Source: a virus. From it: a stretch of 64,000 nucleotides of DNA. Below, in pieces: positions 1 through 64,000 of the stretch (its first letter is position 1; the number at the start of each line of letters is the position of its first letter). The position numbers were made by a program, and so were the translations under genes. The stretch is from positions 248,001 through 312,000 of the IMG/VR virus record IMGVR_UViG_3300027708_000012, one strand, 5' to 3'. The notes beneath the pieces were generated by a model. That model did no database searches, was not told the origin of the DNA, and saw only the letters and a list, made by a program, of their open reading frames with translations.

Positions 1-60
1 CTGACTCATTTTTAGTATCCTGTGTTGGTGGCAAATATTTAGCACCATACGGTTGCGGCT

Positions 61-68
61 GATAAATA
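61..68 (+). promoter_or_regulatory. T4-like late promoter octamer
   Basis: GATAAATA, one base from the T4 late consensus TATAAATA, lies 28 nt before the ATG at 97. An AAGGAT ribosome-binding site follows it. The assignment rests on the recurrence of this octamer before many genes in the window. Confidence 0.5.
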
Positions 69-96
69 TTGTATATTATTAATAAGGATATTAAAT

Positions 97-420
97 ATGA
101 CCTATACTACTACGAGTACTTGTCTTAGACCCAGTTCTCAAGAGAAATTCTGGACTTTTGAATTACAAGACTCTATAGATAATATTCCGTACGAGTCCGG
201 AGCCGATGCTTATATAAAAGCAAAATATATCGATACTAACAAACTTCTTTCTCTGGGTTTTAGTGGAGCAGCTTACCCTCATGGATTAGAAAAAATAGTT
301 ACTAGAGAATGGGCGTCTGAAAATGATGCGATGGAGTTTTTTTCTGACGAGTTTTTAACGCCTTATTTTGTCAAAAGAGATTTTTATAATGAAACGCACG
401 GACACGTTGTACGTGTATAA
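97..420 (+). CDS. hypothetical protein, 107 aa
   Basis: A 107-residue soluble protein that I do not recognise. The ATG is preceded by AATAAGGATATTAAAT, giving a usable Shine-Dalgarno. The N-terminus is Thr/Ser-rich and the rest is a mixed alpha/beta-type sequence without signal peptide or membrane segment. It is followed after 11 nt by the Rieske oxygenase on the same strand, so the two are probably co-transcribed from the late promoter at 61. Confidence 0.65.
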   Translation: MTYTTTSTCLRPSSQEKFWTFELQDSIDNIPYESGADAYIKAKYIDTNKLLSLGFSGAAYPHGLEKIVTREWASENDAMEFFSDEFLTPYFVKRDFYNETHGHVVRV

Positions 421-431
421 TATTTAAAATT

Positions 432-1295
432 ATGTTTAAAAATATACCTAAAGTATTTGCACATGTATCGTCTGTAAAAGATAGCAATTTTGTATTACCT
501 GAATATATTTTAAACTATAGTAATGATACGGCAAATTTGTTTCACAAATATTGTCCGCACAGGATGTATCCGTTAGGTTTGACAGGGGAGCATGTTAACA
601 ACATAACTTGCAAATTTCATAATTTTAAATGGAATAAAGACGGAACGCCTATTAATAATCCAAAAAAATTGCATTGTGGCAGTGCAGAAATAGGTCGCTC
701 CGGATTAGTATTTAAAAATTTTAAAGAACCAAATCATCAATGGGTGGATGATTTAGCCGACGAAAAAAACTTAGTATACAGTCATTCTTGTCGCGGCGAA
801 AGCAAAGGTAGTTGGTTATGGTTAATGGATGCCGAAGCAGATTACCTGCATATATATGGTGGGCAAGTACACCCTCGACTATCTTCTATCATTGATCTAG
901 AAGAATCAATAATGGATCAAGGAGAAGGATGGATTTATCAAGAGCACACTCCGGGCTGGTGGTCAGTATATATCTATCCGTATACTTTTATAGAACATAC
1001 AGATGGGTGTTTATCTGTAAACTATGTGGTACCGTCTAATTCAATTGATGAGTATGGGTTTGAGTGGATCACACAATTTTATTACGACCCGACAGTATCG
1101 ACTGATCTTAGAGAAGAATTTGAAACTCTAGAAACTGTATTCAGAGAAGATGTAGCTGTTGCTGAATTGCAGAAAGGAAATTATTTTCCTTTAATGAAAG
1201 CTATGAATCGCTACGAAGATCACTGTGTTCATTTTGGTCAGTGGTTTCGGAACCACCGATTGCCGCCATCAATCGAGATTCAGAAAGTAGAATAG
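432..1295 (+). CDS. Rieske [2Fe-2S] non-heme iron oxygenase
   Basis: A 287-residue ring-hydroxylating-oxygenase-like protein. The Rieske cluster ligands are visible as C41-x-H43 and C60-x2-H63. The mononuclear-iron region follows with Asp137, His140 and His147 as candidate ligands, and an acidic pair near residue 232 could supply the third carboxylate. The family uses O2 and electrons from a ferredoxin/reductase to hydroxylate or demethylate substrates; substrate and reductase partner are unknown here. At under 300 residues it is shorter than classical alpha subunits (about 350-450), as in single-subunit forms. Its 3' end overlaps the convergent gene at 1201-2172 by 95 bp. Confidence 0.8.
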   Translation: MFKNIPKVFAHVSSVKDSNFVLPEYILNYSNDTANLFHKYCPHRMYPLGLTGEHVNNITCKFHNFKWNKDGTPINNPKKLHCGSAEIGRSGLVFKNFKEPNHQWVDDLADEKNLVYSHSCRGESKGSWLWLMDAEADYLHIYGGQVHPRLSSIIDLEESIMDQGEGWIYQEHTPGWWSVYIYPYTFIEHTDGCLSVNYVVPSNSIDEYGFEWITQFYYDPTVSTDLREEFETLETVFREDVAVAELQKGNYFPLMKAMNRYEDHCVHFGQWFRNHRLPPSIEIQKVE

Positions 1296-2172
1296 TTTCT
1301 GTTCTAACTCTAGTAAGAATATTTTTCATACCAAATTCAAGCATGAATCGTGGTTTTGATAATGCACCCGGTTCAAGGTCTCCTTCAAATCCTACCATTT
1401 TTTGTCTTGTTTGAATAGAAGGCCACCATTCTTGATGTATCCGTGCCTTACTGCTGCTTATTGATAATTTTCCAGGAATCAAATCGTTTATTAAATTTTG
1501 AACTATTGGCAAACGTGTATGCGCTACAGTTAGCTCAGGTGAATATTCAAACCAATCTGGAATGGCCGGCCTTCCTATAGTTTTGTGGTAAACAGACCAG
1601 TGCCGTGGACCTTCTGCAAATTCAAAAACCCAAGGACGTTTATTTGTCATATCTCTACTAGTTCTACGCCAATACGGCTCCCCGCTACCCATAATTGGTA
1701 ACCCATCACAATATTCTGTCATTTTCATATGCGGTAACCAGCCAGTGCTATTACTATAGCATTTGGTCCAAATATCATATGCTTCTTGTTCAAAAAATTT
1801 CTGTAAATTAAAGTCAATAACTTTTGGAGTTATATTTAACTCCTCGCATATTTTAAATGCATATGCAAGCTCTTTCCAATTGTAGTCATTTTCATATTTA
1901 AAAATATAAACATTGATTGGTATTTTTAAATCATGGTGTATACGCAATATAATTTCACTATCGACTCCGCCGGAAAATAAAAGATCTAATTCACCGGTGA
2001 ATGTATCTCGTATTGCTTTTGCATTTTCTACTAGTTCTTCATAATAACTCTTTATTGGACGTTTTATAACATTTTTAATTTTAATGCTATATTTAGAAGA
2101 AGGGCGTAGCTTTGGGCCGTAATCTTCTCCGTTATCATATGTCCATGCGAACCAGTTATCTCTGTAAAACAT
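1201..2172 (-). CDS. PP-loop ATPase, asparagine-synthase/amidotransferase-like
   Basis: A 323-residue protein with the ATP-pyrophosphatase P-loop SGGVDS at residues 67-72, as in asparagine synthetase B and related adenylating enzymes.  There is no N-terminal glutamine amidotransferase domain, so it is either ammonia/partner-dependent or acts on another acyl substrate. The start at 2172 was chosen because AAAGGA sits 7 nt upstream; longer reading would run into the divergent desaturase. The C-terminus overlaps the Rieske gene antisense. The product is unknown. Confidence 0.7.
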   Translation of the reverse strand: MFYRDNWFAWTYDNGEDYGPKLRPSSKYSIKIKNVIKRPIKSYYEELVENAKAIRDTFTGELDLLFSGGVDSEIILRIHHDLKIPINVYIFKYENDYNWKELAYAFKICEELNITPKVIDFNLQKFFEQEAYDIWTKCYSNSTGWLPHMKMTEYCDGLPIMGSGEPYWRRTSRDMTNKRPWVFEFAEGPRHWSVYHKTIGRPAIPDWFEYSPELTVAHTRLPIVQNLINDLIPGKLSISSSKARIHQEWWPSIQTRQKMVGFEGDLEPGALSKPRFMLEFGMKNILTRVRTETILLSESRLMAAIGGSETTDQNEHSDLRSDS

Positions 2173-2191
2173 AAAGTTCCTTTGCGTAGGA

Positions 2192-2225
2192 TATTTATTA
2201 GAACAATTAAAGCTATTGATAAATA
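2192..2225. promoter_or_regulatory. divergent late promoters
   Basis: On the minus strand AATAAATA (2199-2192) precedes the PP-loop gene. On the plus strand GATAAATA (2218-2225) precedes the desaturase at 2249. Both match the late octamer seen elsewhere with one mismatch. Confidence 0.4.
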
Positions 2226-2248
2226 CCGATATAGCTGAGGAAGATAGC

Positions 2249-3049
2249 ATGTCTAGCAAAAATTTAAGCATTTTAAAATCTTTATGGTATCCAAGAGAAT
2301 GGTTTTTCATTGCCATGCAACTGTTAGCCGCGGGTGTATTTGTTTGGGCATTGCTTAATCCTGCAGGATTAAACTATTGGTTATTATCATTTTTTGGATA
2401 TTTTTTAATCACATGTCTGGGTATCACTGTAACATTCCACAGACTTTTAGCACACCGATCTTATAGATTAACAAAATTTCTAGTTCGTCTTTTTAGTTTT
2501 TTTGGCAATATTGGCTGTACTGGAAGTAGTGTAGGATGGGTATTTGTACATCGTGAACATCATAGGCATGCTGACCAAGAAGGTGATCCGCATAGTCCAG
2601 TAGTTTTAGGGCCAATTGGTGCAATTGTTGGAGATTATGGCACTCCTTTTAATAAGTGGTCAGTCAAAGATATTATTAATGATCCAATCCAACGTTTAAT
2701 GCATGAATATTATATTCTAATGATTTTAACTTTGCTAGTAGTCTTGTTTGTAATCGATCCGTTACTAGCAGTATACTTGTTTTTAATTCCAGTATTTTTT
2801 AATACTATTGCTTCACGTTTTAGTAACTGGATTGATCACGATCCTAAATTTGGTACACGCCCTGTTAATACTAGAGACGCAAGTCATAATGTATGGTGGT
2901 GGTCCTATCTAACATTTGGTGAAGGATGGCACAATAATCATCATGCCTATCCAGGGAATTATCGTATTGGTCAAAAATGGTACCAATTTGATCCTGGTCG
3001 CTATGTTATTGAAACTCTAATCTTTTTAAAATTAGCACATCCTAGATAA
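2249..3049 (+). CDS. fatty-acid desaturase (delta-9 acyl type), copy 1
   Basis: A 266-residue integral membrane desaturase. The three histidine boxes that bind the di-iron centre are present: HxxxxH at 64-69, HxxHH at 101-105 followed by the family stretch GDPHSP, and a C-terminal HNNHH near residue 231. Hydrophobic segments flank the boxes, as expected for a four-helix membrane enzyme. It would introduce a cis double bond into acyl-lipid or acyl-CoA using O2 and an electron donor. The ATG at 2249 follows TGAGGAAG. It is followed at 4 nt by the first of three 2OG oxygenases. Two divergent paralogues lie at 5381 and 36486. Confidence 0.88.
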   Translation: MSSKNLSILKSLWYPREWFFIAMQLLAAGVFVWALLNPAGLNYWLLSFFGYFLITCLGITVTFHRLLAHRSYRLTKFLVRLFSFFGNIGCTGSSVGWVFVHREHHRHADQEGDPHSPVVLGPIGAIVGDYGTPFNKWSVKDIINDPIQRLMHEYYILMILTLLVVLFVIDPLLAVYLFLIPVFFNTIASRFSNWIDHDPKFGTRPVNTRDASHNVWWWSYLTFGEGWHNNHHAYPGNYRIGQKWYQFDPGRYVIETLIFLKLAHPR

Positions 3050-3052
3050 AGT

Positions 3053-3610
3053 ATGGAACATTTTCGAGAAATTGAAATAGAAGATTTTGATACTATTGTT
3101 CAAAAATCTCTTGAATTTATTACATCCCAGACATTCTTTAATAATCCTAAACAAGATTGTTTTCATTATTTAGACTATGATGAGTTTATAAAGCATTGCC
3201 CTGAAATCCTGACGGCTTTTAGAATGTATAACATAACTCCTATCAGATTTTCAGCGTTCTGGATGACTAAAGACAGCGAATGTTTAATACACATAGATAG
3301 TCCTAATTACAATGCTCGTGTTAATTTACCTATTTTAAATTGCGATAATTCTGCAACAGCATTTTACAGTGCTAAGATTTTAGATCCTATAGTACAAACC
3401 AATGGACTTACGCTATATCCGTGCGATCAAGAAAGTGCGGTTGAAGTAGAAAGGATAACTATAAAAAAAGCTACAGTAATTAAAATTAATAGTCCGCACA
3501 AAGTTATTATGTTTACGGACGGAATACCACGTTTAACTTTATCAATACAGTTTGATAAAGATCCGGTATTCCTTATAACACCTATCAGTATTGTTTATTC
3601 ACCACTATGA
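3053..3610 (+). CDS. 2OG-Fe(II) oxygenase-like protein A1
   Basis: A 185-residue double-stranded beta-helix type protein. His80-x-Asp82, His149 and Arg160 are spaced like the iron triad and 2-oxoglutarate-binding Arg of aspartyl/asparaginyl-hydroxylase-like enzymes. The protein at 4172 is a clear paralogue (same ARxNLPILNC and FDKDPVF segments). The start lies 4 nt after the desaturase stop, and its stop overlaps the next start as ATGA. Substrate unknown. Confidence 0.7.
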   Translation: MEHFREIEIEDFDTIVQKSLEFITSQTFFNNPKQDCFHYLDYDEFIKHCPEILTAFRMYNITPIRFSAFWMTKDSECLIHIDSPNYNARVNLPILNCDNSATAFYSAKILDPIVQTNGLTLYPCDQESAVEVERITIKKATVIKINSPHKVIMFTDGIPRLTLSIQFDKDPVFLITPISIVYSPL

Positions 3611-4185
3611 AAGATATTTACGATTTAACATCTATTTTATCATTAAATGATTTTCCTTGGATCGAGGTACAAAACGGTTTGATTGAAAGTGAAAACTTCC
3701 CGTCTGGATTTTATGGTATTAAAAAAGATGGTACCATGGGATATACTGTTTCTTTAACAGTTCAAAAAAATTCTGGTCCTTACCGTTGGTATATGTTAGA
3801 AATTTCTGAAGAGTGGGTAGACCATGAAAATAAAAAAAATTTCCCTTTGCTCTGTCAGTGGATAAAAAATTCCAATATATTTAAAAATACCGGAAGAATA
3901 ATATTTTTTGTCCAACCTCCTAATATTTCAACACCGGCTCATATAGATGAAGATTTATCTCGAGCACCAACAGAATATCAGAAGCCAAGGGAATTTATTT
4001 GGTTAACTCACCCAGACACCGGTAAGCAACTGTTTGTTAATAATACGCCTGCGCCATACGCCTGTTGGTTTAATAGCTACACGCTACATTCTTCAACTCC
4101 ATCAGAATTTATAACTTGGAGTTTGCGAATTGATGGAAATTTTACTGATAATTTTAAAAAGCTAATAGGATATGAAATATTATAA
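3607..4185 (+). CDS. 2OG-Fe(II) oxygenase-like protein, Asp/Asn-hydroxylase type
   Basis: A 192-residue protein with His112-x-Asp114, His161 and Arg174 in the expected order for a 2OG-dependent dioxygenase of the aspartyl beta-hydroxylase/cupin type. It starts in an ATGA overlap with the preceding oxygenase and its 3' end overlaps the next by 14 nt, so translation of the three is probably coupled. No signal peptide. Substrate unknown. Confidence 0.65.
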   Translation: MKDIYDLTSILSLNDFPWIEVQNGLIESENFPSGFYGIKKDGTMGYTVSLTVQKNSGPYRWYMLEISEEWVDHENKKNFPLLCQWIKNSNIFKNTGRIIFFVQPPNISTPAHIDEDLSRAPTEYQKPREFIWLTHPDTGKQLFVNNTPAPYACWFNSYTLHSSTPSEFITWSLRIDGNFTDNFKKLIGYEIL

Positions 4186-4714
4186 AAAAATACCTTTAGA
4201 TTTTTTTGACATAATTGTTGCTAAATCACTGGCTTACATTCAGAAACATGATGACATTTACTATAGGAAAAAATCAGCATCTTTTTATCCTCTTAACACA
4301 ACTGAATTATTAACAGTTTGTCCAGAAATTAATCTAGCATTTGCTAATTATAATATTGTATGTAACTATGCCAGTGCGTATGTTACTTATAAAACTTCTG
4401 ATAATAATGTTCATATTGATGACTGGCATCATAAAGCTAGAATTAATTTACCAATTTTGAACTGTAAAAATACATATACTAATTTTTATAGTAATGTAAA
4501 AACTGAAAAGATAACAAACACGAGTACTGGGTTATCTCATTACAAAGTAATTAATACTGATTATATTTTAGATGATGCTGTAGAAATGGATAGTGCTACA
4601 GTTATTATGGTATCGCAAGGGCATAAAGTTGTCATGAACACCGATGTTGCTCCTAGGATTACACTTTCTTTAGGATTTGATAAAGATCCTGTTTTCATTA
4701 TTCATAATGAATAA
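4172..4714 (+). CDS. 2OG-Fe(II) oxygenase-like protein A2 (paralogue of 3053-3610)
   Basis: A 180-residue protein with His81-x-Asp83, His151 and Arg162. It shares the ARxNLPILNC and FDKDPVF segments with the protein at 3053-3610, so the pair arose by duplication around the intervening gene. Its end overlaps the convergent gene at 4698 by 17 bp. Confidence 0.7.
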   Translation: MKYYKKIPLDFFDIIVAKSLAYIQKHDDIYYRKKSASFYPLNTTELLTVCPEINLAFANYNIVCNYASAYVTYKTSDNNVHIDDWHHKARINLPILNCKNTYTNFYSNVKTEKITNTSTGLSHYKVINTDYILDDAVEMDSATVIMVSQGHKVVMNTDVAPRITLSLGFDKDPVFIIHNE

Positions 4715-5306
4715 AAGACGAGAAGGTTTGTTGACTTTCTTTTATAACTGATTCGTATTTGTTAATTTTAAAATTTCCGTAGTAAACAATTAATTGTTTG
4801 TGGTGTCCGTACCAAAAATCAGTTCCGTGTTTTGATTTATTATCCCAGTATAACCATGTATTGGATTCTTGGGGTAGTGTTTGATACAGAGTTTTATCTC
4901 CTGCCTTATAATAAAACGTAGGTTTGAAATTATTATCATATAGCATTGACCTAACGCTAATAGCAGGAACAGTGTGATCTTGATGAGGAATCACTGTAGC
5001 AAGACTGGACACTACTCGCATTACTTTAATTTCCATAGGAAATTCATCTAGGTTATCAAATAGACTAGGAAATAATTCAGGACAGTTTACATTAGTTGAC
5101 CTATACCCAGTCATTGCTTCTGGATCAGCGCCAGGCGCAACGTAGATATCAAAACCTCTCCAAAGTGCTCCGGTTTCATTATGATTTACTGCTACTTTAG
5201 GCACACGCTTACCTTCAGTTAGCCAAATTTTCCACCAAGCAGACCAATCTGTTGGTTGTATCTTAGGCCAAACTATAGGAGATGATATTATTTTTAAGTC
5301 GTTCAT
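4698..5306 (-). CDS. putative 2OG-Fe(II) oxygenase-like protein
   Basis: A 202-residue protein. His108-x-Asp110 and His160 resemble an iron triad; the usual distal Arg seems replaced by Lys170 in the HHKQLIVYYG strand, so the 2-oxoglutarate assignment is weaker than for its neighbours. It is convergent with the A1/A2 cluster and divergent from desaturase 2. A CATAAATA octamer lies upstream at 5340-5333. There is no clear Shine-Dalgarno. Confidence 0.55.
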   Translation of the reverse strand: MNDLKIISSPIVWPKIQPTDWSAWWKIWLTEGKRVPKVAVNHNETGALWRGFDIYVAPGADPEAMTGYRSTNVNCPELFPSLFDNLDEFPMEIKVMRVVSSLATVIPHQDHTVPAISVRSMLYDNNFKPTFYYKAGDKTLYQTLPQESNTWLYWDNKSKHGTDFWYGHHKQLIVYYGNFKINKYESVIKESQQTFSSFIHYE

Positions 5307-5311
5307 AGCTT

Positions 5312-5340
5312 TATAAATATGTGTACATTAAATATTTATG
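5312..5340. promoter_or_regulatory. divergent late promoters
   Basis: TATAAATA on the plus strand (5312-5319) serves desaturase 2. CATAAATA on the minus strand (5340-5333) serves the gene at 5306. The plus octamer is an exact match to the T4 late consensus. Confidence 0.55.
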
Positions 5341-5380
5341 CTGAAAATAAACTCTTAAAAATAATATAAAGGAATACACA

Positions 5381-6145
5381 ATGCATTTTGGATCTACTTC
5401 TAAAAATATCAATATATTCATGATGCTAGTTGCTATCTTTTCTATTTTAGGTTTATTTTATTTTCAATTTTCATTAATAAATTTTTCTATAACGCTTGTT
5501 AGTTTTTATATTTTAAATATACTAGGCAACTGGATGATGTTACATCGATATTATTCTCATCGTTCTTTTGAATTCAAGCATGATAGTGTGAGGAAATTTT
5601 TTACACTATTAAGTATATTAGCAGGAAGAGGAAGTCCTATTGGTTGGGTATATGTACATAGACAACATCATGCATACAGTGATACTGATAAAGATCCTCA
5701 CAGCCCTAAGATATTAGGATATTATAAATTATTTAGATCCAGACATCGAGAACAGGTAGAATCTGAAAAAATGAAAATCTTTTTAGTTAAAGATTTGATG
5801 AATAGCGAACAATTGTTTATACACAAATATTACATACTTTTTTTATTAGGATTTGGTTTGCTAGTAGGAGCATGCAGTATACAAGTACTGTACTTTGTTT
5901 GGATTTTGCCTTTATTTTTTGTGCATATGAGTCAGTTACATTTTAATTATTTTGGCCATATGTTTGGATACAGAACTTATCAAACAAAAGATGATAGCAG
6001 AAATAACAAATGGCTTTTTCCGTTTGTTCTTGGAGAAGCTTGGCACAACAACCATCATGCAAATCCAAAAGATATTTCTACAAAAAATAAACCTACAGAA
6101 TTTGATCCACTATCGTTCGTAATTAAATTTATTAAGGCGGATTAA
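5381..6145 (+). CDS. fatty-acid desaturase, copy 2
   Basis: A 254-residue membrane desaturase with HxxxxH (HRYYSH), HRQHH followed by DPHSP, and a C-terminal HNNHH. Hydrophobic segments near residues 12-50 and 150-185 frame the boxes. The ATG follows AAGGAA. It is divergent in sequence from copies 1 and 3, so regioselectivity may differ. It stands alone on the plus strand, downstream of a perfect late octamer. Confidence 0.88.
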   Translation: MHFGSTSKNINIFMMLVAIFSILGLFYFQFSLINFSITLVSFYILNILGNWMMLHRYYSHRSFEFKHDSVRKFFTLLSILAGRGSPIGWVYVHRQHHAYSDTDKDPHSPKILGYYKLFRSRHREQVESEKMKIFLVKDLMNSEQLFIHKYYILFLLGFGLLVGACSIQVLYFVWILPLFFVHMSQLHFNYFGHMFGYRTYQTKDDSRNNKWLFPFVLGEAWHNNHHANPKDISTKNKPTEFDPLSFVIKFIKAD

Positions 6146-6149
6146 TAAA

Positions 6150-6800
6150 TTATTCTTTTGGTATAATAGGTTTTGATTGTAATTCTTCTATAGAATACGG
6201 ACTAGTGTCTTTTTCTATCTCACTTACGTCGGTATAATCTTGCCTAAATTCTTCTTTAAGTATTCTATGTTTGACTGTCATAGCATCGGGTTTTGTTTGC
6301 TCACCTAGTAGTTTGTATAAGAATATCGATTCTGGAATAGTATTTTCTGGAATATGTGCGTAAGTGACTAAATTATACCTTCCTGTTTTAACCCAAGGAT
6401 TTTTTAACCATTGTCTTTGATAAACGTGTTCTAATCTTGATGCAATAACATAAAAATAATCCCAGTACTTTCTACGCTCTGCAATTTCGAAACAACCTTT
6501 CATTAAGTATCCCAATTCAGGTTTATCAAATGATAGTATATTATTGAATCGATTTGCCCACAATGAAGTGATAGTCCACAAGTTTATATTATCATATCTT
6601 GCAAAGCGTAAAGTGGCCCAACTTATTAATTTATCATCCTCATAATAACCCAATGCTAGTGCTCGCGGACTAGTTGTAAAATAATAGTAAAAACGTTCAT
6701 TTAACCGATCAGTTTTTGAAGTTCCGCCGACTCTTTCTTTAAGATTGGTCATGGCCATGGCTTCTCTAAAATCCATAATATTGAGAACTTTTAATTTCAT
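6150..6800 (-). CDS. GNAT-like hypothetical protein
   Basis: A 216-residue soluble protein. The segment ALGYYEDDKLISWATLRF resembles the beta2-beta3 hairpin of GNAT acyltransferases, but no clear acetyl-CoA loop is visible. The start at Met 6800 avoids overlap with the divergent gene at 6824; an upstream ATG at 6839 is also possible. No Shine-Dalgarno is evident. Function unknown. Confidence 0.5.
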   Translation of the reverse strand: MKLKVLNIMDFREAMAMTNLKERVGGTSKTDRLNERFYYYFTTSPRALALGYYEDDKLISWATLRFARYDNINLWTITSLWANRFNNILSFDKPELGYLMKGCFEIAERRKYWDYFYVIASRLEHVYQRQWLKNPWVKTGRYNLVTYAHIPENTIPESIFLYKLLGEQTKPDAMTVKHRILKEEFRQDYTDVSEIEKDTSPYSIEELQSKPIIPKE

Positions 6801-6814
6801 AGGGTTGGGTATTC

Positions 6815-6822
6815 TATAAGTA
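6815..6822 (+). promoter_or_regulatory. late promoter-like octamer
   Basis: TATAAGTA, one mismatch to the late consensus, ends 1 nt before ATG 6824 and 7 nt before the in-frame ATG at 6830. If used as a late promoter the transcript would begin at or near the second ATG. Confidence 0.35.
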
Positions 6823-6823
6823 T

Positions 6824-7429
6824 ATGTGTATGTATGCAATTTACGAATATAAAGATATCAATCGTGACTATTTTTTTGAATTTTTAAAAAAAGAGTTTCT
6901 AGAATATAAACACCCTGCCCGTGTGAACATATGGCACGACGACTGGCAAGAGTATCCAAATACACTTCCTTATCTATTAGAAATTACCAAAAGATTTAAT
7001 TCTGATAAAGGTAATTTTTTTATAATAACCGACGACGACAAAATTGTAGGTTGTAGCGGAGTGTATAAAAGTGACTTTAATGATAGAATAGCGATAGCTG
7101 GTGTTAGATCCTGGCTTAGTAAAAAATATAGAAATAAAAATTTGTTAAAAAAATTCTTATTTCCTAAACATAAAGAATGGGCGTTAAAAAATAATTGCGG
7201 GCAGATTGCTTTGTGTTTCAATGATTACAATAAAAACTTAATAGAGATTTTTAAAAGAACAAGGTTGTCTGAATCAGCCTTGAGAATTAAAAGTAGAGGT
7301 CCTGCTGATTTATTTTATACAGGTCTCCACGAAGTTGATGTTCCGGTAAATATACAATATACCCAACAATGGGTTATTTATGAAAAACTAGATTCTAAAT
7401 TTGATTTTGATTGGAAGATATTATTATGA
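6824..7429 (+). CDS. GNAT-family acetyltransferase-like protein
   Basis: A 201-residue protein with GNAT-like organisation. The segment DDKIVGCSGVYKS looks like the central beta hairpin, and VRSWLSKKYRNKNLLKKFL has the position of the acetyl-CoA-binding loop and helix. In-frame ATGs occur at 6824 and 6830. Its stop overlaps the start of the next gene (7426). Substrate unknown. Confidence 0.55.
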   Translation: MCMYAIYEYKDINRDYFFEFLKKEFLEYKHPARVNIWHDDWQEYPNTLPYLLEITKRFNSDKGNFFIITDDDKIVGCSGVYKSDFNDRIAIAGVRSWLSKKYRNKNLLKKFLFPKHKEWALKNNCGQIALCFNDYNKNLIEIFKRTRLSESALRIKSRGPADLFYTGLHEVDVPVNIQYTQQWVIYEKLDSKFDFDWKILL

Positions 7430-7947
7430 ATAGTTATTGCATTGATTTAAATTGGAACATTCCTTTATTATCCCCAACCGTCGATATTAATATTTTTAAA
7501 AAACAATATCATACAAAAGGCAGTATTACTGATATTCATCCGTTAATGTTAGAACACCTTAATAAAAAGGGAATAACTGTATCTTTATTAGAAACATTTT
7601 ATTCAAAACCTTATTATCATCAAGGAATACATATCGATGCAGCTGGCGGAGATTACGCAAAACTAAATTGGGTATTTGGCGGACAGGATAGTTTAATGTA
7701 TTGGTATAATTTGAAAGAAGGCGCAACTGTTGAAATTAAAACTAACAGTATAGGTAAACAATATTCTGAATATAATAAAGATCAAGTTGATTTAGTACAT
7801 TCGCAACAAATTGGTACTCCTAGCTTAATTCAAGTTGGTGTACCTCATAATATAATAAATGGTCCTGAAGAAAGATTGTGCATATGTCTTGTACCAATAA
7901 AAAATGGTAGAATACCTATGCAGGAAGCAATCAATTTATTGATGTAG
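7426..7947 (+). CDS. 2OG-Fe(II) oxygenase/cupin-like protein
   Basis: A 173-residue protein with His69-x-Asp71, His141 and Arg150. The surrounding strands fit a jelly-roll dioxygenase. ATG 7426 was taken as start because GGAAG precedes it and it overlaps the previous stop. It ends 9 nt before the convergent tail-fibre gene. Confidence 0.6.
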   Translation: MNSYCIDLNWNIPLLSPTVDINIFKKQYHTKGSITDIHPLMLEHLNKKGITVSLLETFYSKPYYHQGIHIDAAGGDYAKLNWVFGGQDSLMYWYNLKEGATVEIKTNSIGKQYSEYNKDQVDLVHSQQIGTPSLIQVGVPHNIINGPEERLCICLVPIKNGRIPMQEAINLLM

Positions 7948-7956
7948 CTAATTCAC

Positions 7957-9027
7957 TTAGGCAAGCACAACCCATGCTCCATTCTGACGTGCTGTGATTT
8001 TACTAGTTGAACTATCATAGAACATCATACCATTTAATGGAACTACTACGGCAGCATCGGCCGCCGCCGTTCCTGCAAATGTAGGAAGTATAGGCATTAC
8101 ACCAAATTGTATACTAGTTGCTGTATTTATTTGTGTAGATATATAAGTACCCGAAGTAGTTCTACAAGTGATTCTTAAATCGGCTTGAAACTGACTTGGC
8201 GATACTGTGCCGTATACATTTGAGTTTATAGTTGCTCCTGGAGATAGTACTGTACCATCGTATCCCATAAATCTTATTGTATGAATTCGATCACCTGTTG
8301 CTACAGCTAATGGTACCGCTTGAGTGCCTGCGTGTCTACCAAAATTAGTATAAGTGCTTAACGATGCACTTGGAATATAAGAGTAAACACCGAGTGAAGT
8401 TCCGCCGGGAGTATATTGTGCCAATCTAACTCCCATATCTGCATCTATTTCTAGTGGTGTATTTAAAACTCCTGTACCGTCTGCTAACTGAAATATCATC
8501 CTTCCTGGTACGGTACTAGTGGTAATTGGATATTTAGCTGATGCATGTACTATTATATTTGCAGAATTCTTATAAACGGTTCCATTATAACCGTTTGCCG
8601 CAAATCCGCCTAATATATCTCCAGTTATCACTGTTGTAGGAACAGAAATAGTTCCTCTACTGCGTTGCATTAAATAACTTGCTGATCCAGTGCTTGTTGC
8701 AATGTTTGTTCGAACATATCCATTAATAGTTATGTTCCCAGTTCCGTTTATGTTATTTCCATTTAATGCTAATGTTCCGCCGAGCGTAGGATTTGTATCT
8801 TGTGATACAGATGTTATGCCACTTGGATCCCGAAGTTTTAATGTTTGACTAAGACTATCGAAAATTAATCCCGATCCTGCTGATGTAGCTAAAATATTGT
8901 GTCCACCGATAGTAGTGCCGTCCCCAACAAAAAGCTGTTGGGTATCAGTAGTGTAGGCTAATTCACCTGAATCGAGTTGAACTGTTTGTCTTTGGGCGTC
9001 TGTTCCGCGTCTAATACGTAGCGACAT
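7957..9027 (-). CDS. tail fibre / receptor-binding-type protein
   Basis: A 356-residue protein. The N-terminus (IRRGTDAQR, then GELAYTTDTQQLFVGDGTT) is the short head typical of phage tail fibres and tropism-determinant-like proteins. The rest is rich in Gly/Ser/Thr/Asn with NGNNINGTGNITINGYV-type repeats and a C-terminal strand-rich tip containing AADAAVVVPLNGMMFYDSS. No catalytic motif is evident. A GGAGAT site precedes the ATG, and a TATTTATT (AATAAATA on the minus strand) octamer lies at 9061-9054. Confidence 0.75.
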   Translation of the reverse strand: MSLRIRRGTDAQRQTVQLDSGELAYTTDTQQLFVGDGTTIGGHNILATSAGSGLIFDSLSQTLKLRDPSGITSVSQDTNPTLGGTLALNGNNINGTGNITINGYVRTNIATSTGSASYLMQRSRGTISVPTTVITGDILGGFAANGYNGTVYKNSANIIVHASAKYPITTSTVPGRMIFQLADGTGVLNTPLEIDADMGVRLAQYTPGGTSLGVYSYIPSASLSTYTNFGRHAGTQAVPLAVATGDRIHTIRFMGYDGTVLSPGATINSNVYGTVSPSQFQADLRITCRTTSGTYISTQINTATSIQFGVMPILPTFAGTAAADAAVVVPLNGMMFYDSSTSKITARQNGAWVVLA

Positions 9028-9053
9028 GGGCTATCTCCGTTATTCTATAAGTG

Positions 9054-9061
9054 TATTTATT
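9054..9061 (-). promoter_or_regulatory. late promoter-like octamer
   Basis: AATAAATA on the minus strand, 26 nt upstream of the tail-fibre ATG, with a conventional leader and Shine-Dalgarno in between. Confidence 0.4.
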
Positions 9062-9085
9062 CGAATATACAGAAGCTATAGCCAC

Positions 9086-9112
9086 AAAAATAGGGCCTGC
9101 AGGCCCTATTTT
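9086..9112 (-). terminator. bidirectional Rho-independent terminator
   Basis: A palindromic stem, TAGGGCCTGCAGGCCCTA, is flanked by A5 and T4 tracts. It lies just after the stop of the phosphoesterase gene on the minus strand and before the tail-fibre promoter, separating early from late transcription. Confidence 0.8.
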
Positions 9113-9124
9113 AAACTACTACTA

Positions 9125-9730
9125 TTACATAGTAGGTCCGTTTCCACTCTTAAATCCTATTGTTCCGCCTTCTGCTTCGATGTTCTTTATAACATCTTCA
9201 AACAGAATTGGGGCAAAATCTGGTGTTTGTTCTACACAAACACAATGATAACGAACATCGTTTTCATCGCTGTATAAAACTTCGCCAGTTCTGGCATCTA
9301 CTCCACGAGCTTTTTTCACACGATTTGCGTGAGTATGTCCATGAATGTTAACGCCAAAACGACCCATTGAATCTGAGTGTAACGGAATGTGGCTAAGGAT
9401 CATACCGTTCATAACGTGATAAGCTCTAAGTTCTCTGAAGTACTGACGATACTCGTCGTCCCTAAAGATATCGTGATTACCACGAATTAAAACTTTGTCG
9501 CCGTTAAGTCTGGATAAGACTTTTAACGCTTTCCGATTAATAACAACATCGCCCAAATGGTAGACCTTGTCAGTGGGTTTTACCCGTTCGTTCCACGCCT
9601 TAATCATTGCTTCGTCCATTTCATCTGGATCAGTCCAGGGACGAAGTTTTGTAACACCGTCGTTACGTGTAAAGCGGCATACACCTGTGTGTCCAAAGTG
9701 CGTGTCGCTTACTAAGAATACACTTGGCAT
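9125..9730 (-). CDS. calcineurin-like metallophosphoesterase
   Basis: A 201-residue phosphoesterase with all metal-binding blocks: DTHFGH (residues 9-14), GDVV, GNHD, a later SH and GHTH. It hydrolyses phosphomonoester or phosphodiester bonds with two metal ions; the substrate is unknown. The ATG is preceded by a strong AAAGGAGG. It follows the small gene at 9746-9919 by 15 nt and ends at the terminator at 9086-9112. Confidence 0.85.
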   Translation of the reverse strand: MPSVFLVSDTHFGHTGVCRFTRNDGVTKLRPWTDPDEMDEAMIKAWNERVKPTDKVYHLGDVVINRKALKVLSRLNGDKVLIRGNHDIFRDDEYRQYFRELRAYHVMNGMILSHIPLHSDSMGRFGVNIHGHTHANRVKKARGVDARTGEVLYSDENDVRYHCVCVEQTPDFAPILFEDVIKNIEAEGGTIGFKSGNGPTM

Positions 9731-9745
9731 ATTCGCCTCCTTTCA

Positions 9746-9919
9746 TTAATAAGTTTCTTTTACAATATTGTACTCGCTAGCTGGCCACTTGGCTTTAAAT
9801 TCATCAGTCTTAACATAATCGTTAAATGATTTGGCATCAAAAAACACTTTGTGAAACTCTGTTTTCATTGAACCTTTTTTGGTTACTGTTAAGTAAACCG
9901 ATTTTGCTTTGCCAGCCAT
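9746..9919 (-). CDS. small hypothetical protein, 57 aa
   Basis: A 57-residue, lysine-rich ORF beginning MAGKAKSVYLTVTKKG and ending SEYNIVKETY. AAAGG precedes the ATG, and a TTGACT-17-TATAAT promoter lies upstream at 9946-9974. It probably forms a two-gene unit with the phosphoesterase. Function unknown. Confidence 0.7.
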   Translation of the reverse strand: MAGKAKSVYLTVTKKGSMKTEFHKVFFDAKSFNDYVKTDEFKAKWPASEYNIVKETY

Positions 9920-9945
9920 TGAGTACCTTTCTTGTTTAAGTAGTT

Positions 9946-9974
9946 ATTATACTACTTATTCCGCAATCAGTCAA
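9946..9974 (-). promoter_or_regulatory. sigma70-type promoter
   Basis: TTGACT (9974-9969), a 17-nt spacer, then TATAAT (9951-9946). The -35 box lies inside the end of the upstream phosphatase gene. Confidence 0.8.
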
Positions 9975-10434
9975 CCGATCTAAATGTGCGCCAATCGTCG
10001 AGATTTGGCTTTTCATCTGCATCGTAAGTCCAACCTAACACTTTCATCATGCGATGCTTGACTAGCAAGTTAGGACTGCGGAAACGTTCTGTATCATCAA
10101 AGCCCATCATGACGCCTACTTCACAAACTGCACCCGAGCGACAAATACCAGCGTAGCAATGCACAACCACATTCATTCGATTAGCCAATGCATGTTGTAA
10201 CAACCTAACAAGCTCTGCGGCCTGTTCATGACTACATTTCATTTCTTCCTCAAGAACTTCGTCCTTTTCTTCTACATCCAAAAACTCAAAGTTGTGAACT
10301 TCTTTGAACTGATGTTTTGGAACAGGCCGCCAGCTTGCCGGATCGACAATGCTGATCAACATACTATTAGGGCCAGCATCGTGATGAAATCCAATTGGGA
10401 TATCACTTGCAGCTACGTTTTCAATCCAAGGCAT
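9967..10434 (-). CDS. protein-tyrosine/dual-specificity phosphatase-like
   Basis: A 155-residue protein with the P-loop signature HCYAGICRSG (HC-x5-R-S/T) in the second half, preceded by a helix-rich segment with an Asp/Glu-rich patch. The family uses the Cys as nucleophile to remove phosphate from proteins, RNA 5' ends or lipids. ATG 10434 follows GGAGAG and overlaps the stop of the kinase gene (TAATG), so the two are translationally coupled. The neighbouring polynucleotide-kinase-like gene makes a nucleic-acid end-processing role worth considering, but that is inference. Confidence 0.75.
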   Translation of the reverse strand: MPWIENVAASDIPIGFHHDAGPNSMLISIVDPASWRPVPKHQFKEVHNFEFLDVEEKDEVLEEEMKCSHEQAAELVRLLQHALANRMNVVVHCYAGICRSGAVCEVGVMMGFDDTERFRSPNLLVKHRMMKVLGWTYDADEKPNLDDWRTFRSVD

Positions 10435-10895
10435 TATACTCTCCAAATTTCTTTGAAACCTTCATCTTCAGTTGGCATTTCAAAATTATCAATCATTCCT
10501 TGTACGATATCCCAAGGCACTTCTTTACCTGGCCGACTAGCCAAACGCTCTTTCAATATTTCAATATCAGGTGTAGTAAACACTACAGCGATATGCTCGT
10601 AGTCTGGAAGCATATTAAACTTACGAGTACGGCTAGCGATAGTAGTGCTAGTTTGATCCCAAAATATAGTATGACCCAAAGTACGGGCTCTCACAACCTG
10701 TTCAGCCATTAAATTAACTGCGGTAGGCATATAATCTTTAAACACTTCTGAATAAGTCTTACCTTGTGATCTTGCATAGTCCTCTACAAACGCATCGGTC
10801 GAAACTACTGTTAAGCCCAATGCCCAGTCTTGGTTTTTAATCCAAGTACTTTTACCTGCGCATGGAACTCCAATTAGTTGATAACACTTTGACAT
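10434..10895 (-). CDS. P-loop kinase, polynucleotide-kinase-like
   Basis: A 153-residue AAA_33-type kinase. Walker A is GVPCAGKST (residues 9-17). A later segment with paired Asp (TVVSTDAF) and a lid-like Arg-containing helix (LKERLASRPGKE) match T4 PNK-like or Zeta-like kinases. Size fits a stand-alone kinase domain. It overlaps both neighbours by one or two bases (TAATG), forming a tight operon with the 63-aa protein and the phosphatase. Confidence 0.75.
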   Translation of the reverse strand: MSKCYQLIGVPCAGKSTWIKNQDWALGLTVVSTDAFVEDYARSQGKTYSEVFKDYMPTAVNLMAEQVVRARTLGHTIFWDQTSTTIASRTRKFNMLPDYEHIAVVFTTPDIEILKERLASRPGKEVPWDIVQGMIDNFEMPTEDEGFKEIWRV

Positions 10896-11086
10896 TACAT
10901 TAAACCTACCATTCTAAAGTATTCATCATGCGGTACATAAAAATCTGTTTTTGGATCCCAGTACTTACCTTCTTTTGGATCATAGTACAGGATGCGTCCT
11001 GCAACTAAAAATGGTCCTTCGAGTTTAGGCAAAGGACCGTATCCTTGATACAAGTCTGTTGTTTTTCCCAAAATTTTGAATCCCAT
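10895..11086 (-). CDS. small hypothetical protein, 63 aa
   Basis: A 63-residue protein starting MGFKILGKTTDLYQGYG. The start at 11086 was chosen for AAAGGAGCG immediately upstream; a further ATG at 11110 would hide that site. It is rich in Tyr, Gly and Pro. First gene of the kinase/phosphatase operon, driven by the promoter at 11117-11145. Confidence 0.65.
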   Translation of the reverse strand: MGFKILGKTTDLYQGYGPLPKLEGPFLVAGRILYYDPKEGKYWDPKTDFYVPHDEYFRMVGLM

Positions 11087-11116
11087 TTCTCGCTCCTTTT
11101 TTGTTACCATACCAAT

Positions 11117-11145
11117 ATTATAATGTCAAAAAAAAACCCTGTCAA
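11117..11145 (-). promoter_or_regulatory. consensus sigma70 promoter overlapping a terminator
   Basis: A perfect TTGACA (11145-11140), 17-nt spacer, TATAAT (11122-11117). The -35 box and spacer are the 3' arm and U-tract of the terminator of the upstream gene. Confidence 0.85.
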
Positions 11146-11165
11146 CTTCACAGCTAACAGGGTTT
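11128..11165 (-). terminator. Rho-independent terminator
   Basis: On the minus strand AAACCCTGT and ACAGGGTTT form a 9-bp stem around a 14-nt loop, followed by a run of T (nine A on the plus strand at 11128-11136). It ends transcription of the Ro60-like gene. Confidence 0.8.
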
Positions 11166-11190
11166 AAAACTGTTGTATTATTACAACGGT

Positions 11191-12603
11191 TTATAGTGCG
11201 TAACGATCACTCATTACAGTCTTCAGCATGATGCCTTCTGGAGTGAACTGATCCAAATCAGCGGCTAGCAAGCTAGTCATGATTGATGGACTGAATCCAC
11301 TTACCAATGCGACACCACTCTTGTCTGCCTTAACAGGTACGTTGTCTGAACTGTTTAGGTTCCAGAAAACAATCTGTGGCACAGTGTATCCTGCATCTGC
11401 AAACTTGCGTTCGATCATTTGCATTGCTGTGTCATCGTAATGAGCACATTGGTTAAACTGCATGTCTGACAAGATTAGCAACATGCCAGGCATGTCGCTA
11501 GCTGGTACTGAACCCTTAACCGCAACGTCTAGGATCTTGTCCATAGCCGCATGCAAGTTAGTGCTCATGTCCCAATCGCTACGAGACATTTGAGTAACCT
11601 TTTCAACAATGTTACCCTTTAGAGTAACAAGTTGTGGCTTGTCTGAGAAAGTCAAGAATGTGTCCTTGAACACGCCCTTGTTCTTATCTGCTAGGTACAA
11701 GCCCAAGCTGATTGAAATGTCCATGCAAGTTACATTAGAGTTCTTTCCTGCTGGGCAAGACATAGAACCACTAACGTCTACGATTGGCATGATGCTAGCA
11801 TCTCCAACGTAGTTTGGCAAGCTATCCCATTGTGCGATAACATGACTAGTTTCAGTCATATCCATCTTAGCACGATAGTGCCCAATCACACCCTTCAACA
11901 CATCATGTGGGAAGATTGCGCTGGCGTTAACCTTAACAGTCTTATCACCACTTACCAACTTGGCAACATACTCAGCGAACGCTGGGCTGTGACGGTTGAA
12001 AGCCTTCTTGTAGATTCGAGAAGCTACAGAAGGAACGTGACTGAAGTTGATGTTATCCCAATCTCCTGCACACATTTGGGTTTCAACAACCTTTGTAAGA
12101 GCTACAAGACTCTTACGGTATTGCTTTGGAGTCATGCCAAAGAAGGCACGAACTTCAGCGGCAATTTGCCCCTTACGAGGAGTCCACTTTGCGGCCAAAC
12201 CGTTATTAGCACGTAGGGCATCGCCCAACATGGTATAAGCGGCTGACTTTAGAACTGGGTCTTGGAAGACAAAGATGTCATCCCAACGACCAACTTCTGG
12301 GATCTTCTTTAGAAGAGCCAAAGCGGCGTCTGGGTCACGCTTTTCTAGATGAACTAGAATATCGCGGAACAGTTGACGTTCACCTGCACCACCGCGGACA
12401 TCACGTGCCCATTGTGCGATGCGTAGTGCAACGTCTTGGTTTTCCACATAAGCGGCTGTAAAGTCGCCTGTGATGTCCTTACCACGGCTTGCGCCGATAT
12501 TATAGAACAAGTCAACACAAGCCTTAGCTGTTGACTTACGTGCCTTCATACCGTTTTCGGTACGGGCTTCTTGATTTGCCACTGCATTTACAAATGCGTT
12601 CAT
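11191..12603 (-). CDS. Ro60/TROVE-like (DUF2828-type) vWA protein
   Basis: A 470-residue protein with an N-terminal helical-repeat region (residues about 1-260, containing RDVRGGAGERQLFR and the PEVGRWDD segment) and a C-terminal von Willebrand A domain with the MIDAS motif DVSGS at 276-280. This is the architecture of Ro60/Rsr and DUF2828 proteins. Ro60 orthologues bind Y RNAs and misfolded RNAs, while for DUF2828 the function is not established. It has its own promoter (12869-12897). Its leader carries copy 1 of a three-copy hairpin element directly before AAAGGAAA, and it ends at a strong terminator. RNA binding is inference from architecture. Confidence 0.75.
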   Translation of the reverse strand: MNAFVNAVANQEARTENGMKARKSTAKACVDLFYNIGASRGKDITGDFTAAYVENQDVALRIAQWARDVRGGAGERQLFRDILVHLEKRDPDAALALLKKIPEVGRWDDIFVFQDPVLKSAAYTMLGDALRANNGLAAKWTPRKGQIAAEVRAFFGMTPKQYRKSLVALTKVVETQMCAGDWDNINFSHVPSVASRIYKKAFNRHSPAFAEYVAKLVSGDKTVKVNASAIFPHDVLKGVIGHYRAKMDMTETSHVIAQWDSLPNYVGDASIMPIVDVSGSMSCPAGKNSNVTCMDISISLGLYLADKNKGVFKDTFLTFSDKPQLVTLKGNIVEKVTQMSRSDWDMSTNLHAAMDKILDVAVKGSVPASDMPGMLLILSDMQFNQCAHYDDTAMQMIERKFADAGYTVPQIVFWNLNSSDNVPVKADKSGVALVSGFSPSIMTSLLAADLDQFTPEGIMLKTVMSDRYAL

Positions 12604-12615
12604 GATATTTCCTTT

Positions 12616-12673
12616 ACAGAATGTGTTGTTTTTCGATATAAGTGAAAAATTAAATTTGCTGTTAACATTCTAA
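12616..12673 (-). repeat. hairpin element, copy 1
   Basis: Stem GAATGT/ACATTC (12619-12624 with 12665-12670) around the conserved TAACAGCAAATTTA segment (minus strand). It lies in the 5' leader of the Ro60-like gene with the Shine-Dalgarno directly after it. Compare 12912-12965 and 25719-25783. Confidence 0.6.
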
Positions 12674-12868
12674 ATTTAACAGGATCGTTTTCTACTTTTT
12701 GTTTTTATCGAGGAGACTTGTCGAAACTCCTCTATCTAATCCTATCATTGCTAATAACCTTCAAAACCCTTTCAGGCTCCAGCTATTAGCATAAGATTAG
12801 CGTTCCATGTAATATGAATTGCTGTACCGATCCTAAAACTCTTTAGCATTGTTACTTGCTATACGACT

Positions 12869-12897
12869 ATTATAGTACAGAATCAAGTCTGTGTCTA
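12869..12897 (-). promoter_or_regulatory. sigma70-type promoter
   Basis: TAGACA (12897-12892), 17-nt spacer, TATAAT (12874-12869), upstream of the Ro60-like gene with a leader of roughly 260 nt. Confidence 0.7.
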
Positions 12898-12911
12898 TAC
12901 ATTTTGGTGAA

Positions 12912-12965
12912 ACAGGATACATTTTTCTTCATTTGCAGTGAAATAAATTGCTGTTAGTATCCTAA
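12912..12965 (-). repeat. hairpin element, copy 2
   Basis: Stem GGATAC/GTATCC (12915-12920 with 12957-12962) with the conserved TAACAGCAA loop segment. It lies between tRNA-Cys and the promoter at 12869. Confidence 0.6.
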
Positions 12966-13001
12966 TTGGGGCGACACAGTTAAGTGAAGCTTCCACCAGC
13001 T

Positions 13002-13020
13002 AGTTTAGAAAACTAGCAAA
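13002..13020 (-). other. hairpin downstream of tRNA-Cys
   Basis: Eight-base arms GCTAGTTT and AAACTAGC with a 3-nt loop follow the tRNA-Cys CCA end. It has no strong U-tract. It may mark processing or weak termination of the rpoZ-heptose-tRNA transcript. Confidence 0.4.
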
Positions 13021-13861
13021 CGTTTGGAGCAACGGGAGGGATTTGAACCCCCGGTTTTCCGGATTTGCAATCCGCTGCATTGGACCTCTCTGCCACCGTT
13101 GCATTAAATTTCGTCATATCAGCACAAGTGTACTTTTGATACGACTGTTCTAGTTCTTTAGGCATTGCTATATTTTCTATAACTGATGGATATTTGTTTC
13201 CTATCTCAATTGCAATGTCATAAAAACTTTTTGTTTTACCTGTACCCAAATTCCAAAGGCCCGATTCTTTAATTTCTAAAAATTTTAAATGTGCATTGAC
13301 TACTTCACTTACATGAATAAAATCTCTGTGATAGTTTCTGCTGTTGTCGAATAATGCAATTCGGCTTTTTATTTGGGCCTGTTTGGTAAACTTATAGTAC
13401 GGACTAGCCTGGTCGCCTTTATGTTCTTCGCCTTCTGGACCGTATACATTAAAGTAACGGAAACCTTGCACAACCGCACCCGCTGGATGATTTCGAACAT
13501 AACGTTCAAACAGATATTTGCTCCACGCATAAGGAGTACGTGGATCAACAGGCGCAGATTCTTTAAAGTCAGTATTCAACCCGTATACACTAGCACTACT
13601 GGAATATTGGAAATTAACTCCATATGTTTTGCAAGCATTGTACAATTGACAACTAAAGTCAAAATTTTGTCTGAATACTTTATCCACATCTCGCTCTGTT
13701 GTACTGCTAATCGCACCAATGTGTATAACCCAGTCTTGTTCCATTACACTAGGAAGCACTTCTCCCCATTCGTAAGTACTTACACAATGTCCAGCGGCTT
13801 CTAATGCTGTTAACATGTGACTACCAATAAAACCTTTATGACCAGTTAATAATATATTCAT
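13013..13861 (-). CDS. hldD: ADP-L-glycero-D-manno-heptose 6-epimerase-like, C-terminus replaced by tRNA
   Basis: A 282-residue extended SDR. It has the Rossmann motif GHKGFIGS near the N-terminus, SSASVYG, and the catalytic YAWSK; RYFNVYGPEGEEHKG is typical of HldD. HldD converts ADP-D-glycero-D-manno-heptose to the L,D form for LPS inner core. After ADMTKFNAT the family would continue about 25-30 residues (AGYDKPF region), but here the frame runs through tRNA-Cys and stops at 13013. The start overlaps the kinase stop (ATGA). Whether the truncated enzyme is active is unknown. Confidence 0.8.
   Translation of the reverse strand: MNILLTGHKGFIGSHMLTALEAAGHCVSTYEWGEVLPSVMEQDWVIHIGAISSTTERDVDKVFRQNFDFSCQLYNACKTYGVNFQYSSSASVYGLNTDFKESAPVDPRTPYAWSKYLFERYVRNHPAGAVVQGFRYFNVYGPEGEEHKGDQASPYYKFTKQAQIKSRIALFDNSRNYHRDFIHVSEVVNAHLKFLEIKESGLWNLGTGKTKSFYDIAIEIGNKYPSVIENIAMPKELEQSYQKYTCADMTKFNATVAERSNAADCKSGKPGVQIPPVAPNVC
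13025..13102 (-). tRNA. tRNA-Cys(GCA)
   Basis: Full cloverleaf with encoded CCA; anticodon loop TTGCAAA flanked by CGGA/TCCG. The entire gene lies within the 3' end of the heptose-epimerase reading frame on the same strand. Confidence 0.93.
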
Positions 13862-14616
13862 ATTTCTGTTATTGAAGGAGAGTAACAACCAAAATGTTGT
13901 ACTGTAATTGCGCTTGCTCTTACAGCAAATTTAATAGCTTGCTCAATATTTTTAGTATTTAAATATTCAACGGTTAATGCTGCAAGAAATGTATCTCCTG
14001 CACCAGTAACATCACTTACTTCTACTATAGGTGCGGGACAAGTAAAGTCATGATGTATTGCACTTGCGCCGTGAGCACCATGTGTAACAATTAATCCAGA
14101 ACATTCACTAGTAATTTTACTATACTCTAGATCATTAATCTTTACCCAAGCACCTTGCATACGTTCTAAGTCTGTTTTCTTTGTATCAATAAAAATAGGA
14201 ATACTTAAAGAAATTAATTCTTCTATTAGTTCGTAGCTAACTGTTCCTTTATTGTAATCGCTGACTACAACAGCATCATATACATCGGGTATTGCTGTTT
14301 CAAATGTGATAGGAGTTGATTTAATATCGTTATCTATTCGAACAATCTGTTGTTTACTACGTGCATCAATAATTCTAGTTTTAGTACTTGTTTCGCCGTG
14401 CAGATAGCTAACTTCACAACCTAATGCTTTCAAGTTGTTGTAGACATTGCCGGCCATGCCGTCACGCTCTTCTGTGTAAGTAGGAACAAATACCGGAACA
14501 GGAGCTTCTGGACTTAGTCTATCTATTGTACCGTATTGATAAATGTCTTTACAGTTATCGCCTATCAGCAATATCTTGAATTGTTTTTGTTGTTGAGTAA
14601 TCGCCGACTCTGTCAT
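13858..14616 (-). CDS. hldA: heptose-7-phosphate kinase (HldE kinase domain, PfkB family)
   Basis: A 252-residue ribokinase-fold kinase. N-terminal LLIGDNCKDIYQYG and RLSPEAPVPVF match RfaE domain I, and DVTGAGDTF carries the catalytic Asp and anion hole. It phosphorylates D-glycero-D-manno-heptose 7-phosphate at C1. It is shorter than the roughly 315-residue bacterial domain. The start overlaps the nucleotidyltransferase gene by 62 nt; the bacterial HldE fusion is thus split, with the order nucleotidyltransferase then kinase. Confidence 0.85.
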   Translation of the reverse strand: MTESAITQQQKQFKILLIGDNCKDIYQYGTIDRLSPEAPVPVFVPTYTEERDGMAGNVYNNLKALGCEVSYLHGETSTKTRIIDARSKQQIVRIDNDIKSTPITFETAIPDVYDAVVVSDYNKGTVSYELIEELISLSIPIFIDTKKTDLERMQGAWVKINDLEYSKITSECSGLIVTHGAHGASAIHHDFTCPAPIVEVSDVTGAGDTFLAALTVEYLNTKNIEQAIKFAVRASAITVQHFGCYSPSITEI

Positions 14617-14956
14617 AAAATATCACTTGATTAACATGTTCTTTTGCAACTATACTTTTGCCTCTCCAGTCACTACCTTTAACCATAATGTCTGGTTTGT
14701 ACAATTTAATTAATTCTACTAACTCTTCTTTGGTGTTAAAAACTTTAACATAGTCTACACATTTTAGACTATTCAACATAAACATCCTATCTGTTTGGTT
14801 GTTTATGGGTCGTGTAGGACCTTTAAGTTGTTGAACACGTTCGTCAGAATCAATACAAACTAAAAGATAATCGCCTTGACTTTTTGCATAATGTAACATT
14901 TCTAAATGTCCACGATGAAGTATGTCAAATGTTCCGTTTACTATTACTTTGGTCAT
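14555..14956 (-). CDS. hldC: heptose-1-phosphate adenylyltransferase (HldE domain II / HldC)
   Basis: A 133-residue cytidylyltransferase-like protein with the GTFDILHRGH nucleotide-binding motif (residues 8-17) and a C-terminal YSTTKTI segment. It transfers AMP to heptose 1-phosphate to give ADP-heptose. Length matches the stand-alone domain. It is followed by overlapping kinase and epimerase genes, so all three late steps of ADP-heptose synthesis are encoded together. Confidence 0.88.
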   Translation of the reverse strand: MTKVIVNGTFDILHRGHLEMLHYAKSQGDYLLVCIDSDERVQQLKGPTRPINNQTDRMFMLNSLKCVDYVKVFNTKEELVELIKLYKPDIMVKGSDWRGKSIVAKEHVNQVIFYDRVGDYSTTKTIQDIADRR

Positions 14957-14962
14957 ATTGTT

Positions 14963-15037
14963 TGGTACCTGGTGACAGTTTCGAACTGCCGACCCTCTCG
15001 GTGTAAACGAGACGCTCTACCCCTGAGCTAACCAGGC
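14963..15037 (-). tRNA. tRNA-Val(TAC)
   Basis: Cloverleaf with anticodon stem TCTCG/CGAGA, loop TTTACAC, and encoded CCA. It lies between a hypothetical gene and the heptose operon in the same orientation. Confidence 0.93.
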
Positions 15038-15040
15038 AAT

Positions 15041-15760
15041 TTATTCCATTAAATTATCTTTAACTTCTTTAATTATATATTTGTGCATTTTTGCATTACG
15101 ATATAGATCGTAATAATATTTCAACGGCTCTACCATTTTTGATTTATAGTGCCTAGCCGTTACATTGTGTGATATTAATGTTTCTAATTTTTTAGTAGGA
15201 AAAAACTTCTTTAAAGTAACTTTTTCATCTGTTAAAAACTTTACATTTAAAAAATCATCACCTGTCTTAATATCAATTCTATCTACATTATTTTTTACAA
15301 TAAATGCACAGTCAATAGGTCGAACCCATTTTGCAATATCAAATTGTCCTGGAACTATCATAGTCTTGTTAACAAAATCGTTATCACTAAAATAGCATCC
15401 AGTAACATCAATGTTTAAACTTTCTTCTGCAATAAACAAATAAAACAAATTAAAAGATAATAATTTATCTGGCATCGATCTAATATTTAAAACTGTATTA
15501 AAAAAAGTTTGATCGTGCATATTAGAGGATATGTTCCCATTTGAAAATAATAAATTATAATCAAATGGAAATTGTAATCTAAAACTATTTTGAATCTGTT
15601 GTTTAAATGCCGGGCATGGGTAAAAATTAGTGCCAGGCAAATTATCTTTTACATTTATCTTTGGAAGTAAAGACGATTCACTTTTAGGCTCTAAAAATTT
15701 TATCATAGGAACAGCAGGTTCGTGTTCCTGTGTAACTAGCACTGACCAGTATACGTTCAT
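15041..15760 (-). CDS. hypothetical protein, 239 aa
   Basis: A 239-residue soluble protein of unrecognised family with a Pro-rich N-terminus (KSESSLLPKINVKDNLPG) and a Lys/Tyr-rich C-terminal helix. Its start overlaps the rpoZ stop by 4 nt (15757-15760), so it is probably translated with rpoZ, and it ends just before tRNA-Val. No function can be assigned from sequence. Confidence 0.65.
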   Translation of the reverse strand: MNVYWSVLVTQEHEPAVPMIKFLEPKSESSLLPKINVKDNLPGTNFYPCPAFKQQIQNSFRLQFPFDYNLLFSNGNISSNMHDQTFFNTVLNIRSMPDKLLSFNLFYLFIAEESLNIDVTGCYFSDNDFVNKTMIVPGQFDIAKWVRPIDCAFIVKNNVDRIDIKTGDDFLNVKFLTDEKVTLKKFFPTKKLETLISHNVTARHYKSKMVEPLKYYYDLYRNAKMHKYIIKEVKDNLME

Positions 15761-15990
15761 TGTACTCGTTTTAGATATTCTGTACCAACCTTGCCTTCTT
15801 GAATTTCCATCAATGCTGTAAGATTAGAATATACATGCTCACGTTTATCGCTTTCGCGGTGTTGACGTTTGATCTCACGTGCTCTAACAGCGGCAATTAA
15901 TACTAGATTAAATCTATTTCCGCCTGATAATTCTACACATTGATTAGTATCAATTGTTGGTCCACGACTAAGTCCGATTGTTTTGCTCAT
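15757..15990 (-). CDS. rpoZ: RNA polymerase omega subunit
   Basis: A 77-residue protein. The segment NRFNLVLIAAVRAREIKRQ (residues 25-43) is the conserved RpoZ helix that clamps the beta-prime C-terminal tail, and length matches compact omega subunits. AAGAGGC precedes the ATG. A perfect sigma70 promoter lies upstream at 16011-16039. It would join the host RNA polymerase, possibly in place of host omega. No other polymerase subunit is seen in the window. Confidence 0.85.
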   Translation of the reverse strand: MSKTIGLSRGPTIDTNQCVELSGGNRFNLVLIAAVRAREIKRQHRESDKREHVYSNLTALMEIQEGKVGTEYLKRVQ

Positions 15991-16010
15991 ATATGCCTCT
16001 TAAAAATATT

Positions 16011-16039
16011 ATTATAACTTATATTCGTTCTACTGTCAA
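16011..16039 (-). promoter_or_regulatory. consensus sigma70 promoter
   Basis: TTGACA (16039-16034), 17-nt spacer, TATAAT (16016-16011), driving rpoZ, the 239-aa gene, tRNA-Val, the heptose genes and tRNA-Cys. The -35 overlaps the stop codon of the upstream oxygenase. Confidence 0.88.
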
Positions 16040-16605
16040 TACTCATAGGACACATCTGCAGCAATAATAAATCTATATTCATCACTTTGTGCTATTCCCG
16101 GCCTGTGCCATGTTTCGCTTGGATATATAAACCAAGAAAAACTATTTGGTTGGATGAAATATTTTCCATCACCGTCTGGACCATTTGGCGCAATTTCAGT
16201 GCCGCATGTTGTTATATCTTTAACATCTTTGGGTATATGCAAATACATAATGCCGCTAAGACTCTTAGTTCCGTGTTTATCATGATGGTGCCAGTACGTA
16301 TCTCTATTTTCTTGGGTTGCTGTATTAGTCATGAAACTCCATGCCATCATGTTACTCACACGAACTTCTCGCCCCAAGTACATAAACACACTCATTAAAA
16401 AACTCATTCGATATTTTAGCCATACAGTCTCAGACCGCCCAAAAATATTTTCTTTAGTTTGGTATGGTGGGCTATTTGTAAAGTAATTTCCACTATCAAT
16501 TATAGATTTAATTATACCAATAGCTTCGTCAACATCATGTTGTCCAATGATACTACTAAAATTATATTGCTTTACAATATCGCTTGAGTTTTTATCTATG
16601 ATCAT
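16036..16605 (-). CDS. 2OG-Fe(II) oxygenase
   Basis: A 189-residue jelly-roll oxygenase. The triad is seen as HHHD at 106-109, His167 (ETWHRPG) and Arg178 (DEYRFIIA). The PNGPDGDGKYF loop before the second His is typical of small 2OG enzymes. The start overlaps the parvulin stop (TGATG), so they are coupled. Confidence 0.75.
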   Translation of the reverse strand: MIIDKNSSDIVKQYNFSSIIGQHDVDEAIGIIKSIIDSGNYFTNSPPYQTKENIFGRSETVWLKYRMSFLMSVFMYLGREVRVSNMMAWSFMTNTATQENRDTYWHHHDKHGTKSLSGIMYLHIPKDVKDITTCGTEIAPNGPDGDGKYFIQPNSFSWFIYPSETWHRPGIAQSDEYRFIIAADVSYEY

Positions 16606-16886
16606 CAGGCAGTACGTTTGATAATATGCCAGCCGAATTGTGTTTGGACAGGCTGACTTACTTCGCCAACTTGTAATGCAAATGCTGCATCTTCGAAAGG
16701 TTTAACCATTCGTCCTCTTGTAAAGAATCCTAAATTGCCACCGGAGTCTTTACTAGGGCATTTACTTATACCAAGTGCTAATCCTTCAAATGTAGCCCGT
16801 GTTCCAGGCACATCTAAATCTTTTCTTATTGATGCTGCTTGGCGTTCAGTCTCAACTAAAATATGACTTGCTTGAATTTGATTCAT
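16605..16886 (-). CDS. parvulin-type peptidyl-prolyl isomerase
   Basis: A 93-residue stand-alone PpiC domain. It has ASHILVET at the N-terminus, the GGNLGFFTRGRM and F-E-AAFAL segments, and the C-terminal QTQFGWHIIKR strand with the conserved His. It is cytoplasmic (no signal peptide). It catalyses cis/trans isomerisation of prolyl bonds and may help fold the abundant phage proteins. A GGAG site precedes the ATG. Confidence 0.9.
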   Translation of the reverse strand: MNQIQASHILVETERQAASIRKDLDVPGTRATFEGLALGISKCPSKDSGGNLGFFTRGRMVKPFEDAAFALQVGEVSQPVQTQFGWHIIKRTA

Positions 16887-16897
16887 GCTATTCTCCT

Positions 16898-17488
16898 TTA
16901 GAAATGTCTATCAAATGTAATATTAAACGATACACTGACTCGTTCATTATCAGTTGTATTGGTTAGGACACCGTGCTCTAACCAACCTGGAAATAATATT
17001 ATCCTCCCAGGTTCTGGTTTATATGTTACCCTATCGTACAATTGATTATACACATGGGATGCTGTCATTAGCTTATTTGGATTTTGAAAAAATATATTAC
17101 CATCTTCACCGCTTGATTTTACATAATATACACCACTAATGTCTGCATCAGCGTGACTATGTATATGCGCATATTCTTTTTTAGAGTAGCTAGTCATCCA
17201 ACTAGACATTAATTTAAATCTAGTATTTTGATTGCCAAAATTAATAGCATTGATATATGTAAACACATGTTTAGTCAATGCATTCATAAATTCATTACAA
17301 TTGTATTTTTCTATTAAATTTTCTTTAAATGTCGGATCACTTAGTTTAAGACTTTGCCAATCTTCTCTTAAACGGAATTTACCCTCGTCGGTAATTTGTT
17401 TGTGTACATCTAGAAATTTTTCTAATACACCTGCTTCTTCCACTATTGCAGAATAAATTGGTGTTTGAAATAAGCCGTCTATTATCAT
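16898..17488 (-). CDS. 2OG-Fe(II) oxygenase, TIGR02466-like, copy 1
   Basis: A 196-residue protein. The His/Asp cluster HIHSHADAD spans residues 108-116, followed by ISGVYY, an acidic turn, FPGWLEHGV with His172, and ERVSVSFNI with Arg183. This is the layout of the putative 2OG family TIGR02466. Met 17488 is used as start because the upstream extension would be encoded by tRNA-Pro. A paralogue lies at 18981. Confidence 0.75.
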   Translation of the reverse strand: MIIDGLFQTPIYSAIVEEAGVLEKFLDVHKQITDEGKFRLREDWQSLKLSDPTFKENLIEKYNCNEFMNALTKHVFTYINAINFGNQNTRFKLMSSWMTSYSKKEYAHIHSHADADISGVYYVKSSGEDGNIFFQNPNKLMTASHVYNQLYDRVTYKPEPGRIILFPGWLEHGVLTNTTDNERVSVSFNITFDRHF

Positions 17489-17507
17489 TTTTCTCTTTAT
17501 ATCAAAT

Positions 17508-17584
17508 TGGTCGGAGTACAAGGATTCGAACCTTGGACCCCCTGGTCCCAAACCAGGTGCGCTACCAGACTGCGCTACACTCCG
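17508..17584 (-). tRNA. tRNA-Pro(TGG)
   Basis: Cloverleaf with CCTGG/CCAGG anticodon stem, loop TTTGGGA, GGTTCGAATCC T arm and encoded CCA. Confidence 0.94.
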
Positions 17585-17589
17585 AAACT

Positions 17590-17663
17590 TGGAGCGGGTG
17601 AGGAGAATCGAACTCCTGACTTTAGCTTGGAAGGCTAAGGTAATACCATTTTACGACACCCGC
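17590..17663 (-). tRNA. tRNA-Gly(TCC)
   Basis: Cloverleaf with TTAGC/GCTAA anticodon stem, loop CTTCCAA, acceptor GCGGGTG and encoded CCA; 5 nt upstream of tRNA-Pro. Confidence 0.94.
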
Positions 17664-17671
17664 ATAATTCT

Positions 17672-18241
17672 TTATTCTAAATAGGTCATCCATCCTGTGA
17701 TAATATACTTATTACCGCTCAATGGAGGATTTCCTCTATGTGTATGTGTAAAACCACTCGGCCAAATTAACACTCTGCCTGCTTGTGGTTTTATTCTTTT
17801 ATGCAAATATAAAAATTCTGTTTCACCACCGTCATCCACATCGTTCAAATACATCATGTAAGTTATGAACCTTGGACTTGATAGCAAACTACTAGTCTCA
17901 AAATGCCAAATATGAAAACCTTGTCCAGGTCTGGTTTTTTGTAATTTTAATTGTAGTAGTCCATGTTTAGCTGAATCTCCAACTACTCCGTATCGTTCTA
18001 CGTAATTGTTGTAGCACGGACCCAGTCTACTTAAAAATAATTGTAATGCTGTTTGTGTATGATCTAGTGACATTTCTTCAAACTCAGACATTAACACACT
18101 TTCATCTTCGACGCCTGTGCGCTTTTCCGGTTCTCTGTTGAAAGTCAAGTTAAGACTTTTCATATTTTCAAAATATTGAATCAAATGATCACATTCTTCT
18201 CTGGAACACACATTATCGTATACACCTATAAAATCATCCAT
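17672..18241 (-). CDS. prolyl-4-hydroxylase-like 2OG-Fe(II) oxygenase
   Basis: A 189-residue protein resembling P4Hc enzymes: GFHIWHFE with His113-x-Glu115, YMMYLND, GGETEF, FPSG-like WPSGFTHTH with His166/168, and Lys178 in the position that binds 2-oxoglutarate in prolyl hydroxylases. The first carboxylate is Glu rather than Asp, which is uncommon and may affect iron binding. It starts 11 nt after the next oxygenase gene. Confidence 0.75.
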   Translation of the reverse strand: MDDFIGVYDNVCSREECDHLIQYFENMKSLNLTFNREPEKRTGVEDESVLMSEFEEMSLDHTQTALQLFLSRLGPCYNNYVERYGVVGDSAKHGLLQLKLQKTRPGQGFHIWHFETSSLLSSPRFITYMMYLNDVDDGGETEFLYLHKRIKPQAGRVLIWPSGFTHTHRGNPPLSGNKYIITGWMTYLE

Positions 18242-18252
18242 ATAATATACTC

Positions 18253-18846
18253 TTAATTAAAATTCATATTGATAACAATTCTGTTATGTTCTCTACCAAC
18301 ACCGTTACCGTGATATCTATGTCCGTCAAAGAGTACACCTGTACCTTTGACAGGCGCCATTCTTTTTTCTAAAACTCTTTTATTAAAATTTTCTTGTCCT
18401 TGAACAAAAAAATCTTTATAAAAAAATGTATCACCGTCGCATTGATTTACATAATAAATTAATGTTTTGTGCGGAAGCGGATCGTCTATATGAGGTGTAA
18501 GATAATTTTCTAAATCCCAAGATGGATCTTTGTAAGTTAATACTGCTCTCATTCTTAAAAGATTGCTAGTTTTAAACCCTGATTTTTCTTCTAAAAAATA
18601 TAGTAGTGGTTTTATTAAACCAAAATATGGACTTACAATATTACTTTCAGCTGCATAGAATAAATGAATAAATGCATCTCGTTTTACAATATTAGTGTCG
18701 TTTGTAAACACAGTCGGATGATTAGGTTGACCTGAAACATCATGCTTATAACTCCATGGAAACATTAACGAAGTCATTTCGTGTTCGATTTCATCTTGAT
18801 AAGATTTAGGAATTAAATCAGGTATAGTTAAAATGTCATTATCCAT
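18253..18846 (-). CDS. 2OG-Fe(II) oxygenase-like protein
   Basis: A 197-residue protein with TPHIDD (His119, Asp121), the second His179 in GHRYHGNG, and Arg189. The segment TLIYYVNQCDGDTFFY fits the beta strands of the P4H/2OG superfamily. Met 18846 was chosen; longer readings are translated tRNA-Thr. AAAGAC is a weak ribosome-binding site. Confidence 0.7.
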   Translation of the reverse strand: MDNDILTIPDLIPKSYQDEIEHEMTSLMFPWSYKHDVSGQPNHPTVFTNDTNIVKRDAFIHLFYAAESNIVSPYFGLIKPLLYFLEEKSGFKTSNLLRMRAVLTYKDPSWDLENYLTPHIDDPLPHKTLIYYVNQCDGDTFFYKDFFVQGQENFNKRVLEKRMAPVKGTGVLFDGHRYHGNGVGREHNRIVINMNFN

Positions 18847-18857
18847 ATTGTCTTTAT

Positions 18858-18933
18858 TGGTGCCCTCAGTCGGATTCGAACTGACCACCTGCCGCTTACA
18901 AGGCGGCTGCTCTACCAAATGAGCTATAAGGGC
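18858..18933 (-). tRNA. tRNA-Thr(TGT)
   Basis: Cloverleaf with CCGCC anticodon stem, loop TTGTAAG, TAGCTCA D arm, GGTTCGAAT-like T arm and encoded CCA. Confidence 0.93.
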
Positions 18934-18980
18934 TTTTAATTATTTTACTTATCGTGTAACACGGCCTTGCAAGAAATTTC

Positions 18981-19586
18981 TTAATACCTATCAAAGTAAA
19001 TGTTAAACGAAATACTGACTCGTTCAGAGTCGGTTGTATTTTGAGTTACAGCATGTTCTAAGTATCCAGGGAACAATAGCAATTGTCCTACCTTAGGTTT
19101 ATAGAATACTTTTTTCTGTGACTCGTTAGTGAATACGATTGAACGATCCATTAATAATCTGCATGGAGATTTAAAAAATATTTCACCGTCTTGTTCATTT
19201 GTTTTATAATAGTATGCACCTGATATATCTGCAGATCCATGTGCATGTAAATGACTAGATTGTCCTTTAACAGTTAATGTCATCCAGGAATGAGGTATTT
19301 CAAAATTTGGTATTTCGTAAGGAAATGCTTCTATTGTTTTTACAAACTCTAGTACATGTTTACGCAACTCGATTTTAAACGCTACTAAATTATAGTCGTC
19401 GATTAAACTTTTTTCAAATTTTGGATCACTTAAAAACTGACTCGTTGCATCCCATCCTGGACGTTGCTGGAATATTTTATTATTTTTTAAATCTAAGAAT
19501 GCTCGTTCAAAGTCTTTTTGGATAATATCCAAATTATCTACTTGTGTATAATAGATAGGCGAAGGAAAACAAGCTTCTACTGGCAT
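18981..19586 (-). CDS. 2OG-Fe(II) oxygenase, TIGR02466-like, copy 2
   Basis: A 201-residue paralogue of the protein at 16898. It shares the HLHAHGSADISGAYYY cluster, FPGYLEHAV (His178), NTTDSERVSISFNI (Arg189) and the FDR ending. Both lie between tRNA genes in the same orientation. Preceded by a 71-aa gene ending 2 nt upstream. Confidence 0.75.
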   Translation of the reverse strand: MPVEACFPSPIYYTQVDNLDIIQKDFERAFLDLKNNKIFQQRPGWDATSQFLSDPKFEKSLIDDYNLVAFKIELRKHVLEFVKTIEAFPYEIPNFEIPHSWMTLTVKGQSSHLHAHGSADISGAYYYKTNEQDGEIFFKSPCRLLMDRSIVFTNESQKKVFYKPKVGQLLLFPGYLEHAVTQNTTDSERVSISFNIYFDRY

Positions 19587-19587
19587 T

Positions 19588-19803
19588 TTATGCTATTGTT
19601 GAATCTGTTGCTGTATAAGCATTTGTAGATCTTGCACCGCTGTCTCTTTGCTTAGGTGCAGATTTAATAACAATCTCACTGCATAACTGCGCATCGATCA
19701 TCATATTCTTGTATTGATTGCGTTGCTCTGCTGTAGAGCCTTTCATCAATCCAATCATACGTTTTGTAGTCTTACTCAATTTGAATGTCTTACCTGGTTT
19801 CAT
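19588..19803 (-). CDS. small basic hypothetical protein, 71 aa
   Basis: A 71-residue protein, lysine-rich at the N-terminus (MKPGKTFKLSKTTKRMIG) and Ser/Thr-rich at the C-terminus. AAAAGGT lies before the ATG. The composition resembles small structural or nucleic-acid-binding phage proteins; function is unknown. It starts 18 nt after the tRNA-Ser 3' end. Confidence 0.6.
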   Translation of the reverse strand: MKPGKTFKLSKTTKRMIGLMKGSTAEQRNQYKNMMIDAQLCSEIVIKSAPKQRDSGARSTNAYTATDSTIA

Positions 19804-19821
19804 ATTTTACCTTTTTAAAAT

Positions 19822-19911
19822 TGGCGGAGCGACTGGGAGTCGAACCCAGTCAACGCTATTAAACGTTGTACGGATTAGCAATCCGCTGCCTTACCGTTCG
19901 GCCACCGCTCC
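19822..19911 (-). tRNA. tRNA-Ser(GCT)
   Basis: Type II tRNA with a long variable arm; anticodon loop TTGCTAA between CGGA and TCCG; encoded CCA. Confidence 0.93.
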
Positions 19912-19917
19912 TTGTTC

Positions 19918-20061
19918 TTATCTTGTTACCTTACGTACTAATTTATACCAATAATATTTTATGCCACGCCAAGTTGGAAAAAAATTCCAATCAATTGCAT
20001 AACCTACTTCTTTAGGAACATTACAGTACGCTCTATTAATAACATCTTCTTGTTTTGACAT
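19918..20061 (-). CDS. small hypothetical protein, 47 aa
   Basis: A 47-residue ORF (starts MSKQEDVINRAYCNVPKE, ends KLVRKVTR) with AAAGGA about 8 nt before the ATG. It is rich in Trp, Tyr and basic residues in the second half. It fills the space between tRNA-Leu and tRNA-Ser exactly. Function unknown. Confidence 0.6.
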   Translation of the reverse strand: MSKQEDVINRAYCNVPKEVGYAIDWNFFPTWRGIKYYWYKLVRKVTR

Positions 20062-20080
20062 ACAGTAATTCCTTTATTAT

Positions 20081-20165
20081 TGGTGCGACTAGCCGGAATC
20101 GAACCGGCACGCCCGAAAGCGAGAGATTTTAAGTCTCTTGTGTCTACCTATTTCACCACAGTCGC
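20081..20165 (-). tRNA. tRNA-Leu(TAA)
   Basis: Type II tRNA; AGAGA/TCTCT anticodon stem, loop CTTAAAA, extra arm, encoded CCA. Its promoter is directly upstream at 20186-20214. Confidence 0.94.
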
Positions 20166-20185
20166 GCTATCTCTTGCTTGCTTCT

Positions 20186-20214
20186 ATTATATAGCAACCG
20201 CTATTTAATGTCAA
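20186..20214 (-). promoter_or_regulatory. consensus sigma70 promoter for tRNAs
   Basis: Perfect TTGACA (20214-20209), 17-nt spacer, TATAAT (20191-20186), between tRNA-Trp and tRNA-Leu. Confidence 0.88.
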
Positions 20215-20223
20215 CACTTATTT

Positions 20224-20299
20224 TGGCGTACCGCGAGAGCCTCGAACTCCCAACCCCTGGTTTTGGAGACCAGTGCTCTGCCAATTGAGCTAGCGATAC
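20224..20299 (-). tRNA. tRNA-Trp(CCA)
   Basis: Cloverleaf with CTGGT/ACCAG anticodon stem, loop CTCCAAA and encoded CCA. Confidence 0.93.
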
Positions 20300-20305
20300 A
20301 ATGTA

Positions 20306-20395
20306 TGGCGGAAACTGTGAGATTCGAACTCACGGAACATTTCTGTTCGACAGTTTTCAAGACTGTTGCAATAAACCGGACTCTGCCAAGTTTCC
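20306..20395 (-). tRNA. tRNA-Ser(TGA)
   Basis: Type II tRNA; ACAGT/ACTGT anticodon stem, loop CTTGAAA, long variable arm and encoded CCA. Confidence 0.93.
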
Positions 20396-20399
20396 TTAT

Positions 20400-20474
20400 T
20401 GGTTGCGGGGGAAGGAATCGAACCTCCGGCTTCCAGGTTATGAGCCTGACGGTCTACCGCTGACGTACCCCGCG
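20400..20474 (-). tRNA. tRNA-Met(CAT), initiator-like
   Basis: Anticodon loop CTCATAA. The acceptor begins CGCGGGG and ends CCCCGCA-A-CCA, so position 1:72 is a C-A mismatch, the hallmark of bacterial initiator tRNA. The anticodon stem has CAGG/CCTG rather than three clean G-C pairs, so initiator identity is likely but not certain. Confidence 0.85.
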
Positions 20475-20872
20475 ATAACTTTATTAAAATACATTTAGGC
20501 CTTTTTCATCACGCTGATGGTGGCCGGTCCTTGCTACTCAAACTATGTTCAAGCTAAATGTACTTTATTGAAACACACTGCTGTGGCCACAGACTACCGT
20601 TACCAGCTAGTGAGTTTGGTGCGACCATTCCCAGGCTACTGAATACTCGTCACAATGCGTTTCAATAAAGTGTCTAGCTACTCCCACCACAGGAGCCCTA
20701 GACTGAGCTGTTACTCTGTCCACGTTCTTTTTCCATTTAGACGGGCAATCGTCCCCGCCTTTGTGATTTCTCAAGTCGCCTTAAATGGGCCTTGCGGTAG
20801 ATCCAATGCACCGTACAGTTATCGTTACTGTAATGACGCACTTCCTTAACGTAGAAGTGTAGACGGGTTTCT
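20475..20872 (-). ncRNA. long structured spacer RNA between tRNA-Leu and tRNA-Met
   Basis: A 398-nt gap with no gene, lying flush between the CCA of tRNA-Leu and the first base of tRNA-Met. Minus-strand RNA has a 19-bp stem (20562-20580 with 20653-20671) containing two G-U pairs that would be mismatches on the plus strand. There are also hairpins with TACATTTAG/CTAAATGTA arms (about 20490-20562), CCATTTA/TAAATGG and CACTTC/GAAGTG. I see no RNase P, 6S or SRP signature. Confidence 0.55.
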
Positions 20873-20955
20873 TGGTGCCCCAAGCGAGACTCGAACTCGC
20901 ACGCCTAAGCACTGGCTTCTAAGACCAGCGTGTCTACCAATTCCACCATCGGGGC
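20873..20955 (-). tRNA. tRNA-Leu(TAG)
   Basis: Type II tRNA with loop CTTAGAA, extra arm, GTTCGAGTC T loop region and encoded CCA. Confidence 0.93.
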
Positions 20956-20971
20956 AAATATTTTGTTATTT

Positions 20972-21508
20972 TTAATTTTGAAAATTTTTCAAAATTTCTA
21001 TCATTTCTAAATACGTTAACTTACATTCTTTACTTACAGTATAAGAAAGTAAATACCTGTCCTTTTCATCTAAATTGAATACTCCGTGCGGTATTTGTGC
21101 ATTAAACAGATACCAAGTTTTCGGAGTATAAGGCAAATTTATTATATTACAATTTGTTTTAAGTGCATTTTCTTGAACAGTATCTTCTTCTGTTGCTTTG
21201 AATAAACTAAAACTATTATAGGACTCAAATGTATAATTGAAGTTATACTTGTTGTAAACGTCTGTATGGAAAAAGTAGTAAGTCATTGCAGGGTACTTAT
21301 ACAATTCTAATTTTCCTGAATCTTTTACATAGCTATTTAGGTACGTTAAAAATTTATCTTTTTGCACTAATTCTTGAGAAACACCTTTACCAACCCATTG
21401 AATTTTATCAAATGTTGGAATAAATTTAATATTATTGAGTTTAATGTCTTCAAATATACTATCCATTAAAGGACTTGTAATAGACGTATTATAAAAATAT
21501 TTGTTCAT
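20972..21508 (-). CDS. 2OG-Fe(II) oxygenase-like protein
   Basis: A 178-residue protein with His81-x-Asp83 (FFHTD), His141 (IPHGVF) and Arg151 in order. It is rich in Tyr, Asn and Phe. No Shine-Dalgarno is seen; TATAAATA ends only 7 nt before the ATG, so the message may be nearly leaderless. Substrate unknown. Confidence 0.65.
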   Translation of the reverse strand: MNKYFYNTSITSPLMDSIFEDIKLNNIKFIPTFDKIQWVGKGVSQELVQKDKFLTYLNSYVKDSGKLELYKYPAMTYYFFHTDVYNKYNFNYTFESYNSFSLFKATEEDTVQENALKTNCNIINLPYTPKTWYLFNAQIPHGVFNLDEKDRYLLSYTVSKECKLTYLEMIEILKNFQN

Positions 21509-21515
21509 AATAAAT

Positions 21516-21523
21516 TATTTATA
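21516..21523 (-). promoter_or_regulatory. late promoter octamer (leaderless spacing)
   Basis: Exact TATAAATA on the minus strand, 7 nt upstream of ATG 21508. Confidence 0.6.
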
Positions 21524-21526
21524 TTC

Positions 21527-21600
21527 ATATTAAAATACACTAGGAGCAATGCTGTCTTACTATTCGGGCCAAGCCGATGTTGCCTAGTATACTTTAATAT
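21527..21600 (-). other. 18-bp stem-loop abutting tRNA-Glu
   Basis: Arms 21527-21544 and 21583-21600 pair over 18 positions in minus-strand RNA, two of them G-U; the plus strand would have A-C mismatches. The stem starts at the tRNA-Glu 3' end (its A is the terminal A of CCA). Confidence 0.65.
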
Positions 21601-21674
21601 GGAGACGCATAGGGGAATCGAACCCCTCTTGCCAGGATGAAAACCTAGTGTCCTAACCGATAGACGAATGCGTC
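21600..21674 (-). tRNA. tRNA-Glu(TTC), copy 1
   Basis: CTAGG/CCTGG anticodon stem, loop TTTTCAT, GGTTCGATTCC T arm and encoded CCA. Promoter directly upstream at 21727-21755. Confidence 0.9.
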
Positions 21675-21726
21675 AAATTGTCTCTTAAATTTTTAATGAA
21701 CATCACTAATTGCTTAGTATGTGACT

Positions 21727-21755
21727 ATTATATAGCCTATGCTAGACAATGTCAA
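21727..21755 (-). promoter_or_regulatory. consensus sigma70 promoter for tRNA-Glu
   Basis: Perfect TTGACA (21755-21750), 17-nt spacer, TATAAT (21732-21727). Confidence 0.88.
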
Positions 21756-21774
21756 CAGTTATTTTAAAATATTT

Positions 21775-21849
21775 TGGCCGGCCTTGAGAGGATCGAACTC
21801 CCACCGCTGGTTTCGAAGACCAGAATGATATCCATTTCACCAAAGGCCG
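21775..21849 (-). tRNA. tRNA-Arg(TCG)
   Basis: CTGGT/ACCAG anticodon stem, loop CTTCGAA, acceptor CGGCCTT/AAGGCCG and encoded CCA. Confidence 0.93.
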
Positions 21850-21896
21850 TATGTCACAATTAATTATCTATATTTGTTAATAGACTAATTAATTGT

Positions 21897-22478
21897 ATGG
21901 AAATTAAAGAACTATTCCCCACACTTGTTATGGTTGATTCTAATATTGAATTAGCCAAAAAACTTTTACCTGTTTGTAATTATTTTACAGAAAAAACTAA
22001 AACAAATTGTTTAGGTATTGATAATTTTCCCAGTACATTGAGTAATGAAGAACTCGGTCCTGAAGTTAATAGTCACCCTGTTGTACGCGAAGCTTTTGAA
22101 TATATTATCAATAGTTGTCTAATTCCTTTTGAAAAACATAGAGGATTGGAAGCTAAAGGCATGTTACGACCTTATGGGTTTTTCAGTTCAATGGAACAAA
22201 ATTCACATTGTATTAATCATATACATCTAGAATGTAGATATTCTGGAATTATATATTTAGAAATTGGCCCAGCTGTGCCACCGTTGGTGTTTCACGATCC
22301 TCGACCGCATATTGATTTTATCAGATACAATATCGAAACACCTGGTCCTTATAACAATCAAGTATATTTTGAACAACCTGTTGTGGGTAAAATATTACTT
22401 TGGGATAGTTGGATACATCATAGTATTCCTATGAAACTTACAACTGATCCAAGAAAGACGTTTGTCTTCAATTTGTAA
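21897..22478 (+). CDS. 2OG-Fe(II) oxygenase-like protein
   Basis: A 193-residue protein on the plus strand within a minus-strand tRNA region. NHIHLECRYSGIIYLE carries His108 and His110 in the position of the first metal motif, with WDSWIHHSIP (His174/175) and Arg186 completing the triad. The first carboxylate is not obvious (Glu112 is a candidate). It resembles TIGR02466-like proteins. It starts after a short AT-rich leader without a Shine-Dalgarno. Confidence 0.6.
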   Translation: MEIKELFPTLVMVDSNIELAKKLLPVCNYFTEKTKTNCLGIDNFPSTLSNEELGPEVNSHPVVREAFEYIINSCLIPFEKHRGLEAKGMLRPYGFFSSMEQNSHCINHIHLECRYSGIIYLEIGPAVPPLVFHDPRPHIDFIRYNIETPGPYNNQVYFEQPVVGKILLWDSWIHHSIPMKLTTDPRKTFVFNL

Positions 22479-22479
22479 T

Positions 22480-22554
22480 TGGCCCGGCCACCAGGAATCG
22501 AACCTGGATCTATAGCTTAGAAGGCTACTGCACTATCCATTGTGCTATGGCCAG
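22480..22554 (-). tRNA. tRNA-Arg(TCT)
   Basis: Anticodon loop CTTCTAA, acceptor CTGGCCA/TGGCCGG and encoded CCA. Promoter at 22564-22592. Confidence 0.92.
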
Positions 22555-22563
22555 TAAGTGTAC

Positions 22564-22592
22564 ATTATACAGCTATTTTACAAATAAGTCAA
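22564..22592 (-). promoter_or_regulatory. sigma70-type promoter
   Basis: TTGACT (22592-22587), 17-nt spacer, TATAAT (22569-22564), between tRNA-Gly(GCC) and tRNA-Arg(TCT). Confidence 0.85.
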
Positions 22593-22610
22593 TCGCTATT
22601 GGTAATTATT

Positions 22611-22684
22611 TGGAGCGGGTAGCGAGAATCGAACTCGCGAATAAACCTTGGCAAGGTTTCAGGTTACCATTACATCATACCCGC
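22611..22684 (-). tRNA. tRNA-Gly(GCC)
   Basis: AAACC/GGTTT anticodon stem, loop TTGCCAA, acceptor GCGGGTA and encoded CCA. Confidence 0.94.
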
Positions 22685-22948
22685 ATAAAGATATTAGTAG
22701 AAAACACCAAGAGTTTTGGTCCCTGTCAGGGAAACATTGGCCACCCGCGGTTTACAGCCGCGCTCTATTAGTCTAGCAAACATGGAGCAAATTGCACAGC
22801 TAAGAATCTCCCAGACTGTAAATCCTGATTCTCTCAATGCTGGCTCACATACAGTTTATAACTGTCCTTTCTCCGCAACTTTCCGGGTTACAAATACTTG
22901 TCTTTACAGAATGCTTATATGCCTTGTGTCTTCTACTAATGTCTTTAT
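22685..22948 (-). ncRNA. structured spacer RNA with tRNA-like anticodon arm
   Basis: A 264-nt non-coding stretch from the stop codon of the methyltransferase to the first base of tRNA-Gly(GCC). Its ends pair over 23 positions (22685-22707 with 22926-22948; 21 Watson-Crick, one wobble, one mismatch). Inside are hairpins ACAGTT/AACTGT and AGAATC/GATTCT, a perfect 17-nt anticodon-arm look-alike (22746-22762, loop CTGTAAA, as in tRNA-Tyr) and 3' hairpins with CCCT/AGGG and ACCAA/TTGGT arms. No normal T arm follows, so it is not a standard tRNA. Confidence 0.55.
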
Positions 22949-23487
22949 TTAATACCAATTATCATGTACCGAGTGAAACTCCAGTCGGGATAATTGAAAT
23001 CCATTGTACCTTTGTACAATACTTCTTCTAATTTATATTTTTCTTCAAAATCTTCCAAATCTATAGCATTACCAAAATGGTCATCGTGTACTAGGTCGTT
23101 GCCTTGTAGGATAACTCTGGTCCCTGGAGAAATCATATCAAACCATGCCATTTGTTCGAAATGTTCTGTACTAGTGTTTATGATTAAATCAGGATTACCG
23201 GGTAACGGATAATTGCAGTCAGCGGTATGTGCTTTAAATTTCCATTCTTTAAAAACCCAGTTGTTGTTAATCATATCTGCAATAGGTTCGCACGACTTGT
23301 CTTGGTCAAAACTTTCAATACGATCAACTTGAAACTGTTCTCTACTTAACAACAAGAAGCCCAGTACACCGTACCACCCACCATATATATGAGTTAGTTT
23401 GCTAGACCAATTTAATTTTTCAAGCTCGCGACAAAGCCAAAGTTTACTATCTATTTGTCCATTTGAAAACGCATCTTTATTAAACAT
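22945..23487 (-). CDS. SAM-dependent methyltransferase-like protein
   Basis: About 180 residues. YGGWYGVLGFLLLS looks like motif I, RIESFDQDKSC the acidic end of strand 2, then ADCNYPL and PDLIINTSTEHF the later Rossmann motifs. Met 23487 is the first ATG after the upstream methyltransferase stop; the frame is open further and could start earlier with strong overlap, so the N-terminus is uncertain. Substrate unknown. Confidence 0.6.
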   Translation of the reverse strand: MFNKDAFSNGQIDSKLWLCRELEKLNWSSKLTHIYGGWYGVLGFLLLSREQFQVDRIESFDQDKSCEPIADMINNNWVFKEWKFKAHTADCNYPLPGNPDLIINTSTEHFEQMAWFDMISPGTRVILQGNDLVHDDHFGNAIDLEDFEEKYKLEEVLYKGTMDFNYPDWSFTRYMIIGIK

Positions 23488-23515
23488 AAAAGTATGTATG
23501 CTTGTACTAAGTTGG

Positions 23516-24175
23516 TCACTGTATATCTGGCTGATGTACTTCAAATGTACGACTAAAGACTTTTGACCAATAACCGGTTGATGGAACCATAATCCAAATT
23601 TTAGAGTTTGCGGGAACAATAAGTGTTCTGGGTAATTCGAAACGAACAGTAGCAATTGCTTGGACAACTCCTAAATGTTTGTGATTAAAATCATCACCTA
23701 CTAGTAGTGTATTTTCACTTGAAAATTTTCTTATATCTTTTAAGACACTATCTAAAGAATGATTGGCATCTATAAAAACTAGGTCAAATTCTTTAGTTAA
23801 TTCATAATCTACACTAGATGCAACATTTATTTTAATTTGATTAGCAATTCTAGGTGTTAAGCAATATCGAAATGCATCTAGCCAACTATTTGAATTGGCC
23901 ATTATATTTTTAATTTTATTTTTGTAATCAATATGACCGTTTAAATATTTAGAATCTGTAATATCCTTAGTATATTCTTTATCAATTTGAAATATGTCTA
24001 CTACTTCCAACTTTGCACTAGAAGGTTTTCCATAATATAATGCAGATGTTGATCTTCCAAGGAAACAACCAACTTCTAATATATTTCCGTTTTCAGGAAC
24101 ATATGAAGCAAGTCGATTCAAAATTTCTAAATCAGTAACTGACATCCATCCTGGTATATTTAAATCATATTTCAT
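23516..24175 (-). CDS. class I SAM-dependent methyltransferase
   Basis: A 219-residue protein with motif I ILEVGCFLGRSTSAL (about residues 32-46), LEVVDIF, and DLVFIDANHS. This resembles MTases of the Methyltransf_24 type. There is no Shine-Dalgarno: a perfect TATAAATA octamer ends 4 nt before the ATG. It is followed by a second methyltransferase-like gene. Confidence 0.8.
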   Translation of the reverse strand: MKYDLNIPGWMSVTDLEILNRLASYVPENGNILEVGCFLGRSTSALYYGKPSSAKLEVVDIFQIDKEYTKDITDSKYLNGHIDYKNKIKNIMANSNSWLDAFRYCLTPRIANQIKINVASSVDYELTKEFDLVFIDANHSLDSVLKDIRKFSSENTLLVGDDFNHKHLGVVQAIATVRFELPRTLIVPANSKIWIMVPSTGYWSKVFSRTFEVHQPDIQ

Positions 24176-24179
24176 CTAT

Positions 24180-24187
24180 TATTTATA
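24180..24187 (-). promoter_or_regulatory. late promoter octamer (leaderless spacing)
   Basis: Exact TATAAATA, then ATAG and the ATG of the methyltransferase. At T4-like geometry transcription would start at or within the start codon. Confidence 0.65.
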
Positions 24188-24191
24188 AAGT

Positions 24192-24219
24192 GTCAGATTG
24201 TTCACCGCACAACCTGACA
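24192..24219 (-). other. hairpin between tRNA-Phe and late promoter
   Basis: TGTCAG/CTGACA arms with inner TTGT/ACAA pairs. No U-tract, so not a classical terminator. It separates the tRNA-Phe 3' side from the late promoter. Confidence 0.4.
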
Positions 24220-24235
24220 AAGCGGGGGTCTGTCT

Positions 24236-24311
24236 TGGTACACCCTGTTGGAATCGAACCAACTTCCACGGCTCTTCAGGCCGCCGCTATGACCACATCA
24301 GCTAAAGGTGC
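24236..24311 (-). tRNA. tRNA-Phe(GAA)
   Basis: CGGC/GCCG anticodon stem, loop CTGAAGA, acceptor GCACCTT and encoded CCA. Confidence 0.92.
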
Positions 24312-24316
24312 ATATT

Positions 24317-24392
24317 TGGGGTGTCTTACCGGTATCGATCCGGTACTACCGCTTTCACAGAGCAGGGTGCAGGCCACTACACTAAAGACACC
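24317..24392 (-). tRNA. tRNA-His(GTG)
   Basis: Loop CTGTGAA. An extra G at position -1 is encoded opposite C73 (5' GGTGTCTT, 3' AAGACACC-CCA), as expected for bacterial tRNA-His. Confidence 0.92.
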
Positions 24393-24398
24393 ATAGAT

Positions 24399-24473
24399 TG
24401 GTACCGCCACGAGGAATCGAACCTCAATTACCAGTTCCGCAAACTAGTGTATTATCCATTATACGATAGCGAT
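24399..24473 (-). tRNA. tRNA-Arg(GCG)
   Basis: CTAGT/ACTGG anticodon stem, loop TTGCGGA giving anticodon GCG, GGTTCGATTCC T arm and encoded CCA. Most bacteria use ACG (deaminated to ICG) for CGN codons, so a G34 version is unusual. Confidence 0.82.
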
Positions 24474-24479
24474 AAAATT

Positions 24480-24553
24480 TGGCAGGCGCACTAGGGATCG
24501 AACCTAGACTAACAGAGTCAAAGTCTGTTGTGCTACCATTACACAATGCGCCA
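24480..24553 (-). tRNA. tRNA-Gln(TTG)
   Basis: ACAGA/TCTGT anticodon stem, loop CTTTGAC, encoded CCA. Position 1:72 is a U-U mismatch, in keeping with the weak first pair of tRNA-Gln. Confidence 0.9.
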
Positions 24554-24590
24554 ATAATAAAGAATAAATATTGTTTTCTTATATTAAAAT

Positions 24591-25142
24591 ATGACAGAAA
24601 AAGTTTATAAATTAAACCTGCCTTCAATTGAAGAAATAATGCTACCTGGAAAATTTCAAGAACTTTTCCCTAGTAATATTTTTCCTAAAAATAATTCTGA
24701 AATGAGTTTGCTTGATCCAAAAACTTACCTTTTACCAGAAAATTTAAAAATTGGTCATTATGATGTTGATCATAGTATTTTATTTCATAAATCTCACGGT
24801 CAAAAAGGACTAATACATAGTGATACAAACGGTATATGGGCAATTAATTATATAGTTGGAGGGTCCGGTATTCTACATTATTATAACCCAGAAGACTTAG
24901 GTCCTCCAAATTCAAAACCAGATCCAACCGGTGTAGTTAGACCCGTTTGGGGGGATACATCAGCTTTACCCATTAAAACATATTTCATGGATCAAGGAGT
25001 GTATCTTGTTTGTACCGAGGATCCACATTTAGCTGTTGGTAATGGGAATAGGTATTCTTTAAGTATACGAGTACATCCAACACAACAGAAATCATGGCAA
25101 AGTGCTGTTGATTTTTTTCGGCCGTTCATTGAATTTTGGTAG
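24591..25142 (+). CDS. 2OG-Fe(II) oxygenase/cupin-like protein
   Basis: A 183-residue protein with His76-x-Asp78 (LIHSDT), His146 (DPHLAV) and Arg154. An ATAAATA late-type motif lies about 20 nt upstream; no Shine-Dalgarno is evident. Its Trp-stop codons (25137-25142) lie antisense to the 3' CCA end of tRNA-Met. Confidence 0.62.
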   Translation: MTEKVYKLNLPSIEEIMLPGKFQELFPSNIFPKNNSEMSLLDPKTYLLPENLKIGHYDVDHSILFHKSHGQKGLIHSDTNGIWAINYIVGGSGILHYYNPEDLGPPNSKPDPTGVVRPVWGDTSALPIKTYFMDQGVYLVCTEDPHLAVGNGNRYSLSIRVHPTQQKSWQSAVDFFRPFIEFW

Positions 25143-25212
25143 TAACGGTCGGACTCGAACCGACGATAAACACCGTATGAAGGTGGTGCATTAGCCACTA
25201 TGCTACGTTACC
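25137..25212 (-). tRNA. tRNA-Met or tRNA-Ile2 (CAT)
   Basis: Loop TTCATAC with CACC/GGTG stem, acceptor GGTAACG/CGTTACT, encoded CCA. A normal first pair (G-U) argues against initiator. Elongator Met and lysidine-modified Ile2 cannot be told apart by eye. Confidence 0.85.
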
Positions 25213-25450
25213 ATAAGGATAACAACTAAGATGCGCCACCATCGTTATTGGCGCCATTCACCTGTTTATACAAGGTCGACCAGGACTCGGTACGTCACTT
25301 GGGATTCATCCAGTTGATACGCCACCTGTATACCTCCACCGTTCGACGGCGATAAGTCGGGAATCGAACCCGCAACCTTTTACTACCTCGGTCCTTCGAA
25401 GAAACCTTATTAGCATGACTTCACTTGCTGACACTTAATTGTTATTCTTA
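25213..25450 (-). ncRNA. structured spacer RNA with tRNA-like T and anticodon arms
   Basis: A 238-nt spacer exactly flush with the CCA of tRNA-Lys(TTT) on one side and G1 of tRNA-Met on the other. Its ends form an 18-bp-class stem (TAAGAATAACAATTAAG with CTTAGTTGTTATCCTTA). Inside lie a T-arm look-alike (25358-25372, GGGTTCGATTCCC core) and a 17-nt anticodon-arm look-alike with loop CTTCGAA (25390-25406, anticodon TCG), but no matching acceptor. It is either a degenerate tRNA-Arg or a tRNA-mimicking RNA. Confidence 0.6.
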
Positions 25451-25526
25451 TGGTAGGACTGCCCGGACTCGAACCGGGAATTGACGGATTAAAAGTCCGC
25501 TGTGATTACCATTTCACCACAATCCC
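25451..25526 (-). tRNA. tRNA-Lys(TTT)
   Basis: GCGGA/TCCGT anticodon stem, loop CTTTTAA, GGTTCGAGTCC T arm and encoded CCA. Confidence 0.93.
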
Positions 25527-25530
25527 ATAT

Positions 25531-25606
25531 TGGTCCACTCAGTCGGATTCGAACCGACACCTCATTGATTAAGAGTCAAGTGCGCTACCATTAACGCTAC
25601 GAGTGG
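25531..25606 (-). tRNA. tRNA-Lys(CTT)
   Basis: Loop CTCTTAA, acceptor CCACTCG/TGAGTGG and encoded CCA. Together with TTT it gives both lysine anticodons. Confidence 0.9.
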
Positions 25607-25667
25607 TTGGTCGTAATTAAATTGATTTAATGTGCCAACCAAGACCAATACGGGGTCAAGATTGACA

Positions 25668-25688
25668 CTAACGTTTAGCACGTTTCAT
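25668..25688 (-). CDS. possible six-codon mini-ORF
   Basis: ATG AAA CGT GCT AAA CGT TAG (MKRAKR) is preceded by a strong AAAGGAG and sits just downstream of hairpin-element copy 3. It might be a leader peptide or a chance ORF. Confidence 0.25.
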   Translation of the reverse strand: MKRAKR

Positions 25689-25718
25689 GTCGTTCTCCTT
25701 TGAACATTAATTAAAAAA

Positions 25719-25783
25719 ACAGGATGCATTTTTACTGGTTAGATTAAAAGTCTAGTGTAATAAATTTGCTGTTAGCATCCTAA
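25719..25783 (-). repeat. hairpin element, copy 3
   Basis: Stem GGATGC/GCATCC (25722-25727 with 25775-25780) with conserved TAACAGCAAATTTATT and AAAAATG segments. It starts 3 nt after the CCA of the UAU tRNA. The change to G-C at the fifth stem position is compensatory relative to copy 2. Confidence 0.6.
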
Positions 25784-25785
25784 AC

Positions 25786-25877
25786 TGGTACCCCCGGCGG
25801 GAATCGAACCCACATTAACCAATTATCTGTTGCATACGGGATATAAATCCGCTGTTTTACCATTAAACTACAGGGGC
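25786..25877 (-). tRNA. unusual tRNA, anticodon TAT (Ile?), long variable arm
   Basis: Acceptor GCCCCTG/CGGGGGT, D arm GTTT/AAAC and T arm GTGGG/CCCGC are complete, with CCA. The anticodon loop is TTTATAT and the closing 31:39 pair is A-C. The variable region is 22 nt, as in type II tRNAs, although Ile tRNAs are type I. It could decode AUA, or be derived from a Leu/Ser/Tyr tRNA. Confidence 0.75.
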
Positions 25878-25881
25878 ATAT

Positions 25882-25956
25882 TGGTACTCCGAACGGGTTT
25901 CGATCCCGCTTCTTCGCCTTGAAAGGGCAACGTTCTAGCCAGTAAACTACCGGAGT
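25882..25956 (-). tRNA. tRNA-Glu(TTC), copy 2
   Basis: TTGCC/GGCGA anticodon stem, loop CTTTCAA, acceptor ACTCCGG/TCGGAGT and encoded CCA. It differs throughout from copy 1 at 21600. Confidence 0.88.
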
Positions 25957-25963
25957 ATAAAAT

Positions 25964-26038
25964 TGGTAGCCAATGATGGGAACGATCCATCGACCCTCGC
26001 CTTATCAAGACGATGCTCTACCACTGAGCTAATTGGCT
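25964..26038 (-). tRNA. tRNA-Ile(GAT) with atypical T loop
   Basis: TCGTC/GGCGA anticodon stem, loop TTGATAA, encoded CCA. The T loop reads ATCGTTC instead of TTCRANY: the invariant T54-A58 pair is inverted to A54-T58. Confidence 0.87.
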
Positions 26039-26043
26039 ATAAT

Positions 26044-26119
26044 TGGTGGAGAAGAGGGGGATCGAACCCCTGACCTTCTGCTTGCAAAGCAGTTGCTCTC
26101 CCAGCTGAGCTACATCCCC
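26044..26119 (-). tRNA. tRNA-Ala(TGC)
   Basis: GGGGATGTAGCTCAGCTGGG start and loop TTTGCAA closely match bacterial tRNA-Ala(UGC); encoded CCA. Confidence 0.95.
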
Positions 26120-26135
26120 AAAAGATTTTAGTGAT

Positions 26136-26807
26136 TCACCAAAAAATTATTCCACTATCATTTTGTAGATTAACATGCATTTGCATTGTTAACCTCATAT
26201 CGTTCGAATCTGATAATGAAAATGGTGCAATACTATGTACTAATTTAGATGGCCACATTGCCATCATACCTTGTGTATAACAGAATTCCTCGTCAGTATC
26301 TACCTGATAATTTCTAGGAATTTTTCCTATTGTGTTATCATATAACAATGATCCACCACTGTTTGGCAATACAATAGGAATTATAATTGATTCTAATTTT
26401 CCAGGATTTAATAAATCTTTTAATTTTGGAAATTGATCTATATGAAAATTAACATATGGAAATTTAACATTTCTGTTTCCAATATTATTTAAAAATACAT
26501 GGAATCCTGGAAATTGTAAATTAGGCGAATAATTTATAGGAATATTATAATAAGATGAAAGTTTATTTTTTATTTTATCATAATAATAAGAAAAATGTTC
26601 TAACATTATTTCGTTATTAGCCGTTATCTCTTTTTCGGAAAAATGAAAAGTATACGCTCCTGGTGGAAGTACACTAGAAAATACTGTTGGATTGATATGT
26701 TTTTCTCTTACACTTTTCCAATGAGATTTTAACATAAAAACTTTTGTTTTTATATCATCTAATTCAGATTGATCGAAAAAATTATTATCAATAACAACAG
26801 GTTTCAT
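26136..26807 (-). CDS. 2OG-Fe(II) oxygenase-like protein
   Basis: A 223-residue protein with FHID (His122, Asp124), His191 (KLVHSI) and Arg205. GGSLLYDN and MWPSKLVHS fit the jelly-roll strands of this superfamily. It has no Shine-Dalgarno; TATAAATA ends 4 nt before the ATG. Substrate unknown. Confidence 0.68.
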   Translation of the reverse strand: MKPVVIDNNFFDQSELDDIKTKVFMLKSHWKSVREKHINPTVFSSVLPPGAYTFHFSEKEITANNEIMLEHFSYYYDKIKNKLSSYYNIPINYSPNLQFPGFHVFLNNIGNRNVKFPYVNFHIDQFPKLKDLLNPGKLESIIIPIVLPNSGGSLLYDNTIGKIPRNYQVDTDEEFCYTQGMMAMWPSKLVHSIAPFSLSDSNDMRLTMQMHVNLQNDSGIIFW

Positions 26808-26811
26808 TTTA

Positions 26812-26819
26812 TATTTATA
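26812..26819 (-). promoter_or_regulatory. late promoter octamer (leaderless spacing)
   Basis: Exact TATAAATA followed by TAAA and the ATG at 26807, directly after the 3' end of tRNA-Asn. Confidence 0.65.
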
Positions 26820-26820
26820 C

Positions 26821-26896
26821 TGGCTCCCCAGCGTGGGATCGAACCACGGACACCTTGATTAACAGTCAAGTGCAACTACCGCTGTGCTACTGGGGA
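26821..26896 (-). tRNA. tRNA-Asn(GTT)
   Basis: CTTGA/TCAAG anticodon stem, loop CTGTTAA, GGTTCGATCC T arm and encoded CCA. Its first 21 nt are also the last codons of the upstream methyltransferase. Confidence 0.93.
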
Positions 26897-27556
26897 ATAA
26901 AATTTGTTCTTTTTACTTATGACTAGGCGACTTGGCCAGTCTACAGTTTTGTTATATAAATTCATTGTTGTTGAGTTTATACTTACAATACTAAGATACG
27001 GATCTATTGATGACACAATGTCTTCAACAGATAATTGATGTGGTATGATACTTAAATTTAAAGCAGACAATTTTAATAATGTGTCAGTTGACATACTTTT
27101 AAAGTCTCTTCCTGAAATGCTTAACCAAATACCGTTAGGTCTAAGCACTCTAGATACAGATTTAGCAAATGCATGTCTTAGAGAACTATCTAAATCGTAT
27201 GTATGAAAACAGCCTCGATCTACTACGTAGTCAAAACTATTTTCTTCAAAACTATTTTTTAAAATATCAGTTGCTTGCAATTTAATTTTTGCATTTTCTT
27301 TTTTAGAAAGAGCAGAAATAATTGCTACATCAGATATATCTATTGCTGTTACATCTAATCCTCTTTGTTGTAACCAAACAGCATTTACAGGATCAGCGCC
27401 GCAACCTAATTCAAGTACAGTACCGCTAACTATATTTTGTTTAGAAAACCAATCTACAATATTGTGATCTACATCACCTTCCCAAGGATGGCTGGATGCA
27501 TTTGCAAAAATGCTATTCCATTTTTCTGTATTTTCTAAATTATTGTAGTTTGTCAT
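26876..27556 (-). CDS. class I SAM-dependent methyltransferase
   Basis: A 226-residue protein with motif I VLELGCGADPVNAVWL, DVTAIDIS, FDYVVDRGCFHTYD and LRPNGIWLSISG. This matches TPMT-like small-molecule or generic methyltransferases. Its final residues (SPVAQR and stop) are encoded by the 5' end of tRNA-Asn on the same strand, so RNase P processing of the tRNA would remove the stop codon from this mRNA. Confidence 0.8.
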   Translation of the reverse strand: MTNYNNLENTEKWNSIFANASSHPWEGDVDHNIVDWFSKQNIVSGTVLELGCGADPVNAVWLQQRGLDVTAIDISDVAIISALSKKENAKIKLQATDILKNSFEENSFDYVVDRGCFHTYDLDSSLRHAFAKSVSRVLRPNGIWLSISGRDFKSMSTDTLLKLSALNLSIIPHQLSVEDIVSSIDPYLSIVSINSTTMNLYNKTVDWPSRLVISKKNKFYSPVAQR

Positions 27557-27569
27557 TTTTCACTCAATT

Positions 27570-27644
27570 TGGCGGCTCCAAGGGGAATCGAACCCCTATT
27601 AATGGCGTGACAAGCCACCGTACTAACCATTATACTATGAAGCC
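27570..27644 (-). tRNA. tRNA-Asp(GTC)
   Basis: GTGGC/GCCAT anticodon stem, loop TTGTCAC, acceptor GGCTTCA/TGGAGCC and encoded CCA. Confidence 0.92.
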
Positions 27645-27651
27645 TAAAACT

Positions 27652-27737
27652 TGGTGGAGTATCCTGGGATCGAACCAGGCGTGCCATTACGACGGCGGAT
27701 TTACAGTCCACTGCATCACCATTGATGCTTCTACTCC
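27652..27737 (-). tRNA. tRNA-Tyr(GTA)
   Basis: Type II tRNA with long variable arm; GTGGA/TCCGC anticodon stem, loop CTGTAAA, encoded CCA. Confidence 0.93.
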
Positions 27738-27745
27738 ATGTCTCT

Positions 27746-27774
27746 ATTGTAACACTCTCCTTTGACTATGTCAA
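27746..27774 (-). promoter_or_regulatory. sigma70-type promoter for tRNA-Tyr/Asp
   Basis: TTGACA (27774-27769), 17-nt spacer, TACAAT (27751-27746). Confidence 0.85.
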
Positions 27775-27796
27775 GCACTATTTCAGGTAGTGTTGG

Positions 27797-27964
27797 AAAG
27801 TGTGTATTAAAGCACTCTACATGGATGAACCCACTTGCCCTAAGGCCTGAGAATGCTTTAATACGCTACGATTTTTCGCTCCAGAAGAGGAGTTTCATCC
27901 CGTAGGCCGCCCATTCGCCCATGTTTTAAGTGCAGGCTAGGATCTCGTTTCCTATACACACTTT
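27797..27964 (-). ncRNA. structured RNA with closing stem and three-way-junction-like fold
   Basis: A non-coding stretch between a 50-aa gene and the tRNA-Tyr promoter. The ends pair (27797-27807 with 27954-27964, 11 bp). An inner stem joins 27804-27814 to 27854-27864 and extends on the minus strand through a G-U pair. A further hairpin with CTCC/GGAG arms lies between. The inner loop holds GGGTTCATCC, similar to a T-loop sequence. Confidence 0.5.
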
Positions 27965-27970
27965 GCGATA

Positions 27971-28123
27971 CTAACGACTCTCTACCAGAGTCTCTCGCTT
28001 TTTTAAAGCATTCATGTATTCAATTGCACGTTTCATCTTTTCTTGTATCAACTTTTGTTGATCTTCCTTAGATAAGGTATACAATTTCATCCACTCTGCT
28101 TGTTTTTCTTGTTTCTCTTTCAT
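27971..28123 (-). CDS. small highly charged helical protein, 50 aa
   Basis: A 50-residue Lys/Glu/Gln-rich protein (starts MKEKQEKQAEWMKLYTLSKE), probably a single long helix. A strong AGGAGAAAC precedes the ATG. The upstream terminator at 28141 means it needs its own or read-through transcription. Function unknown. Confidence 0.65.
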   Translation of the reverse strand: MKEKQEKQAEWMKLYTLSKEDQQKLIQEKMKRAIEYMNALKKRETLVESR

Positions 28124-28140
28124 GTTTCTCCTGCGAAAAA

Positions 28141-28173
28141 CAAAAAACCCCAGGGTTTTTAATCCTAGGGTCC
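28141..28173 (-). terminator. Rho-independent terminator
   Basis: ACCCTAGG and CCTGGGGT pair over 8 positions (one G-U), 9-nt loop, then T6, on the minus strand. It ends the transcript begun at 28402-28430. Confidence 0.75.
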
Positions 28174-28199
28174 TTGAAGTTTGCGGTGTATGTTTTACT

Positions 28200-28346
28200 T
28201 TACACTACGTCCTCCCGGACCCTTGAAATCTCTGGTGTACGATCATATGATAAACTTCCGCTATTAATCGCTGACCAAGAACAGGCTATAACGCCTGCCT
28301 GTTTGGGCATCGTATTAAACAGCTGATGTCTAAAATTTGATTGCAT
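28200..28346 (-). CDS. possible small protein, 48 aa
   Basis: An ORF starting MQSNFRHQLFNTMPKQAG and ending EISRVREDVV. It lies between a strong sigma70 promoter and a terminator, which supports expression, but the ribosome-binding site is poor (GAGAAAC) and the composition is not decisive. The stretch may instead be a small RNA. Confidence 0.4.
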   Translation of the reverse strand: MQSNFRHQLFNTMPKQAGVIACSWSAINSGSLSYDRTPEISRVREDVV

Positions 28347-28401
28347 TTTGTTTCTCGTTTATCTCTTTAAAATTTGCTAGCTCTATTGCTAACTAGTCTC
28401 T

Positions 28402-28430
28402 ATTGTAGCACCTGCTACGTCTGTTGTCAA
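28402..28430 (-). promoter_or_regulatory. sigma70-type promoter
   Basis: TTGACA (28430-28425), 17-nt spacer, TACAAT (28407-28402). Upstream at about 28452-28467 lies a GTTGTA/TACAAC hairpin. Confidence 0.85.
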
Positions 28431-28514
28431 ACAGTTTTGGTAAAATACTTTGTTGTATTTTTACAACGATATTTTATTTATCCTTTTATGTTAACAACAG
28501 TGTTTATTATACAT

Positions 28515-29723
28515 TTATTTAGTCTCTGTGTCAAGCAGATAATTATTTTCTTTAAGAAATTCTTGTGCTTGTTTCCAAACTTTGTTATCTTCATCTAAAA
28601 AACCTCTGCCAGTATAACATCGATACCGTCTTTCTAAATTTATCTTAGAATCTGCTTCTGTTTTTCTAAATGCACCAGTTCGATTTAATATTTTATTTTT
28701 AATATCATCTCTAGTGCTATTATGCATGATTGTTTGATGTCTGTCACTCCCTATGGCACAAACGCTGTAATCTGTCCATTGTACTCTATGTTTATAATTT
28801 AATTTTGTTGCTTGTAGACTCACTCTAATAAATCCGGGTATGTAATAGTTATTACATGTATAGCCCAATGGAGTTGTAAAAGTTTCCCATTTTTTTGATT
28901 TTGATGCTAGTAATCCATGTACTCTATTGTATGTATCTATGTCGCCCTCGGTATAGCATAGATCAATATCATTGGGGTTCCAAGAAACTTTTCCGTATTC
29001 TAGTGCTATAAGATATGTTAGCGATCCACCGATCATATAGAATCCTTTTTCAAAGTCTGTTTGAAGGAATTCATGAATGAATTTTACTTGTTCTTTGATT
29101 GTTATCGGATATTCAGGTTCTTGAATCTTATTTTGCTCAAATCCCCATTTTCGTTCGTTGCAACCATTGCACTCGTTACATCGACCCATTTCTAATCTAG
29201 AACAACTATGAGTTATTGGAAACAAATCCCGGCGATGTGTTTGCACACATAAATTTATTATATGTCCTTTATTTAAATTTTGTAATGGAGTTTTAAAATG
29301 TTCGTTTTCTTTTGAAGGAATAGGTTGCCAGTTAACCATATGTTGAGGAAGCTGTTCGATTACTCCACAATATACAACATCAAACCCTAAGGTGTGTGCT
29401 TCCTTAACTGCTGACTTTACTTGTTCGTCTTCTGGCAAAGTGTTGTCGCCTACAATGGTAACAGGAGTTTGGGGCAAGTTGTGAATTTCATGTATTTTAT
29501 CAACTACACCTTGCGCAAAATACTTAGATCCTTCTTTTCGCATGACAGTTAAAGGTGTAATAGTGTGTAGTTCGTTAGTAAATCTATTTTCTAAATGTAT
29601 CAAATAATATAATAACGCACTATCTATGCCACCACTAACTAATACTGCTATTTTACTAGGTGAGTCTGGAAGTGTTAGATTAAAAATTCTTCTATCGTTT
29701 AATGATCCGCATGTAATATTCAT
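28515..29723 (-). CDS. QueC-like PP-loop protein fused to nucleotidyltransferase-like domain
   Basis: A 402-residue two-domain protein. The N-terminal half has the PP-loop SGGIDS (about 31-36) and a zinc-type cysteine set (C-x7-C-x2-C-x2-C in the CNECNGC region, about residue 180), as in QueC, which makes 7-cyano-7-deazaguanine. The C-terminal half has GGSLTYL followed about 15 residues later by DIDL, the signature of the nucleotidyltransferase superfamily. The fusion is unusual. Roles in deazaguanine modification of DNA or tRNA are possible but no other queuosine gene is in the window. Confidence 0.7.
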   Translation of the reverse strand: MNITCGSLNDRRIFNLTLPDSPSKIAVLVSGGIDSALLYYLIHLENRFTNELHTITPLTVMRKEGSKYFAQGVVDKIHEIHNLPQTPVTIVGDNTLPEDEQVKSAVKEAHTLGFDVVYCGVIEQLPQHMVNWQPIPSKENEHFKTPLQNLNKGHIINLCVQTHRRDLFPITHSCSRLEMGRCNECNGCNERKWGFEQNKIQEPEYPITIKEQVKFIHEFLQTDFEKGFYMIGGSLTYLIALEYGKVSWNPNDIDLCYTEGDIDTYNRVHGLLASKSKKWETFTTPLGYTCNNYYIPGFIRVSLQATKLNYKHRVQWTDYSVCAIGSDRHQTIMHNSTRDDIKNKILNRTGAFRKTEADSKINLERRYRCYTGRGFLDEDNKVWKQAQEFLKENNYLLDTETK

Positions 29724-29754
29724 CTTGTATATATCATTATAATTTTAATCGTAA

Positions 29755-29783
29755 AAAAAGGCTACCAAAGTAGCCTTTTTATA
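29755..29783 (-). terminator. bidirectional Rho-independent terminator
   Basis: GGCTAC/GTAGCC stem with T/A tracts on both sides, downstream of the beta-barrel gene (minus strand). Confidence 0.8.
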
Positions 29784-29800
29784 ATTCTAAAAATTAAGAA

Positions 29801-30364
29801 TTAAAATGAACGTGTATAAAACACGTTGTAACCATCTTGACGTGAATCACCTGTGATCTTGTCGAAACGGAAACCAACTGCATTTTGTTTGTTGATTGCG
29901 TATGAAACACCAAGACGAAGTGTATCAGTTGTGTCGTTGTTTACATTAGGATTGCTAACAGACGTACGGAAACGATATCCTACTTGTGCTGTAAGACCAG
30001 TGTTACCAATTGGAGCTTTAACTCCTGGCTCTACTGAATAATATGCAAACTGACCGTTTGTGCTGTACTTGTTACCAACAGCAACTTTAGTGTAACCAAG
30101 AACTGGGCCATACAACGGAACAGTTGCAGTACCACCAACTTCTAATCGTGTACTAACTGCATTTGTAGTATCAGTTTGTGTAGACGATAGTTGTGTATGA
30201 ACACTGAATGTGCTGTTGATTGACTCACTTAATGTAAAATTAGTATTCATTTGATCTTTACCACCGTTTTTAGTGTCTAATTGAGCACCTTCGATTGTAA
30301 CTGATCCAGCAAATACCATTCCACTAATTGCCAAAGCAACCAAACCTGTTAAAATTTTCTTCAT
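29801..30364 (-). CDS. secreted outer-membrane beta-barrel-like protein
   Basis: A 187-residue protein with a clear signal peptide (MKKILTGLVALAISGMVFAG, cleavage near residue 19-20). Alternating polar/apolar strands follow, and it ends in VFYTRSF with a terminal Phe, the outer-membrane insertion signal. It is driven by its own sigma70 promoter (30404-30433) and has a strong ribosome-binding site and terminator, so it is probably expressed early. A surface change such as receptor masking or altered permeability is plausible inference. Confidence 0.75.
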   Translation of the reverse strand: MKKILTGLVALAISGMVFAGSVTIEGAQLDTKNGGKDQMNTNFTLSESINSTFSVHTQLSSTQTDTTNAVSTRLEVGGTATVPLYGPVLGYTKVAVGNKYSTNGQFAYYSVEPGVKAPIGNTGLTAQVGYRFRTSVSNPNVNNDTTDTLRLGVSYAINKQNAVGFRFDKITGDSRQDGYNVFYTRSF

Positions 30365-30403
30365 TTCTATTTCCTTTTTTTAAATGACTCGATGTCATTG
30401 ACT

Positions 30404-30433
30404 ATTATATATGCCTTTGCATCAGATAGTCAA
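30404..30433 (-). promoter_or_regulatory. sigma70-type promoter
   Basis: TTGACT (30433-30428), 18-nt spacer, TATAAT (30409-30404), upstream of the beta-barrel gene. Confidence 0.8.
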
Positions 30434-30452
30434 GAATATTTAACCCAATGTA

Positions 30453-31637
30453 TCAAGTAGTTAAACTACTAGTTTTCTTAAAAATATATATTCCTTCGCT
30501 TTTATACCCATTTTGCAACTTGTTATTACCTGCGCCTGGGCGTACATTTAGGGTCATATTTACAGTTTCTACATATCTAAACCCTAATTTCTTACTCATG
30601 TCAATCCAACGATCGACAATTTGAAATTGTTCATTTCCAGATTTATAATCTGCAATATTCACAGCGTATATTGCATCATCTGCTAGTGCTTTATTCAACA
30701 TTTTTACAGTGGGTTCTGCATATAGGTCAAACCATGCATCTAAATTAGTACAACGATTCATACATTGTGTAGGTTCATCGCTATACGTTTCTAAATTAAA
30801 ATAGGGTGGGCTTGAAAATGCCGCATCATATTTGCCTGGTTCTGGATCAAAGTCTTCACTAGGAATATTATGCATCTCATAGCCTGCACCTTGTCTGCAC
30901 TCTGTCATTAGTTCGCCCAATGCTTGTAAACCTTGGAATGTTTTTGTATTAGGATCAATACCGGTATAATGATATTTCATCTTACTACTCATTGCACCCA
31001 TCATTCTACCACCATAGCCGCTACTAAAGTCTAAAACATTTCCACCCATCATAACTGGACAGATATATTCCCATACGGCGCGAGCATTCATAGGTTTAAA
31101 GTTTTGTATACTACCACCACTTACTAATTCTAATGCTCTTCGAATATTATGTGGCAATACAGCATGTTCGCTTTCATCTCTGTGTACATAACACAAGTTA
31201 ATTGCACGTTTTAATTTATTGTCATTATTAAAACGCCCACGTAGACTAACTTCTTTGTCTTTACGTGTAAACGCATCTTGCATATTTTCAAACCAAAATC
31301 TTCCTAACTTTAAACCTTCATTGTTTCCTACGGCTAGTGTTTTATTTTCTATTTTTTTCTTTTTATCTGCAAGTTCAAAAATTTGATCAACACACCCTTC
31401 AAGATTATAGTAGTTGATTGGCAAAATATTGATGCCACGATAAATGTCAAAAACTTCCTGTTGTATTGCAACTTTGCCTGCATCATCCGCACTCGTCCAT
31501 AGTTCTTTACTCAGTTGTCTTAAACGAGCTTCGACATTCTCATAACCAGTTACTATCTTAGTATTAGGAGTAACTCCCCACTGGCTACAAAGATAGTTGT
31601 AGTAGTTAATTATTATTGGATTTGTAATGGGTTGCAT
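30453..31637 (-). CDS. DNA methylase with SPPY motif
   Basis: A 394-residue amino-methyltransferase. VLDFSSGYGGRM (about 197-208) is the SAM-binding motif I, HYTGIDPN follows, and SSPPYFNLE is catalytic motif IV of N6-adenine/N4-cytosine methylases. Residues 1-130 are a helical extension. It overlaps the 3' end of the preceding methylase-like gene by 32 nt and is the last gene of the helicase operon. Confidence 0.78.
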   Translation of the reverse strand: MQPITNPIIINYYNYLCSQWGVTPNTKIVTGYENVEARLRQLSKELWTSADDAGKVAIQQEVFDIYRGINILPINYYNLEGCVDQIFELADKKKKIENKTLAVGNNEGLKLGRFWFENMQDAFTRKDKEVSLRGRFNNDNKLKRAINLCYVHRDESEHAVLPHNIRRALELVSGGSIQNFKPMNARAVWEYICPVMMGGNVLDFSSGYGGRMMGAMSSKMKYHYTGIDPNTKTFQGLQALGELMTECRQGAGYEMHNIPSEDFDPEPGKYDAAFSSPPYFNLETYSDEPTQCMNRCTNLDAWFDLYAEPTVKMLNKALADDAIYAVNIADYKSGNEQFQIVDRWIDMSKKLGFRYVETVNMTLNVRPGAGNNKLQNGYKSEGIYIFKKTSSLTT

Positions 31638-32793
31638 AAATGCTTTTTATCTTTTCAATATGTTTAACATTTGGCACTAGTTGCCAAAACTCTACACCAT
31701 TTGCAGGACTAGTTTCTTTTAGAATACATACTAATTTATCGTATGCAGGTTCCTTGCTCCAAACTTTGTTGATCTTCTCAAACTCTTTTTCATCTTTAAC
31801 AGTGATCCAAAGTGTAGTGTGTCCTAGTGCAACATCAGGTCCGGCAAATTTAATAATACTCTTTTGCCCGCGATTGCCGTTTTTACTTACTACCAGTTTG
31901 TTTACACCTAGTCCGTCACGTTCTGAAACAATACGTTTGCTTACTTTAAACTCTTGCCCATAGTTTGATTCTTCGTTACCTACGCCAAAAATTACTAGTT
32001 GATGACCTTTGTTATTACGGCAAGTTTCACGACTAAGGCTACCATAGTTAGCTGTATAACCATCCAAATTCAATGCCAATACTTCGCTGGCATACAAATA
32101 GCCTGTTAAGTCCGCACCTGGTAAGAAAGTAGGTTTAGCAATAGTAACATATTGTTCGCCATCTGTAAACCTCACTCCTGCCGTTTTCTTTGTACGACTA
32201 AAATACATAACACACAATGGCACAAGACTCTTTTGGCTAATGCCTAAAAATCTGTATGTGTAAATGTCATCAATACGTTTTGACTCGTAGGCATTTTTAT
32301 TTGCACGAGTTACAACCAATACTGCTTCGCTTAGATTTTTATAAAAAGGAATAAAGTTATTGGTTGTTTCAAAGTCAATTGATGATATTGTGTACTTGGT
32401 AGTAAACTGTCTTTTGAAACAATCTTCGTTTGCTACATTAACTGGAAAATCATTATTGCCTAATGCCCGCAACAAGTTAGCACGAGCAATGCGTGTTTGT
32501 GTTCGGTCAATGTCGCTTAGGAACAACTGGTTGCGAAAAATGTGATCTAGTCGTGCTTGCTCATCAGGGATAGCCTTAGACAGAGTTGTCATAAGTTTAT
32601 CAGCAAGTGACAACATAATAGAACCAGTGCCGCATTGGGGATCTTGGTATGTTGTAGTAGGATCGGCTAAATCCTTAGCATCAATCATGCTGAGAACAGT
32701 CCTAGTACGTTCTGTACTAAGAATGATCTGTGTTCCTTCTCTGTTGAACAGTGGAATCTGTTGAATTACTTTTTTAATATTATTGCAAAGCAT
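31606..32793 (-). CDS. N6-DNA-methylase-like protein, possibly degenerate
   Basis: A 395-residue protein. TYQDPQCGTGSIMLSLADKL is motif I of HsdM-type N6-adenine methylases and LSDIDRTQTRIARANLL the following strand and helix, but no clear N/D-PPY/F catalytic motif is visible. It may be a recognition or scaffolding subunit. Met 32793 overlaps the helicase stop by 14 nt. Confidence 0.65.
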   Translation of the reverse strand: MLCNNIKKVIQQIPLFNREGTQIILSTERTRTVLSMIDAKDLADPTTTYQDPQCGTGSIMLSLADKLMTTLSKAIPDEQARLDHIFRNQLFLSDIDRTQTRIARANLLRALGNNDFPVNVANEDCFKRQFTTKYTISSIDFETTNNFIPFYKNLSEAVLVVTRANKNAYESKRIDDIYTYRFLGISQKSLVPLCVMYFSRTKKTAGVRFTDGEQYVTIAKPTFLPGADLTGYLYASEVLALNLDGYTANYGSLSRETCRNNKGHQLVIFGVGNEESNYGQEFKVSKRIVSERDGLGVNKLVVSKNGNRGQKSIIKFAGPDVALGHTTLWITVKDEKEFEKINKVWSKEPAYDKLVCILKETSPANGVEFWQLVPNVKHIEKIKSIYATHYKSNNN

Positions 32794-34990
32794 TATACTG
32801 TCCAATCGCACGATTTAAACTGGTTGTGTCAATGGCTGGCAAAACTTTACACCATTCTTTAGGAGTGATGCCTGTTACATCTTCAACTAGTTCAAAATCG
32901 CTAGAATTAATTATATCCTCAATACGTTTAATTTCCCAACCTTCTGACCAAGCAATGTTAATCAATTCGTAAATTTGTTTAACAGCAAATCTAAGTCGTT
33001 GCACAGCATCCTCAATTGGATCAACGGCTTGGTTCTTTTTAGTGCCAGGCAATGGATTGATAGTTTTCTTATTAGAGCCAGCTAGTACGTCATTTGTATT
33101 TAATTTACTAGTAGCTGTAACTTGATTACTGTCTTTCTTTAATGATGCAACAATGGCCATAATCTCAGCTGTAATGCCATTGCGGTCAATTGCTTGGCTC
33201 AAACGTTCCATGTGATTGTTAATGTCGCTGAGGAAACGTTCACTAATATCTTCACCTGTAAGCATGTTCCATTGATTACCAGTGTAGTCGTAAACTTCAC
33301 TAACATCCAGCCATTCTGTGATTAGTGTATTAGTAGCTGTACCTGTAATTGTACTGACTTGTTCGCAATGCTGATAAACAACACTGACAAGACGTTCAGG
33401 TGCATAGTCAAATACTAGTACACTTTCCTTCTCACCTTTAGCCCACGGAGTTTTACAACGGAAACAGCCTTGGAAGTAATCGCTAGCACTCTTGTCGTTG
33501 TTCATTTGATGCACACTCCACCATTCGGGAATACTAGTTCCTTCAAGGAAACGCCCGCAAGTTAGTGTAATAGTACCAAGCCCGCCTTCGATAGTGTCAC
33601 GTTGAATCAAATCTTTAACAGTTTGAATGTCTTTAACACCTTTGCCGCTAGCATTAATAATTCGTCGCTTGCCAAAAAATTGATGTTGTTTCAACATCTT
33701 TTCCAATGCGGCAATTGCAGCAACATCGTTTGGCAATACCCAAAGAGTGTGTCGGCTAACTTTGTCTGCAAAACTAATAAAACGTTTTGGTGGTTTCTTG
33801 TAAGTTGTCACAGCAAATGACAAAAATTCATTTACAGCCATTGTGTTTTTAAATGTGCCTTGCTCAGTGGCAAATAGTTTAGGAAATGTAAAGCCATCTT
33901 CGCCTAAGAGATCTTTAACCTTGTCTGGAACATTAACCATGGCATAGTTAATATCGGCACGATACTTGAATTGCTTGGCAAGAACTGTATCAGGAGTCAA
34001 CAATGCTTGTTTACGCAACTGTTGTTCTTCAACATAGTCAAAGTTATAAATTAGATCTTGTTCATAACGTCCACTAAGCACAGTCTTATAAGGTGTACCA
34101 CTCAATTCAACTTTCTTACTGAATTTTAATTTGTCCCACAATCGTTGTGTGTTGTCAGTAGTGGTTGCATAATGTTGCTCATCGAATGCTACCAAATCCC
34201 AATACACATTAAAGATATCTTTAAGCAGCTTATTAGGATTATCAAAATGTTTGTTAATAAATTGCAAACTGACAAATACTACATTTACAGGTCGTTCGCA
34301 CTTTAGCGTTTTAACTCGTTTGTAATCATGATATTGCCAGTCAGCATAGTTAACGTGACTTTCTTCTCCGTTAGGCAACAACGCACTCCAGCTGTCATTG
34401 ACACCAACTTTGGCCGTAACTACCAGTACAGTCTTTGCTTTTTGTGCTCGAGCAATTTCATAAGTCATAAAACATTTGCCAGCCCGCATAATAGCATTGA
34501 CCAGAATGTCATTTTTAGTTTTAAATTTATCAACAGCCCAGTCAACAATTTTTTGTTGGTAAGGAAATGCAGGAAAGTCTTCCAAGGCCATAACACCGTG
34601 ACGAACTTCGTTAATAAGTTGTTTACCAATATTAACTACATTGTCTACACTTTCTTGTTTTGGATCAAAGAACCATTCAGATGCGGTATTATCGCTAGGT
34701 ACCCACATACCCATACGTTTTTGTTTTGGGTGTAGCACACTTTGTTCTAGTTGACGGAGTTTACTCAAACTTTCGTGCTTGTCGCCCGTTTCACATATAT
34801 CACTTACATCTTCAACCCAGAGGATTTCGTAAGGATCGGCAGAATTTGCAGCTGTTAGCTGTTCTTTAATTCGAATTTCGGCTGCCTCATGAGCACTATT
34901 GGCTTTACGTCTAGCAGAGCCATTTTTAACCTGATGCGCTTTTCGATTTAGCTTAGTAGTATACCAATACATCACGCTATAATACTGCAT
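32780..34990 (-). CDS. SF2 helicase (restriction-helicase-like)
   Basis: A 736-residue SF2 helicase. The P-loop is NAIMRAGKCFMTYE, lacking the usual GxGKT pattern, followed by motif II DEQH, motif III SGTPYK, GRFLEGTSIPEW (motif V) and FQGCFRC (motif VI, with Arg finger). The architecture resembles helicase subunits of type I/III or DISARM-like systems; no nuclease motif was recognised in the roughly 100-residue N-terminal or the 200-residue C-terminal extensions. GGAG lies 5 nt before ATG 34990, and a TTGACT-17-TATAAT promoter is upstream. First gene of a helicase-methylase-methylase operon. Confidence 0.78.
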   Translation of the reverse strand: MQYYSVMYWYTTKLNRKAHQVKNGSARRKANSAHEAAEIRIKEQLTAANSADPYEILWVEDVSDICETGDKHESLSKLRQLEQSVLHPKQKRMGMWVPSDNTASEWFFDPKQESVDNVVNIGKQLINEVRHGVMALEDFPAFPYQQKIVDWAVDKFKTKNDILVNAIMRAGKCFMTYEIARAQKAKTVLVVTAKVGVNDSWSALLPNGEESHVNYADWQYHDYKRVKTLKCERPVNVVFVSLQFINKHFDNPNKLLKDIFNVYWDLVAFDEQHYATTTDNTQRLWDKLKFSKKVELSGTPYKTVLSGRYEQDLIYNFDYVEEQQLRKQALLTPDTVLAKQFKYRADINYAMVNVPDKVKDLLGEDGFTFPKLFATEQGTFKNTMAVNEFLSFAVTTYKKPPKRFISFADKVSRHTLWVLPNDVAAIAALEKMLKQHQFFGKRRIINASGKGVKDIQTVKDLIQRDTIEGGLGTITLTCGRFLEGTSIPEWWSVHQMNNDKSASDYFQGCFRCKTPWAKGEKESVLVFDYAPERLVSVVYQHCEQVSTITGTATNTLITEWLDVSEVYDYTGNQWNMLTGEDISERFLSDINNHMERLSQAIDRNGITAEIMAIVASLKKDSNQVTATSKLNTNDVLAGSNKKTINPLPGTKKNQAVDPIEDAVQRLRFAVKQIYELINIAWSEGWEIKRIEDIINSSDFELVEDVTGITPKEWCKVLPAIDTTSLNRAIGQYNALQ

Positions 34991-35019
34991 CTTCACTCCA
35001 ATTTACTGTTAATGTAATT

Positions 35020-35048
35020 ATTATACACTCAATATTTAAACAAGTCAA
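35020..35048 (-). promoter_or_regulatory. sigma70-type promoter
   Basis: TTGACT (35048-35043), 17-nt spacer, TATAAT (35025-35020), just downstream of the tmRNA terminator, driving the helicase operon. Confidence 0.85.
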
Positions 35049-35051
35049 CCA

Positions 35052-35076
35052 TAAAGAAACCCGCCGAAGCGGGTTC
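35052..35076 (-). terminator. tmRNA terminator
   Basis: AACCCGC-TTCG-GCGGGTT followed by TCTTT on the minus strand; stable tetraloop hairpin at the 3' end of the tmRNA transcript. Confidence 0.85.
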
Positions 35077-35079
35077 TAC

Positions 35080-35455
35080 TATTTTTGGTGACAAAGCATA
35101 GTTGCTTCGCGAGGGCAGTTTTTTAGGCTGCTAATGCAAATTCTGCATCATTGGCAGAAGCCAATGTTACTGGAACTTGAAAATACTCGAATGTAGATGT
35201 TTTAGCATTTACTTTAATTTGCTTGATTTACAGTCATCGCCTACTGAGTTGCCGTCTTCAATATCTAACCCCGTCGAAACCATGGCAGGCCCATCATAAA
35301 CACACTCAAATCTGAAAGGTGTCGCCTGTGACGCCTTGTGTTTATAACACCACCACTCGGGACTCAAACCCGCATGTGTTTATGGTGGACCTGGCGGGAG
35401 TCGAACCCGCGTCCGAGATTCCTTCTATCCAAAGGAATTACAACTATTTCATTTA
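35080..35455 (-). ncRNA. ssrA: circularly permuted tmRNA (two-piece)
   Basis: The acceptor piece comes first on the minus strand: GGACGCGGGTTCGACTCC T arm and CAGGTCC-A-CCA ending at 35383. After a 90-nt intervening segment (35293-35382) the other half begins at 35292 with GGGCCTG, which pairs with CAGGTCC, then the diagnostic GGTTTCGACGGGG. The tag reading frame follows (35206-35123). The intervening segment is closed by a 10-bp stem at the processed ends and holds a second T-arm-like sequence (35358-35373). The permuted order matches alpha- and some betaproteobacterial ssrA genes. Confidence 0.92.
35123..35206 (-). CDS. tmRNA proteolysis tag reading frame
   Basis: From the likely Ala resume codon (GCT, after AGTAAAT) the frame encodes a 27-residue tag beginning AKTSTFEYF and ending ANDAEFALAA-stop. 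The LAA terminus is a ClpXP/ClpAP degron. The exact resume codon is inferred. Confidence 0.8.
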   Translation of the reverse strand, partial: AKTSTFEYFQVPVTLASANDAEFALAA

Positions 35456-35461
35456 ACCCAA

Positions 35462-35665
35462 TTACTTGGGTTGAATATTTGCTGCCTGCAAGCCTTTTTG
35501 ACCTTGTACCACATCAAATGTCACTGATTGATTCTCTTGCAGAACTTTGAATCCTGATGTTTGAATCGCTGAGTAGTGTGCGAAAAGATCCTCGCCGCCG
35601 CCGTCTGGAGTAATAAACCCAAAACCTTTGGTTTCATTAAACCATTTTACTTTACCTGTTGCCAT
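35462..35665 (-). CDS. cold-shock-domain protein
   Basis: A 67-residue CspA-type protein with RNP1 KGFGFI and RNP2-like DLFAHYSAI. It binds single-stranded nucleic acid and melts RNA structure. Its stop lies 6 nt before the tmRNA acceptor piece, so the two are probably co-transcribed. TATAAT-like and GATAAATA-like boxes lie upstream near 35680-35712. Confidence 0.92.
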
Positions 35666-35773
35666 TTACTTAATTTCCTGTTAAAACACTATTATAGTGT
35701 ATTTTATTTATCAGAGCAAACATTTTGGCTAGAAAAACTAAATACTAGTACATTAAACACCGGGAGCGAATCG

Positions 35774-36364
35774 ATGGCATTAGTCGACTCAGTATTAAAT
35801 TTAATTAACAAGCAACCAAAAGATCCCAACGCACCAAAGCCTCTAGTAGGATCACGTAGCGAACGTGAAGCCAAACTAAAAGACAAAGCAGGTATGGTAA
35901 TCAGTGTATTTGCACTATTACTTGCTGTCAACAGCTGGTACGGTGGCACACTCAGCAGTAAGGTATTAAACAATACCATTGCTTCAAACAATGTATGGGC
36001 ATTTTATCAAGCTAAAAGTATCAAACAAACTCTAGCAGAACAAAGCCTTGACGATGCTACTTATCGCAAAGAAACAGAAAAAATGGCTAAATTACAAGCC
36101 AAGATCGATCGTTACGAAAGCGATCCTAAAACAGGCGAAGGCAAAAAAGAATTAATGGAAAAGGCACGTGCGTTAGAAGCAGAGCGTGACGAAGCTAAAA
36201 AACGTAGCCCATGGATTGGTTATGCCAGTACAATGTATCAATTGAGTATTGTGGTGTTGTCAGCAAGTATTCTTGCTGTTAGCATGAGCATGTTCTGGGG
36301 TAGCTTCTTTGTTGCTGGTTTAGGTGTATTGTTGTCAGCACAAGGCGTATACTTATTTTTCTAA
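35774..36364 (+). CDS. DUF4337-like membrane protein
   Basis: A 196-residue protein. A transmembrane segment at about 44-62, a charged helical coiled-coil segment at about 80-145 and two C-terminal membrane segments match DUF4337. Start 35774 has GGGAG upstream; longer reading overlaps the csp gene antisense. Function of the family is unknown. Confidence 0.7.
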   Translation: MALVDSVLNLINKQPKDPNAPKPLVGSRSEREAKLKDKAGMVISVFALLLAVNSWYGGTLSSKVLNNTIASNNVWAFYQAKSIKQTLAEQSLDDATYRKETEKMAKLQAKIDRYESDPKTGEGKKELMEKARALEAERDEAKKRSPWIGYASTMYQLSIVVLSASILAVSMSMFWGSFFVAGLGVLLSAQGVYLFF

Positions 36365-36446
36365 TTTAAAGAACCCACCTTAGGGCACGTTAGTCGTCAC
36401 GGTTATAGGCGTCCGAGCAATTGAACTGCACCTCGTTAGTGTGCCG

Positions 36447-36475
36447 GGAGATAAAGTAACTCCCACTTTTTTGGG
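36447..36475 (+). terminator. probable terminator
   Basis: GGGAG and CCTCC-type complementary CTCCC arms around ATAAAGTAA, then AC and T6, upstream of the third desaturase. The preceding stretch from 36365 also holds a GGCAC/GTGCC inverted repeat and no gene. Confidence 0.6.
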
Positions 36476-36485
36476 TAAATATATA

Positions 36486-37190
36486 ATGAATCCAATTATA
36501 TATACCCTGATAGTAACACATATTACTATCGTCTGTGTTACCCTATTTTTACATAGAGGTCAAGCACACAAAGGAATAGAATTCCACCCAATTCTAAGTC
36601 ATTTTATGCGATTCTGGTTGTGGTTAACAACTGGAATGATTACTCGTCAATGGGTAGCTATACATCGTAAACATCATGTGTTCAGTGATAAGGAAGGCGA
36701 TCCGCATAGTCCGCATATATTTGGCATTTGGAATATAGTATTTAAGGGTGTTACATTTTACGCTCGAGAAGGACGTAACGCTCAAACTATGATGAGTTAC
36801 GGAAAAGGTACTCCTAATGATTGGATTGAACGTAATTTGTATACCCCATATAATTTCTACGGAATTCTTTTAATGTTGATTATAGATCTTGTATTATTTG
36901 GTCTGTGGGGATTAGTAATATGGGGTATACAAATGGTGTGGATACCTTTTTGGGCAGCAGGAGTTATTAACGGAATAGGACATTGGTATGGATATCGTAA
37001 CGGTACTACAAGGGATGGGAGTCGTAACATTAGTAACATTGGCATACTTATTGGTGGCGAAGAGTTGCACAATAATCACCACTTGGATCCAGCGAGTGTT
37101 AAACTAAGTCGGCGCTGGTTTGAATTAGATATAGGCTGGATGTGGTTAAGTTTATTTAGATTTTTAAGACTAGCTAAACTTACACGTTAA
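36486..37190 (+). CDS. fatty-acid desaturase, copy 3
   Basis: A 234-residue membrane desaturase with HRGQAH, HRKHH followed by GDPHSP, and HNNHH. It is the shortest of the three and has a two-box pattern with hydrophobic stretches at about 5-25, 40-60 and 130-170. Met 36486 was chosen as the start near a GGTAAATAT late-like box. It converges on the tail-lysozyme gene. Confidence 0.85.
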   Translation: MNPIIYTLIVTHITIVCVTLFLHRGQAHKGIEFHPILSHFMRFWLWLTTGMITRQWVAIHRKHHVFSDKEGDPHSPHIFGIWNIVFKGVTFYAREGRNAQTMMSYGKGTPNDWIERNLYTPYNFYGILLMLIIDLVLFGLWGLVIWGIQMVWIPFWAAGVINGIGHWYGYRNGTTRDGSRNISNIGILIGGEELHNNHHLDPASVKLSRRWFELDIGWMWLSLFRFLRLAKLTR

Positions 37191-37191
37191 C

Positions 37192-37950
37192 TTATAGATT
37201 ACTTGCGTATTTTGTTGCTGTTGGAGCACGTTTAGCGGCTTGTACTTTGGCATTAGCTGGTCTTTCAAACTTGTGTGTCCATGCTCTACTGGCGGCATCT
37301 GCACTAGGGTACTCTCGTCCTATATATCTTGCACCGTCTGGCTCGGATAATGCAAAATCAATTTGTCCTTGCCAGTTATCTTTCCAACTTGGACCTAATT
37401 TTTGTTTTAATTGCGCAAATCGAGGACCGTTATGTTGAAATAATCCTCCACTAGGTAAGCCGTTAGAATCAATAGTTTCAACTCCTGATCTAAAGCCAGA
37501 CTCGTGTGCTATGTTAGCCATCATGCCTGCAATCTGTGTTATGCTCATATTCCATTTTTGTTTGCAATGACGAGCGATATCCCGCCAAGGAACAGAACCT
37601 GCAACTTGTTTAATTTCAACTTTAGGTTTAGCTACTGGCGGCGCCTTTGCTGTTTGTACTGGTGGCAAGGATTTAGGCTTGGCCGCTGGTGTAGCAACTG
37701 CTGTTGCTTTGGCTTTTGCAATATCTGCAGGACCAGTCATTCTTGTGTCAACGCCCGGAGGGCCAAATGGTGCTCTGCTAGGTATAGATTTTGGATCTAG
37801 TTTACCTGATCCTATTTTAGCAATATCGTCTTCTGCTTCTAGTGCATCAGCAAACTGTTGAGCTGGCGAATTAGTTTTTGGTGCTAGGCCTTTAGCTTGT
37901 AACAGATTGTCTAAATCGTCTTCTTTAATAGTAAATTCGTTTGCTCTCAT
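37192..37950 (-). CDS. phage tail lysozyme
   Basis: A 252-residue protein. An acidic N-terminal head (MRANEFTIKEDD) and an Ala/Pro/Lys-rich linker (residues 55-115) lead to a C-terminal domain with IAHESGFRSGVE, GGLFQHNGPRF and WQGQIDFAL, characteristic of phage tail lysozymes, with the Glu of HESGF as likely catalytic residue. It would cut peptidoglycan during infection. GATAAATA ends 4 nt before the ATG. Confidence 0.82.
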   Translation of the reverse strand: MRANEFTIKEDDLDNLLQAKGLAPKTNSPAQQFADALEAEDDIAKIGSGKLDPKSIPSRAPFGPPGVDTRMTGPADIAKAKATAVATPAAKPKSLPPVQTAKAPPVAKPKVEIKQVAGSVPWRDIARHCKQKWNMSITQIAGMMANIAHESGFRSGVETIDSNGLPSGGLFQHNGPRFAQLKQKLGPSWKDNWQGQIDFALSEPDGARYIGREYPSADAASRAWTHKFERPANAKVQAAKRAPTATKYASNL

Positions 37951-37954
37951 ACAC

Positions 37955-37962
37955 TATTTATC
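37955..37962 (-). promoter_or_regulatory. late promoter octamer (leaderless spacing)
   Basis: GATAAATA then GTGT and the ATG of the tail lysozyme. Confidence 0.55.
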
Positions 37963-38599
37963 GCTTTCTTAGTTCGTTGACAAAATCTAACAGTAGCGCA
38001 TGATGTTTTCCATTGTGGTACTTGCCTTTCATCCAACTATAGCTATTGTACCAAAATTGTTCACTTTCTGGATGAGCGCCAATCAGTCCTATACGTCCTT
38101 TTATTATAGCCATAGGGTCGTCGTTAGCATACTTGGCAATAGTATCATAATACCCTGTACCAGTAAAGGCACAGCCATCGTACCAAAACATGTTCATTGG
38201 GGTTCCTAGCCATTCTATTTTTATGTTTTTAGCATGCGGGCGGCGAGTATCTGTATTAGGTTGTTTTAGATACTGTACAGCATCTATATCGCCTAGTAAA
38301 TTAAAATAATGTTTGCCAGCCCAATACGCCCCCATGCATATACCAAGATAATAACCACCATTAGCTATAAACTGCTTAATACGAGCACCGTTATACTTAA
38401 ACGCACGATTGAAGCTACTAGCATCACCGAAGCCGCCAGGAACTGCTACAATATCTACGCCATCAAAGAAGTTGTCTTCTAATTCGTTGATGCCAAAGAT
38501 TTTAAAATTATAAAAGGCACTAAGTGCCTTTATAATACCATTTCCACTCTGCACTGAACACTTAGGATCGTACAAGAATAGTGCAATTGTAGGTTTCAT
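37958..38599 (-). CDS. BPL_N-type glutamine-amidotransferase-like protein
   Basis: A 213-residue class I amidotransferase fold: VAVPGGFGDASSF, nucleophile elbow GICMGAYWAG and the late IGAHPESE. These match the N-terminal domain found in some biotin-protein ligases (BPL_N). Met 38599 forms an ATGA overlap with the upstream small membrane gene, which decides the start. Function in phages unknown. Confidence 0.72.
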   Translation of the reverse strand: MKPTIALFLYDPKCSVQSGNGIIKALSAFYNFKIFGINELEDNFFDGVDIVAVPGGFGDASSFNRAFKYNGARIKQFIANGGYYLGICMGAYWAGKHYFNLLGDIDAVQYLKQPNTDTRRPHAKNIKIEWLGTPMNMFWYDGCAFTGTGYYDTIAKYANDDPMAIIKGRIGLIGAHPESEQFWYNSYSWMKGKYHNGKHHALLLDFVNELRKR

Positions 38600-38724
38600 T
38601 TGAATAGTGTATGTTCTGCGTTGATCCACATGATTAACAGTATTAACCATAATACTCTTAATACGTTGTCAAAAATTCGTTCGTACCAATCTAATAATGT
38701 TTTAGTTTCTTTTTGTTGTGTCAT
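38596..38724 (-). CDS. small membrane protein, 42 aa
   Basis: Starts MTQQKETKTLLDWYERI and has one hydrophobic segment (VLRVLWLILLIMWI). It overlaps the previous small gene by 23 nt and the next by ATGA, supporting a real translated unit. Function unknown. Confidence 0.65.
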   Translation of the reverse strand: MTQQKETKTLLDWYERIFDNVLRVLWLILLIMWINAEHTLFK

Positions 38725-38842
38725 TTTTTACTTCTATTTGTTGTACTTCTGGCTCAATATATTTGTCCCAGACTTTCTGTCCCGAGTTCCAACCAAATAC
38801 TGTACAAAATCCAATAGCAACATAAGTTAGAATAAATCCCAT
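38702..38842 (-). CDS. small membrane protein, 46 aa
   Basis: Starts MGFILTYVAIGFCTVFGW, an N-terminal membrane helix followed by a charged tail. AAAGGACAC precedes the ATG. First of three overlapping genes ending in the BPL_N-type protein. Confidence 0.68.
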   Translation of the reverse strand: MGFILTYVAIGFCTVFGWNSGQKVWDKYIEPEVQQIEVKNDTTKRN

Positions 38843-38954
38843 GTCTGTGTCCTTTCATTAACTACTACTATTTAGCCGGGCCGTAAAAATAGGAACCAAA
38901 GTTCCTACTGTGGATTACGGATTCCCACGACACCTTATCTTGTGCCCGATTTAA

Positions 38955-38983
38955 AAATGCTTCCGAAAAAATTACGGAAGCTG
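38955..38983 (-). terminator. Rho-independent terminator
   Basis: GCTTCCG/CGGAAGC stem followed by ATTTTT on the minus strand, directly after the stop of the Ala/Val-rich gene. A second hairpin (AGGAAC/GTTCCT) lies at about 38891-38908. Confidence 0.75.
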
Positions 38984-38987
38984 CTTA

Positions 38988-39632
38988 TTACTTCCCCAAT
39001 AGGCTATCAACCTTTGCTTCAGCAATGTCTAAACGAGCTTCGATAGCATCTAATGCTGGATCTGCTGGAACTGCAACTGCTTCAACAACTTGTTGAACTA
39101 CTTCTGGAGCAACTTCTTCACCTGTTGCGGCTGCAATAACTTCAGCAACTGCGTCAGCGGCAGCTTGTGCTACTTCTGGAGCTGGCGTTGGCATGTCAGC
39201 AACTGCGGCGATGATAGCGGCTGTGATTGCCACTGGATCAACTACAACTTCTGGCTCTGCTACAACAACTGCCATAACTGCGGCTGAAACAATATCAGCA
39301 ACTTCTGAGTGCTCAACTGGTTCTGCTTCGTACTGTGCTGTAACAACATCAGCAACTATGTCAGCGGCTTCTGCATGATCGGCACTTGGAGATAGTGCAA
39401 CTACTTCTTCAACTTCAAAAGGTGCATCATTTGCTACGGCAGCAATGATAGCATCAATGTGAGCTTCTGTTTTTTCGGCAATTAAGTGATCAACTTGAAC
39501 TTCAACTAGAGACAATCGTGCGTCTAGTTCTTCGATGCTTGTGGCATTGTCTGTATTAACTGATGTACCAGTTAGTGTTGCTAACTTGGCTTCTACGGAA
39601 ACTAATCTTGCGGCTAAATCTTCTAATCTCAT
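38988..39632 (-). CDS. Ala/Val/Glu-rich coiled-coil protein
   Basis: A 214-residue acidic low-complexity protein. N- and C-terminal heptad segments (LAARLVSVEAKLATL and LDIAEAKVDSLLG) look like coiled coils bracketing a degenerate Ala/Val repeat region (ADIVADVV, ADIVSAAV, ITAAIIAAV). AAGGAG precedes the ATG. Possibly structural; function unknown. Confidence 0.65.
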   Translation of the reverse strand: MRLEDLAARLVSVEAKLATLTGTSVNTDNATSIEELDARLSLVEVQVDHLIAEKTEAHIDAIIAAVANDAPFEVEEVVALSPSADHAEAADIVADVVTAQYEAEPVEHSEVADIVSAAVMAVVVAEPEVVVDPVAITAAIIAAVADMPTPAPEVAQAAADAVAEVIAAATGEEVAPEVVQQVVEAVAVPADPALDAIEARLDIAEAKVDSLLGK

Positions 39633-39715
39633 GTGATGCTCCTTAAGGGTTATGAGTGTGTACCACTACGGCACACATCTATTTAAGTGATAACCGATTA
39701 CAGCAGTATTACAAG

Positions 39716-40438
39716 TTAACTCCAATATCGATTATGGTATAAACTATCCCAGTAGGCTTTGTTATTGCGATTGATAAAATTCTTAACAAGGTACTTGCCC
39801 ATGCCAAGGTATCCCATCTTTTTAAATCTACGCGAGTCTTGCCCAAGGTGGTGGCGAACAATCCTAAACTTCCTAGGATTGTATTTTTTAGATAAAAAGT
39901 AATCTTCACTTGTTAATAAGTTCTCAGGAAACCCGCCGTACTCTTCAAACTTATCTCTGCGTGTGAGCATAAACGCACCGACCGCAAATGGACTAAAGAA
40001 TTTTAGCGTATGGTTAATTAAATTAAATGCTGTGAATCCAATCTTTGCCCTAATATCCTTATCATAGCATTTGATATTCAATCCAATAAGGTCTAGTTTT
40101 TTACGTTCAATTAATCTAACAGCATCACGAATAACAGTGGGTTTAAAAAATCGTACATCAGCATCAATGAATAAGATATAAGGTGTAGTGACTAGTCTAG
40201 CACCATTGTTTTTAGCAATACTAACAGGGCCGCCATCGATAATTTCTACATTTAAGTTACCCTTCATCAATTGAATAACTTCACGTGTATTGTCCGTTGA
40301 ACAGTCTGCAATGATGATTCTAGTGCTACCTATCATTTGATTGCGTAGGTGTGTTAATAGATAGGGAATATAGTTTTCCTCATTCTTACAAGGAATTACA
40401 ATAGTAATCTTATCGCTGAATATCATTGTTTCTTGCAT
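39716..40438 (-). CDS. family 2 glycosyltransferase
   Basis: A 240-residue GT-A enzyme with IVIPCKNEENYI, IADCSTDNTRE, GARLVTTPYILFIDADVRF (the DxD-type metal site) and an acceptor-side segment TSEDYFL. It transfers a sugar from a nucleotide donor, perhaps to host surface glycans or phage protein/DNA. It lies downstream of the LpxH-like gene in the same orientation. Confidence 0.85.
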   Translation of the reverse strand: MQETMIFSDKITIVIPCKNEENYIPYLLTHLRNQMIGSTRIIIADCSTDNTREVIQLMKGNLNVEIIDGGPVSIAKNNGARLVTTPYILFIDADVRFFKPTVIRDAVRLIERKKLDLIGLNIKCYDKDIRAKIGFTAFNLINHTLKFFSPFAVGAFMLTRRDKFEEYGGFPENLLTSEDYFLSKKYNPRKFRIVRHHLGQDSRRFKKMGYLGMGKYLVKNFINRNNKAYWDSLYHNRYWS

Positions 40439-40459
40439 TCGCCTACTACCTTAAAACTT

Positions 40460-41347
40460 TTAAACTTTAGTTGCCACTTCAATGTGCTTAGGACTTGCTC
40501 GCAAGTCTTTTGATCGTGGAATGTTAGTTCTACTTTTCCTGGCTGATCCGTCGGATCGTTTACGTGTATCGCTATTAGGATCAATAACCACATTGTCTTT
40601 CTCCTGTGTCCATGTAACTATCTCCCAAGTACCGTTATGATGTTCTACTAGGGCTGTACAACTTTCAACCCAATCGCCATCATTCATATAAACAACATCA
40701 TCTATGTTTTTAATTTCAGCATGATGTATGTGCCCGCATATAACACCATCAAAGCCACGCTTTTTACAATATCCAGCAAGGTTCTTTTCAAAGTGGAACA
40801 TAAAGTCCACAGCTTTCTTTACTCGCTTCTTAAGGTACTGACTAAGGCTAAAGTACCCAAAACCAAAGCGATGGCGTAGCCAATTGAACTTGCTATTAAT
40901 CGATAAAATGACATCATATGCTTTGTCTCCTAAAAATGCTATCCACGGTGCTAGTCTAGTAATGCCATCAAACAAGTCACCGTGTGTAACTAAGTAATGA
41001 TTGCCGTCAGCACCTATGTGTTCTATTTGATTGTGTATCTCAACGAGTCCAAAACTGAATCCATAAGGAATCATTGGTCTTAAAAATTCGTCGTGATTTC
41101 CTGCAATATAAACGACACGAGTACCACGTTTAGCATGACCGAGAACACGACGCACCACATTAGTGTGGCTCTGTTTCCATCTCCATTTATTTTGTTGGAT
41201 TCGCCAGGCATCAATTATATCTCCTACAAGGTATAGGGTATCACAAGAGTTGTGTTTAAGAAAGTTGTTTAACTTATCTGCTTGACAATCCCTTGTGCCT
41301 AAATGCACATCACTAATGAAAATGCTACGATAAGTTTTGGTTTCCAT
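40460..41347 (-). CDS. LpxH-like UDP-2,3-diacylglucosamine diphosphatase family phosphoesterase
   Basis: A 295-residue metallophosphoesterase with DVHLG, GDIIDAW, AGNHDEF, THGD and GHIHH. The GDIIDAW and GNHD spacing and overall length resemble LpxH-related enzymes that hydrolyse UDP-diacylglucosamine in lipid A synthesis, but the subfamily also has other members. A basic C-terminal tail (residues 255-295) is extra. GATAAATA ends 5 nt before the ATG. Confidence 0.78.
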   Translation of the reverse strand: METKTYRSIFISDVHLGTRDCQADKLNNFLKHNSCDTLYLVGDIIDAWRIQQNKWRWKQSHTNVVRRVLGHAKRGTRVVYIAGNHDEFLRPMIPYGFSFGLVEIHNQIEHIGADGNHYLVTHGDLFDGITRLAPWIAFLGDKAYDVILSINSKFNWLRHRFGFGYFSLSQYLKKRVKKAVDFMFHFEKNLAGYCKKRGFDGVICGHIHHAEIKNIDDVVYMNDGDWVESCTALVEHHNGTWEIVTWTQEKDNVVIDPNSDTRKRSDGSARKSRTNIPRSKDLRASPKHIEVATKV

Positions 41348-41352
41348 ACCAT

Positions 41353-41360
41353 TATTTATC
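41353..41360 (-). promoter_or_regulatory. late promoter octamer (leaderless spacing)
   Basis: GATAAATA, then five nucleotides and the ATG of the LpxH-like gene. Confidence 0.5.
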
Positions 41361-41391
41361 GTAGCATTATGTATGCAATATTACAAGAGCG

Positions 41392-41550
41392 TTACACTTG
41401 TACTACTGTCCACTTGTGTGTGAATGGTTTGCCTTCGGCCTTGTGTTTCAAGATTTTGGCGAACTCTTTCAAGCGAAGTTCGTATTGTTTCTCGGCATCG
41501 TGGTCGACGCAAGCCTTGTACAGTTTAGCTATTAGCTTTTTCTGTTTCAT
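41392..41550 (-). CDS. small basic protein, 52 aa
   Basis: A 52-residue Lys-rich ORF (starts [18 protein letters not shown], ends KWTVVQV) with a strong AAGGAGG site. Likely a small cytoplasmic helical protein; function unknown. Confidence 0.7.
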
Positions 41551-41570
41551 GGTTGTGTCCTCCTTGATAG

Positions 41571-42170
41571 TTATTTATTCGCTAACGGATTATCAACCGC
41601 TTGTTTAATCTTGTTATCAACTTCTGCTCTTAACGCACGAATCTCAGCTTGTTGTTCTTTTTGATTCTTAACCAACTCGCGATTGATATCTTTTAGTGTA
41701 GCATCAACATCACGCTTGATTTCTTTCACAGTGCCATCGACATCGCGCTTAATTTCCTTCATTCCTGAATCTGTTAGTCGTTGATCTGTTTTACTTGAAC
41801 GCTCAACATTTTCAACAACAGCTTCTAGTCTGCGAACATCGCCTTTAAGATCGTTCTTGATGTTGTTGGTATACTCGGTCATCTTGCTAGTATTGGCATC
41901 CAACACTTCCATCTTTTTATAGATTTCAGCAAGATCAGGTGTAACATATTCCGCAATCTTTTTCTTCATCCCCATGTAGTCTTTATACACCTCAAAGCAC
42001 CCATAAAGCCCGCCCAATAATGATGACGCTAGGGTGAATGCTACCATAAGTTTGGCTGGTGTGAATTCATAACCACCAATACTGATAACAGTATCTTTGC
42101 TGGCATACTTTTTTACAGCCGCTTCAGCTTCGTCTATTTTTGCATTGACGTCTTTAATTTCTTCTGTCAT
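41571..42170 (-). CDS. membrane-anchored coiled-coil protein
   Basis: A 199-residue protein with one hydrophobic segment (about 38-57) and a long heptad-containing C-terminal half (residues 75-190, repeated [11 protein letters not shown]-type units). It follows the Gln-rich secreted protein gene by 1 nt. It might form part of a membrane-associated assembly; function unknown. Confidence 0.65.
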
Positions 42171-42171
42171 T

Positions 42172-44262
42172 TTACTCTCCTTGCTTATATTGCATGTCTA
42201 CCATTCTTTTATGTAGGCTATCGCTACTCATTTGTCGCAGTACTTGTACGTTGTCTATGACTTTTTGGCCTTTATAAACTTCTTTAGGTTCATAAAAAGC
42301 CGTATCTCTTAATACAAACGAATATGCTTCAAATCCTCTTGGTTGTGTAGCCATTGATGCAAGATCAACACCTGCGGCTAGATCGTTTGGTTGTACATTT
42401 CTATTAACTGTACTTGTCTGTGACTGTATATTTTCTTGCATTAACTCAAAACGCTGTTGCATCATCATTTCTGACAATGGATTGCCAGCCTTACCCATGC
42501 CGCCAAAACTAGCAACTTGCATTGGTGGTGTTTCTACTTCCATAATACGTTCTTGTAATCGTGGCTGATATACAGGTGCGGTTTGTGTAGGTGCTGGACT
42601 TATACTAGATAAATTTAATGACCCTAGTGGATTGTAGGCAAACGGATTTCGACTAACTGTTAATCCTGTACCACTACTGGCTTGTTGTTGGGATTCTGTT
42701 GCTGCAGGTGCTGTAGGTTTTAACATAGCTACTGATGTTGACTGTGTTTCTTGTTGTGCTTGTTGCGGTGGTGTATATGCAGCTTGTTGAATCTGTACAA
42801 CACTTCCATTAGATTGTTGTTGTACTTCTTGTTGTACTTCTTGTTGTACTTGTTGTACTACACGACTAGTCTGTTGCTGTTGCGTAGTAGTCTGTTGCTG
42901 TTGTTGCGTATTTTGACTTGTTTGAATTGCGGTCTGCTGGCTAGCTTGTGTATTTTGACTGGAGAACTGTGCGGCTGCTGTGGCACTGTTAGCACTCATA
43001 TCTTGATTCATACTGATTGCAAGATTACTAGCGGCTTGTGAACTTTGTTGGGTATTTTCAAATGCTTTGGCAGCATTTTGTACGGCTGATTGTTGTATTG
43101 CTTGTTCTTTGGCCTGTGCTGATTTGACCACACTCATTGCTAATTTGCTAGGGCCACCTCCGCTGGTTGCAGAGCCTGCTTGTTGTGGGCCTGCCTGACT
43201 TGGTCCAGCACTTGGTGGAGGTGCAGATTGTGCTACTTGAGGAGGACCGCCGGCTGGTTGAGGTTGTGTTGGTGCAGGCCCAGCTTGTTGCGGGCTAGGC
43301 TGTGCCGGATTATCTTGTGCTACCGCAGGATTTTGATTTGGATCTTGCCCCGGTTGCTGAGTTGGTAGTCCTTGTTGTGCAGGTGCTTGCTGTGCAGGTT
43401 GTTGTGCTTGCTGTTGTGGACTTGCTTGAGCTAATGCAGGTGCCGCATCGGCTACAGCAGGGGGTGCCGCCGCTGGTGCAGGTGATGTATAGTTCATTGC
43501 AGGTACAAATGAAGTAGCACTTGCATTTGAAACTGTAGATCCTAGTATAGAATTTTTAACAGTAGCTAAAGCGTATCCTGGGCAAGTAGGACTTGATAAT
43601 GGGTCGTTTATACACGGATCGGGCTTTACTGTATATTTCAAGCTAAAATTAACATTAATAATTTCTGGACCATAATTGCCAGCCCAATAATTATTGTCTC
43701 GGCCTACAAAGCCTACCTGTGCATTACTAAAGCTAGTTGCTGGTACAGGACTAGAAAAAGTTTCACTGAAGTTAAAGTTAGTCCAGTTATATTTCCTATT
43801 TGTTTGACTAGTATAATCATAGTTTGCTGCTAGTCCTCCACCGCTATTATAGAACTTAACATACGCACCTAAATAATCTTGACGTCCATCATCCCAGCCG
43901 TTGCCGTTCTTAGCAGTAAACCCGAAATTAAATCCTCCAAGTTGTACACCACTTCCGCCTATAGACAATGCCTTGTTTATACTGACAATTTGATTTAAGT
44001 CTGTAGTGCCGTATGAATAGTTAATAACACCATCTGGTCTTATACTTGGTTTAGGACCACAGTTACCAGCCTGACCGGCCTGGAAGCACAGTGTATTAAC
44101 ATAGACACCGTTGTTCCAAATGCTAGTCGTATCTGTAGGCGCAGTACCGTTATTAATTAAATTACCGGTAGTAGCGTCTACTTGAGCATTAGTGGAAGCC
44201 GAATATACGATAAGCAATAACGCCCAGTATACTACCGATACCAACTTTCTTATAAGTGTCAT
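42172..44262 (-). CDS. large secreted Gln/Pro-rich protein
   Basis: A 696-residue protein. A signal-like N-terminus (residues 6-28, ending STNAQ) leads to a folded segment (30-235) with several Gly-rich strands, then about 300 residues of low-complexity Gln/Pro/Ala/Ser, and a C-terminal segment with repeated short helices. Start 44262 has GAGGTGAG upstream. Its 5' end overlaps the Asn-rich gene by 74 nt. Virion or envelope location is likely; function unknown. Confidence 0.7.
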   Translation of the reverse strand: MTLIRKLVSVVYWALLLIVYSASTNAQVDATTGNLINNGTAPTDTTSIWNNGVYVNTLCFQAGQAGNCGPKPSIRPDGVINYSYGTTDLNQIVSINKALSIGGSGVQLGGFNFGFTAKNGNGWDDGRQDYLGAYVKFYNSGGGLAANYDYTSQTNRKYNWTNFNFSETFSSPVPATSFSNAQVGFVGRDNNYWAGNYGPEIINVNFSLKYTVKPDPCINDPLSSPTCPGYALATVKNSILGSTVSNASATSFVPAMNYTSPAPAAAPPAVADAAPALAQASPQQQAQQPAQQAPAQQGLPTQQPGQDPNQNPAVAQDNPAQPSPQQAGPAPTQPQPAGGPPQVAQSAPPPSAGPSQAGPQQAGSATSGGGPSKLAMSVVKSAQAKEQAIQQSAVQNAAKAFENTQQSSQAASNLAISMNQDMSANSATAAAQFSSQNTQASQQTAIQTSQNTQQQQQTTTQQQQTSRVVQQVQQEVQQEVQQQSNGSVVQIQQAAYTPPQQAQQETQSTSVAMLKPTAPAATESQQQASSGTGLTVSRNPFAYNPLGSLNLSSISPAPTQTAPVYQPRLQERIMEVETPPMQVASFGGMGKAGNPLSEMMMQQRFELMQENIQSQTSTVNRNVQPNDLAAGVDLASMATQPRGFEAYSFVLRDTAFYEPKEVYKGQKVIDNVQVLRQMSSDSLHKRMVDMQYKQGE

Positions 44263-45556
44263 CTTCACTCACCTCTGTTTCTTTTGGTAATTTTTCTGGA
44301 TTTGATTCCCACTCTACTTTAGCTTGGGCTCCAATCTTACCTTCGTACGGGCATGGTGTGCCTGCTGCCATCATAGCATCAAATACACGACGATCTTGAC
44401 ACATAGTAGCAACTGCGGCAACTTTCATCCCCATGTCGTATAATGTCTTGCTTAATTTTAATCGTTCACAATTCATATCACGAACTGTGCCGCCTGAACT
44501 AACACCAAAGATTTGTGTTTGTACTGAACCGCTTGTGCCTGTTGTACATAGGTCAGCATTACCACCTGACATCATTGCTGGTGCAACGGCTGTTGGTGGA
44601 GGTTGAATAACACGCTGAGTAATATCACTTGTATTAACATTGTTATTTGTCATTGAACCACTGTTAATATTCTGATTAACGTTATTATTTGCATTAGTAC
44701 TTGTACTAGCATTAGTATTATTATTGTTATTGGTCATTGTACCGTTATTGGTATTCTGATTAATATTAGTCATCGTTCCTGTGTTAATATTGTTATTAGT
44801 ATTGCTAGTAGTAGCTGTTGTAGTGTTGATATTACGATTGGTCATATCACCTGTATTAACATTATTATTTGTGTTAACACTGGTACTCGTATTAACATTG
44901 TTGTTATTGTTAGTCATTGTACCATACTGGTAGTTAGTATTGGTGCTTGTACTAGTGTTAACATTGTTGTTATTGTTAGTATTAACACTAGTGCTAGAAC
45001 TAACATTATTATTGTTATAAGTCATTGTACCTGAATTAATGTTATTATTGGTGTTGACATTATTGCTAGTACTTGCGCTGACATTGTTGTTATTGTACGT
45101 CATTGTACCAGTATTAATATTGTTATTGGTGTTAACATTATTGCTAGTACTGGTACTTGTATTGACATTGTTGTTATTGTTAGTCATTGTACCTGTATTA
45201 ACATTATTATTATTAAATGTCTGAGTACCGCTATTAACGTTATTGTTGTTATTAGTGTAGGTTACTGCGCCACTCATAACGTTGTTATTGTTATTATTGT
45301 TGGTCATAGTACCACTATTAACGTTATTGTTGTTATTAGTGTTAGTTGTACCGCCACTTAGCACAGTATTATTATTTGTAGTTGTAGTACCGCTATTAAC
45401 ATTATTTGTGTTAATTGTACTTGTGCTAACGCTTGTACTATTAGTATCTACGAGACTTTTAGAATCGTAGCCGCCTTGGTTAATCACAGTTTGAGGTAGC
45501 ACGGTGGTGCTTGATAGTACCAACATTAATGCTGGCATTATATTTTTAATACGCAT
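44189..45556 (-). CDS. secreted Asn/Thr-rich repeat protein
   Basis: A 455-residue protein with a signal peptide (residues 1-22), then some 280 residues of imperfect repeats of the type NNNVNTGTMT / NVNTSTS, and a C-terminal domain with four Cys and a short TM-like end (VGIGSILGVIAYRIFGF). The repeats could form an amyloid-like or solenoid stack. It is co-oriented with, and overlaps, the Gln-rich protein. Confidence 0.72.
   Translation of the reverse strand: MRIKNIMPALMLVLSSTTVLPQTVINQGGYDSKSLVDTNSTSVSTSTINTNNVNSGTTTTNNNTVLSGGTTNTNNNNNVNSGTMTNNNNNNNVMSGAVTYTNNNNNVNSGTQTFNNNNVNTGTMTNNNNNVNTSTSTSNNVNTNNNINTGTMTYNNNNVSASTSNNVNTNNNINSGTMTYNNNNVSSSTSVNTNNNNNVNTSTSTNTNYQYGTMTNNNNNVNTSTSVNTNNNVNTGDMTNRNINTTTATTSNTNNNINTGTMTNINQNTNNGTMTNNNNNTNASTSTNANNNVNQNINSGSMTNNNVNTSDITQRVIQPPPTAVAPAMMSGGNADLCTTGTSGSVQTQIFGVSSGGTVRDMNCERLKLSKTLYDMGMKVAAVATMCQDRRVFDAMMAAGTPCPYEGKIGAQAKVEWESNPEKLPKETEVSEDDTYKKVGIGSILGVIAYRIFGFH
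44620..45430 (-). repeat. imperfect coding minisatellite
   Basis: Short degenerate tandem units encoding the Asn/Thr repeats of the 44189-45556 protein. Such a tract could vary in copy number by slippage or recombination. Confidence 0.7.
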
Positions 45557-45616
45557 GGCTTCGCTCCAAATTGCATTAGTATTTAAGTGAGCAATTGTAC
45601 GAGTAATACTACTGTA

Positions 45617-46303
45617 TTATTTTTTGAATTCTATTATTGCGGATTTTACCAAGCTATCAATACTGTTTATTAATGGGATTTCTTGATATTGTTTTTCTCT
45701 GACAACTAATGGTATTTCTGTACAGCCTAAAACCACAGCTTGCGCACCTTTTTCAATTAACGATTTAACCACAGTCATCAGCATGCCATGTGCTAATATA
45801 GGCTTGTTTGCTTTGATCAAATCTATTCCAGGCTGAACATAGTCTTCCATTTCTTTGCTAGTTGGTGTTATGCAAGTCCATCCTAATTTGGACAAATGAT
45901 TGTTATATAAGCCTAGTTGCATTGTAGCCCTAGTTCCCATTACACCAATAGTACCAGTTATGTTTTGAGCTCGTAATTCATCTGCTACACTATCTACAAT
46001 ATGCGTAATTGGCACACCTAGTGCTGTTAATCTGTCATACCAAAAATGTGCTGTATTGCAAGGAATTACAATGTGATCGCAATCTGCATTTTTTAAACCT
46101 TGTATCCCACGTTTAAGTTTTTCCCAAGGCAAATCGTCTTTGTTGAGTAAACTTGTACTACGATCTGGAACTGTAGGATCACTCCATAGTATTACTGGAA
46201 TATGTTCTTGATCGCAGGTTGCTGGAGTTTGTTCAGTTAGGCGTACTAGGAATTCTGCACTGGCCGCTGGCCCCATTCCACCAAGTACACCTAGGCGTTT
46301 CAT
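45617..46303 (-). CDS. aspartate/glutamate racemase family protein
   Basis: A 228-residue protein with the two catalytic cysteine blocks PCNTAH (about 82-87) and GCTEIP (about 194-199), and the N-terminal GGMGPAAS. The family interconverts L- and D-Asp/Glu without cofactor. It ends a four-gene amino-acid uptake operon; its start overlaps the previous stop (ATGA). Confidence 0.87.
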   Translation of the reverse strand: MKRLGVLGGMGPAASAEFLVRLTEQTPATCDQEHIPVILWSDPTVPDRSTSLLNKDDLPWEKLKRGIQGLKNADCDHIVIPCNTAHFWYDRLTALGVPITHIVDSVADELRAQNITGTIGVMGTRATMQLGLYNNHLSKLGWTCITPTSKEMEDYVQPGIDLIKANKPILAHGMLMTVVKSLIEKGAQAVVLGCTEIPLVVREKQYQEIPLINSIDSLVKSAIIEFKK

Positions 46304-46905
46304 TTTTTATTGTATAGTAAACTGGATGCCACTATCATAACAGTCTGTGCCATCTCAATATCTGAAGGTTTTTCCTTCCATCCGACACTAATTTGCCCGA
46401 TAAACAAACCTGGTTCTGCTGGAACACTTATGCGACACATGTAGTTTACACCAGATGCTTTATAAGTAAATCCAATATAGCTTTGAGGTCTGTTATAGTC
46501 TGCACAGGGAATTTTGCCTGACATTAGACCAATAACATCTTCATTGTTATTTAGATTTTTCGTTAACAGGCCAACATCTGCACCGTCGTGAGTTTTATCA
46601 TGGCCGCCACTACGACTGGTTAAGTAAGTTAATTTTCTAGTGTTAAGCACAGTATTAACTTCAAACAATGCTACTAGTTCTGCATCTGTATTTTTCAGTA
46701 TAAAGTTTGCGGCTTCTTCATACTTGCCATTCATTTTGGGTAGTGCTTGTTGAGCACGATAACTGGCCATAAAGTTATCTTTTTCGCTGTATACGATCCA
46801 GCCTCCAAAAGTAAGGAGGCATAGAAACACAACCGTAAATAGGCGAAAAGGACTTTCGCCTATGAACTTCAATAGTTCAAGCAGGAACTCTTTCAGCTTG
46901 TCCAT
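46300..46905 (-). CDS. membrane-anchored sensor-like protein
   Basis: A 201-residue protein with one transmembrane helix (about 20-38) and a periplasmic domain rich in strands (NTVLNTRKLTYLTSRSGG, YIGFTYKASGVNYMC), suggestive of a small-molecule-binding GAF/PAS-like fold, but no enzyme motif. It overlaps the symporter gene by 29 nt and the racemase by 4 nt. Confidence 0.6.
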   Translation of the reverse strand: MDKLKEFLLELLKFIGESPFRLFTVVFLCLLTFGGWIVYSEKDNFMASYRAQQALPKMNGKYEEAANFILKNTDAELVALFEVNTVLNTRKLTYLTSRSGGHDKTHDGADVGLLTKNLNNNEDVIGLMSGKIPCADYNRPQSYIGFTYKASGVNYMCRISVPAEPGLFIGQISVGWKEKPSDIEMAQTVMIVASSLLYNKK

Positions 46906-48157
46906 GGTCCACGTCTGCTACAAATGCTGTTACACCCATATTACCAATAACATGGCTGGCTGTGCGAATCATATCCATTAGAGGATCAACAGCAATAAAC
47001 AAGACCAATACTGCTTCGCTTGGTAGTTTTAACAAGTCACAAACAACTGCCACTGTAGCCACTGTTAGAATACCTGTAGTACCTGCACTTGCTAGTCCTG
47101 CTAAAATGCTACCAAGCAATATAACAATCAATCCACTGGCACCTAATGATAAATCATAAATGCCAGCAATAAACGCTGTGGCAATGGCATAGTAAACAAT
47201 ACTTCCAATACGGTTAACAGTAAAGCTCAAGGGAGTAGTTAGTTCTACGGCATCTTTATTATAGCCTAGTTTAACTAAAGCTTCTTGGCTGTAAGGAATA
47301 CAAGCTAGGCTTGAACGACTACTAACAGCAATCATAAATGTTTCTTGTATGCCATGCATTGTGTCTATAATACTCTTGCGAGATTTCCAGGCAATATATG
47401 CTGTAGCAATAGCAACAATAATAAATCCGCCCACAGTCTGCTGAATAATAAAATCAACCATAGTACCAAAAATGCCTACGCCTACCTTGGCTACTTGTGT
47501 TGATATCATGGCAAATAGTGCAATTGGTAAGAAGTAGTTTAAGAACTTGAAAATACTAATACTGGCCTGTTGGACACTTTTGAAGATATCAATCATAACT
47601 TCTTGTCCCACAGACTTTATGTTGCCCAGGGCAATACCGAAGATTAAACAGAAAATAACAATCTTAAGACTTTCACCAGATTCTAAACTTTGAAAGATAT
47701 TTTCTGGAATAAACTTCTGTATCATTGCACCAGCACTTGGCTTAGGTACAACTAGCATTGGCTCTTTTAGTGTAATTGACATTTCGGTCCCTTGGTCTTT
47801 GTTGTTGACCAATGCACCAAGTTGTACTTTCTTTTCGGGAGTCATTTCGCTGCCAGTTAATACTGTCGAACCAACGCCAACGACAGAAGCCATGAACATA
47901 CTAACAACAAAGCCAATGACAATCTTTTTAATCATCGACTGGCTACCTTCTTTCTGTAGCAGTCCAACTACACCAACTAGAATAGTGGCAAATAAGAAAG
48001 GTAATACAACAACCTTTAATAAACTGATGTAGATACTACCAATAGATTCTAATGCCATAACTTCGTGAGGCAAATATACCCCGCCAGCTACAGCCAACAG
48101 AATACTGCCTAAAATAGTCCAAGGACTAGCTAAAAATTTCTTTATATCGATTTTCAT
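46877..48157 (-). CDS. dicarboxylate/amino-acid:cation symporter (DAACS family)
   Basis: A 426-residue polytopic membrane protein of the GltP/DctA type. It has about eight hydrophobic segments, the SSRSSLA serine-rich hairpin near residue 275 and late GTTGILTV and AVDPLMDMIRT motifs. It would import glutamate, aspartate or C4-dicarboxylates with Na+ or H+. Overlaps the binding-protein gene by ATGA and the sensor gene by 29 nt. Confidence 0.88.
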   Translation of the reverse strand: MKIDIKKFLASPWTILGSILLAVAGGVYLPHEVMALESIGSIYISLLKVVVLPFLFATILVGVVGLLQKEGSQSMIKKIVIGFVVSMFMASVVGVGSTVLTGSEMTPEKKVQLGALVNNKDQGTEMSITLKEPMLVVPKPSAGAMIQKFIPENIFQSLESGESLKIVIFCLIFGIALGNIKSVGQEVMIDIFKSVQQASISIFKFLNYFLPIALFAMISTQVAKVGVGIFGTMVDFIIQQTVGGFIIVAIATAYIAWKSRKSIIDTMHGIQETFMIAVSSRSSLACIPYSQEALVKLGYNKDAVELTTPLSFTVNRIGSIVYYAIATAFIAGIYDLSLGASGLIVILLGSILAGLASAGTTGILTVATVAVVCDLLKLPSEAVLVLFIAVDPLMDMIRTASHVIGNMGVTAFVADVDHGQAERVPA

Positions 48158-48975
48158 TTGTTTTCCTTGTATCTATTCATTAATTTTTTAACATCGATGT
48201 CACGGTATTCACTGGAAATGACAAAGTTAGCAATGCCTAATAATTGTAAGCAATTGGGTCTAACAGCCACGCCAATTTGATCTACGCTGTCACTAATTGT
48301 GATTGTTTTTGTAGTCAAGGCCGCTTCAGGTTTTTCAAAACTAATTTTCTTAATTTCAAACTCGTCACGATAAGCGGCATTAATTTTACCACTTGTAACA
48401 TTTGCTATGACCACGCCCCAGTCATCTTCTGGTAAGAATGTAGCTTTGGGAAAGTTGATACGAGCATAAGTGTCGTAGCTGGAGTTACGTATAAAACTAA
48501 TCTTACCATTGAAGTCTCGAATAACTTCATAAGGTTCACGTCCTTTAGTATTCTGACTTAACCAAAGACGATTGATAATTATGCTTTGTTTTAGTGTTAC
48601 ATAAGGAGCACTGAATCTCAATGCTTGTAGTCGAGGTCCGGTAATACTTAATTTGCTAATAGCAATGTCAGCACGACCATCGCGAACTTGTTCTGCCACT
48701 TCAGCAAAGCTGGCAGCATCTCTACGGAATTCTACTGGCACGCCTAGTTGTTTGCCAATGCTACGAGCAATGTCAACATCTAGTCCGTGTAGGTTATCGT
48801 CCTTACCACTAAAGAATGGAGGACTGTCTTTGCCGTTCATGGCCACCACTAATTTGCCTGCTTTTTTAATAGCGGCAATGTCAGTGGGCAAAGGAACTTT
48901 AGAGTCGGGCATTTGTGCATAGCTAGGAAGTATAGCTAACACGCTGAATGTTAAGGATATTAGTAAGTTTTTCAT
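48154..48975 (-). CDS. periplasmic amino-acid-binding protein (SBP family 3)
   Basis: A 273-residue protein with signal peptide (residues 1-20), then KLVVAMNGKDSPPFFSGKD, GLDVDIARSIGKQLG and ADIAISKLSITGPR, the conserved pattern of ABC-type family 3 solute receptors. No ABC transporter is seen beside it; instead a DAACS symporter follows. TATAAATA ends 5 nt before the ATG. Confidence 0.88.
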   Translation of the reverse strand: MKNLLISLTFSVLAILPSYAQMPDSKVPLPTDIAAIKKAGKLVVAMNGKDSPPFFSGKDDNLHGLDVDIARSIGKQLGVPVEFRRDAASFAEVAEQVRDGRADIAISKLSITGPRLQALRFSAPYVTLKQSIIINRLWLSQNTKGREPYEVIRDFNGKISFIRNSSYDTYARINFPKATFLPEDDWGVVIANVTSGKINAAYRDEFEIKKISFEKPEAALTTKTITISDSVDQIGVAVRPNCLQLLGIANFVISSEYRDIDVKKLMNRYKENK

Positions 48976-48980
48976 AGCAG

Positions 48981-48988
48981 TATTTATA
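48981..48988 (-). promoter_or_regulatory. late promoter octamer (leaderless spacing)
   Basis: Exact TATAAATA followed by CTGCT and the ATG of the binding-protein gene; matches the extended T4 late consensus TATAAATACT. Confidence 0.7.
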
Positions 48989-49070
48989 CTATGAAAATAA
49001 ATTAAACTATCGTATTATTACAGTGATATTACTATAGTTTAAGGGTGTTGGAAAATTGACACCTTAGAAA

Positions 49071-50942
49071 TTAACGTGCTTTTTCAATTTTAGGAGATTT
49101 TGCCACAGCAAGGTATGCAGGAGTTGCACTTTGCTGATCATCGTTAAAGTGGAATCCGCCAGAAACTCTAACAGATGCTTCGCCTTTGCCCATCATTTTG
49201 TCAGCCAAGTCGTCACCGTTTTGAATAATGCTGTAATCTAGCGTTTCTGTATTCAAGAACATGATAGCTTCTACACCGTCTGCACGGTTATAACTAGCAT
49301 AGGCCAATTTGGTGTATGCTTCCATCATGGCAGGTACTATAATTGTGCCGTCTTCCATAATTGCATTGCCTATCAGTTCTTCTGCGTCTACGCCAGGAAA
49401 AGCAATTTTTCCATCTGGTGTTAATTTTGGAGACTGTTTACCCTTGCCGGCATTTATCATAACTGGTTCAGCAACGTCGTCCAAATTGGTTATAAGTTTT
49501 GATATGGTACTATAAAACAAATCATATGTTTTGTTATAATCGCTATAGATCAAAACTTCATCATTTAAACGTCCTAACATTTTATAAGACCAATTGTAAT
49601 TACAAGCCTCTTTAAATCTGCCATTGGTCTTGTTGTACGTATTAGGTGAGTAATTTTCTTTGGTCATTACTTCTTGTTCGCCGTCTTTTCTTGTTCTAAT
49701 ACCTAATTCTGTTCCAGAAGGGAGTTTTTTGGCTGGTGCAGTTCTGATAATCTTTGTGATTTTTTCAGTCCAGGTGGGCCATGCAGCTGGTCCTTTGAGA
49801 ATCTTCTTGCTGTTCAGTCTACCGCCGGACGTTGCACCTGCTTTGATTTCCAAGTTGGTGCCAGCTACAATCAAATCGCCACCGTGCTGTGCTTTTTGTG
49901 CAGGACTACCCATCATACTCAATGCCATTTCGCCCGGCCCGATAGCACCACTAGATTTACCAGGGCTCCATGAGAACACTCCGTAGCTGGAGAACAAGTC
50001 CAGCATGTCTTCAAAGTTGGTATTAACATGCTGTTTTACATTTCCCACATCTTGCGATATCAACGACTCCATGTCAATAACTTGGCCGTTATAACAGGCA
50101 TCTAAAAATTCCACAATACGTGCTCTGTTAAGTTCTTTATTTTGACTCAACATACGCATAATCATGCCAAAGAAGGCTTGTTTGAATACTGCGGCAAAGT
50201 TCTTTGCGTTATCATGTACTTTCTTTTCTGCTTTGGTCAGCGACTTGTATGTGCCCTCATCGATAGCAGTATAGCCTTGTACTTTATTTGCTAGGGCTTC
50301 GAGTTTGTCAAATATACTATTAGTAATCTCTTCAGCTTTTTGTTGCCATACACCTTCTAGTTTGTTAAATTCATTACTAACTTTTTTCTTTTTAGCCACT
50401 GCCACTGCCAGTTGAGCCACATCTAAGGTTTGATCTAATTTAATCAATCCTTGCACTTCTAACTCTCTAATTGCCGCTAAAATAACAGCTTCTCTACTAG
50501 GCGATACAATTTTAGTCGCAGCTTCAGTTAATTCAATGTCAGGCTCTAAATTGTTAATAAGTTTGATAACTAATTCTTTAGTAGGTTCCCAGTCAGGCAA
50601 AGCATTGGCATCTGCTATTAATCTTTTTAATTTGCTAGTAACAACATTTGCAATAATTGGAACATTTTTAATTGTTGCCGGTTGCTGTTGTCTAGGTGCA
50701 GGCTGTGCTATTGGCTGCTGTTGTGCTGGTTGAATAGGTGCCGGAACTGGCTGTTGTGCAGGTTCAGCTGGTTGTTGTTCTGGAGCAGGTTCAGCTGGTT
50801 GTTGTTCTGGAGCAGGTTCGACAGGCGGCTGTTCTGGAGCAGGTTCGACAGGCGGCTGTTGCCCGGGAAAAGCGGAAAGACGTTTTTCGTCCTCTTCTGG
50901 AGTTGTAGGGGCAAATTCTTTTAAAATATCTAGTACACGCAT
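49071..50942 (-). CDS. large hypothetical protein with Pro/Gln repeats
   Basis: A 623-residue protein. Residues 25-90 hold four near-identical repeats of PxEPAPEQQ followed by a Gln/Pro linker; residues 95-250 are helical. Around residue 360, HGGDLIVAGTNLEIKAG has the D-x9-ExK pattern of PD-(D/E)xK nucleases, followed by a long mixed domain. The short N-terminal head (MRVLDILKEF) resembles that of the tail lysozyme at 37950 and might be a prohead-type leader. Function unknown. Confidence 0.6.
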   Translation of the reverse strand: MRVLDILKEFAPTTPEEDEKRLSAFPGQQPPVEPAPEQPPVEPAPEQQPAEPAPEQQPAEPAQQPVPAPIQPAQQQPIAQPAPRQQQPATIKNVPIIANVVTSKLKRLIADANALPDWEPTKELVIKLINNLEPDIELTEAATKIVSPSREAVILAAIRELEVQGLIKLDQTLDVAQLAVAVAKKKKVSNEFNKLEGVWQQKAEEITNSIFDKLEALANKVQGYTAIDEGTYKSLTKAEKKVHDNAKNFAAVFKQAFFGMIMRMLSQNKELNRARIVEFLDACYNGQVIDMESLISQDVGNVKQHVNTNFEDMLDLFSSYGVFSWSPGKSSGAIGPGEMALSMMGSPAQKAQHGGDLIVAGTNLEIKAGATSGGRLNSKKILKGPAAWPTWTEKITKIIRTAPAKKLPSGTELGIRTRKDGEQEVMTKENYSPNTYNKTNGRFKEACNYNWSYKMLGRLNDEVLIYSDYNKTYDLFYSTISKLITNLDDVAEPVMINAGKGKQSPKLTPDGKIAFPGVDAEELIGNAIMEDGTIIVPAMMEAYTKLAYASYNRADGVEAIMFLNTETLDYSIIQNGDDLADKMMGKGEASVRVSGGFHFNDDQQSATPAYLAVAKSPKIEKAR

Positions 50943-50950
50943 AGTACTAA

Positions 50951-50958
50951 TATTTATG
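50951..50958 (-). promoter_or_regulatory. late promoter-like octamer
   Basis: CATAAATA, 8 nt upstream of ATG 50942, no Shine-Dalgarno in between. Confidence 0.4.
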
Positions 50959-51634
50959 CTATTTCAGGGAACAAGCAATCCTGTATGAAAACCTGTACAT
51001 CCTCTTCACTAAGCCCTAAGCTAACCATAACTTTAGGAGTATGTGGGTTTTTCTTCTGATTCTCACAATAGTAATTCTGAGCGTCAGTAGTATTAGGATG
51101 TGTACGTTCGGTTTCTTTTACTGTGGCCAAATAGTGTGTTAGATTCTTACGGGCCATGGCAAGTATTTGCTCTAGTTCTGCTTCATCGCTGACATTTCCC
51201 GCGGCCACCATAGAACCTGTAAAAATACGCTCTGCCCAATCTGGTAACTTGCGAGTTTTATTCCACTCTAGACGACGAGCTTCTTCAGCAAACCAATCAA
51301 TCATCGGATGTTCGCTGTCGCCTGCAGGACTAAAATCATGGAAACAGCCTGTGATTTTATTTTTACCAGCTACAACATCAAATCCAAAGATAGGTGCAGG
51401 GTTATCTGTATGCGGGAAAATACAGCAATGCATCATCCATAGACCTTTAGTCTCGCGGGCATCAACTACATCAATATGAGCCCTACGATAAGCACTACTT
51501 GTCCAAACTTTGTTTACCCAACCTGGTTGATTAAAACGTTCCATACCAGGCTCTTGAATAATACTACCAGTTGCATACAACTGACTTTCAAAGTATTCTT
51601 CAATTTTAATTAGTGTGTCCCAGACATTACTCAT
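50954..51634 (-). CDS. pcyX: ferredoxin-dependent bilin reductase, PcyX-like
   Basis: A 226-residue FDBR. HCCIFPHTDNPAPIFGFDVVAG followed by GCFHDFSP is the family core with the substrate-pocket His/Asp region. PcyX enzymes known from uncultured phages reduce biliverdin to phycoerythrobilin and sit next to heme oxygenase, as here. Assignment to PcyX rather than PcyA/PebS rests mainly on this context. The start at 51634 overlaps the heme oxygenase stop by 8 nt. Electrons would come from a ferredoxin not seen in the window. Confidence 0.82.
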   Translation of the reverse strand: MSNVWDTLIKIEEYFESQLYATGSIIQEPGMERFNQPGWVNKVWTSSAYRRAHIDVVDARETKGLWMMHCCIFPHTDNPAPIFGFDVVAGKNKITGCFHDFSPAGDSEHPMIDWFAEEARRLEWNKTRKLPDWAERIFTGSMVAAGNVSDEAELEQILAMARKNLTHYLATVKETERTHPNTTDAQNYYCENQKKNPHTPKVMVSLGLSEEDVQVFIQDCLFPEIA

Positions 51635-52175
51635 CTTTATACTCGACAATTTCCATCATTTGTTGGAAGAACCTTGTGGCGAAATCAAAACATACTTTAG
51701 CTTCGTCTGCCATGTCGTCGCTTATACGTTCTCTAATAGCTGCCTTAAGTGCTTCAGGATCTTCAAATTGGTACATGGTGCCCGACCCAGGAACACGTTT
51801 GGCAATCATCTGTCCACCAGCTAGATCACCCATGTGTCGCACATATAAGTGCGCCATTAGTTTTTTTGGATTATCTCTGATACTCATGATATAATCCATA
51901 TATTCTTGGACTATAGGAAGTAGTTCTGCATCGTCCTCATCTGTCCATAGTTCTTTATAGTCCGCATTAATTTTTGGTGCTCTGCGAATATCAGGCATGC
52001 CGGCCAGCATACCGGTTGCCATAGCACACACTTCTAGTATCTCATATTGCGGATGTTGATTTTTTAAATAAGTTGCATACAGTTTAGGATTTATTGTGCC
52101 TGAAAACAAAATTTTTACAAATTCCTGTCTTTCAGCATTGGTATGCGCTTCTTTAGTTAAATCTCGTAAGCTCAT
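51627..52175 (-). CDS. ho1: heme oxygenase
   Basis: A 182-residue heme oxygenase. The proximal His lies in TKEAHTNAER (His11) and the distal helix has MGDLAGGQMI. It opens heme to biliverdin, Fe2+ and CO, supplying the bilin reductase. Overlaps ClpS by ATGA upstream and the reductase downstream, so the three are translationally coupled. Confidence 0.9.
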   Translation of the reverse strand: MSLRDLTKEAHTNAERQEFVKILFSGTINPKLYATYLKNQHPQYEILEVCAMATGMLAGMPDIRRAPKINADYKELWTDEDDAELLPIVQEYMDYIMSIRDNPKKLMAHLYVRHMGDLAGGQMIAKRVPGSGTMYQFEDPEALKAAIRERISDDMADEAKVCFDFATRFFQQMMEIVEYKDE

Positions 52176-52474
52176 TCTTCCTCCAATTTAATTTGGAGAG
52201 GAAAATTATTTTCTCTAGCTGTAGATGTTGTTTCTACGGCCTTAGCCTCGGCAATTTCAAAACTATAAATTCCCGCTACTCCACTTCCAGTCTCGTGAAT
52301 TTGAAGCATAATGTCTCTGGCCGAATCAGTTGAATGCCTAAAGATATTGGATAAAATTGATATCACAAACTCCATCGGGGTTACATCGTCATTAAGTATA
52401 ATGACCTTCCAACGTTTTGGTTCACTGATTACTACTTTAATTTTCTCGTCAATTGCGATATCTGTACTTGACAT
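52172..52474 (-). CDS. clpS: ClpS-like N-end-rule adaptor
   Basis: A 100-residue protein with KVIILNDDVTPMEFVISIL, the conserved ClpS core that docks on ClpA, and a matching second half with HETGSGVAGIYSFEIAEAK. It would direct substrates to host ClpAP or alter its specificity. It is followed by heme oxygenase in an ATGA overlap. Confidence 0.88.
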   Translation of the reverse strand: MSSTDIAIDEKIKVVISEPKRWKVIILNDDVTPMEFVISILSNIFRHSTDSARDIMLQIHETGSGVAGIYSFEIAEAKAVETTSTARENNFPLQIKLEEE

Positions 52475-52486
52475 TGTGTTCTCTTT

Positions 52487-52512
52487 AAAAAAGGGGGAGT
52501 TGCCTCCCCCGG
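52487..52512 (-). terminator. Rho-independent terminator
   Basis: GGGGGAGgcaaCTCCCCC followed by T6 on the minus strand, directly after the Hsp20 stop. Confidence 0.9.
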
Positions 52513-52516
52513 TTGA

Positions 52517-52948
52517 TTATTTAACTGTAATGATACGTGGCTTCAGTGATTCTGGTACAATACGTTCAATCCTAATGATTAACATACCGTCCTTTACTTC
52601 AGCGTCTTTGATTTCCATGTACTCAGCAAGAGTCCATGTCTGTTCAAAGTTACGGCTAGCAAGACCTCGATGTAAATACTCTTTGTCTTCTGCTGAAATA
52701 TCAGTTTGCATACCGCGAACAACTAATTGATCTTGGTCTACTTCAACTGTAATTTGATCTTTGCTGAAACCTGCTACAGCTACTTCAATTGCATAATCTG
52801 TGTCACTATATTTTACAATATTATGTGGCGGATAATTATTTGATTGTTGCTGTAATCTTTGATTAAAGATTTGATCAAATCCAACTAAAGCTCTACTTAG
52901 TTGTGCAAAGTCCGCTGGACTCACTGTTTTTAATTGCATTGTTGCCAT
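52517..52948 (-). CDS. small heat-shock protein (Hsp20/IbpA type)
   Basis: A 143-residue alpha-crystallin protein. VEVAVAGFSKDQITVEVD, RGLASRNFEQTWTLAEYMEI and GMLIIRIERIVPE match IbpA-like sHSPs, ending in the IxI-type tail. It holds unfolded proteins for DnaK. AAGGAGA precedes the ATG. It is just downstream of dnaK. Confidence 0.9.
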   Translation of the reverse strand: MATMQLKTVSPADFAQLSRALVGFDQIFNQRLQQQSNNYPPHNIVKYSDTDYAIEVAVAGFSKDQITVEVDQDQLVVRGMQTDISAEDKEYLHRGLASRNFEQTWTLAEYMEIKDAEVKDGMLIIRIERIVPESLKPRIITVK

Positions 52949-53016
52949 TTTTTATCTCCTTATATTAAGCAAGAATGTATGGGGCCCCATAATGGGCACC
53001 CCATGTTTGTATTATA

Positions 53017-54924
53017 TTACTTTTTGTCAGTAGGGTCAACCTCTGTGAAAGCCGCATTAACTGACTGGCCTTCTTCAGGTTGTACTGGTGCTGATTGCGC
53101 TGCACTTTCTGCAGCTTGCTTCTTGGCCATAACTGGACCTGCTGCCTCAAAAAATGTTTCAACTGATTTTTGAATAACATCTTTGTCGTCCCCTGCGCAA
53201 GCAGTTTCTACTGCTTTAACAGCATCGTCAAACTTAGTCTTTTCTTCTTCAGTCAATTGATCTTTGTATGTATCATAGTCTTTCTTGATACTGTGTGTAG
53301 TACCTTCAGCATTGTTACGTGCTGTGATTAATTCTGCTTGTTTCTTATCTGCTTCGGCATTTTCCTCAGCTTCTTGAACCATGCGTTTGATCTCAGCTTC
53401 TGTCAATCCGCTATCTGACTTGATAGTGATTTTGTTTTCTTTGCCGGTCTTTTTATCCCTGGCACTTACATTTAAAATACCGTTTGCATCGATATCTAAT
53501 GTAACTTCAATCTGTGGCATGCCACGTGGTGCAGGATCAATACCTTCCAAGTTAAACTCGCCAAGCGATTTATTGTACTTGAATAAGTCACGTTCGCCCT
53601 GAGCAACCTTAATAGTTACTGCTGGCTGATTGTCATCTGCTGTACTAAATGTTTGGCTATGTTTGGTCGGGATAGTTGTGTTTTTAGCAATCAGCTTGGT
53701 AAACACACCGCCCATTGTTTCAATACCTAGTGTCAATGGAGTAACGTCCAACAACAATACGTCTGTCTTGTCGCCAGCTAGAACAGCGCCTTGTACTGCG
53801 GCACCAGCGGCAACTGCTTCGTCTGGGTTAACGTCTTTACGTGGAGCCTTACCAAACAGTTTCTCAACTGCTTCTTGTACTTTAGGCATACGTGTTTGAC
53901 CACCAACTAGAATAACTTCGTCGATGTCTGCGGCGCTAACTTTAGCATCTGCCATAGCAACTTTACATGGCTCAATTGAACGCTGGATCAGTCCGTCTAC
54001 CATTGCTTCAAACTTAGCACGGCTGATAGTTACATTCATGTGCTTAGGACCGTTTGCATCTGCTGTAATGTAAGGCAAGTTAACACTTGTACTTGCGGCT
54101 GTAGATAATTCAATCTTGGCTTTTTCAGCAGACTCTTTCAAACGTTGTAATGCAAGAACGTCTTGCTTCAAATCAACTCCGTTGTCTTTCTTGAACTCGT
54201 CTACCAAATAGTCCATGATAGCTTGGTCAAAGTCTTCACCGCCTAGGAATGTATCGCCGTTTGTTGACAATACTTCAATTTGCTTGTCGCCATCAATGTT
54301 AGCGATTTCAATGATTGAAATATCAAATGTACCACCACCCAAGTCATAGACTGCAATCTTGCGATCTTTCTTGTCTGCTTTGTCAACACCATAAGCCAAT
54401 GCGGCCGCTGTCGGCTCGTTGATAATACGTAGAACTTCTAAGCCTGCAATACGTCCGGCATCTTTAGTAGCTTGACGCTGGCTATCGTTGAAGTAAGCTG
54501 GAACTGTAATAACAGCTTGGGTCACTGTTGTACCTAAATAGTCTTCAGCAGTTTTTTTCATTTTGCGAAGTACTTCAGCTGATACTTGCTGTGGTGCAAG
54601 TTTTTCGCCGTTTGCTTCGATCCAAGCATCACCGTTGTCTGCTTTAATAATGCTGTAGGGCATCAAGTCAATATCTTTTTGCACAGCAGCTTCGTCAAAC
54701 TTGCGACCAATAAGGCGCTTGCTGGCGTAAATTGTATTTTTTGGGTTTGTGACTGCTTGTCGTTTTGCTGTTGCACCAACTAGGATTTCGTCCTTTGTAT
54801 ATGCAATGATTGATGGTGTTGTTCTTGCGCCTTCGCTATTTTCAATAACTTTTGCTACTCCATTTTCTAGGATAGCTACGCAACTGTTTGTTGTACCTAA
54901 ATCGATACCGATGATTTTACTCAT
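53017..54924 (-). CDS. dnaK: Hsp70 chaperone DnaK
   Basis: A 635-residue, apparently complete DnaK. N-terminal [14 protein letters not shown], then [18 protein letters not shown] and the substrate domain with [25 protein letters not shown]-driven folding of nascent or stressed proteins. Closely resembles bacterial DnaK throughout, suggesting transfer from a host. A late-type CATAAATA lies about 80 nt upstream and GGAG precedes the ATG. Confidence 0.97.
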
Positions 54925-55002
54925 AATTTTCTCCTTTAATTAAGCGAGTAATGCGGGCACCATGCCCTTGTACTAAACCCTTACGGCGTTTCAGCACGTA
55001 AT

Positions 55003-55010
55003 TATTTATG
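55003..55010 (-). promoter_or_regulatory. late promoter-like octamer upstream of dnaK
   Basis: CATAAATA on the minus strand, about 78 nt before the dnaK ATG; the leader contains a GGGCAT/ATGCCC hairpin (about 54952-54966). Confidence 0.4.
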
Positions 55011-55014
55011 TCTG

Positions 55015-55296
55015 TCAAACAGTTTCTTTGAAAATATTTGACCAGATTTTTAGTTTTTCTCGCTTGGCTTCTGCCGCTTGTTCAATGTTGGTCCAGCTAA
55101 CTACATCTAGTTCTTGCAGGATTTCAATCATAGCATACAAGTCGCCCAATTCTTCTTCCAAGTGTTCCCTATTAGTTTTGGGTTTACCTGGCTTAAGATT
55201 GTCTAGGCCAAAGCGACTAATCTTACTTACCGCTTGAATAACTTCTGCACATTCTTCTTGGAGAATGTCCATTACTTCTTTAGTTTGTGAATCCAT
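55015..55296 (-). CDS. MazG-like nucleotide pyrophosphohydrolase
   Basis: A 93-residue all-alpha NTP-PPase. EECAEVIQAVSK (residues 14-25) and HLEEELGDLYAM carry the EExxE and ExxxD metal ligands. It hydrolyses (d)NTPs to NMP and PPi; phage MazG proteins have been proposed to influence (p)ppGpp or nucleotide pools. It overlaps nothing but lies 2 nt from the exonuclease gene. Confidence 0.85.
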   Translation of the reverse strand: MDSQTKEVMDILQEECAEVIQAVSKISRFGLDNLKPGKPKTNREHLEEELGDLYAMIEILQELDVVSWTNIEQAAEAKREKLKIWSNIFKETV

Positions 55297-55298
55297 AA

Positions 55299-55883
55299 TT
55301 ACCTCTGATTTGCAAACGGAGCAATATAAGTACCTCCGCTAGTTGTACTTGTTCTTAGTGTGTTATAGACATTTTGAATGCCTACCGCCTGGTTCCACGC
55401 ATCCTCTAAAGCATGGTGGGCCGTTACCGGTGGACGTTGTGGGTTGATTCCTAAATCAAACGCTGTACGCACATCACGCACTTCCCAAAATTTCCAAGGA
55501 ATAGCTCTATTGATTTTACGGAATACATGTTCACAAATGATAATATCAAAACAACTGCCATTTGACCATACACGTTTAGCACCCCAGCAAAATTTATAAA
55601 GACGAGCAAATGCTTCTTCAATATCAATTCTATCTTCGGGGTCAAAGGCAGCTTCCTGTGCCTCTTTGCTTTGATTAGCCCACCAAGCGATTGTGTCATC
55701 GTTAGTGGTCAATCCAATCCTATCACAACTATCTAAATCTACTTTACAGTAAAAACTATCCATATCTGGTTCTTTTAATTCGGAACCAAACGGATCAAAT
55801 TTTACTGCTCCTATTGTTAAAATTGAAGCATCTGGAGTAGTATTAAGTGTCTCCAAATCTATCATTATATCTGTTTTAGCCAT
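55299..55883 (-). CDS. DEDDh 3'-5' exonuclease
   Basis: A 194-residue exonuclease with MIDLETL (DxE), SNGSCFDIII (second Asp) and HHALEDA (His and last Asp). This matches the Rv2179c/ExoX-like group that includes T4 DexA. It would degrade RNA or DNA from the 3' end. A consensus promoter at 55911-55939 drives it. Confidence 0.85.
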   Translation of the reverse strand: MAKTDIMIDLETLNTTPDASILTIGAVKFDPFGSELKEPDMDSFYCKVDLDSCDRIGLTTNDDTIAWWANQSKEAQEAAFDPEDRIDIEEAFARLYKFCWGAKRVWSNGSCFDIIICEHVFRKINRAIPWKFWEVRDVRTAFDLGINPQRPPVTAHHALEDAWNQAVGIQNVYNTLRTSTTSGGTYIAPFANQR

Positions 55884-55910
55884 TAAGTTCTTTCTTTATT
55901 GTGAACTTAT

Positions 55911-55939
55911 ATTATAACAGATTTACTATATAATGTCAA
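55911..55939 (-). promoter_or_regulatory. consensus sigma70 promoter
   Basis: TTGACA (55939-55934), 17-nt spacer, TATAAT (55916-55911). The -35 overlaps the bS21 stop codon. Confidence 0.87.
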
Positions 55940-56169
55940 TAGAGTTTTGGTGGAAGTTGTTGATCACGTAGTTTTTTATTCCAACGACTTTTGGCTGCAC
56001 CCTTTTTACGTTTGCGTTCAGTCGTTGGTTTTTCGTAAAACTCTTTGGCACGTAAAGCATCTAGTGTACCTGCTTCTTCAACCTTACGTTTAAATCTTCG
56101 AAGAGAAACGTTGATATTTTCCCCGTCTTTGACAGTAATACCAGTTCCCTTACTCTTCTTGTGAATCAT
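55936..56169 (-). CDS. rpsU: ribosomal protein bS21
   Basis: A 77-residue protein. [22 protein letters not shown] followed by a basic tail ([17 protein letters not shown]) is bS21, which sits near the anti-Shine-Dalgarno and helps initiation. Start 56169 follows GAGGAAAA. Phage S21 may bias ribosomes toward phage messages. It overlaps the 3' end of the preceding gene by 20 nt. Confidence 0.92.
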
Positions 56170-56572
56170 TATCGTTTTCCTCGTCTTCGTCTTGGTTCTC
56201 CAATTGTTCAACAATCAAATCAAGATTATAAATTCGATTTTTACTAATTAGACCGTATGGAGTTATTTCGTCGCTAGTTATGTAGCTTGCATTAGGTTGG
56301 GCAATAATAAAAGTAACAAATTTTTGTGTAATGCTGTCACAGTTATCCACATCTACTATTACACAATCTGCTTGTTGGCATATACTTAAAAGCCAACCAA
56401 TATCATTATCATCAGTGTCATAGATAAAAACATTTAAATCATCGATGCTTTTACTTAAAATTGTTTGAAATTGTTCTTTAACTGATGTACTAGGTTTAAT
56501 TAGTAGATAACTCAAGTTCATATTAAACAGTTTATCAGGAGGCGTTATTAATGTTATTTTTCCTAAGTTCAT
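56150..56572 (-). CDS. hypothetical protein, 140 aa
   Basis: A 140-residue soluble protein with alternating strands ([34 protein letters not shown]) hinting at a Rossmann-like fold, and a very acidic C-terminal tail ([12 protein letters not shown]). Start at Met 56572 following AGAAAAG. Its 5' end overlaps the frame at 56535. Function unknown. Confidence 0.6.
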
Positions 56573-56888
56573 ATATCTTTTCTGCAAAATAGTCTAGTTC
56601 TTCCGTGGGGTAATCGTTAAATTTCGTAGTACCAGTTTTTATATCATTTATAAACTTAACTAACTCGGGTTCTGTTTTAGAATCAAATATTAAATTGTTA
56701 AATTTATTTTCACTATATTCTATATACAATCTGTCTATTGTTTTAAATGGATCTGTGCGACTAGTATTTTTTATACGTTGCCAAAAACTTTTTGGATCTT
56801 TTTGCTCTTCGTTCTGAACATATGTTATTCTTTGTTCTTCACTTGGATTTTCCCCGTTTGATCCTTGATCATATATGTCTTTTTTTTT
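56535..56888 (-). CDS. frame following an A9 tract: possible -1 frameshift extension
   Basis: This frame is open from the A9 run (56888-56880) to 56535 and reads DIYDQGSNGENPSEEQ and on to FWQRIKNTS and [10 protein letters not shown]. It lacks an ATG; the only in-frame starts are a TTG at 56729 or similar. It could be the C-terminal extension of the preceding membrane protein reached by slipping on the A run, a separate gene with a weak start, or the result of a sequencing error. Confidence 0.45.
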   Translation of the reverse strand, partial: KKKDIYDQGSNGENPSEEQRITYVQNEEQKDPKSFWQRIKNTSRTDPFKTIDRLYIEYSENKFNNLIFDSKTEPELVKFINDIKTGTTKFNDYPTEELDYFAEKIYELRKNNINNAS

Positions 56889-57973
56889 GATTCTTCTTCG
56901 ACTTTTGTTTCTTCGCCGTTACTATTAATATATGTTTCACCAACAGCTAAACGTTCTTCAATTGTAGACTCTTCTAGTTTAACTTCTTCAACTACGATTG
57001 GTGTTTGATCTAATTCACTAATTACAACTGTTGAATCTGCCGTTGTAGTATTATTTGGTACTTCAAATTCTGGACCAGTTTGTATCCACTCACCACCAGG
57101 TTCTCGGACACCTTCAAAGTCTGTTTTAGTTTCTTTAGATTCCTCTACTACAATTGGAGCATTGAAAGCTTCAGTTAATTCATCTGCTTGATCATCAATC
57201 CATGTTTTTTCTTTTTGTTCTCTAGCCCAACCAAATGTCATTTGTGCGGCCAATAGCATGATAACTGCCAGCGGATCAAAGACAACAACAATTAAAATGA
57301 TGATCCAAGTTACAGCACGTTCGAGCATCGACTCGTCTGGTGCTCGATCGTAGATAAATGCCGCGATATACTTAATTGGGCCAACTTCGGCTTCGACCTT
57401 GCGTACTTCTGCACGTATTGGGGCCGCTTCGTCGTTAAGACTTGCAATAAGTTTCTGTTGGGCTTCAATATCTTTGGCAAGCGCAATGCGGTCTTTCTGT
57501 TGACTCTTACGTACAGCGTTGGCTTTGTCCGCACCTTTTTCATCTGTTGAGCGACCCATAATTTGGTCCACCGCTTCATCCATCTGTTTAAGTTGCTTCC
57601 TGTCAGCTTCGATATTCTCTTTGGCTGTTTTGATTTTCTCATCATATATCGCTATCTTACTTCCAACATCACCACTTACTAGTGTTTGATCATTGTGTGC
57701 TTTAGAGAGGAATCCGAAGATACCCATTGATGTAATTAACATTAACACAACTACAGCAATGGTCATGTAATACTTCATGAAACGTGGAACACGTTCCCAA
57801 TTTGCTTTTAACCAAGAGGCACAAACAAGTTTACCTACTTCCAGGGCAGAGCCCATGATAATAATCGGAATAGCGGCAGCAGAAAAAATAGCGGTGAGAC
57901 CTACTACGGAATAGTAAATCGCCACCGCTGAGATTGTTAATCCTGTAAGCAGAAGCAAATAAGCTAATATCAT
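56825..57973 (-). CDS. polytopic membrane protein with acidic tail
   Basis: A 382-residue protein: three to four N-terminal membrane segments (within 1-95), a soluble coiled-coil-like domain (100-190), another membrane segment (about 225-250) and an acidic Glu/Thr-rich cytoplasmic tail. Proteins of this shape recur in large marine phages, without known function. The end contains an A9 tract that opens into another frame. It starts 4 nt after the virion-like gene stop. Confidence 0.68.
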   Translation of the reverse strand: MILAYLLLLTGLTISAVAIYYSVVGLTAIFSAAAIPIIIMGSALEVGKLVCASWLKANWERVPRFMKYYMTIAVVVLMLITSMGIFGFLSKAHNDQTLVSGDVGSKIAIYDEKIKTAKENIEADRKQLKQMDEAVDQIMGRSTDEKGADKANAVRKSQQKDRIALAKDIEAQQKLIASLNDEAAPIRAEVRKVEAEVGPIKYIAAFIYDRAPDESMLERAVTWIIILIVVVFDPLAVIMLLAAQMTFGWAREQKEKTWIDDQADELTEAFNAPIVVEESKETKTDFEGVREPGGEWIQTGPEFEVPNNTTTADSTVVISELDQTPIVVEEVKLEESTIEERLAVGETYINSNGEETKVEEESKKKTYMIKDQTGKIQVKNKE

Positions 57974-57976
57974 TGA

Positions 57977-58585
57977 TTATGCATTAATAACTGTAGTTGT
58001 ATCAATTAATGTTACAGTAACTTTACCAAGTAAAGTGGATTGTGTAACATTGGCGTTTGCTGTAACAGCTTGGTCCGTACCTTCACCAGTAGTTGGATTA
58101 TAAACACGACCCATTTCTGTAGTACCGTTATACAAGCCAAATGCAACTGCGTTTCTAATCACTTTAGCAGTTGTGTCCATAGCAACATTGGCGGCATCGT
58201 TGCCCACTGTTTCAGCACCAATTTTAGCACCAGTCAATGGGATAAATGAATCTCTATCATACTTAACTGTAAAAGTTAATGAAGTTGCTTGTGCATCTGC
58301 ATTAGCTTCAGTAATAGTAACATCTAAAACTTGGCAATCTGCTAGTCCAGACAATTGATTGATTACTTGTTTAAAACGCAAATTACCACGAGCACGACTC
58401 ATTGCATGAGCTGTTGTGCTAGGTAAGCTACCTGCAGGGAAAAAGTCCCATGCATTTGGTGTGCATCCGCCATCTGCATGATTAATATCTGTAGTTGGGA
58501 ACGCTGTTGAATTAGTCATATCAATTGCAACACGGTAAAAGTTTGGCTGTAATTGGTTTGTATCTTGTTGAAATCCTGATGGCAT
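57977..58585 (-). CDS. virion-type hypothetical protein, 202 aa
   Basis: A 202-residue strand-rich protein (FQQDTNQLQPNFYRVAID at start, FNPTTG- and VTVTLID-type strands later), without catalytic motif. A GATAAATA late octamer and AAGGAG site lie upstream, as for phage structural genes. Possible head or tail decoration; function unknown. Confidence 0.65.
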   Translation of the reverse strand: MPSGFQQDTNQLQPNFYRVAIDMTNSTAFPTTDINHADGGCTPNAWDFFPAGSLPSTTAHAMSRARGNLRFKQVINQLSGLADCQVLDVTITEANADAQATSLTFTVKYDRDSFIPLTGAKIGAETVGNDAANVAMDTTAKVIRNAVAFGLYNGTTEMGRVYNPTTGEGTDQAVTANANVTQSTLLGKVTVTLIDTTTVINA

Positions 58586-58608
58586 TATTATGCTCCTTAA
58601 TTATCTAG

Positions 58609-58616
58609 TATTTATC
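58609..58616 (-). promoter_or_regulatory. late promoter octamer
   Basis: GATAAATACT on the minus strand, 23 nt before the ATG at 58585, with AAGGAGC in the leader. Confidence 0.55.
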
Positions 58617-58665
58617 GCAGTAAGCCTAATGTATTATTCTACACTAGACTATGCGCTAAATCAAG

Positions 58666-59007
58666 TTATTTGAATACAATTAATGCTAACATTGCAGCTT
58701 GTACAAAGAACCCTAATCCGATGGTTACAATGTTTAACAAGTCCTTTTGTATAGTAGCTTTTAGAAAAAAGCAGAACAATCCAGCCCAGCTAAAAAGCAC
58801 CATGTCCACAGGGGGCATTTTTTCAGTTAGCCCTGTTAGAACAGCTAGTTCTGTAGGGATTGTTGCCAAATGCAACAAAATTACAGCAACCCAGCCCATT
58901 GTTTCTGCACTTACATGGGGGGCATGTGTTTTGACATTTTCTACCCACAAGTTCAAATCAAAAAAGTTTTGTACACCTGTTTTAATTTTTTCTACAATTG
59001 CGTTCAT
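58666..59007 (-). CDS. small polytopic membrane protein, 113 aa
   Basis: A 113-residue protein with three hydrophobic segments (about 38-58, 70-85 and 93-112). AAGGATT lies before the ATG. Similar small membrane proteins are common in myophages and might be holin-like, but nothing specific is seen. Adjacent to the cell-wall hydrolase. Confidence 0.6.
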   Translation of the reverse strand: MNAIVEKIKTGVQNFFDLNLWVENVKTHAPHVSAETMGWVAVILLHLATIPTELAVLTGLTEKMPPVDMVLFSWAGLFCFFLKATIQKDLLNIVTIGLGFFVQAAMLALIVFK

Positions 59008-59016
59008 TTTTAATCC

Positions 59017-59547
59017 TTAATTATAAAATATATGTCGACCAATTTTTGCCACGGGTTTTTTATTCCAACCTGGATTTATATAATCTCCGTGAAAGTAAAG
59101 TGCTTTCTTTAAATCGGGAAGTCTAAATCCTTCTAACAACACCTTTTTGGCTACTTCCATACTTTCTGTATAAATTGGACCGTTCATAGGTTTTTTGGCG
59201 CTTGGGCCTTCGCAATACCAACTGAACTGGCAAAGTACTTTTTCATATACTATATTTTTTTGGTAAACTACCTTGCAGATATCTCCGGGAAATTGTCCGC
59301 TTTCTGCACGGTTAATTGTTACTTGAGCCACTGCTACTTTACCTTCAAAAGGTTCGTACCCGGCTTCATGATAGATATTACGAGCTAGACAATCTAATTG
59401 AGCTTGTCTCATTTGTGCTGTAATTGGACTCGCTGTTTCTCGAGCTTCTTCTAAATGCTGAAATTTCAGCAAAACTACGTGTTGGACTGTAAGTCCGATT
59501 GCTAGTATAACTAGTAAGTTTACTGCTAATTTGATAATCCGTATCAT
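59017..59547 (-). CDS. SleB/CwlJ-like cell-wall hydrolase
   Basis: A 176-residue protein with a signal-anchor helix (about 5-23) and a Hydrolase_2-type domain: CLARNIYHEAGYEPFEGKVAVAQVTINR with the catalytic Glu of YHEAG, then CQFSWYCEG and ALYFHGDY. It cuts peptidoglycan and could act in lysis. AAAGGAG before Met 59547 favours that start; an upstream ATG at 59712 would add 55 polar residues. Confidence 0.85.
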   Translation of the reverse strand: MIRIIKLAVNLLVILAIGLTVQHVVLLKFQHLEEARETASPITAQMRQAQLDCLARNIYHEAGYEPFEGKVAVAQVTINRAESGQFPGDICKVVYQKNIVYEKVLCQFSWYCEGPSAKKPMNGPIYTESMEVAKKVLLEGFRLPDLKKALYFHGDYINPGWNKKPVAKIGRHIFYN

Positions 59548-59715
59548 TTTTTTCTCCTTTACGGTGGATGAGGTATCGCTACTACCATCATTGATTATTG
59601 CTTGGCTGTGTTTGTTTCTCCTTTTAGTAGCCTTGCCCTCTAAATCTTTAGTGGACAATATATAGTTATCCTCTGCTGACAACGGTAAACAACTATTATT
59701 ATTGTCGACCATGCT

Positions 59716-60105
59716 TTAACGCCTCATACGAGCGATATCAACTGCTTCCTCATCGCTAAAAATTGGCACGGCATTGCTTTTGTGCATGGTTGCAATACCT
59801 TTTACCTTGGTTCCTGTATAAACTTTTGGTGCAGACAAAGTAGCATTACCGCCGGTGTCTACACTTTTGAGATGAGATGTAGTATCACGACCTTCGGGAA
59901 TTTTCAAACTATAATGCCCACTCAAACTGGGTGCTTTCAAAGCACGAGTACGTTTCTTTTCTTCTGCCTCGATGCCCCATTTCTTTTGGAGCTCTTTCCA
60001 AGATTCGTCCAATTCTCTAGCCTTTCGTGCGTGTTCTGCCGATGCGAATTTCTGTTTGCCCTTCTTCTTGCCATTAAGGCTAAGACTAGGGTGATGCAAA
60101 TGCAT
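59716..60105 (-). CDS. hypothetical protein, 129 aa
   Basis: A 129-residue basic protein. A Lys-rich helix (ASAEHARKARELDESWKEL) precedes a C-terminal conserved-looking segment (VYTGTKVKGIATMHKSNAVPIF). GGAG lies about 12 nt before the ATG, and a perfect sigma70 promoter is upstream at 60143-60171. Function unknown. Confidence 0.65.
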   Translation of the reverse strand: MHLHHPSLSLNGKKKGKQKFASAEHARKARELDESWKELQKKWGIEAEEKKRTRALKAPSLSGHYSLKIPEGRDTTSHLKSVDTGGNATLSAPKVYTGTKVKGIATMHKSNAVPIFSDEEAVDIARMRR

Positions 60106-60142
60106 ACTCAAAATATTCTCCAAAAGTTATAACAATACTAGT

Positions 60143-60171
60143 ATTATACTAGATTATACTATTACTGTCAA
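60143..60171 (-). promoter_or_regulatory. consensus sigma70 promoter
   Basis: TTGACA (60171-60166), 17-nt spacer, TATAAT (60148-60143). Confidence 0.87.
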
Positions 60172-60177
60172 ACAGGT

Positions 60178-60504
60178 TTATACTCGAAAACTTTCACCGC
60201 AACCGCAACGGTCACGTTCATTTGGATTGATAAAATCAAATCCTTCATTGAGTCCATTGCGGACCCAGTCCATTGTTAGTCCGTTTAAGTAGACAAATGA
60301 CTTTTCATCTACTAATACTACAAAATCATTTTGAGCAAAGTTGATTACTCCAACTTCATGTTCGTAGCTGTCTACATATTCTAGAACATATGCTAATCCG
60401 CTACATCCAGTGGTTCTAACACCTATGCGTATTCCAACGCCTTTACCACGACGTTCTAAAGTTTGTTTAATTTTTTTACTTGCCGTGTTGGTTATATTAA
60501 TCAT
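60178..60504 (-). CDS. iscA: A-type iron-sulfur carrier (IscA/ErpA-like)
   Basis: A 108-residue protein with TTGCSGLAY (first Cys) and DRCGCGESF (last two Cys), the three ligands of A-type carriers. It passes Fe-S clusters from IscU to apoproteins. It overlaps the halogenase gene by 8 nt, with IscU on the other side. Confidence 0.92.
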   Translation of the reverse strand: MINITNTASKKIKQTLERRGKGVGIRIGVRTTGCSGLAYVLEYVDSYEHEVGVINFAQNDFVVLVDEKSFVYLNGLTMDWVRNGLNEGFDFINPNERDRCGCGESFRV

Positions 60505-61642
60505 TTATTAAATTATTTAATCTTGGATATAAATCTAAGTTTCCTAAATTTAATTTTAAATTCCAATATTCCCACATTGCATATTGAATTTCAAATGCAG
60601 GGACACTTGGATCAATAATTTTTAATAACTCTCTAAACTTAGGATCTTCTGCTTTTGATAATATATGATTGTATGCCGATAGTCTAGCATGTTTCCAAAA
60701 TGCAGTATTATATTTGTTTGAACTAAAATAATGCAATAAAATTATTGTTTCAATTTCTGAAACTAGTTGGAGGAAATAATTATTAACCGCCTCAACCGGG
60801 ACATTATTATTCCATTGATCATAGGCAAGTTGCTGAACTTTAGTAGAAAGCCATAATGGAGTAGTTTCCATAGGTTCTAAAAACATACTTGCACTACCAT
60901 TGTATACTATTCGTTTAGTAAAATTTTCTTTACGAAAGTAATTTTTCCAAGAAAATGTGCCAGTGTTCTCGCTAGGTATTAATTGGTATTCTTCAAAGAC
61001 ATTAACAACATCGTCTTTGATGTCATCGACATTATTAATATCTGTATTATATACATACCCAACAGCACACCTGTTTTGCAACGGTACACAAAACACCCAC
61101 CCGTATGGTCTAGCAATAGTCAGTGTTTCATTAAACTTAGGGTAATCCCAGTAACACTGAGTTATATAAGCGCCGTTTACTGGGATTGAACTAGTAGTCG
61201 AATAATCATCAAAATTTGTTGGCCTGCCTGAACAATCAATTACAAAGTCAGAATCTATATCTTCATTTGCAATATTTTTATCAATAAGTTTTATTCTTGG
61301 ATTAGTCGATGCATAGTTAACTATATATTCTTGTAGTTTAACAGCATTAAAATGATATCCTACAGCAGGTGGTGCAAAATAATTTAAAATAGGTTTTTCT
61401 GAAAACCCAATTTTTTTAACACCTGTTTTAAAAGTACCATCTATTAAATGCAAATCACTATGTGTAAATCCAAATAAATCGTGAAGCTGTTGTGTAAATC
61501 CAACAAAGCCGCCTTCACCTACTGGTTGCGGCTTTATATTGCTGTCAAAGTACCAGTCTATTTCCCAATCGGTGTATTTTAGAAAATGTCCCACATTCAT
61601 GCAACCTGCGGTGCCTTTTCCAACTATGGCTAATTTTTTCAT
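60497..61642 (-). CDS. flavin-dependent halogenase-like protein (tryptophan halogenase family)
   Basis: A 381-residue FAD-binding protein with the dinucleotide motif GKGTAG (residues 8-13), PVGEGG and FVIDCSG, a family layout of flavin halogenases. The second signature WxWxIP appears as YGWVFCVPL, and a catalytic lysine in the usual position is not obvious. Shorter than bacterial enzymes (about 500-550). Related proteins are known from marine phages. Substrate unknown. Starts in an ATGA overlap with IscU. Confidence 0.72.
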   Translation of the reverse strand: MKKLAIVGKGTAGCMNVGHFLKYTDWEIDWYFDSNIKPQPVGEGGFVGFTQQLHDLFGFTHSDLHLIDGTFKTGVKKIGFSEKPILNYFAPPAVGYHFNAVKLQEYIVNYASTNPRIKLIDKNIANEDIDSDFVIDCSGRPTNFDDYSTTSSIPVNGAYITQCYWDYPKFNETLTIARPYGWVFCVPLQNRCAVGYVYNTDINNVDDIKDDVVNVFEEYQLIPSENTGTFSWKNYFRKENFTKRIVYNGSASMFLEPMETTPLWLSTKVQQLAYDQWNNNVPVEAVNNYFLQLVSEIETIILLHYFSSNKYNTAFWKHARLSAYNHILSKAEDPKFRELLKIIDPSVPAFEIQYAMWEYWNLKLNLGNLDLYPRLNNLIND

Positions 61643-62019
61643 TTGTGTTTTTCTTTATAGTCTGCTATTGCAGCTTTGATAGCATCTTCTGCTAGAATTG
61701 AACAATGTATCTTTACAGGCGGGAGTGCAAGCTCTTCTGCGATCTGGGAGTTTTTAAGGTTAACAGCATCATTAATATGCATACCCTTAACCCACTCTGT
61801 AACCAACGACGAACTGGCGATTGCTGAACCGCATCCATATGTCTTGAAACGAGCATCTCTAATAATACCATCTTTGTCTACCTTTATTTGTAGTTTCATT
61901 ACATCACCGCAGGCTGGTGCTCCAACCATTCCAGTTCCTATACCATCTTCATCTTTGGCAAAAGAACCTACATTTCGGGGATTTTCGTAATGATCTATTA
62001 CCTTGTCTGAATATGCCAT
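61639..62019 (-). CDS. iscU: iron-sulfur scaffold IscU
   Basis: A 126-residue protein with three cluster-binding cysteines (GAPACGD, YGCGSAIASSS and HCSILAEDAI) and the IscU length. It assembles [2Fe-2S] and [4Fe-4S] clusters with a cysteine desulfurase, which is not seen in the window and would come from the host. Confidence 0.95.
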   Translation of the reverse strand: MAYSDKVIDHYENPRNVGSFAKDEDGIGTGMVGAPACGDVMKLQIKVDKDGIIRDARFKTYGCGSAIASSSLVTEWVKGMHINDAVNLKNSQIAEELALPPVKIHCSILAEDAIKAAIADYKEKHK

Positions 62020-62024
62020 TGTAA

Positions 62025-63659
62025 TTAACCTTTTGTTATTAATTTATTTACCTCGGGGAGATAAAGGTATTTAATTCCTGATCTCCTCAAAGTGCTTAAT
62101 GCATCATCAATTGTTTCTACTAAGGGTTCTCCTCCTAAATTAAAACTAGTATTAAATAAAATTGGAACACCAGTTTGATTATTAAACTCAGTTATCAAAT
62201 TATAAAAATGAAAATTTTGTTCAATATTAATTGTTTGTACTCGACACGTATTATCCACATGTACAATGCTTGGTATTTGATTTTTCTTATTTTCTAAAAC
62301 ATTCACAGCATACATCATAAATGGACTGTTAGACGTGTTACGCATATCAAACCATTCGTGTACATGCTCTTCTAATACAGTTCCGGCAAACGGCCTGTAC
62401 CATTCTCTTCCTTTTACACGATTAACAATGTCTTTACCTTGTTGTACTCTAGGGTCGAACAAAATACTACGATTGCCTAATGCACGAGGTCCAGCTTCTG
62501 AACCTCCTTGAAATATAGCTACTATATTTTCAGAAACTAATAGATTAACAATGTCCGAGTAACTAACTGTTTGCTCAGTTTCATTTGATTCTAATTTATA
62601 ATTGTAACTAGGAGTTGGACCTAGACAAAAAGATAATTGTTTATTTGGAGTCGTATTATTAGTAGTACTATAATAAGCCAGTTTAGCTATACCTATACTT
62701 TGCCCCCCATCGTGCGCAGGAGGGTCTATGAATACATTAACGTCTTTAGGAATGTGTTTTAAATATTCATAATTAGCTACACAATTTAATGCATAGCCGC
62801 CTGATATTACTAAATTTTTAGAATTGGATAATTTAAGTGCGGTTAAAATTAAATCAGTGGCTACTGATTGAGTAGATTGCTGTACAGCATAACAAAGATT
62901 GGCCGCATCATATTGTTCTACTTCGTCAAGGAATGGCGCAGCATACATTGCTGTATTAGGCCTAAACAACTGTTTGTTAGGTGTTTTTTTACCGTTAACA
63001 GTTACATATATTTGTGGAATAGTTTCATCGTTCTTTCCGTACGAACTTAATCCCATTGCCTTGCCGCACTCTAAATTTGTATGCCCTAAAGCAATACTTA
63101 GTGCAGAGTATATACTGGCAATACCTTGCTCATTAGCAAAGACTTTTTCTTCGTGAAACTTAGTAAGTTGATTATAGTTATTTCCAAACTTTTTATATAT
63201 AGATGTAAATGTTTTTGGAAATTTTGCTAGATATATGCTTTCAACTTCGTATCCGGCTTTGCCAGCTTGGTCTAATTCGATATATTTTCCAGCAGCATCT
63301 ATAACTACACATACCGCTTGGTCAAAACCAGAACTATAAAATCCACTGGTTGCATGATATAGATGATGCTCACCATTATTAAACACTTGCCTGTGATTGT
63401 CAATTAATCCAAGTTTTAAGGCAAATTTAATAAACGGGCCTGCTTCATTTGTAGTATCTGATGACCCTACAGATATGGCTAGACAATCTACTTTATTCGT
63501 GTATTCAAGAACTTTAAGTAGTCCTAAGAATGGACTATCGTCGTATTTTTTTCGACTTAGTCTTTCTTCTTCTACATAAAAAACAATATTACCATTTTTA
63601 AGTAAACAAGTAGATGCGTTATGCCCTGTACTTATACCTACAATCCAGTTGTCACGCAT
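62025..63659 (-). CDS. carbamoyltransferase (NodU/TobZ/CmcH family)
   Basis: A 544-residue two-domain enzyme. The N-terminal Kae1-like domain has GISTGHNAS, YVEEERLSRKKYD and EHHLYHATSGFY, and the C-terminal YrdC-like domain has GGSEAGPRALGNRSIL and FNTSFNLGGEP. It transfers a carbamoyl group from carbamoyl phosphate via carbamoyl-AMP to a hydroxyl of a sugar or secondary metabolite. Its acceptor is unknown. Ends 6 nt before iscU. Confidence 0.92.
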   Translation of the reverse strand: MRDNWIVGISTGHNASTCLLKNGNIVFYVEEERLSRKKYDDSPFLGLLKVLEYTNKVDCLAISVGSSDTTNEAGPFIKFALKLGLIDNHRQVFNNGEHHLYHATSGFYSSGFDQAVCVVIDAAGKYIELDQAGKAGYEVESIYLAKFPKTFTSIYKKFGNNYNQLTKFHEEKVFANEQGIASIYSALSIALGHTNLECGKAMGLSSYGKNDETIPQIYVTVNGKKTPNKQLFRPNTAMYAAPFLDEVEQYDAANLCYAVQQSTQSVATDLILTALKLSNSKNLVISGGYALNCVANYEYLKHIPKDVNVFIDPPAHDGGQSIGIAKLAYYSTTNNTTPNKQLSFCLGPTPSYNYKLESNETEQTVSYSDIVNLLVSENIVAIFQGGSEAGPRALGNRSILFDPRVQQGKDIVNRVKGREWYRPFAGTVLEEHVHEWFDMRNTSNSPFMMYAVNVLENKKNQIPSIVHVDNTCRVQTINIEQNFHFYNLITEFNNQTGVPILFNTSFNLGGEPLVETIDDALSTLRRSGIKYLYLPEVNKLITKG

Positions 63660-63672
63660 TTACTCGCTCATA

Positions 63673-63984
63673 TTAATTTGGTACTGCTACGATTTTTCTA
63701 GTATTAGTTTGTGGATCGATCATTTCTTCCCAATGATATCCTAATGGCGGTGTTTGCACATAGGGTTGAGGTTGTTGTATAATTACAGGCGGTTGTTGAA
63801 CAACAACTTGCTGATTGGCACGATTAATTTCGTAACCAATTACTCCACCAATAATTAACGGTGCAACCCAATTACCGCCACTGTAATAACCACCACCACG
63901 ATAGTAACCACCATGATGGTGCCATTGTGCGTTAGCCGACCCTACTACTGCCAATAATGACAAAGCTAAAATTAACTTTTTCAT
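63673..63984 (-). CDS. secreted Gly/His-rich protein, 103 aa
   Basis: A 103-residue protein with a clear signal peptide (MKKLILALSLLAVVGSANAQ), then WHHHGGYYRGGGYYSGG, a glycine-zipper-like hydrophobic stretch (WVAPLIIGGVIGYEI) and Gln/Pro-rich tail. Such proteins are found in bacterial and phage genomes without firm function; the Gly zipper could insert in the outer membrane. AAAGGAG precedes the ATG. Confidence 0.78.
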   Translation of the reverse strand: MKKLILALSLLAVVGSANAQWHHHGGYYRGGGYYSGGNWVAPLIIGGVIGYEINRANQQVVVQQPPVIIQQPQPYVQTPPLGYHWEEMIDPQTNTRKIVAVPN

Positions 63985-64000
63985 AATATACTCCTTTAAG

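Follow-up and report, generated by a model that had tools for sequence, protein, structure and literature searches.

The locus raises the question of what a short spacer, fitted exactly between two tRNA genes of a phage, encodes. The window analyzed here is a stretch of 64,000 nucleotides (positions 248001-312000) of a 345,369-base IMG/VR phage record, in which ARAGORN identifies 28 tRNAs in a minus-strand array. Read on that strand, the first base of the 238-nt spacer follows the CCA of tRNA-Lys, and its last base precedes the first G of tRNA-Met. A sequence-only reading had already described this flush placement, which the ARAGORN ends of both tRNAs confirm; the strand, left unstated there, is the minus strand (Table 1). 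A plus-strand reading, which also gives a good fold, was rejected because the minus strand is where the tRNAs and every relative place the RNA. Neither ARAGORN nor RF00005 calls a tRNA over the spacer, and no Rfam 15 family matches 25213-25450.

Table 1. Spacer RNA, its elements and adjoining tRNAs in the window, with GOLLD copies found alongside the spacer RNA in other phage sequences
Feature	Position	Strand	Basis
Whole RNA, 238 nt, tRNA-flush spacer element	25213..25450	minus	Covariance model R1 match 25220-25443, E=5e-50
tRNA-Lys(ttt)	25451..25526	minus	ARAGORN; directly upstream, CCA end abuts RNA
tRNA-Met(cat)	25137..25212	minus	ARAGORN; directly downstream of RNA
Closing stem P1, 5' strand UAAGAAUAACAAUUAAG	25434..25450	minus	16/17 pairs; covaries
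Closing stem P1, 3' strand CUUAGUUGUUAUCCUUA	25214..25230	minus	Covaries in relatives
P2 5' strand GUCA, long-range	25429..25432	minus	Columns 17-20/164-167 paired 56/56; core C-G/U-A covariation
P2 3' strand UGAC	25294..25297	minus	Columns 17-20/164-167 pairing
P3 5' strand, long-range	25417..25419	minus	Columns 31-33/149-151
P3 3' strand	25308..25310	minus	Columns 31-33/149-151
P4 hairpin GGUUUC-UUCGAA-GGACC, bulged stem, loop 25395-25400	25390..25406	minus	5/5 pairs with compensatory change
P5 T-arm, UUCGAUU loop (family mostly UUCRANN)	25357..25373	minus	Stem covaries; T-loop rule in most rows
P8 hairpin CCUG..CAGG	25261..25284	minus	Stem covaries
P8 self-complementary loop GGUCGACC, proposed homotypic kissing loop	25274..25281	minus	Palindrome kept
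P9 hairpin GGCGCC-AAUAACGAUGGU-GGCGC	25233..25255	minus	100% of cells paired; 4/5 pairs with double changes
GOLLD with spacer RNA	L011 2633-3098, L016 3512-3976, L096 1-108		
GOLLD with spacer RNA	Records G001-G007, G009, G011, G013, G014		

Other features of the surrounding region deserve mention. The spacer ahead of tRNA-Lys(ctt) (25713-25780, minus strand) contains an AGGAUGC...GCAUCCU hairpin followed by a U run, and downstream of this terminator-like element stand an RBS-like AAAGGAG and a tiny ORF (ATG AAA CGT GCT AAA CGT TAG). The hairpin may separate two tRNA transcripts. A weak tRNA at 27655-27737 (minus strand), scored at 33 bits by Rfam and missed by ARAGORN, ends in CCACCA. The phage also carries a tmRNA gene at 35032-35497 (minus strand) that matches RF04321 (permuted; 125.9 bits) and RF01850 (beta_tmRNA; 106 bits), and that ARAGORN reports as tmRNA* with a tag ending in AEFALAA. 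Permuted tmRNA matches recur in other phages with the spacer RNA (L011 and L040). Finally, an Hsp70/DnaK protein is encoded at 53017-54924 (minus strand; E=5e-255).

The spacer RNA recurs in IMG/VR, where well over 100 phage contigs contain it. Scanning viral contigs for exact copies of its 17-nt hairpin returned 114 loci, where chance would give a number on the order of ten by our own estimate from the collection size, and the same flanking domain accompanies the hairpin in 114 of 114. Further members were gained by masking the hairpin or by searching with the 3' motif. Six hits (L127, L130, L157, L180, L196, and L201) were rejected as coding sequence. The loci yielded 189 units, 150 of them distinct and 97 below 92% identity, of which about 93 are real; L085_-5343 and L197_+10932 were left out as spurious, and the type-2 units L066_-1023 and L080_-7122 are mis-anchored copies. 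Members measure ~200-245 nt. A covariance model of the family (R1), which covers the type-1 3' domain best, detects a single strong copy per record in 20 of 21 whole phage records, the 345-kb record of the window included. Outside IMG/VR the picture is sparse: a pattern scan of bacteria and archaea (one genome per species, 84,980 species) found two contigs only, of 3 and 4.9 kb, both from metagenome bins. Homologs were absent from cultured phages (INPHARED, blastn sensitivity), a search through neighboring proteins found no relatives, and the element has no Rfam match in 16 other members. The open-access literature holds no earlier description of such an RNA; priority is uncertain, subscription journals and bioRxiv being largely uncovered. 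A divergent subfamily (L135, L142, L144, L163, L187, and L200) carries, where other members have UUCGAA, a palindromic loop centered on GGCC, and its T-arm region differs as well.

The association with tRNAs is consistent in orientation, with all 846 tRNAs found within ~1.5 kb of 95 units lying on the strand of the RNA. Sixty of the roughly 93 non-redundant members directly follow a tRNA CCA. In 60 units the CCA ends 11-18 nt upstream of a conserved GUYAGC, a distance that matches the P1 5' strand in length, and the RNA therefore starts directly after the CCA. Flush contact with tRNAs on both sides is seen in 37 units. About a third of the members lack an ARAGORN-called tRNA immediately upstream; several other units follow the CCA ends of tRNAs that ARAGORN missed. 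The upstream tRNAs represent 19 isotypes, which, given the flush CCA, describes a cassette set beside many tRNAs with its place relative to their ends kept. These cassettes adjoin different tRNAs and swap 3' domains. The earlier proposal that ordinary tRNA-processing enzymes release the spacer fits such placement. Embedded in tRNA operons, the cassette would be co-transcribed with the tRNAs, and the enzymes that mature its neighbors would also make its ends. Judging from position, the 5' end would be cut by tRNA 3' end enzymes and the 3' end by RNase P as it removes the leader of the next tRNA.

Folded alone, the spacer of the window is unexceptional (z = -1.29, with 20 of 200 shuffles as good), as it might be if a chance fold had arisen in random intergenic sequence or in a degenerate tRNA. 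Proof of a fold beyond chance comes from covariation in relatives. A custom R-scape-like test, which uses a tree-based null, returns 14 pairs at E=0.00. With few exceptions these are Watson-Crick, and they fall in P1, P4, P5, the hairpin after P5, P8, P9, and the long-range helix P2. From an alignment of 56 diverse members, RNAalifold predicts a structure of 37 pairs, and compensatory changes are seen in 25 of these. In the named 40-pair structure, 97.2% of cells are paired, compared with 82.2% after shuffling and no more than 47% after a slide of 1-3 columns. Since part of the structure was derived from this very alignment, the slid control is generous to it; the unguided tree-based test is unaffected. 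Double changes occur in 27 of the 40 pairs, and the covariation score is 0.438 versus 0.162 for the control. These results prove that the fold is conserved across relatives. Together with the wide conservation of the element, they refute folding by chance, the probability of which we regard as practically nil.

The comparative evidence shows that the predicted fold is multi-branched, with P1 as closure, long-range P2 and P3, a T-loop arm, and hairpins exposing self-complementary loops. The stem and arms picked out from the single sequence were checked for conservation in relatives, and both are conserved. The ends, described as forming about 18 pairs, form 16 of 17 pairs with one A.C mismatch, and the stem covaries. 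The T-arm look-alike at 25373-25357 is likewise present; its stem covaries and its loop follows the UUCRA rule. The 17-nt hairpin GGUUUCUUCGAAGGACC (25406-25390) exists as well, but it is no anticodon arm: it is a bulged hairpin with a C-G-closed UUCGAA hexaloop. The 7-nt loop CTTCGAA would need a pair between columns 49 and 57, which fails in 10 of 56 rows; the closing pair of P4 (columns 50-57) is formed in 56 of 56, as C-G or G-C.

Stem and arms had also suggested a bacterial Y RNA, with a Ro60-like gene in the same window. Such a phage Y RNA would bind a Ro60-like protein through its closing stem, and its tRNA-like domain would tether an effector such as PNPase. The stem joining the two ends and the T-loop arm agree with this idea and recall YrlA (RF02553), whose ends form a stem and which has a T-loop arm (PMC8394870). 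Encoded 12.6 kb away, moreover, is a DUF2828+DUF7788 protein in which DVSGS, a metal-site motif of vWA type, is conserved. However, this is the very gene taken for Ro60-like, and its profile is DUF2828+DUF7788 with no TROVE; a TROVE gene occurs in 0 of 21 phage records (G000 and 20 related ones). DUF2828 is found in 3 of 20 RNA carriers, some of whose records are possibly fragments. Carriers of 340-374 kb lack it, and one record that has it gave no hit for the RNA. The YrlA model gives no match over 25213-25450 even at E<=5, and the spacer RNA differs from YrlA in having no D-arm or acceptor mimic and no Ro60/TROVE partner in the 21 phage records; its supposed anticodon loop is the hexaloop of P4. 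The original interpretation holds in that the RNA is defined and structured, with a stem that seals it and a true T-loop arm; the link to Y RNAs and Ro60 is unsupported, and we give it a very slim chance.

The DUF2828+DUF7788 gene itself (11191-12603, minus strand) has 252 close relatives in viral contigs. A Ro60-like shape is plausible for its predicted product, which has no PDB sequence match and an AlphaFold model of poor quality (pLDDT 45).

The loops of the RNA point in another direction. A 6-nt palindrome occupies the P8 loop in 84 of 86 members (84 of 88 units, two of the four without it being spurious), and in 60 it reaches 8 nt; 23% would be expected from the same letters shuffled. 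About ten hexamer sequences are used across the family, most of them extended to 8-nt palindromes, and the loop types include CUCGAG, GCCGGC, CCCGGG, UCCGGA, GUCGAC, CAGCUG, GUGCAC, CCUAGG, and GCUAGC. Two members have an imperfect palindrome, namely UCCGGG, in which wobble pairing is possible, and GUCGCC. On a tree built without the P8 loop columns, parsimony assigns ~39 changes to the hexamer. Few column pairs anywhere in the alignment covary as strongly as 169-174 and 170-173. The latter two alternate between C-G and U-A and enclose two bases only, which means that they have to pair across separate molecules. As duplexes, the 8-nt P8 palindromes have energies of -11 to -18 kcal/mol.

A scan of all columns finds palindromes in most members at two places only, the P8 loop and the UUCGAA loop (each in 77 of 84 members), and the next best place reaches 24. 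The P4 loop reads UUCGAA in 56 of 56 alignment rows. In four divergent members it is swapped for UGGCCA, another palindrome, and in two for CGGCCA. Alternative 3' domains likewise retain palindromes, with CGGCCG, ACCGGCCGGU or GCUAGC in apparent hairpin loops. Because the P8 palindromes switch sequence and stay self-complementary, they would act as homotypic kissing loops and thereby form homo-oligomers. We strongly infer that the P8 palindrome pairs with the P8 loop of a second copy. With moderate confidence, we infer that the UUCGAA loop also pairs with its like; here the case rests on palindromy and one swap, the loop being almost invariant. Palindrome exchange is likewise the argument for symmetric quaternary kissing loops in OLE and GOLLD (Nature 2025, PMC12286853), and compared with those RNAs, the exchange in the spacer RNA spans many more sequences.

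Palindromes could also act as DNA, serving as sites for dimeric proteins or for recombination that shuffles the cassette and the tRNAs, with the RNA incidental. Cassettes beside different tRNAs and exchanged 3' domains would suit such sites. The palindromes lie, however, exactly in hairpin loops with covarying stems. Their sequence changes freely while self-complementarity stays, unlike a protein site, and the strand is fixed relative to the tRNAs. The chance that they are DNA sites is therefore slim.

A further possibility is a stable monomeric RNA of the tRNA operon, either a decoy for tRNA-modifying enzymes or for host defenses that cut tRNAs, or a cis element in the processing of the tRNA transcript, with palindromes that contribute only to packing or stability. 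Its T-loop arm, its tRNA-flush ends, the single copy per tRNA array, and the precedent of rnaC and rnaD in the T4 tRNA operon would all be in keeping with a monomer. Yet this leaves unexplained the self-complementarity of two loops, which is the best-kept property of the RNA, and we consider a monomer unlikely.

The spacer thus probably represents a new, compact family of phage RNAs derived from tRNA operons, most likely homo-oligomeric scaffolds or particles. In infected cells, such a scaffold would assemble on the same principle as GOLLD and ROOL. One symmetric kissing loop would produce dimers, and two different symmetric contacts per molecule would produce either chains or closed assemblies, namely rings or shells of even copy number with dihedral symmetry. 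More tentatively, and with somewhat less than even confidence, we propose that the ~230-nt RNA cut out by the tRNA machinery forms a protein-free, closed, even-numbered particle through two palindromic kissing loops, composed mainly of copies from its own phage. The lineage-changed P8 loop, next to a near-invariant UUCGAA, would account for this last property.

If confirmed, the particle would be a natural cage or ring of very small size made of RNA alone. It would also be a second such system, independent of GOLLD and often found next to it. The natural multimers built only of RNA (GOLLD, ROOL, and OLE) had their structures reported in 2025, and what they do is poorly understood. The family would be widespread and compact, with very strong sequence evidence for self-assembly, and easy to synthesize and image. 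Palindrome swaps would offer a clear genetic handle on assembly, and lineage-specific palindromes pose a testable question of self-recognition among related phages. More generally, annotation overlooks structured RNAs located in the spacers of phage tRNA arrays.

Among known phage RNAs, phi29 pRNA oligomerizes by loop-loop pairing; it pairs two different loops and serves the packaging motor. The spacer RNA has no Rfam match to it. The best precedent for stable RNAs from phage tRNA operons is T4 rnaC/rnaD (species 1 and 2 RNAs), which are small and packed against tRNA genes, and of which rnaC has a T-arm-like hairpin. They differ in length (119-139 nt), and by model R1 they are not homologous to the spacer RNA: its best match in the T4 tRNA region, at 10 bits, is T-arm-sized only.

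ROOL and GOLLD offer the closest parallel in kind. ROOL occurs in phages and prophages near tRNA islands and forms an RNA-only nanocage with conserved kissing loops (PMC12286853), but at ~660 nt it differs in sequence and fold. GOLLD (RF02032) is phage-borne and located in tRNA islands; its homo-oligomer, a 14-mer of D7 symmetry where ROOL is likewise a closed shell, has symmetric kissing loops, some of them palindrome-swapped (PMC12286853). GOLLD is much larger than the spacer RNA, has another fold, and occupies separate loci in the same genomes. Neither the spacer RNA nor 16 other members match GOLLD or ROOL in Rfam. GOLLD was not found in the phage of the window; it co-occurs in 11 of 20 spacer-RNA carriers, often 1-4 kb away on the same strand. 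The features shared with both systems are a phage-borne location in tRNA islands and self-complementary loops with covarying palindromes.

What the first reader, a model, noticed from the sequence alone, without database searches (positions are those of the whole stretch)
35080..35455. Phage-encoded circularly permuted tmRNA
The acceptor piece with T arm and CCA is encoded before the half with GGTTTCGACGGGG, and GGGCCTG pairs with CAGGTCC across the 90-nt insert. A tag frame ends ANDAEFALAA-stop and a terminator follows. Permuted ssrA is known for alphaproteobacteria, some betaproteobacteria and cyanobacteria. I do not know of a well-described phage copy with this layout. It would let the phage rescue stalled ribosomes with its own degron.
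Basis: partly seen in the sequence, partly recalled or inferred. Interest (0 to 1): 0.85.

Follow-up and report, generated by a model that had tools for sequence, protein, structure and literature searches.

The report
Jumbo-phage two-piece tmRNA, long tag
A giant bacterial virus carries its own ribosome-rescue RNA, made in two pieces and writing an unusually long 27-residue "destroy me" tag; the RNA itself is a known kind of gene, but the long, hairpin-forming tag is a variant shared with related uncultured giant phages.

Summary
Window minus strand 35445-35123 is a permuted (two-piece) tmRNA: RF04321 125.9 bits, cut-off 47; ARAGORN agrees. The acceptor stem pairs 7 of 7 with G3-U70; the record is a 345-kb phage. 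The novelty claim fails: phage two-piece tmRNAs are published (Melnitz, PMC9004378). It belongs to 132 phage permuted genes with 22-33-residue tags, which, where a terminase was found, lie in one jumbo-phage clade (7 of 7). Two patterns that together catch 9 of 11 independently fetched genes found no permuted long-tag gene in 84,980 species, though one bacterial 25-residue case turned up elsewhere. Extension and degron codons form a covarying hairpin; peptide conservation is clear in one tag class only, not shown for the window's. The record encodes ClpA, ClpP and ClpS relatives but no SmpB. In relatives the spacer often encodes a membrane micropeptide. New variant of a known kind.

The parts
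35383..35445 (-). acceptor piece of the tmRNA (T arm, 3' acceptor strand CAGGTCC, A73, encoded CCA)
   Evidence: RF04321 model positions 1 onward; acceptor anatomy
35293..35382 (-). 90-nt intervening segment, thought to be removed from the precursor; with flanks (35278-35398) it folds better than all but 1 of 200 shuffles (z -3.75)
   Evidence: removal is inferred from known two-piece tmRNAs
35123..35292 (-). coding piece from the 5' acceptor strand GGGCCTG through GGTTTCGAC, resume codon and tag to stop
35123..35206 (-). tag reading frame, 27 codons plus TAA: AKTSTFEYFQVPVTLASANDAEFALAA
   Evidence: ARAGORN; coordinates
35137..35179 (-). tag-internal RNA hairpin: 5' arm mostly extension codons, 3' arm degron codons
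   Evidence: covariation counts (columns 28-70 of the tag); synonymous-shuffle z -3.0
35057..35076 (-). terminator-like hairpin after the tmRNA
   Evidence: consensus scan
35462..35665 (-). cold-shock domain protein gene (67 aa), ends 16 nt before the acceptor piece; co-transcription is possible, not tested
   Evidence: PF00313 1.7e-29
52172..52474 (-). phage ClpS adaptor (100 aa); ClpA and ClpP relatives lie in the same record outside the window
   Evidence: PF02617 2.9e-29

Best explanation
This is a working two-piece tmRNA gene of a jumbo phage, in a long-tag variant. Shown by sequence: permuted layout, complete tRNA-like domain with the alanine signal, open tag frame, terminator-like hairpin. 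Inferred from the family: the precursor is cut near 35383 and 35292, the 90-nt spacer is lost, host AlaRS charges it, host SmpB (none found in the phage record) brings it to stalled ribosomes, and the ribosome adds Ala plus 27 residues ending FALAA, marking the chain for a Clp protease. The 17-residue extension in front of the ordinary ANDAEFALAA degron is a translated structure: its codons form most of the 5' arm of a hairpin whose 3' arm is the degron codons. Most likely the extension first serves to keep the mRNA-like loop folded between rounds; in the class-1 relatives the peptide is conserved too, so a role of the added residues in handling by Clp unfoldases is possible there. The phage's own ClpA/ClpP may take part.
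For: RF04321 and RF01850 hits, ARAGORN. G3-U70 and A73 in the window and in 90 of 94 long-tag copies that the script resolved (132 given). Long tags in relatives. 0 motif hits in genome contigs; a general long-tag pattern gave 28 hits there, of which ARAGORN called 10 as tmRNA, all one-piece, and none of the 28 has an acceptor arm just upstream by a loose pattern. Tag cores fold more stably than synonymous recodings: mean z -2.09 over 90 distinct tags, window -3.0. Hairpin: 15 double-change cells against 5.8 +/- 1.6, 0 of 500 shuffles as high, and above every slid control. Class-1 tags fetched without a motif in the tag start: codons 5-14 pN/pS 0.30 (272 of 50,000 permutations reach the third-position excess), codons 5-12 0.38 (1439 of 50,000). 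SmpB in 0 of 25 records, 17 of them long-tag.
Against: No expression, processing or tagging data. For the window's kind of tag no peptide constraint is shown: 14 distinct non-class-1/3 tags give pN/pS 0.67 at codons 5-9, with no third-position excess (5075 of 20,000); the lower 0.32 came from a set chosen for TF[EK][YF] and is not used. Window-type tags as a whole give 0.58, first 17 codons 0.78. Class-3 tags show little excess structure (z -0.88). In one search the structure was drawn from the window's own fold, five inner pairs hold in only 4 of 11 sequences, and two of the five measures are reached by 21 and 33 of 500 shuffles. Related sequences inflate such tests. The host is unknown. Records are linear, so gene absences are weak.
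Confidence: 0.8

Rival explanations
1. The extension is purely an RNA structural element (an added helix in the mRNA-like part); the peptide it spells is a by-product.
For: Hairpin covariation and low folding energies against synonymous recoding across classes with different peptides; no peptide constraint shown for window-like tags; window-type extension pN/pS 0.78.
Against: Class-1 codons 5-12 and 5-14, most of which the consensus fold leaves unpaired, show pN/pS 0.38 and 0.30 in the set not fetched by motif. Residues T-F stand at tag positions 5-6 in 36 of 56 distinct tags of that set.
Confidence: 0.45
2. The extension is a private address: it routes tagged chains to the phage's own ClpA/ClpP (modulated by phage ClpS) rather than to host proteases.
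For: The window's record encodes a full-length ClpP, a 758-aa ClpA relative and ClpS. Among 7 long-tag records with a terminase, a ClpA-sized AAA_2 protein is in 5, strong ClpP in 5, ClpS in 6. XacN1, with a 12-aa tag, has no AAA_2 or ClpS hit (it has a weaker ClpP-family hit).
Against: Phosso has AAA_2, ClpP and ClpS hits and a 13-aa tag; PA5oct and Atu_ph07 have the Clp genes and no permuted tmRNA hit. In the window's record the Clp genes are 17 to 101 kb from the tmRNA.
Confidence: 0.18
3. An ordinary host-type permuted tmRNA recently picked up, with a chance insertion in the tag.
For: RF01850 membership; the last ten residues are host-like; phage permuted genes with short tags are the majority (68 of 80 parsed in the first scan had at most 14 aa).
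Against: Long tags recur in 132 fetched genes, 90 of them distinct in tag sequence, with structure signals; a near relative holds a different long tag at the same place (L016).
Confidence: 0.07
4. A decayed copy or integration-site remnant.
For: Fragments of ssrA occur in temperate phages (several hits cover only 11-13% of the query, one annotated as tmRNA pseudogene with attP).
Against: Full-length hits to both models, intact acceptor stem, open tag, terminator-like hairpin.
Confidence: 0.03

Closest known systems
Two-piece (circularly permuted) tmRNA, Rfam RF04321 tmRNA_permuted / RF01850 beta_tmRNA
   Same: gene order, tRNA-like domain, G3-U70, GGTTTCGAC, resume region, hydrophobic tag end
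   Different: 27-aa tag with an internal hairpin. Of 32 bacterial loci given, ARAGORN called 28 permuted genes; their tags were 10-13 aa in 27 and 25 aa in 1. Most frequent length in the tmRNA database is 10 aa (PMC11915505, passages).
Methylophilales phage Melnitz ssrA (PMC9004378)
   Same: phage-encoded two-piece tmRNA (passages)
   Different: Melnitz's is described as closer to alphaproteobacterial genes and under a glutamine riboswitch; the window's is beta-type by RF01850, in a 345-kb phage, and the window has no Rfam riboswitch hit at gathering threshold
Xanthomonas phage XacN1 tmRNA (no annotated feature there)
   Same: beta-type permuted tmRNA in a jumbo phage; its tag ANANTFDYALAA starts with the same motif
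   Different: 12-aa tag; terminase 36% identical to the window's; no AAA_2 or ClpS hit
Clp-rich jumbo phages (Agrobacterium phage Atu_ph07, PMC6102473)
   Same: phage ClpA, ClpP, ClpS (passages)
   Different: no permuted tmRNA hit in Atu_ph07

Membership tests
Two-piece tmRNA | match to the curated covariance model above its cut-off | tested here: met
   RF04321 125.9 bits, cut-off 47; RF01850 106.1, cut-off 84
Two-piece tmRNA | acceptor piece encoded before coding piece with a paired 7-bp acceptor stem | tested here: met
   7 of 7 pairs, 90 nt apart
Two-piece tmRNA | alanine identity: G3-U70 and A73 | tested here: met
   that these are the identity elements is recalled knowledge
Two-piece tmRNA | open tag frame ending in a hydrophobic degron | tested here: met
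   tag ends EFALAA-TAA
Two-piece tmRNA | precursor processed to two RNAs that stay paired | not testable with these tools
   needs RNA from infected cells
Two-piece tmRNA | SmpB partner in the same genome | tested here: not met
   no SmpB in the phage record, 0 of 25 records; host SmpB could serve, so this does not exclude membership
Long-tag phage group (proposed here) | permuted tmRNA with a tag of 22 aa or more | tested here: met
   27 aa; 132 genes of 22-33 aa
Long-tag phage group (proposed here) | terminase of the same clade | tested here: met
   7 of 17 long-tag records had a Terminase_6N hit, the window's among them; all 7 proteins are 56-88% identical; 10 of 17 had no hit
Long-tag phage group (proposed here) | tag-internal hairpin | tested here: met
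   for the window's type; weak in class 3
Long-tag phage group (proposed here) | conserved added peptide | tested here: inconclusive
   shown for class 1 only; window-like tags pN/pS 0.67 at codons 5-9

The most novel reading that the evidence does not exclude
The ssrA gene of this jumbo-phage lineage has become a multi-output locus: its two-piece tmRNA writes an extended, hairpin-encoded tag that feeds stalled chains to a phage-owned ClpAP(S) protease, and in many relatives (not the window) the spacer cut out of the precursor is itself an mRNA for a single-pass membrane micropeptide, whose ribosome-binding site is locked in the extended acceptor stem so that tmRNA folding or processing and micropeptide synthesis are coupled.
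Probability: 0.18. Interest if true: 0.85.

Novelty: new variant of a known kind. Interest (0 to 1): 0.6.

Why it matters
Phages are known to carry tmRNA, but what the viral copy changes is unclear. Here the viral copy differs from the cellular ones examined in a defined and testable way: a long tag whose RNA folds on itself. Together with the phage's own ClpA, ClpP and ClpS relatives it suggests that some phages bring both the label and the shredder for failed translation products. It also gives simple experiments: swap tags, break the hairpin, compare proteases. The nested micropeptides in the spacer of relatives would be a new use of a piece of RNA thought to be discarded.

Tried and rejected
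Second T-arm in the window's intervening segment (GCGGGTTTGAGTCCCG, 35374-35359): looked like a copied acceptor arm, but it is absent from the intervening segments of the other loci printed (among them L191, L201, L306, L139); treated as chance or local.

One-piece tmRNA, pseudogene or att remnant: rejected.

Phage-encoded SmpB or SspB: none found (SmpB 0 of 25; SspB 0 of 11). The weak second RF04321 hit (28.8 bits, below cut-off) overlaps tRNA genes.

Long-tag isolates in INPHARED: tblastn with two tags gave only E 9 hits or none; blastn with a class-1 gene gave matches covering at most 17%.

Bacterial control in the class of a Pseudomonas genome: of 369 genomes 4 passed the RF04321 cut-off and one was strong, so I turned to the class of a Kiloniellaceae genome (52 of 58 genomes with a match); the 30 loci returned, plus L470 and L483, were examined.

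Four larger records reached through the terminase or the neighbour gene (L375, L377, L398, L014) had no RF04321 hit, nor had PA5oct, Atu_ph07, Vibrio phage 2.275.O, XbC2 or Serratia phage BF.

Peptide selection in the window's tag type: first seen as pN/pS 0.32, but that set was chosen for TF[EK][YF] and many members were fetched with a pattern that asks for it; redone without these, 0.67 and no third-position excess. Rejected as shown.

Dropped rows: of 136 permuted calls with tags of 18 aa or more I kept those of 20 aa or more and dropped L197, L314, L245 and L104 by eye, leaving 132. Class-1 extension statistics used 81 of 83 members; in the set not fetched by motif, 52. Pattern sensitivities of 97 and 96 of 132 are inflated because the same or similar patterns fetched much of the set; on the 11 genes fetched they are 6 and 8, 9 together. 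The bacterial 25-aa case L542 is missed by both.

Host: not identified.

Full report
What is there. On the minus strand of the window, positions 35445 to 35123 match the permuted tmRNA model RF04321 over its full length (125.9 bits, cut-off 47, E 3.4e-24), and RF01850 beta_tmRNA matches 35497-35055 at 106.1 bits. ARAGORN calls a permuted tmRNA with the tag AKTSTFEYFQVPVTLASANDAEFALAA. The acceptor strands GGGCCTG (35292-35286) and CAGGTCC (35393-35387) pair 7 of 7, with G.U at the third pair, A as discriminator and an encoded CCA; 90 nt lie between. The intervening segment with flanks folds better than all but 1 of 200 shuffles. A terminator-like hairpin follows. A cold-shock protein gene ends 16 nt upstream. 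The window is part of a 345,369-bp virus record with a terminase whose best isolate matches are jumbo phages; that these belong to the T4 superfamily is recalled.

Is it new that a phage has this? No. Phage Melnitz has a two-piece tmRNA, and the same paper found 402 of 18,146 phage genomes with tmRNA, 133 unique structures, 53 of them two-piece (PMC9004378, passages). The 2025 tmRNA database holds 79 phage sequences (PMC11915505, passages). Huge phages with tmRNA and SmpB are reported (PMC7162821, passages). The tmRNA website paper of 2014 tabled ten phages with ssrA (PMC4131195, passages). XacN1, Rb1 and Alcaligenes phage QDWS595 carry permuted tmRNAs above the RF04321 cut-off where their records have no annotated feature.

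What is unusual: the tag. In the first scan, 12 of 80 parsed permuted genes had tags of 22 aa or more (11 after L104 is dropped); the other 68 had at most 14 (the 80 exclude five loci from other calls and the window). They fall in classes: ANADTFDFSAMSFTGNTV followed by RGAANESRFALAA, SGKSKVALAA, ANDSRFALAA or other tails (83 genes by a regular expression); the window's type A[KNT]xxTF[EK][YF]...ANDAEFALAA; a TKDVVKVSMGRGFRF type; a TTEAEVMTF type; and others. In the 78 genes fetched without asking for the motif, T-F stands at residues 5-6 in 36 of 56 distinct tags. XacN1's 12-aa tag ANANTFDYALAA begins the same way.

Is it phage-specific? The motif pattern has 0 hits in genome contigs, 84,980 bacterial and archaeal species. 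A general long-tag pattern gives 28 hits there; ARAGORN calls tmRNA in 10, all one-piece, and none of the 28 has an acceptor arm just upstream by a loose pattern. On the 11 long-tag genes fetched independently of both patterns, they find 6 and 8, together 9. Long one-piece tags therefore exist in bacteria. Of 32 bacterial loci with RF04321 hits, ARAGORN called 28 permuted; 27 tags are 10-13 aa and one (L542) is 25 aa and missed by both patterns. So a long tag on a permuted gene is rare in the bacteria examined, not unknown.

One phage lineage. I searched 25 records for a terminase; 17 of them carry long-tag permuted genes. Of these, 7 have a hit, and the 7 proteins are 56-88% identical to each other; XacN1's is 35-38%. 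The best isolates listed by terminase are PA5oct and its kin (52%), Phosso (50%) and Atu_ph07 (54% over 76%). L016, whose neighbouring helicase-like protein is the closest of 12 found (84%), has a tmRNA at the same place with a tag of another class: the tag can be replaced while its surroundings are kept. Within the stretch held (up to 4 kb upstream), only L016 of the 12 has a tmRNA, so the gene is patchy at this place.

RNA structure in the tag. For 90 distinct tags, the part after codon 6 folds more stably than synonymous recodings (mean z -2.09; 98% of 51 class-1 tags below -1; window -3.0; class 3 only -0.88). In 11 distinct 27-codon tags of the window's type, a hairpin joins extension codons to degron codons. 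It has 15 double-change cells against 5.8 +/- 1.6 in shuffles (0 of 500 as high), covariation 0.264 against 0.107 (0 of 500), and beats all slid controls; the number of pairs with a double change (5) and of further pair types (12) are reached by 21 and 33 of 500 shuffles. RNAalifold finds 12 pairs there, 5 with double changes. The structure was taken from the window's fold, and its inner pairs hold in only part of the sequences. In 25 distinct class-1 genes with 28-codon tags another hairpin appears; at one of its pairs all 25 pair, as A-U 11, U-A 7, C-G 4 and U-G 3. The sequences are related, so these counts are not probabilities.

Peptide constraint. In class 1, 18 codons give pN/pS 0.24 over 39 distinct sequences. 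Because fetched genes by a motif at the tag start, I repeated this on genes only: codons 1-18 give 0.23 (6 of 50,000 permutations reach the third-position excess), codons 5-14 0.30 (272), codons 5-12, which the class definition does not touch, 0.38 (1439). Codons 1-4 give 0.83. For tags outside classes 1 and 3, codons 5-9 give 0.67 with no third-position excess (5075 of 20,000); whole window-type tags give 0.58 and their first 17 codons 0.78. So the peptide is held in class 1, and this is not shown for the window's type.

Phage Clp genes. The window's record encodes ClpP (NF001368 above cut-off but below the TIGR00493 equivalog cut-off; PF00574 E 7.5e-78), a 758-aa ClpA relative (TIGR02639 880.6 bits, below its 993 cut-off) and, inside the window at 52172-52474, ClpS. 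Among the 7 long-tag records with a terminase, a ClpA-sized AAA_2 protein is in 5, strong ClpP in 5 (a sixth hit is weak with a stop), ClpS in 6; only the window's proteins were checked further. SmpB is in 0 of 25 records and SspB in 0 of 11. Clp genes in this wider group are known: Atu_ph07 has seven Clp-like genes (PMC6102473, passages), and jumbo-phage ClpP, ClpS, ClpA and ClpX are reviewed (PMC7824862, passages). Phosso has all three kinds of hit and a 13-aa tag (my reading of the letters printed: ANDNVSTKVALAA), which speaks against a simple link between long tag and phage Clp.

Mechanism. Shown: a complete two-piece tmRNA gene with a structured long tag. Inferred: processing, charging, SmpB-dependent tagging and Clp proteolysis. 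The extension most likely serves RNA folding first; a role of the added residues in handling by Clp is open, with support only in class 1.

Seen on the way. In 25 of 125 distinct intervening segments (153 resolved) a Shine-Dalgarno sequence starts within 6 nt of the CCA and leads an ORF of 12 or more codons; shuffles give 2.12 on average, 6 at most in 200. A pattern that asks only for AGGA, ATG and a spacing to TGGTTTCGAC finds 28 viral stretches; all 28 read as hydrophobic peptides of 19-24 residues, 18 distinct, and in the example printed for each of the 18 the stop is the UGA of the UGAUGGG junction. The spacing in the pattern favours this size. Seven distinct genes of the MND group have pN/pS 0.16; the two-member MKIDI group gives 2.06 on 9 changes. 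In L042 the Shine-Dalgarno region pairs with the ORF's end, as an extension of the acceptor stem. The window has no such ORF. None was found in the 20 bacterial intervening segments resolved, but these are only 23-58 nt long. No match to one such peptide was found in INPHARED by tblastn, a weak test for 24 hydrophobic residues. I made no literature search for this point.

Literature searches behind statements about print. None of the passages I read describes long tags in phage permuted tmRNAs; the library lacks most subscription journals, and Sharkady and Williams 2004 was not held.

Noticed in passing
L155, L230, L042, L239 and others (spacer between CCA and the coding piece): Spacers of phage permuted ssrA genes encode a 19-24-aa hydrophobic, single-pass-like peptide (for example MNDDLTHLGIGVVVVLVVFALVLL in L155) led by AAGGAG right after CCA and stopping at the processing junction: 25 of 125 distinct spacers carry an SD-led ORF of 12 or more codons (not all of them hydrophobic) against 2.12 in shuffles; 28 of 28 in a spacing scan.
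   Followed up: partly
L147, L152, L153, L313; L150, L303; L139, L306; L248: Other spacers carry different small ORFs (one starting MKYTALCPSCF, a 38-aa one, longer ones running into the coding piece), as if the spacer were a cargo site.
   Followed up: partly
window 52172-52474 -; G000:C1 231626-232168 - and 181881-182360 -: Phage-encoded ClpS, ClpP and a 758-aa ClpA relative in the same record.
   Followed up: partly
window 13025-27644 -: 28 tRNA genes in about 15 kb, interspersed with ORFs.
   Followed up: no
L003 (XacN1 34229-40514): Unannotated permuted tmRNA with a 12-aa tag, a GOLLD RNA about 1 kb downstream and two CUA-anticodon tRNAs about 1 kb upstream; the tmRNA occurs twice in the record.
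   Followed up: no
L444 (Sinorhizobium phage Phosso): Alpha-type permuted tmRNA with a spacer of about 400 nt; ARAGORN does not call it.
   Followed up: no
window 35374-35359 -: T-arm-like sequence GCGGGTTTGAGTCCCG inside the intervening segment, not seen in the relatives printed.
   Followed up: partly
L542: A bacterial (class of G029) permuted tmRNA with a 25-aa tag, AKDSINDNTPALVAANGNYLAARAA.
   Followed up: no
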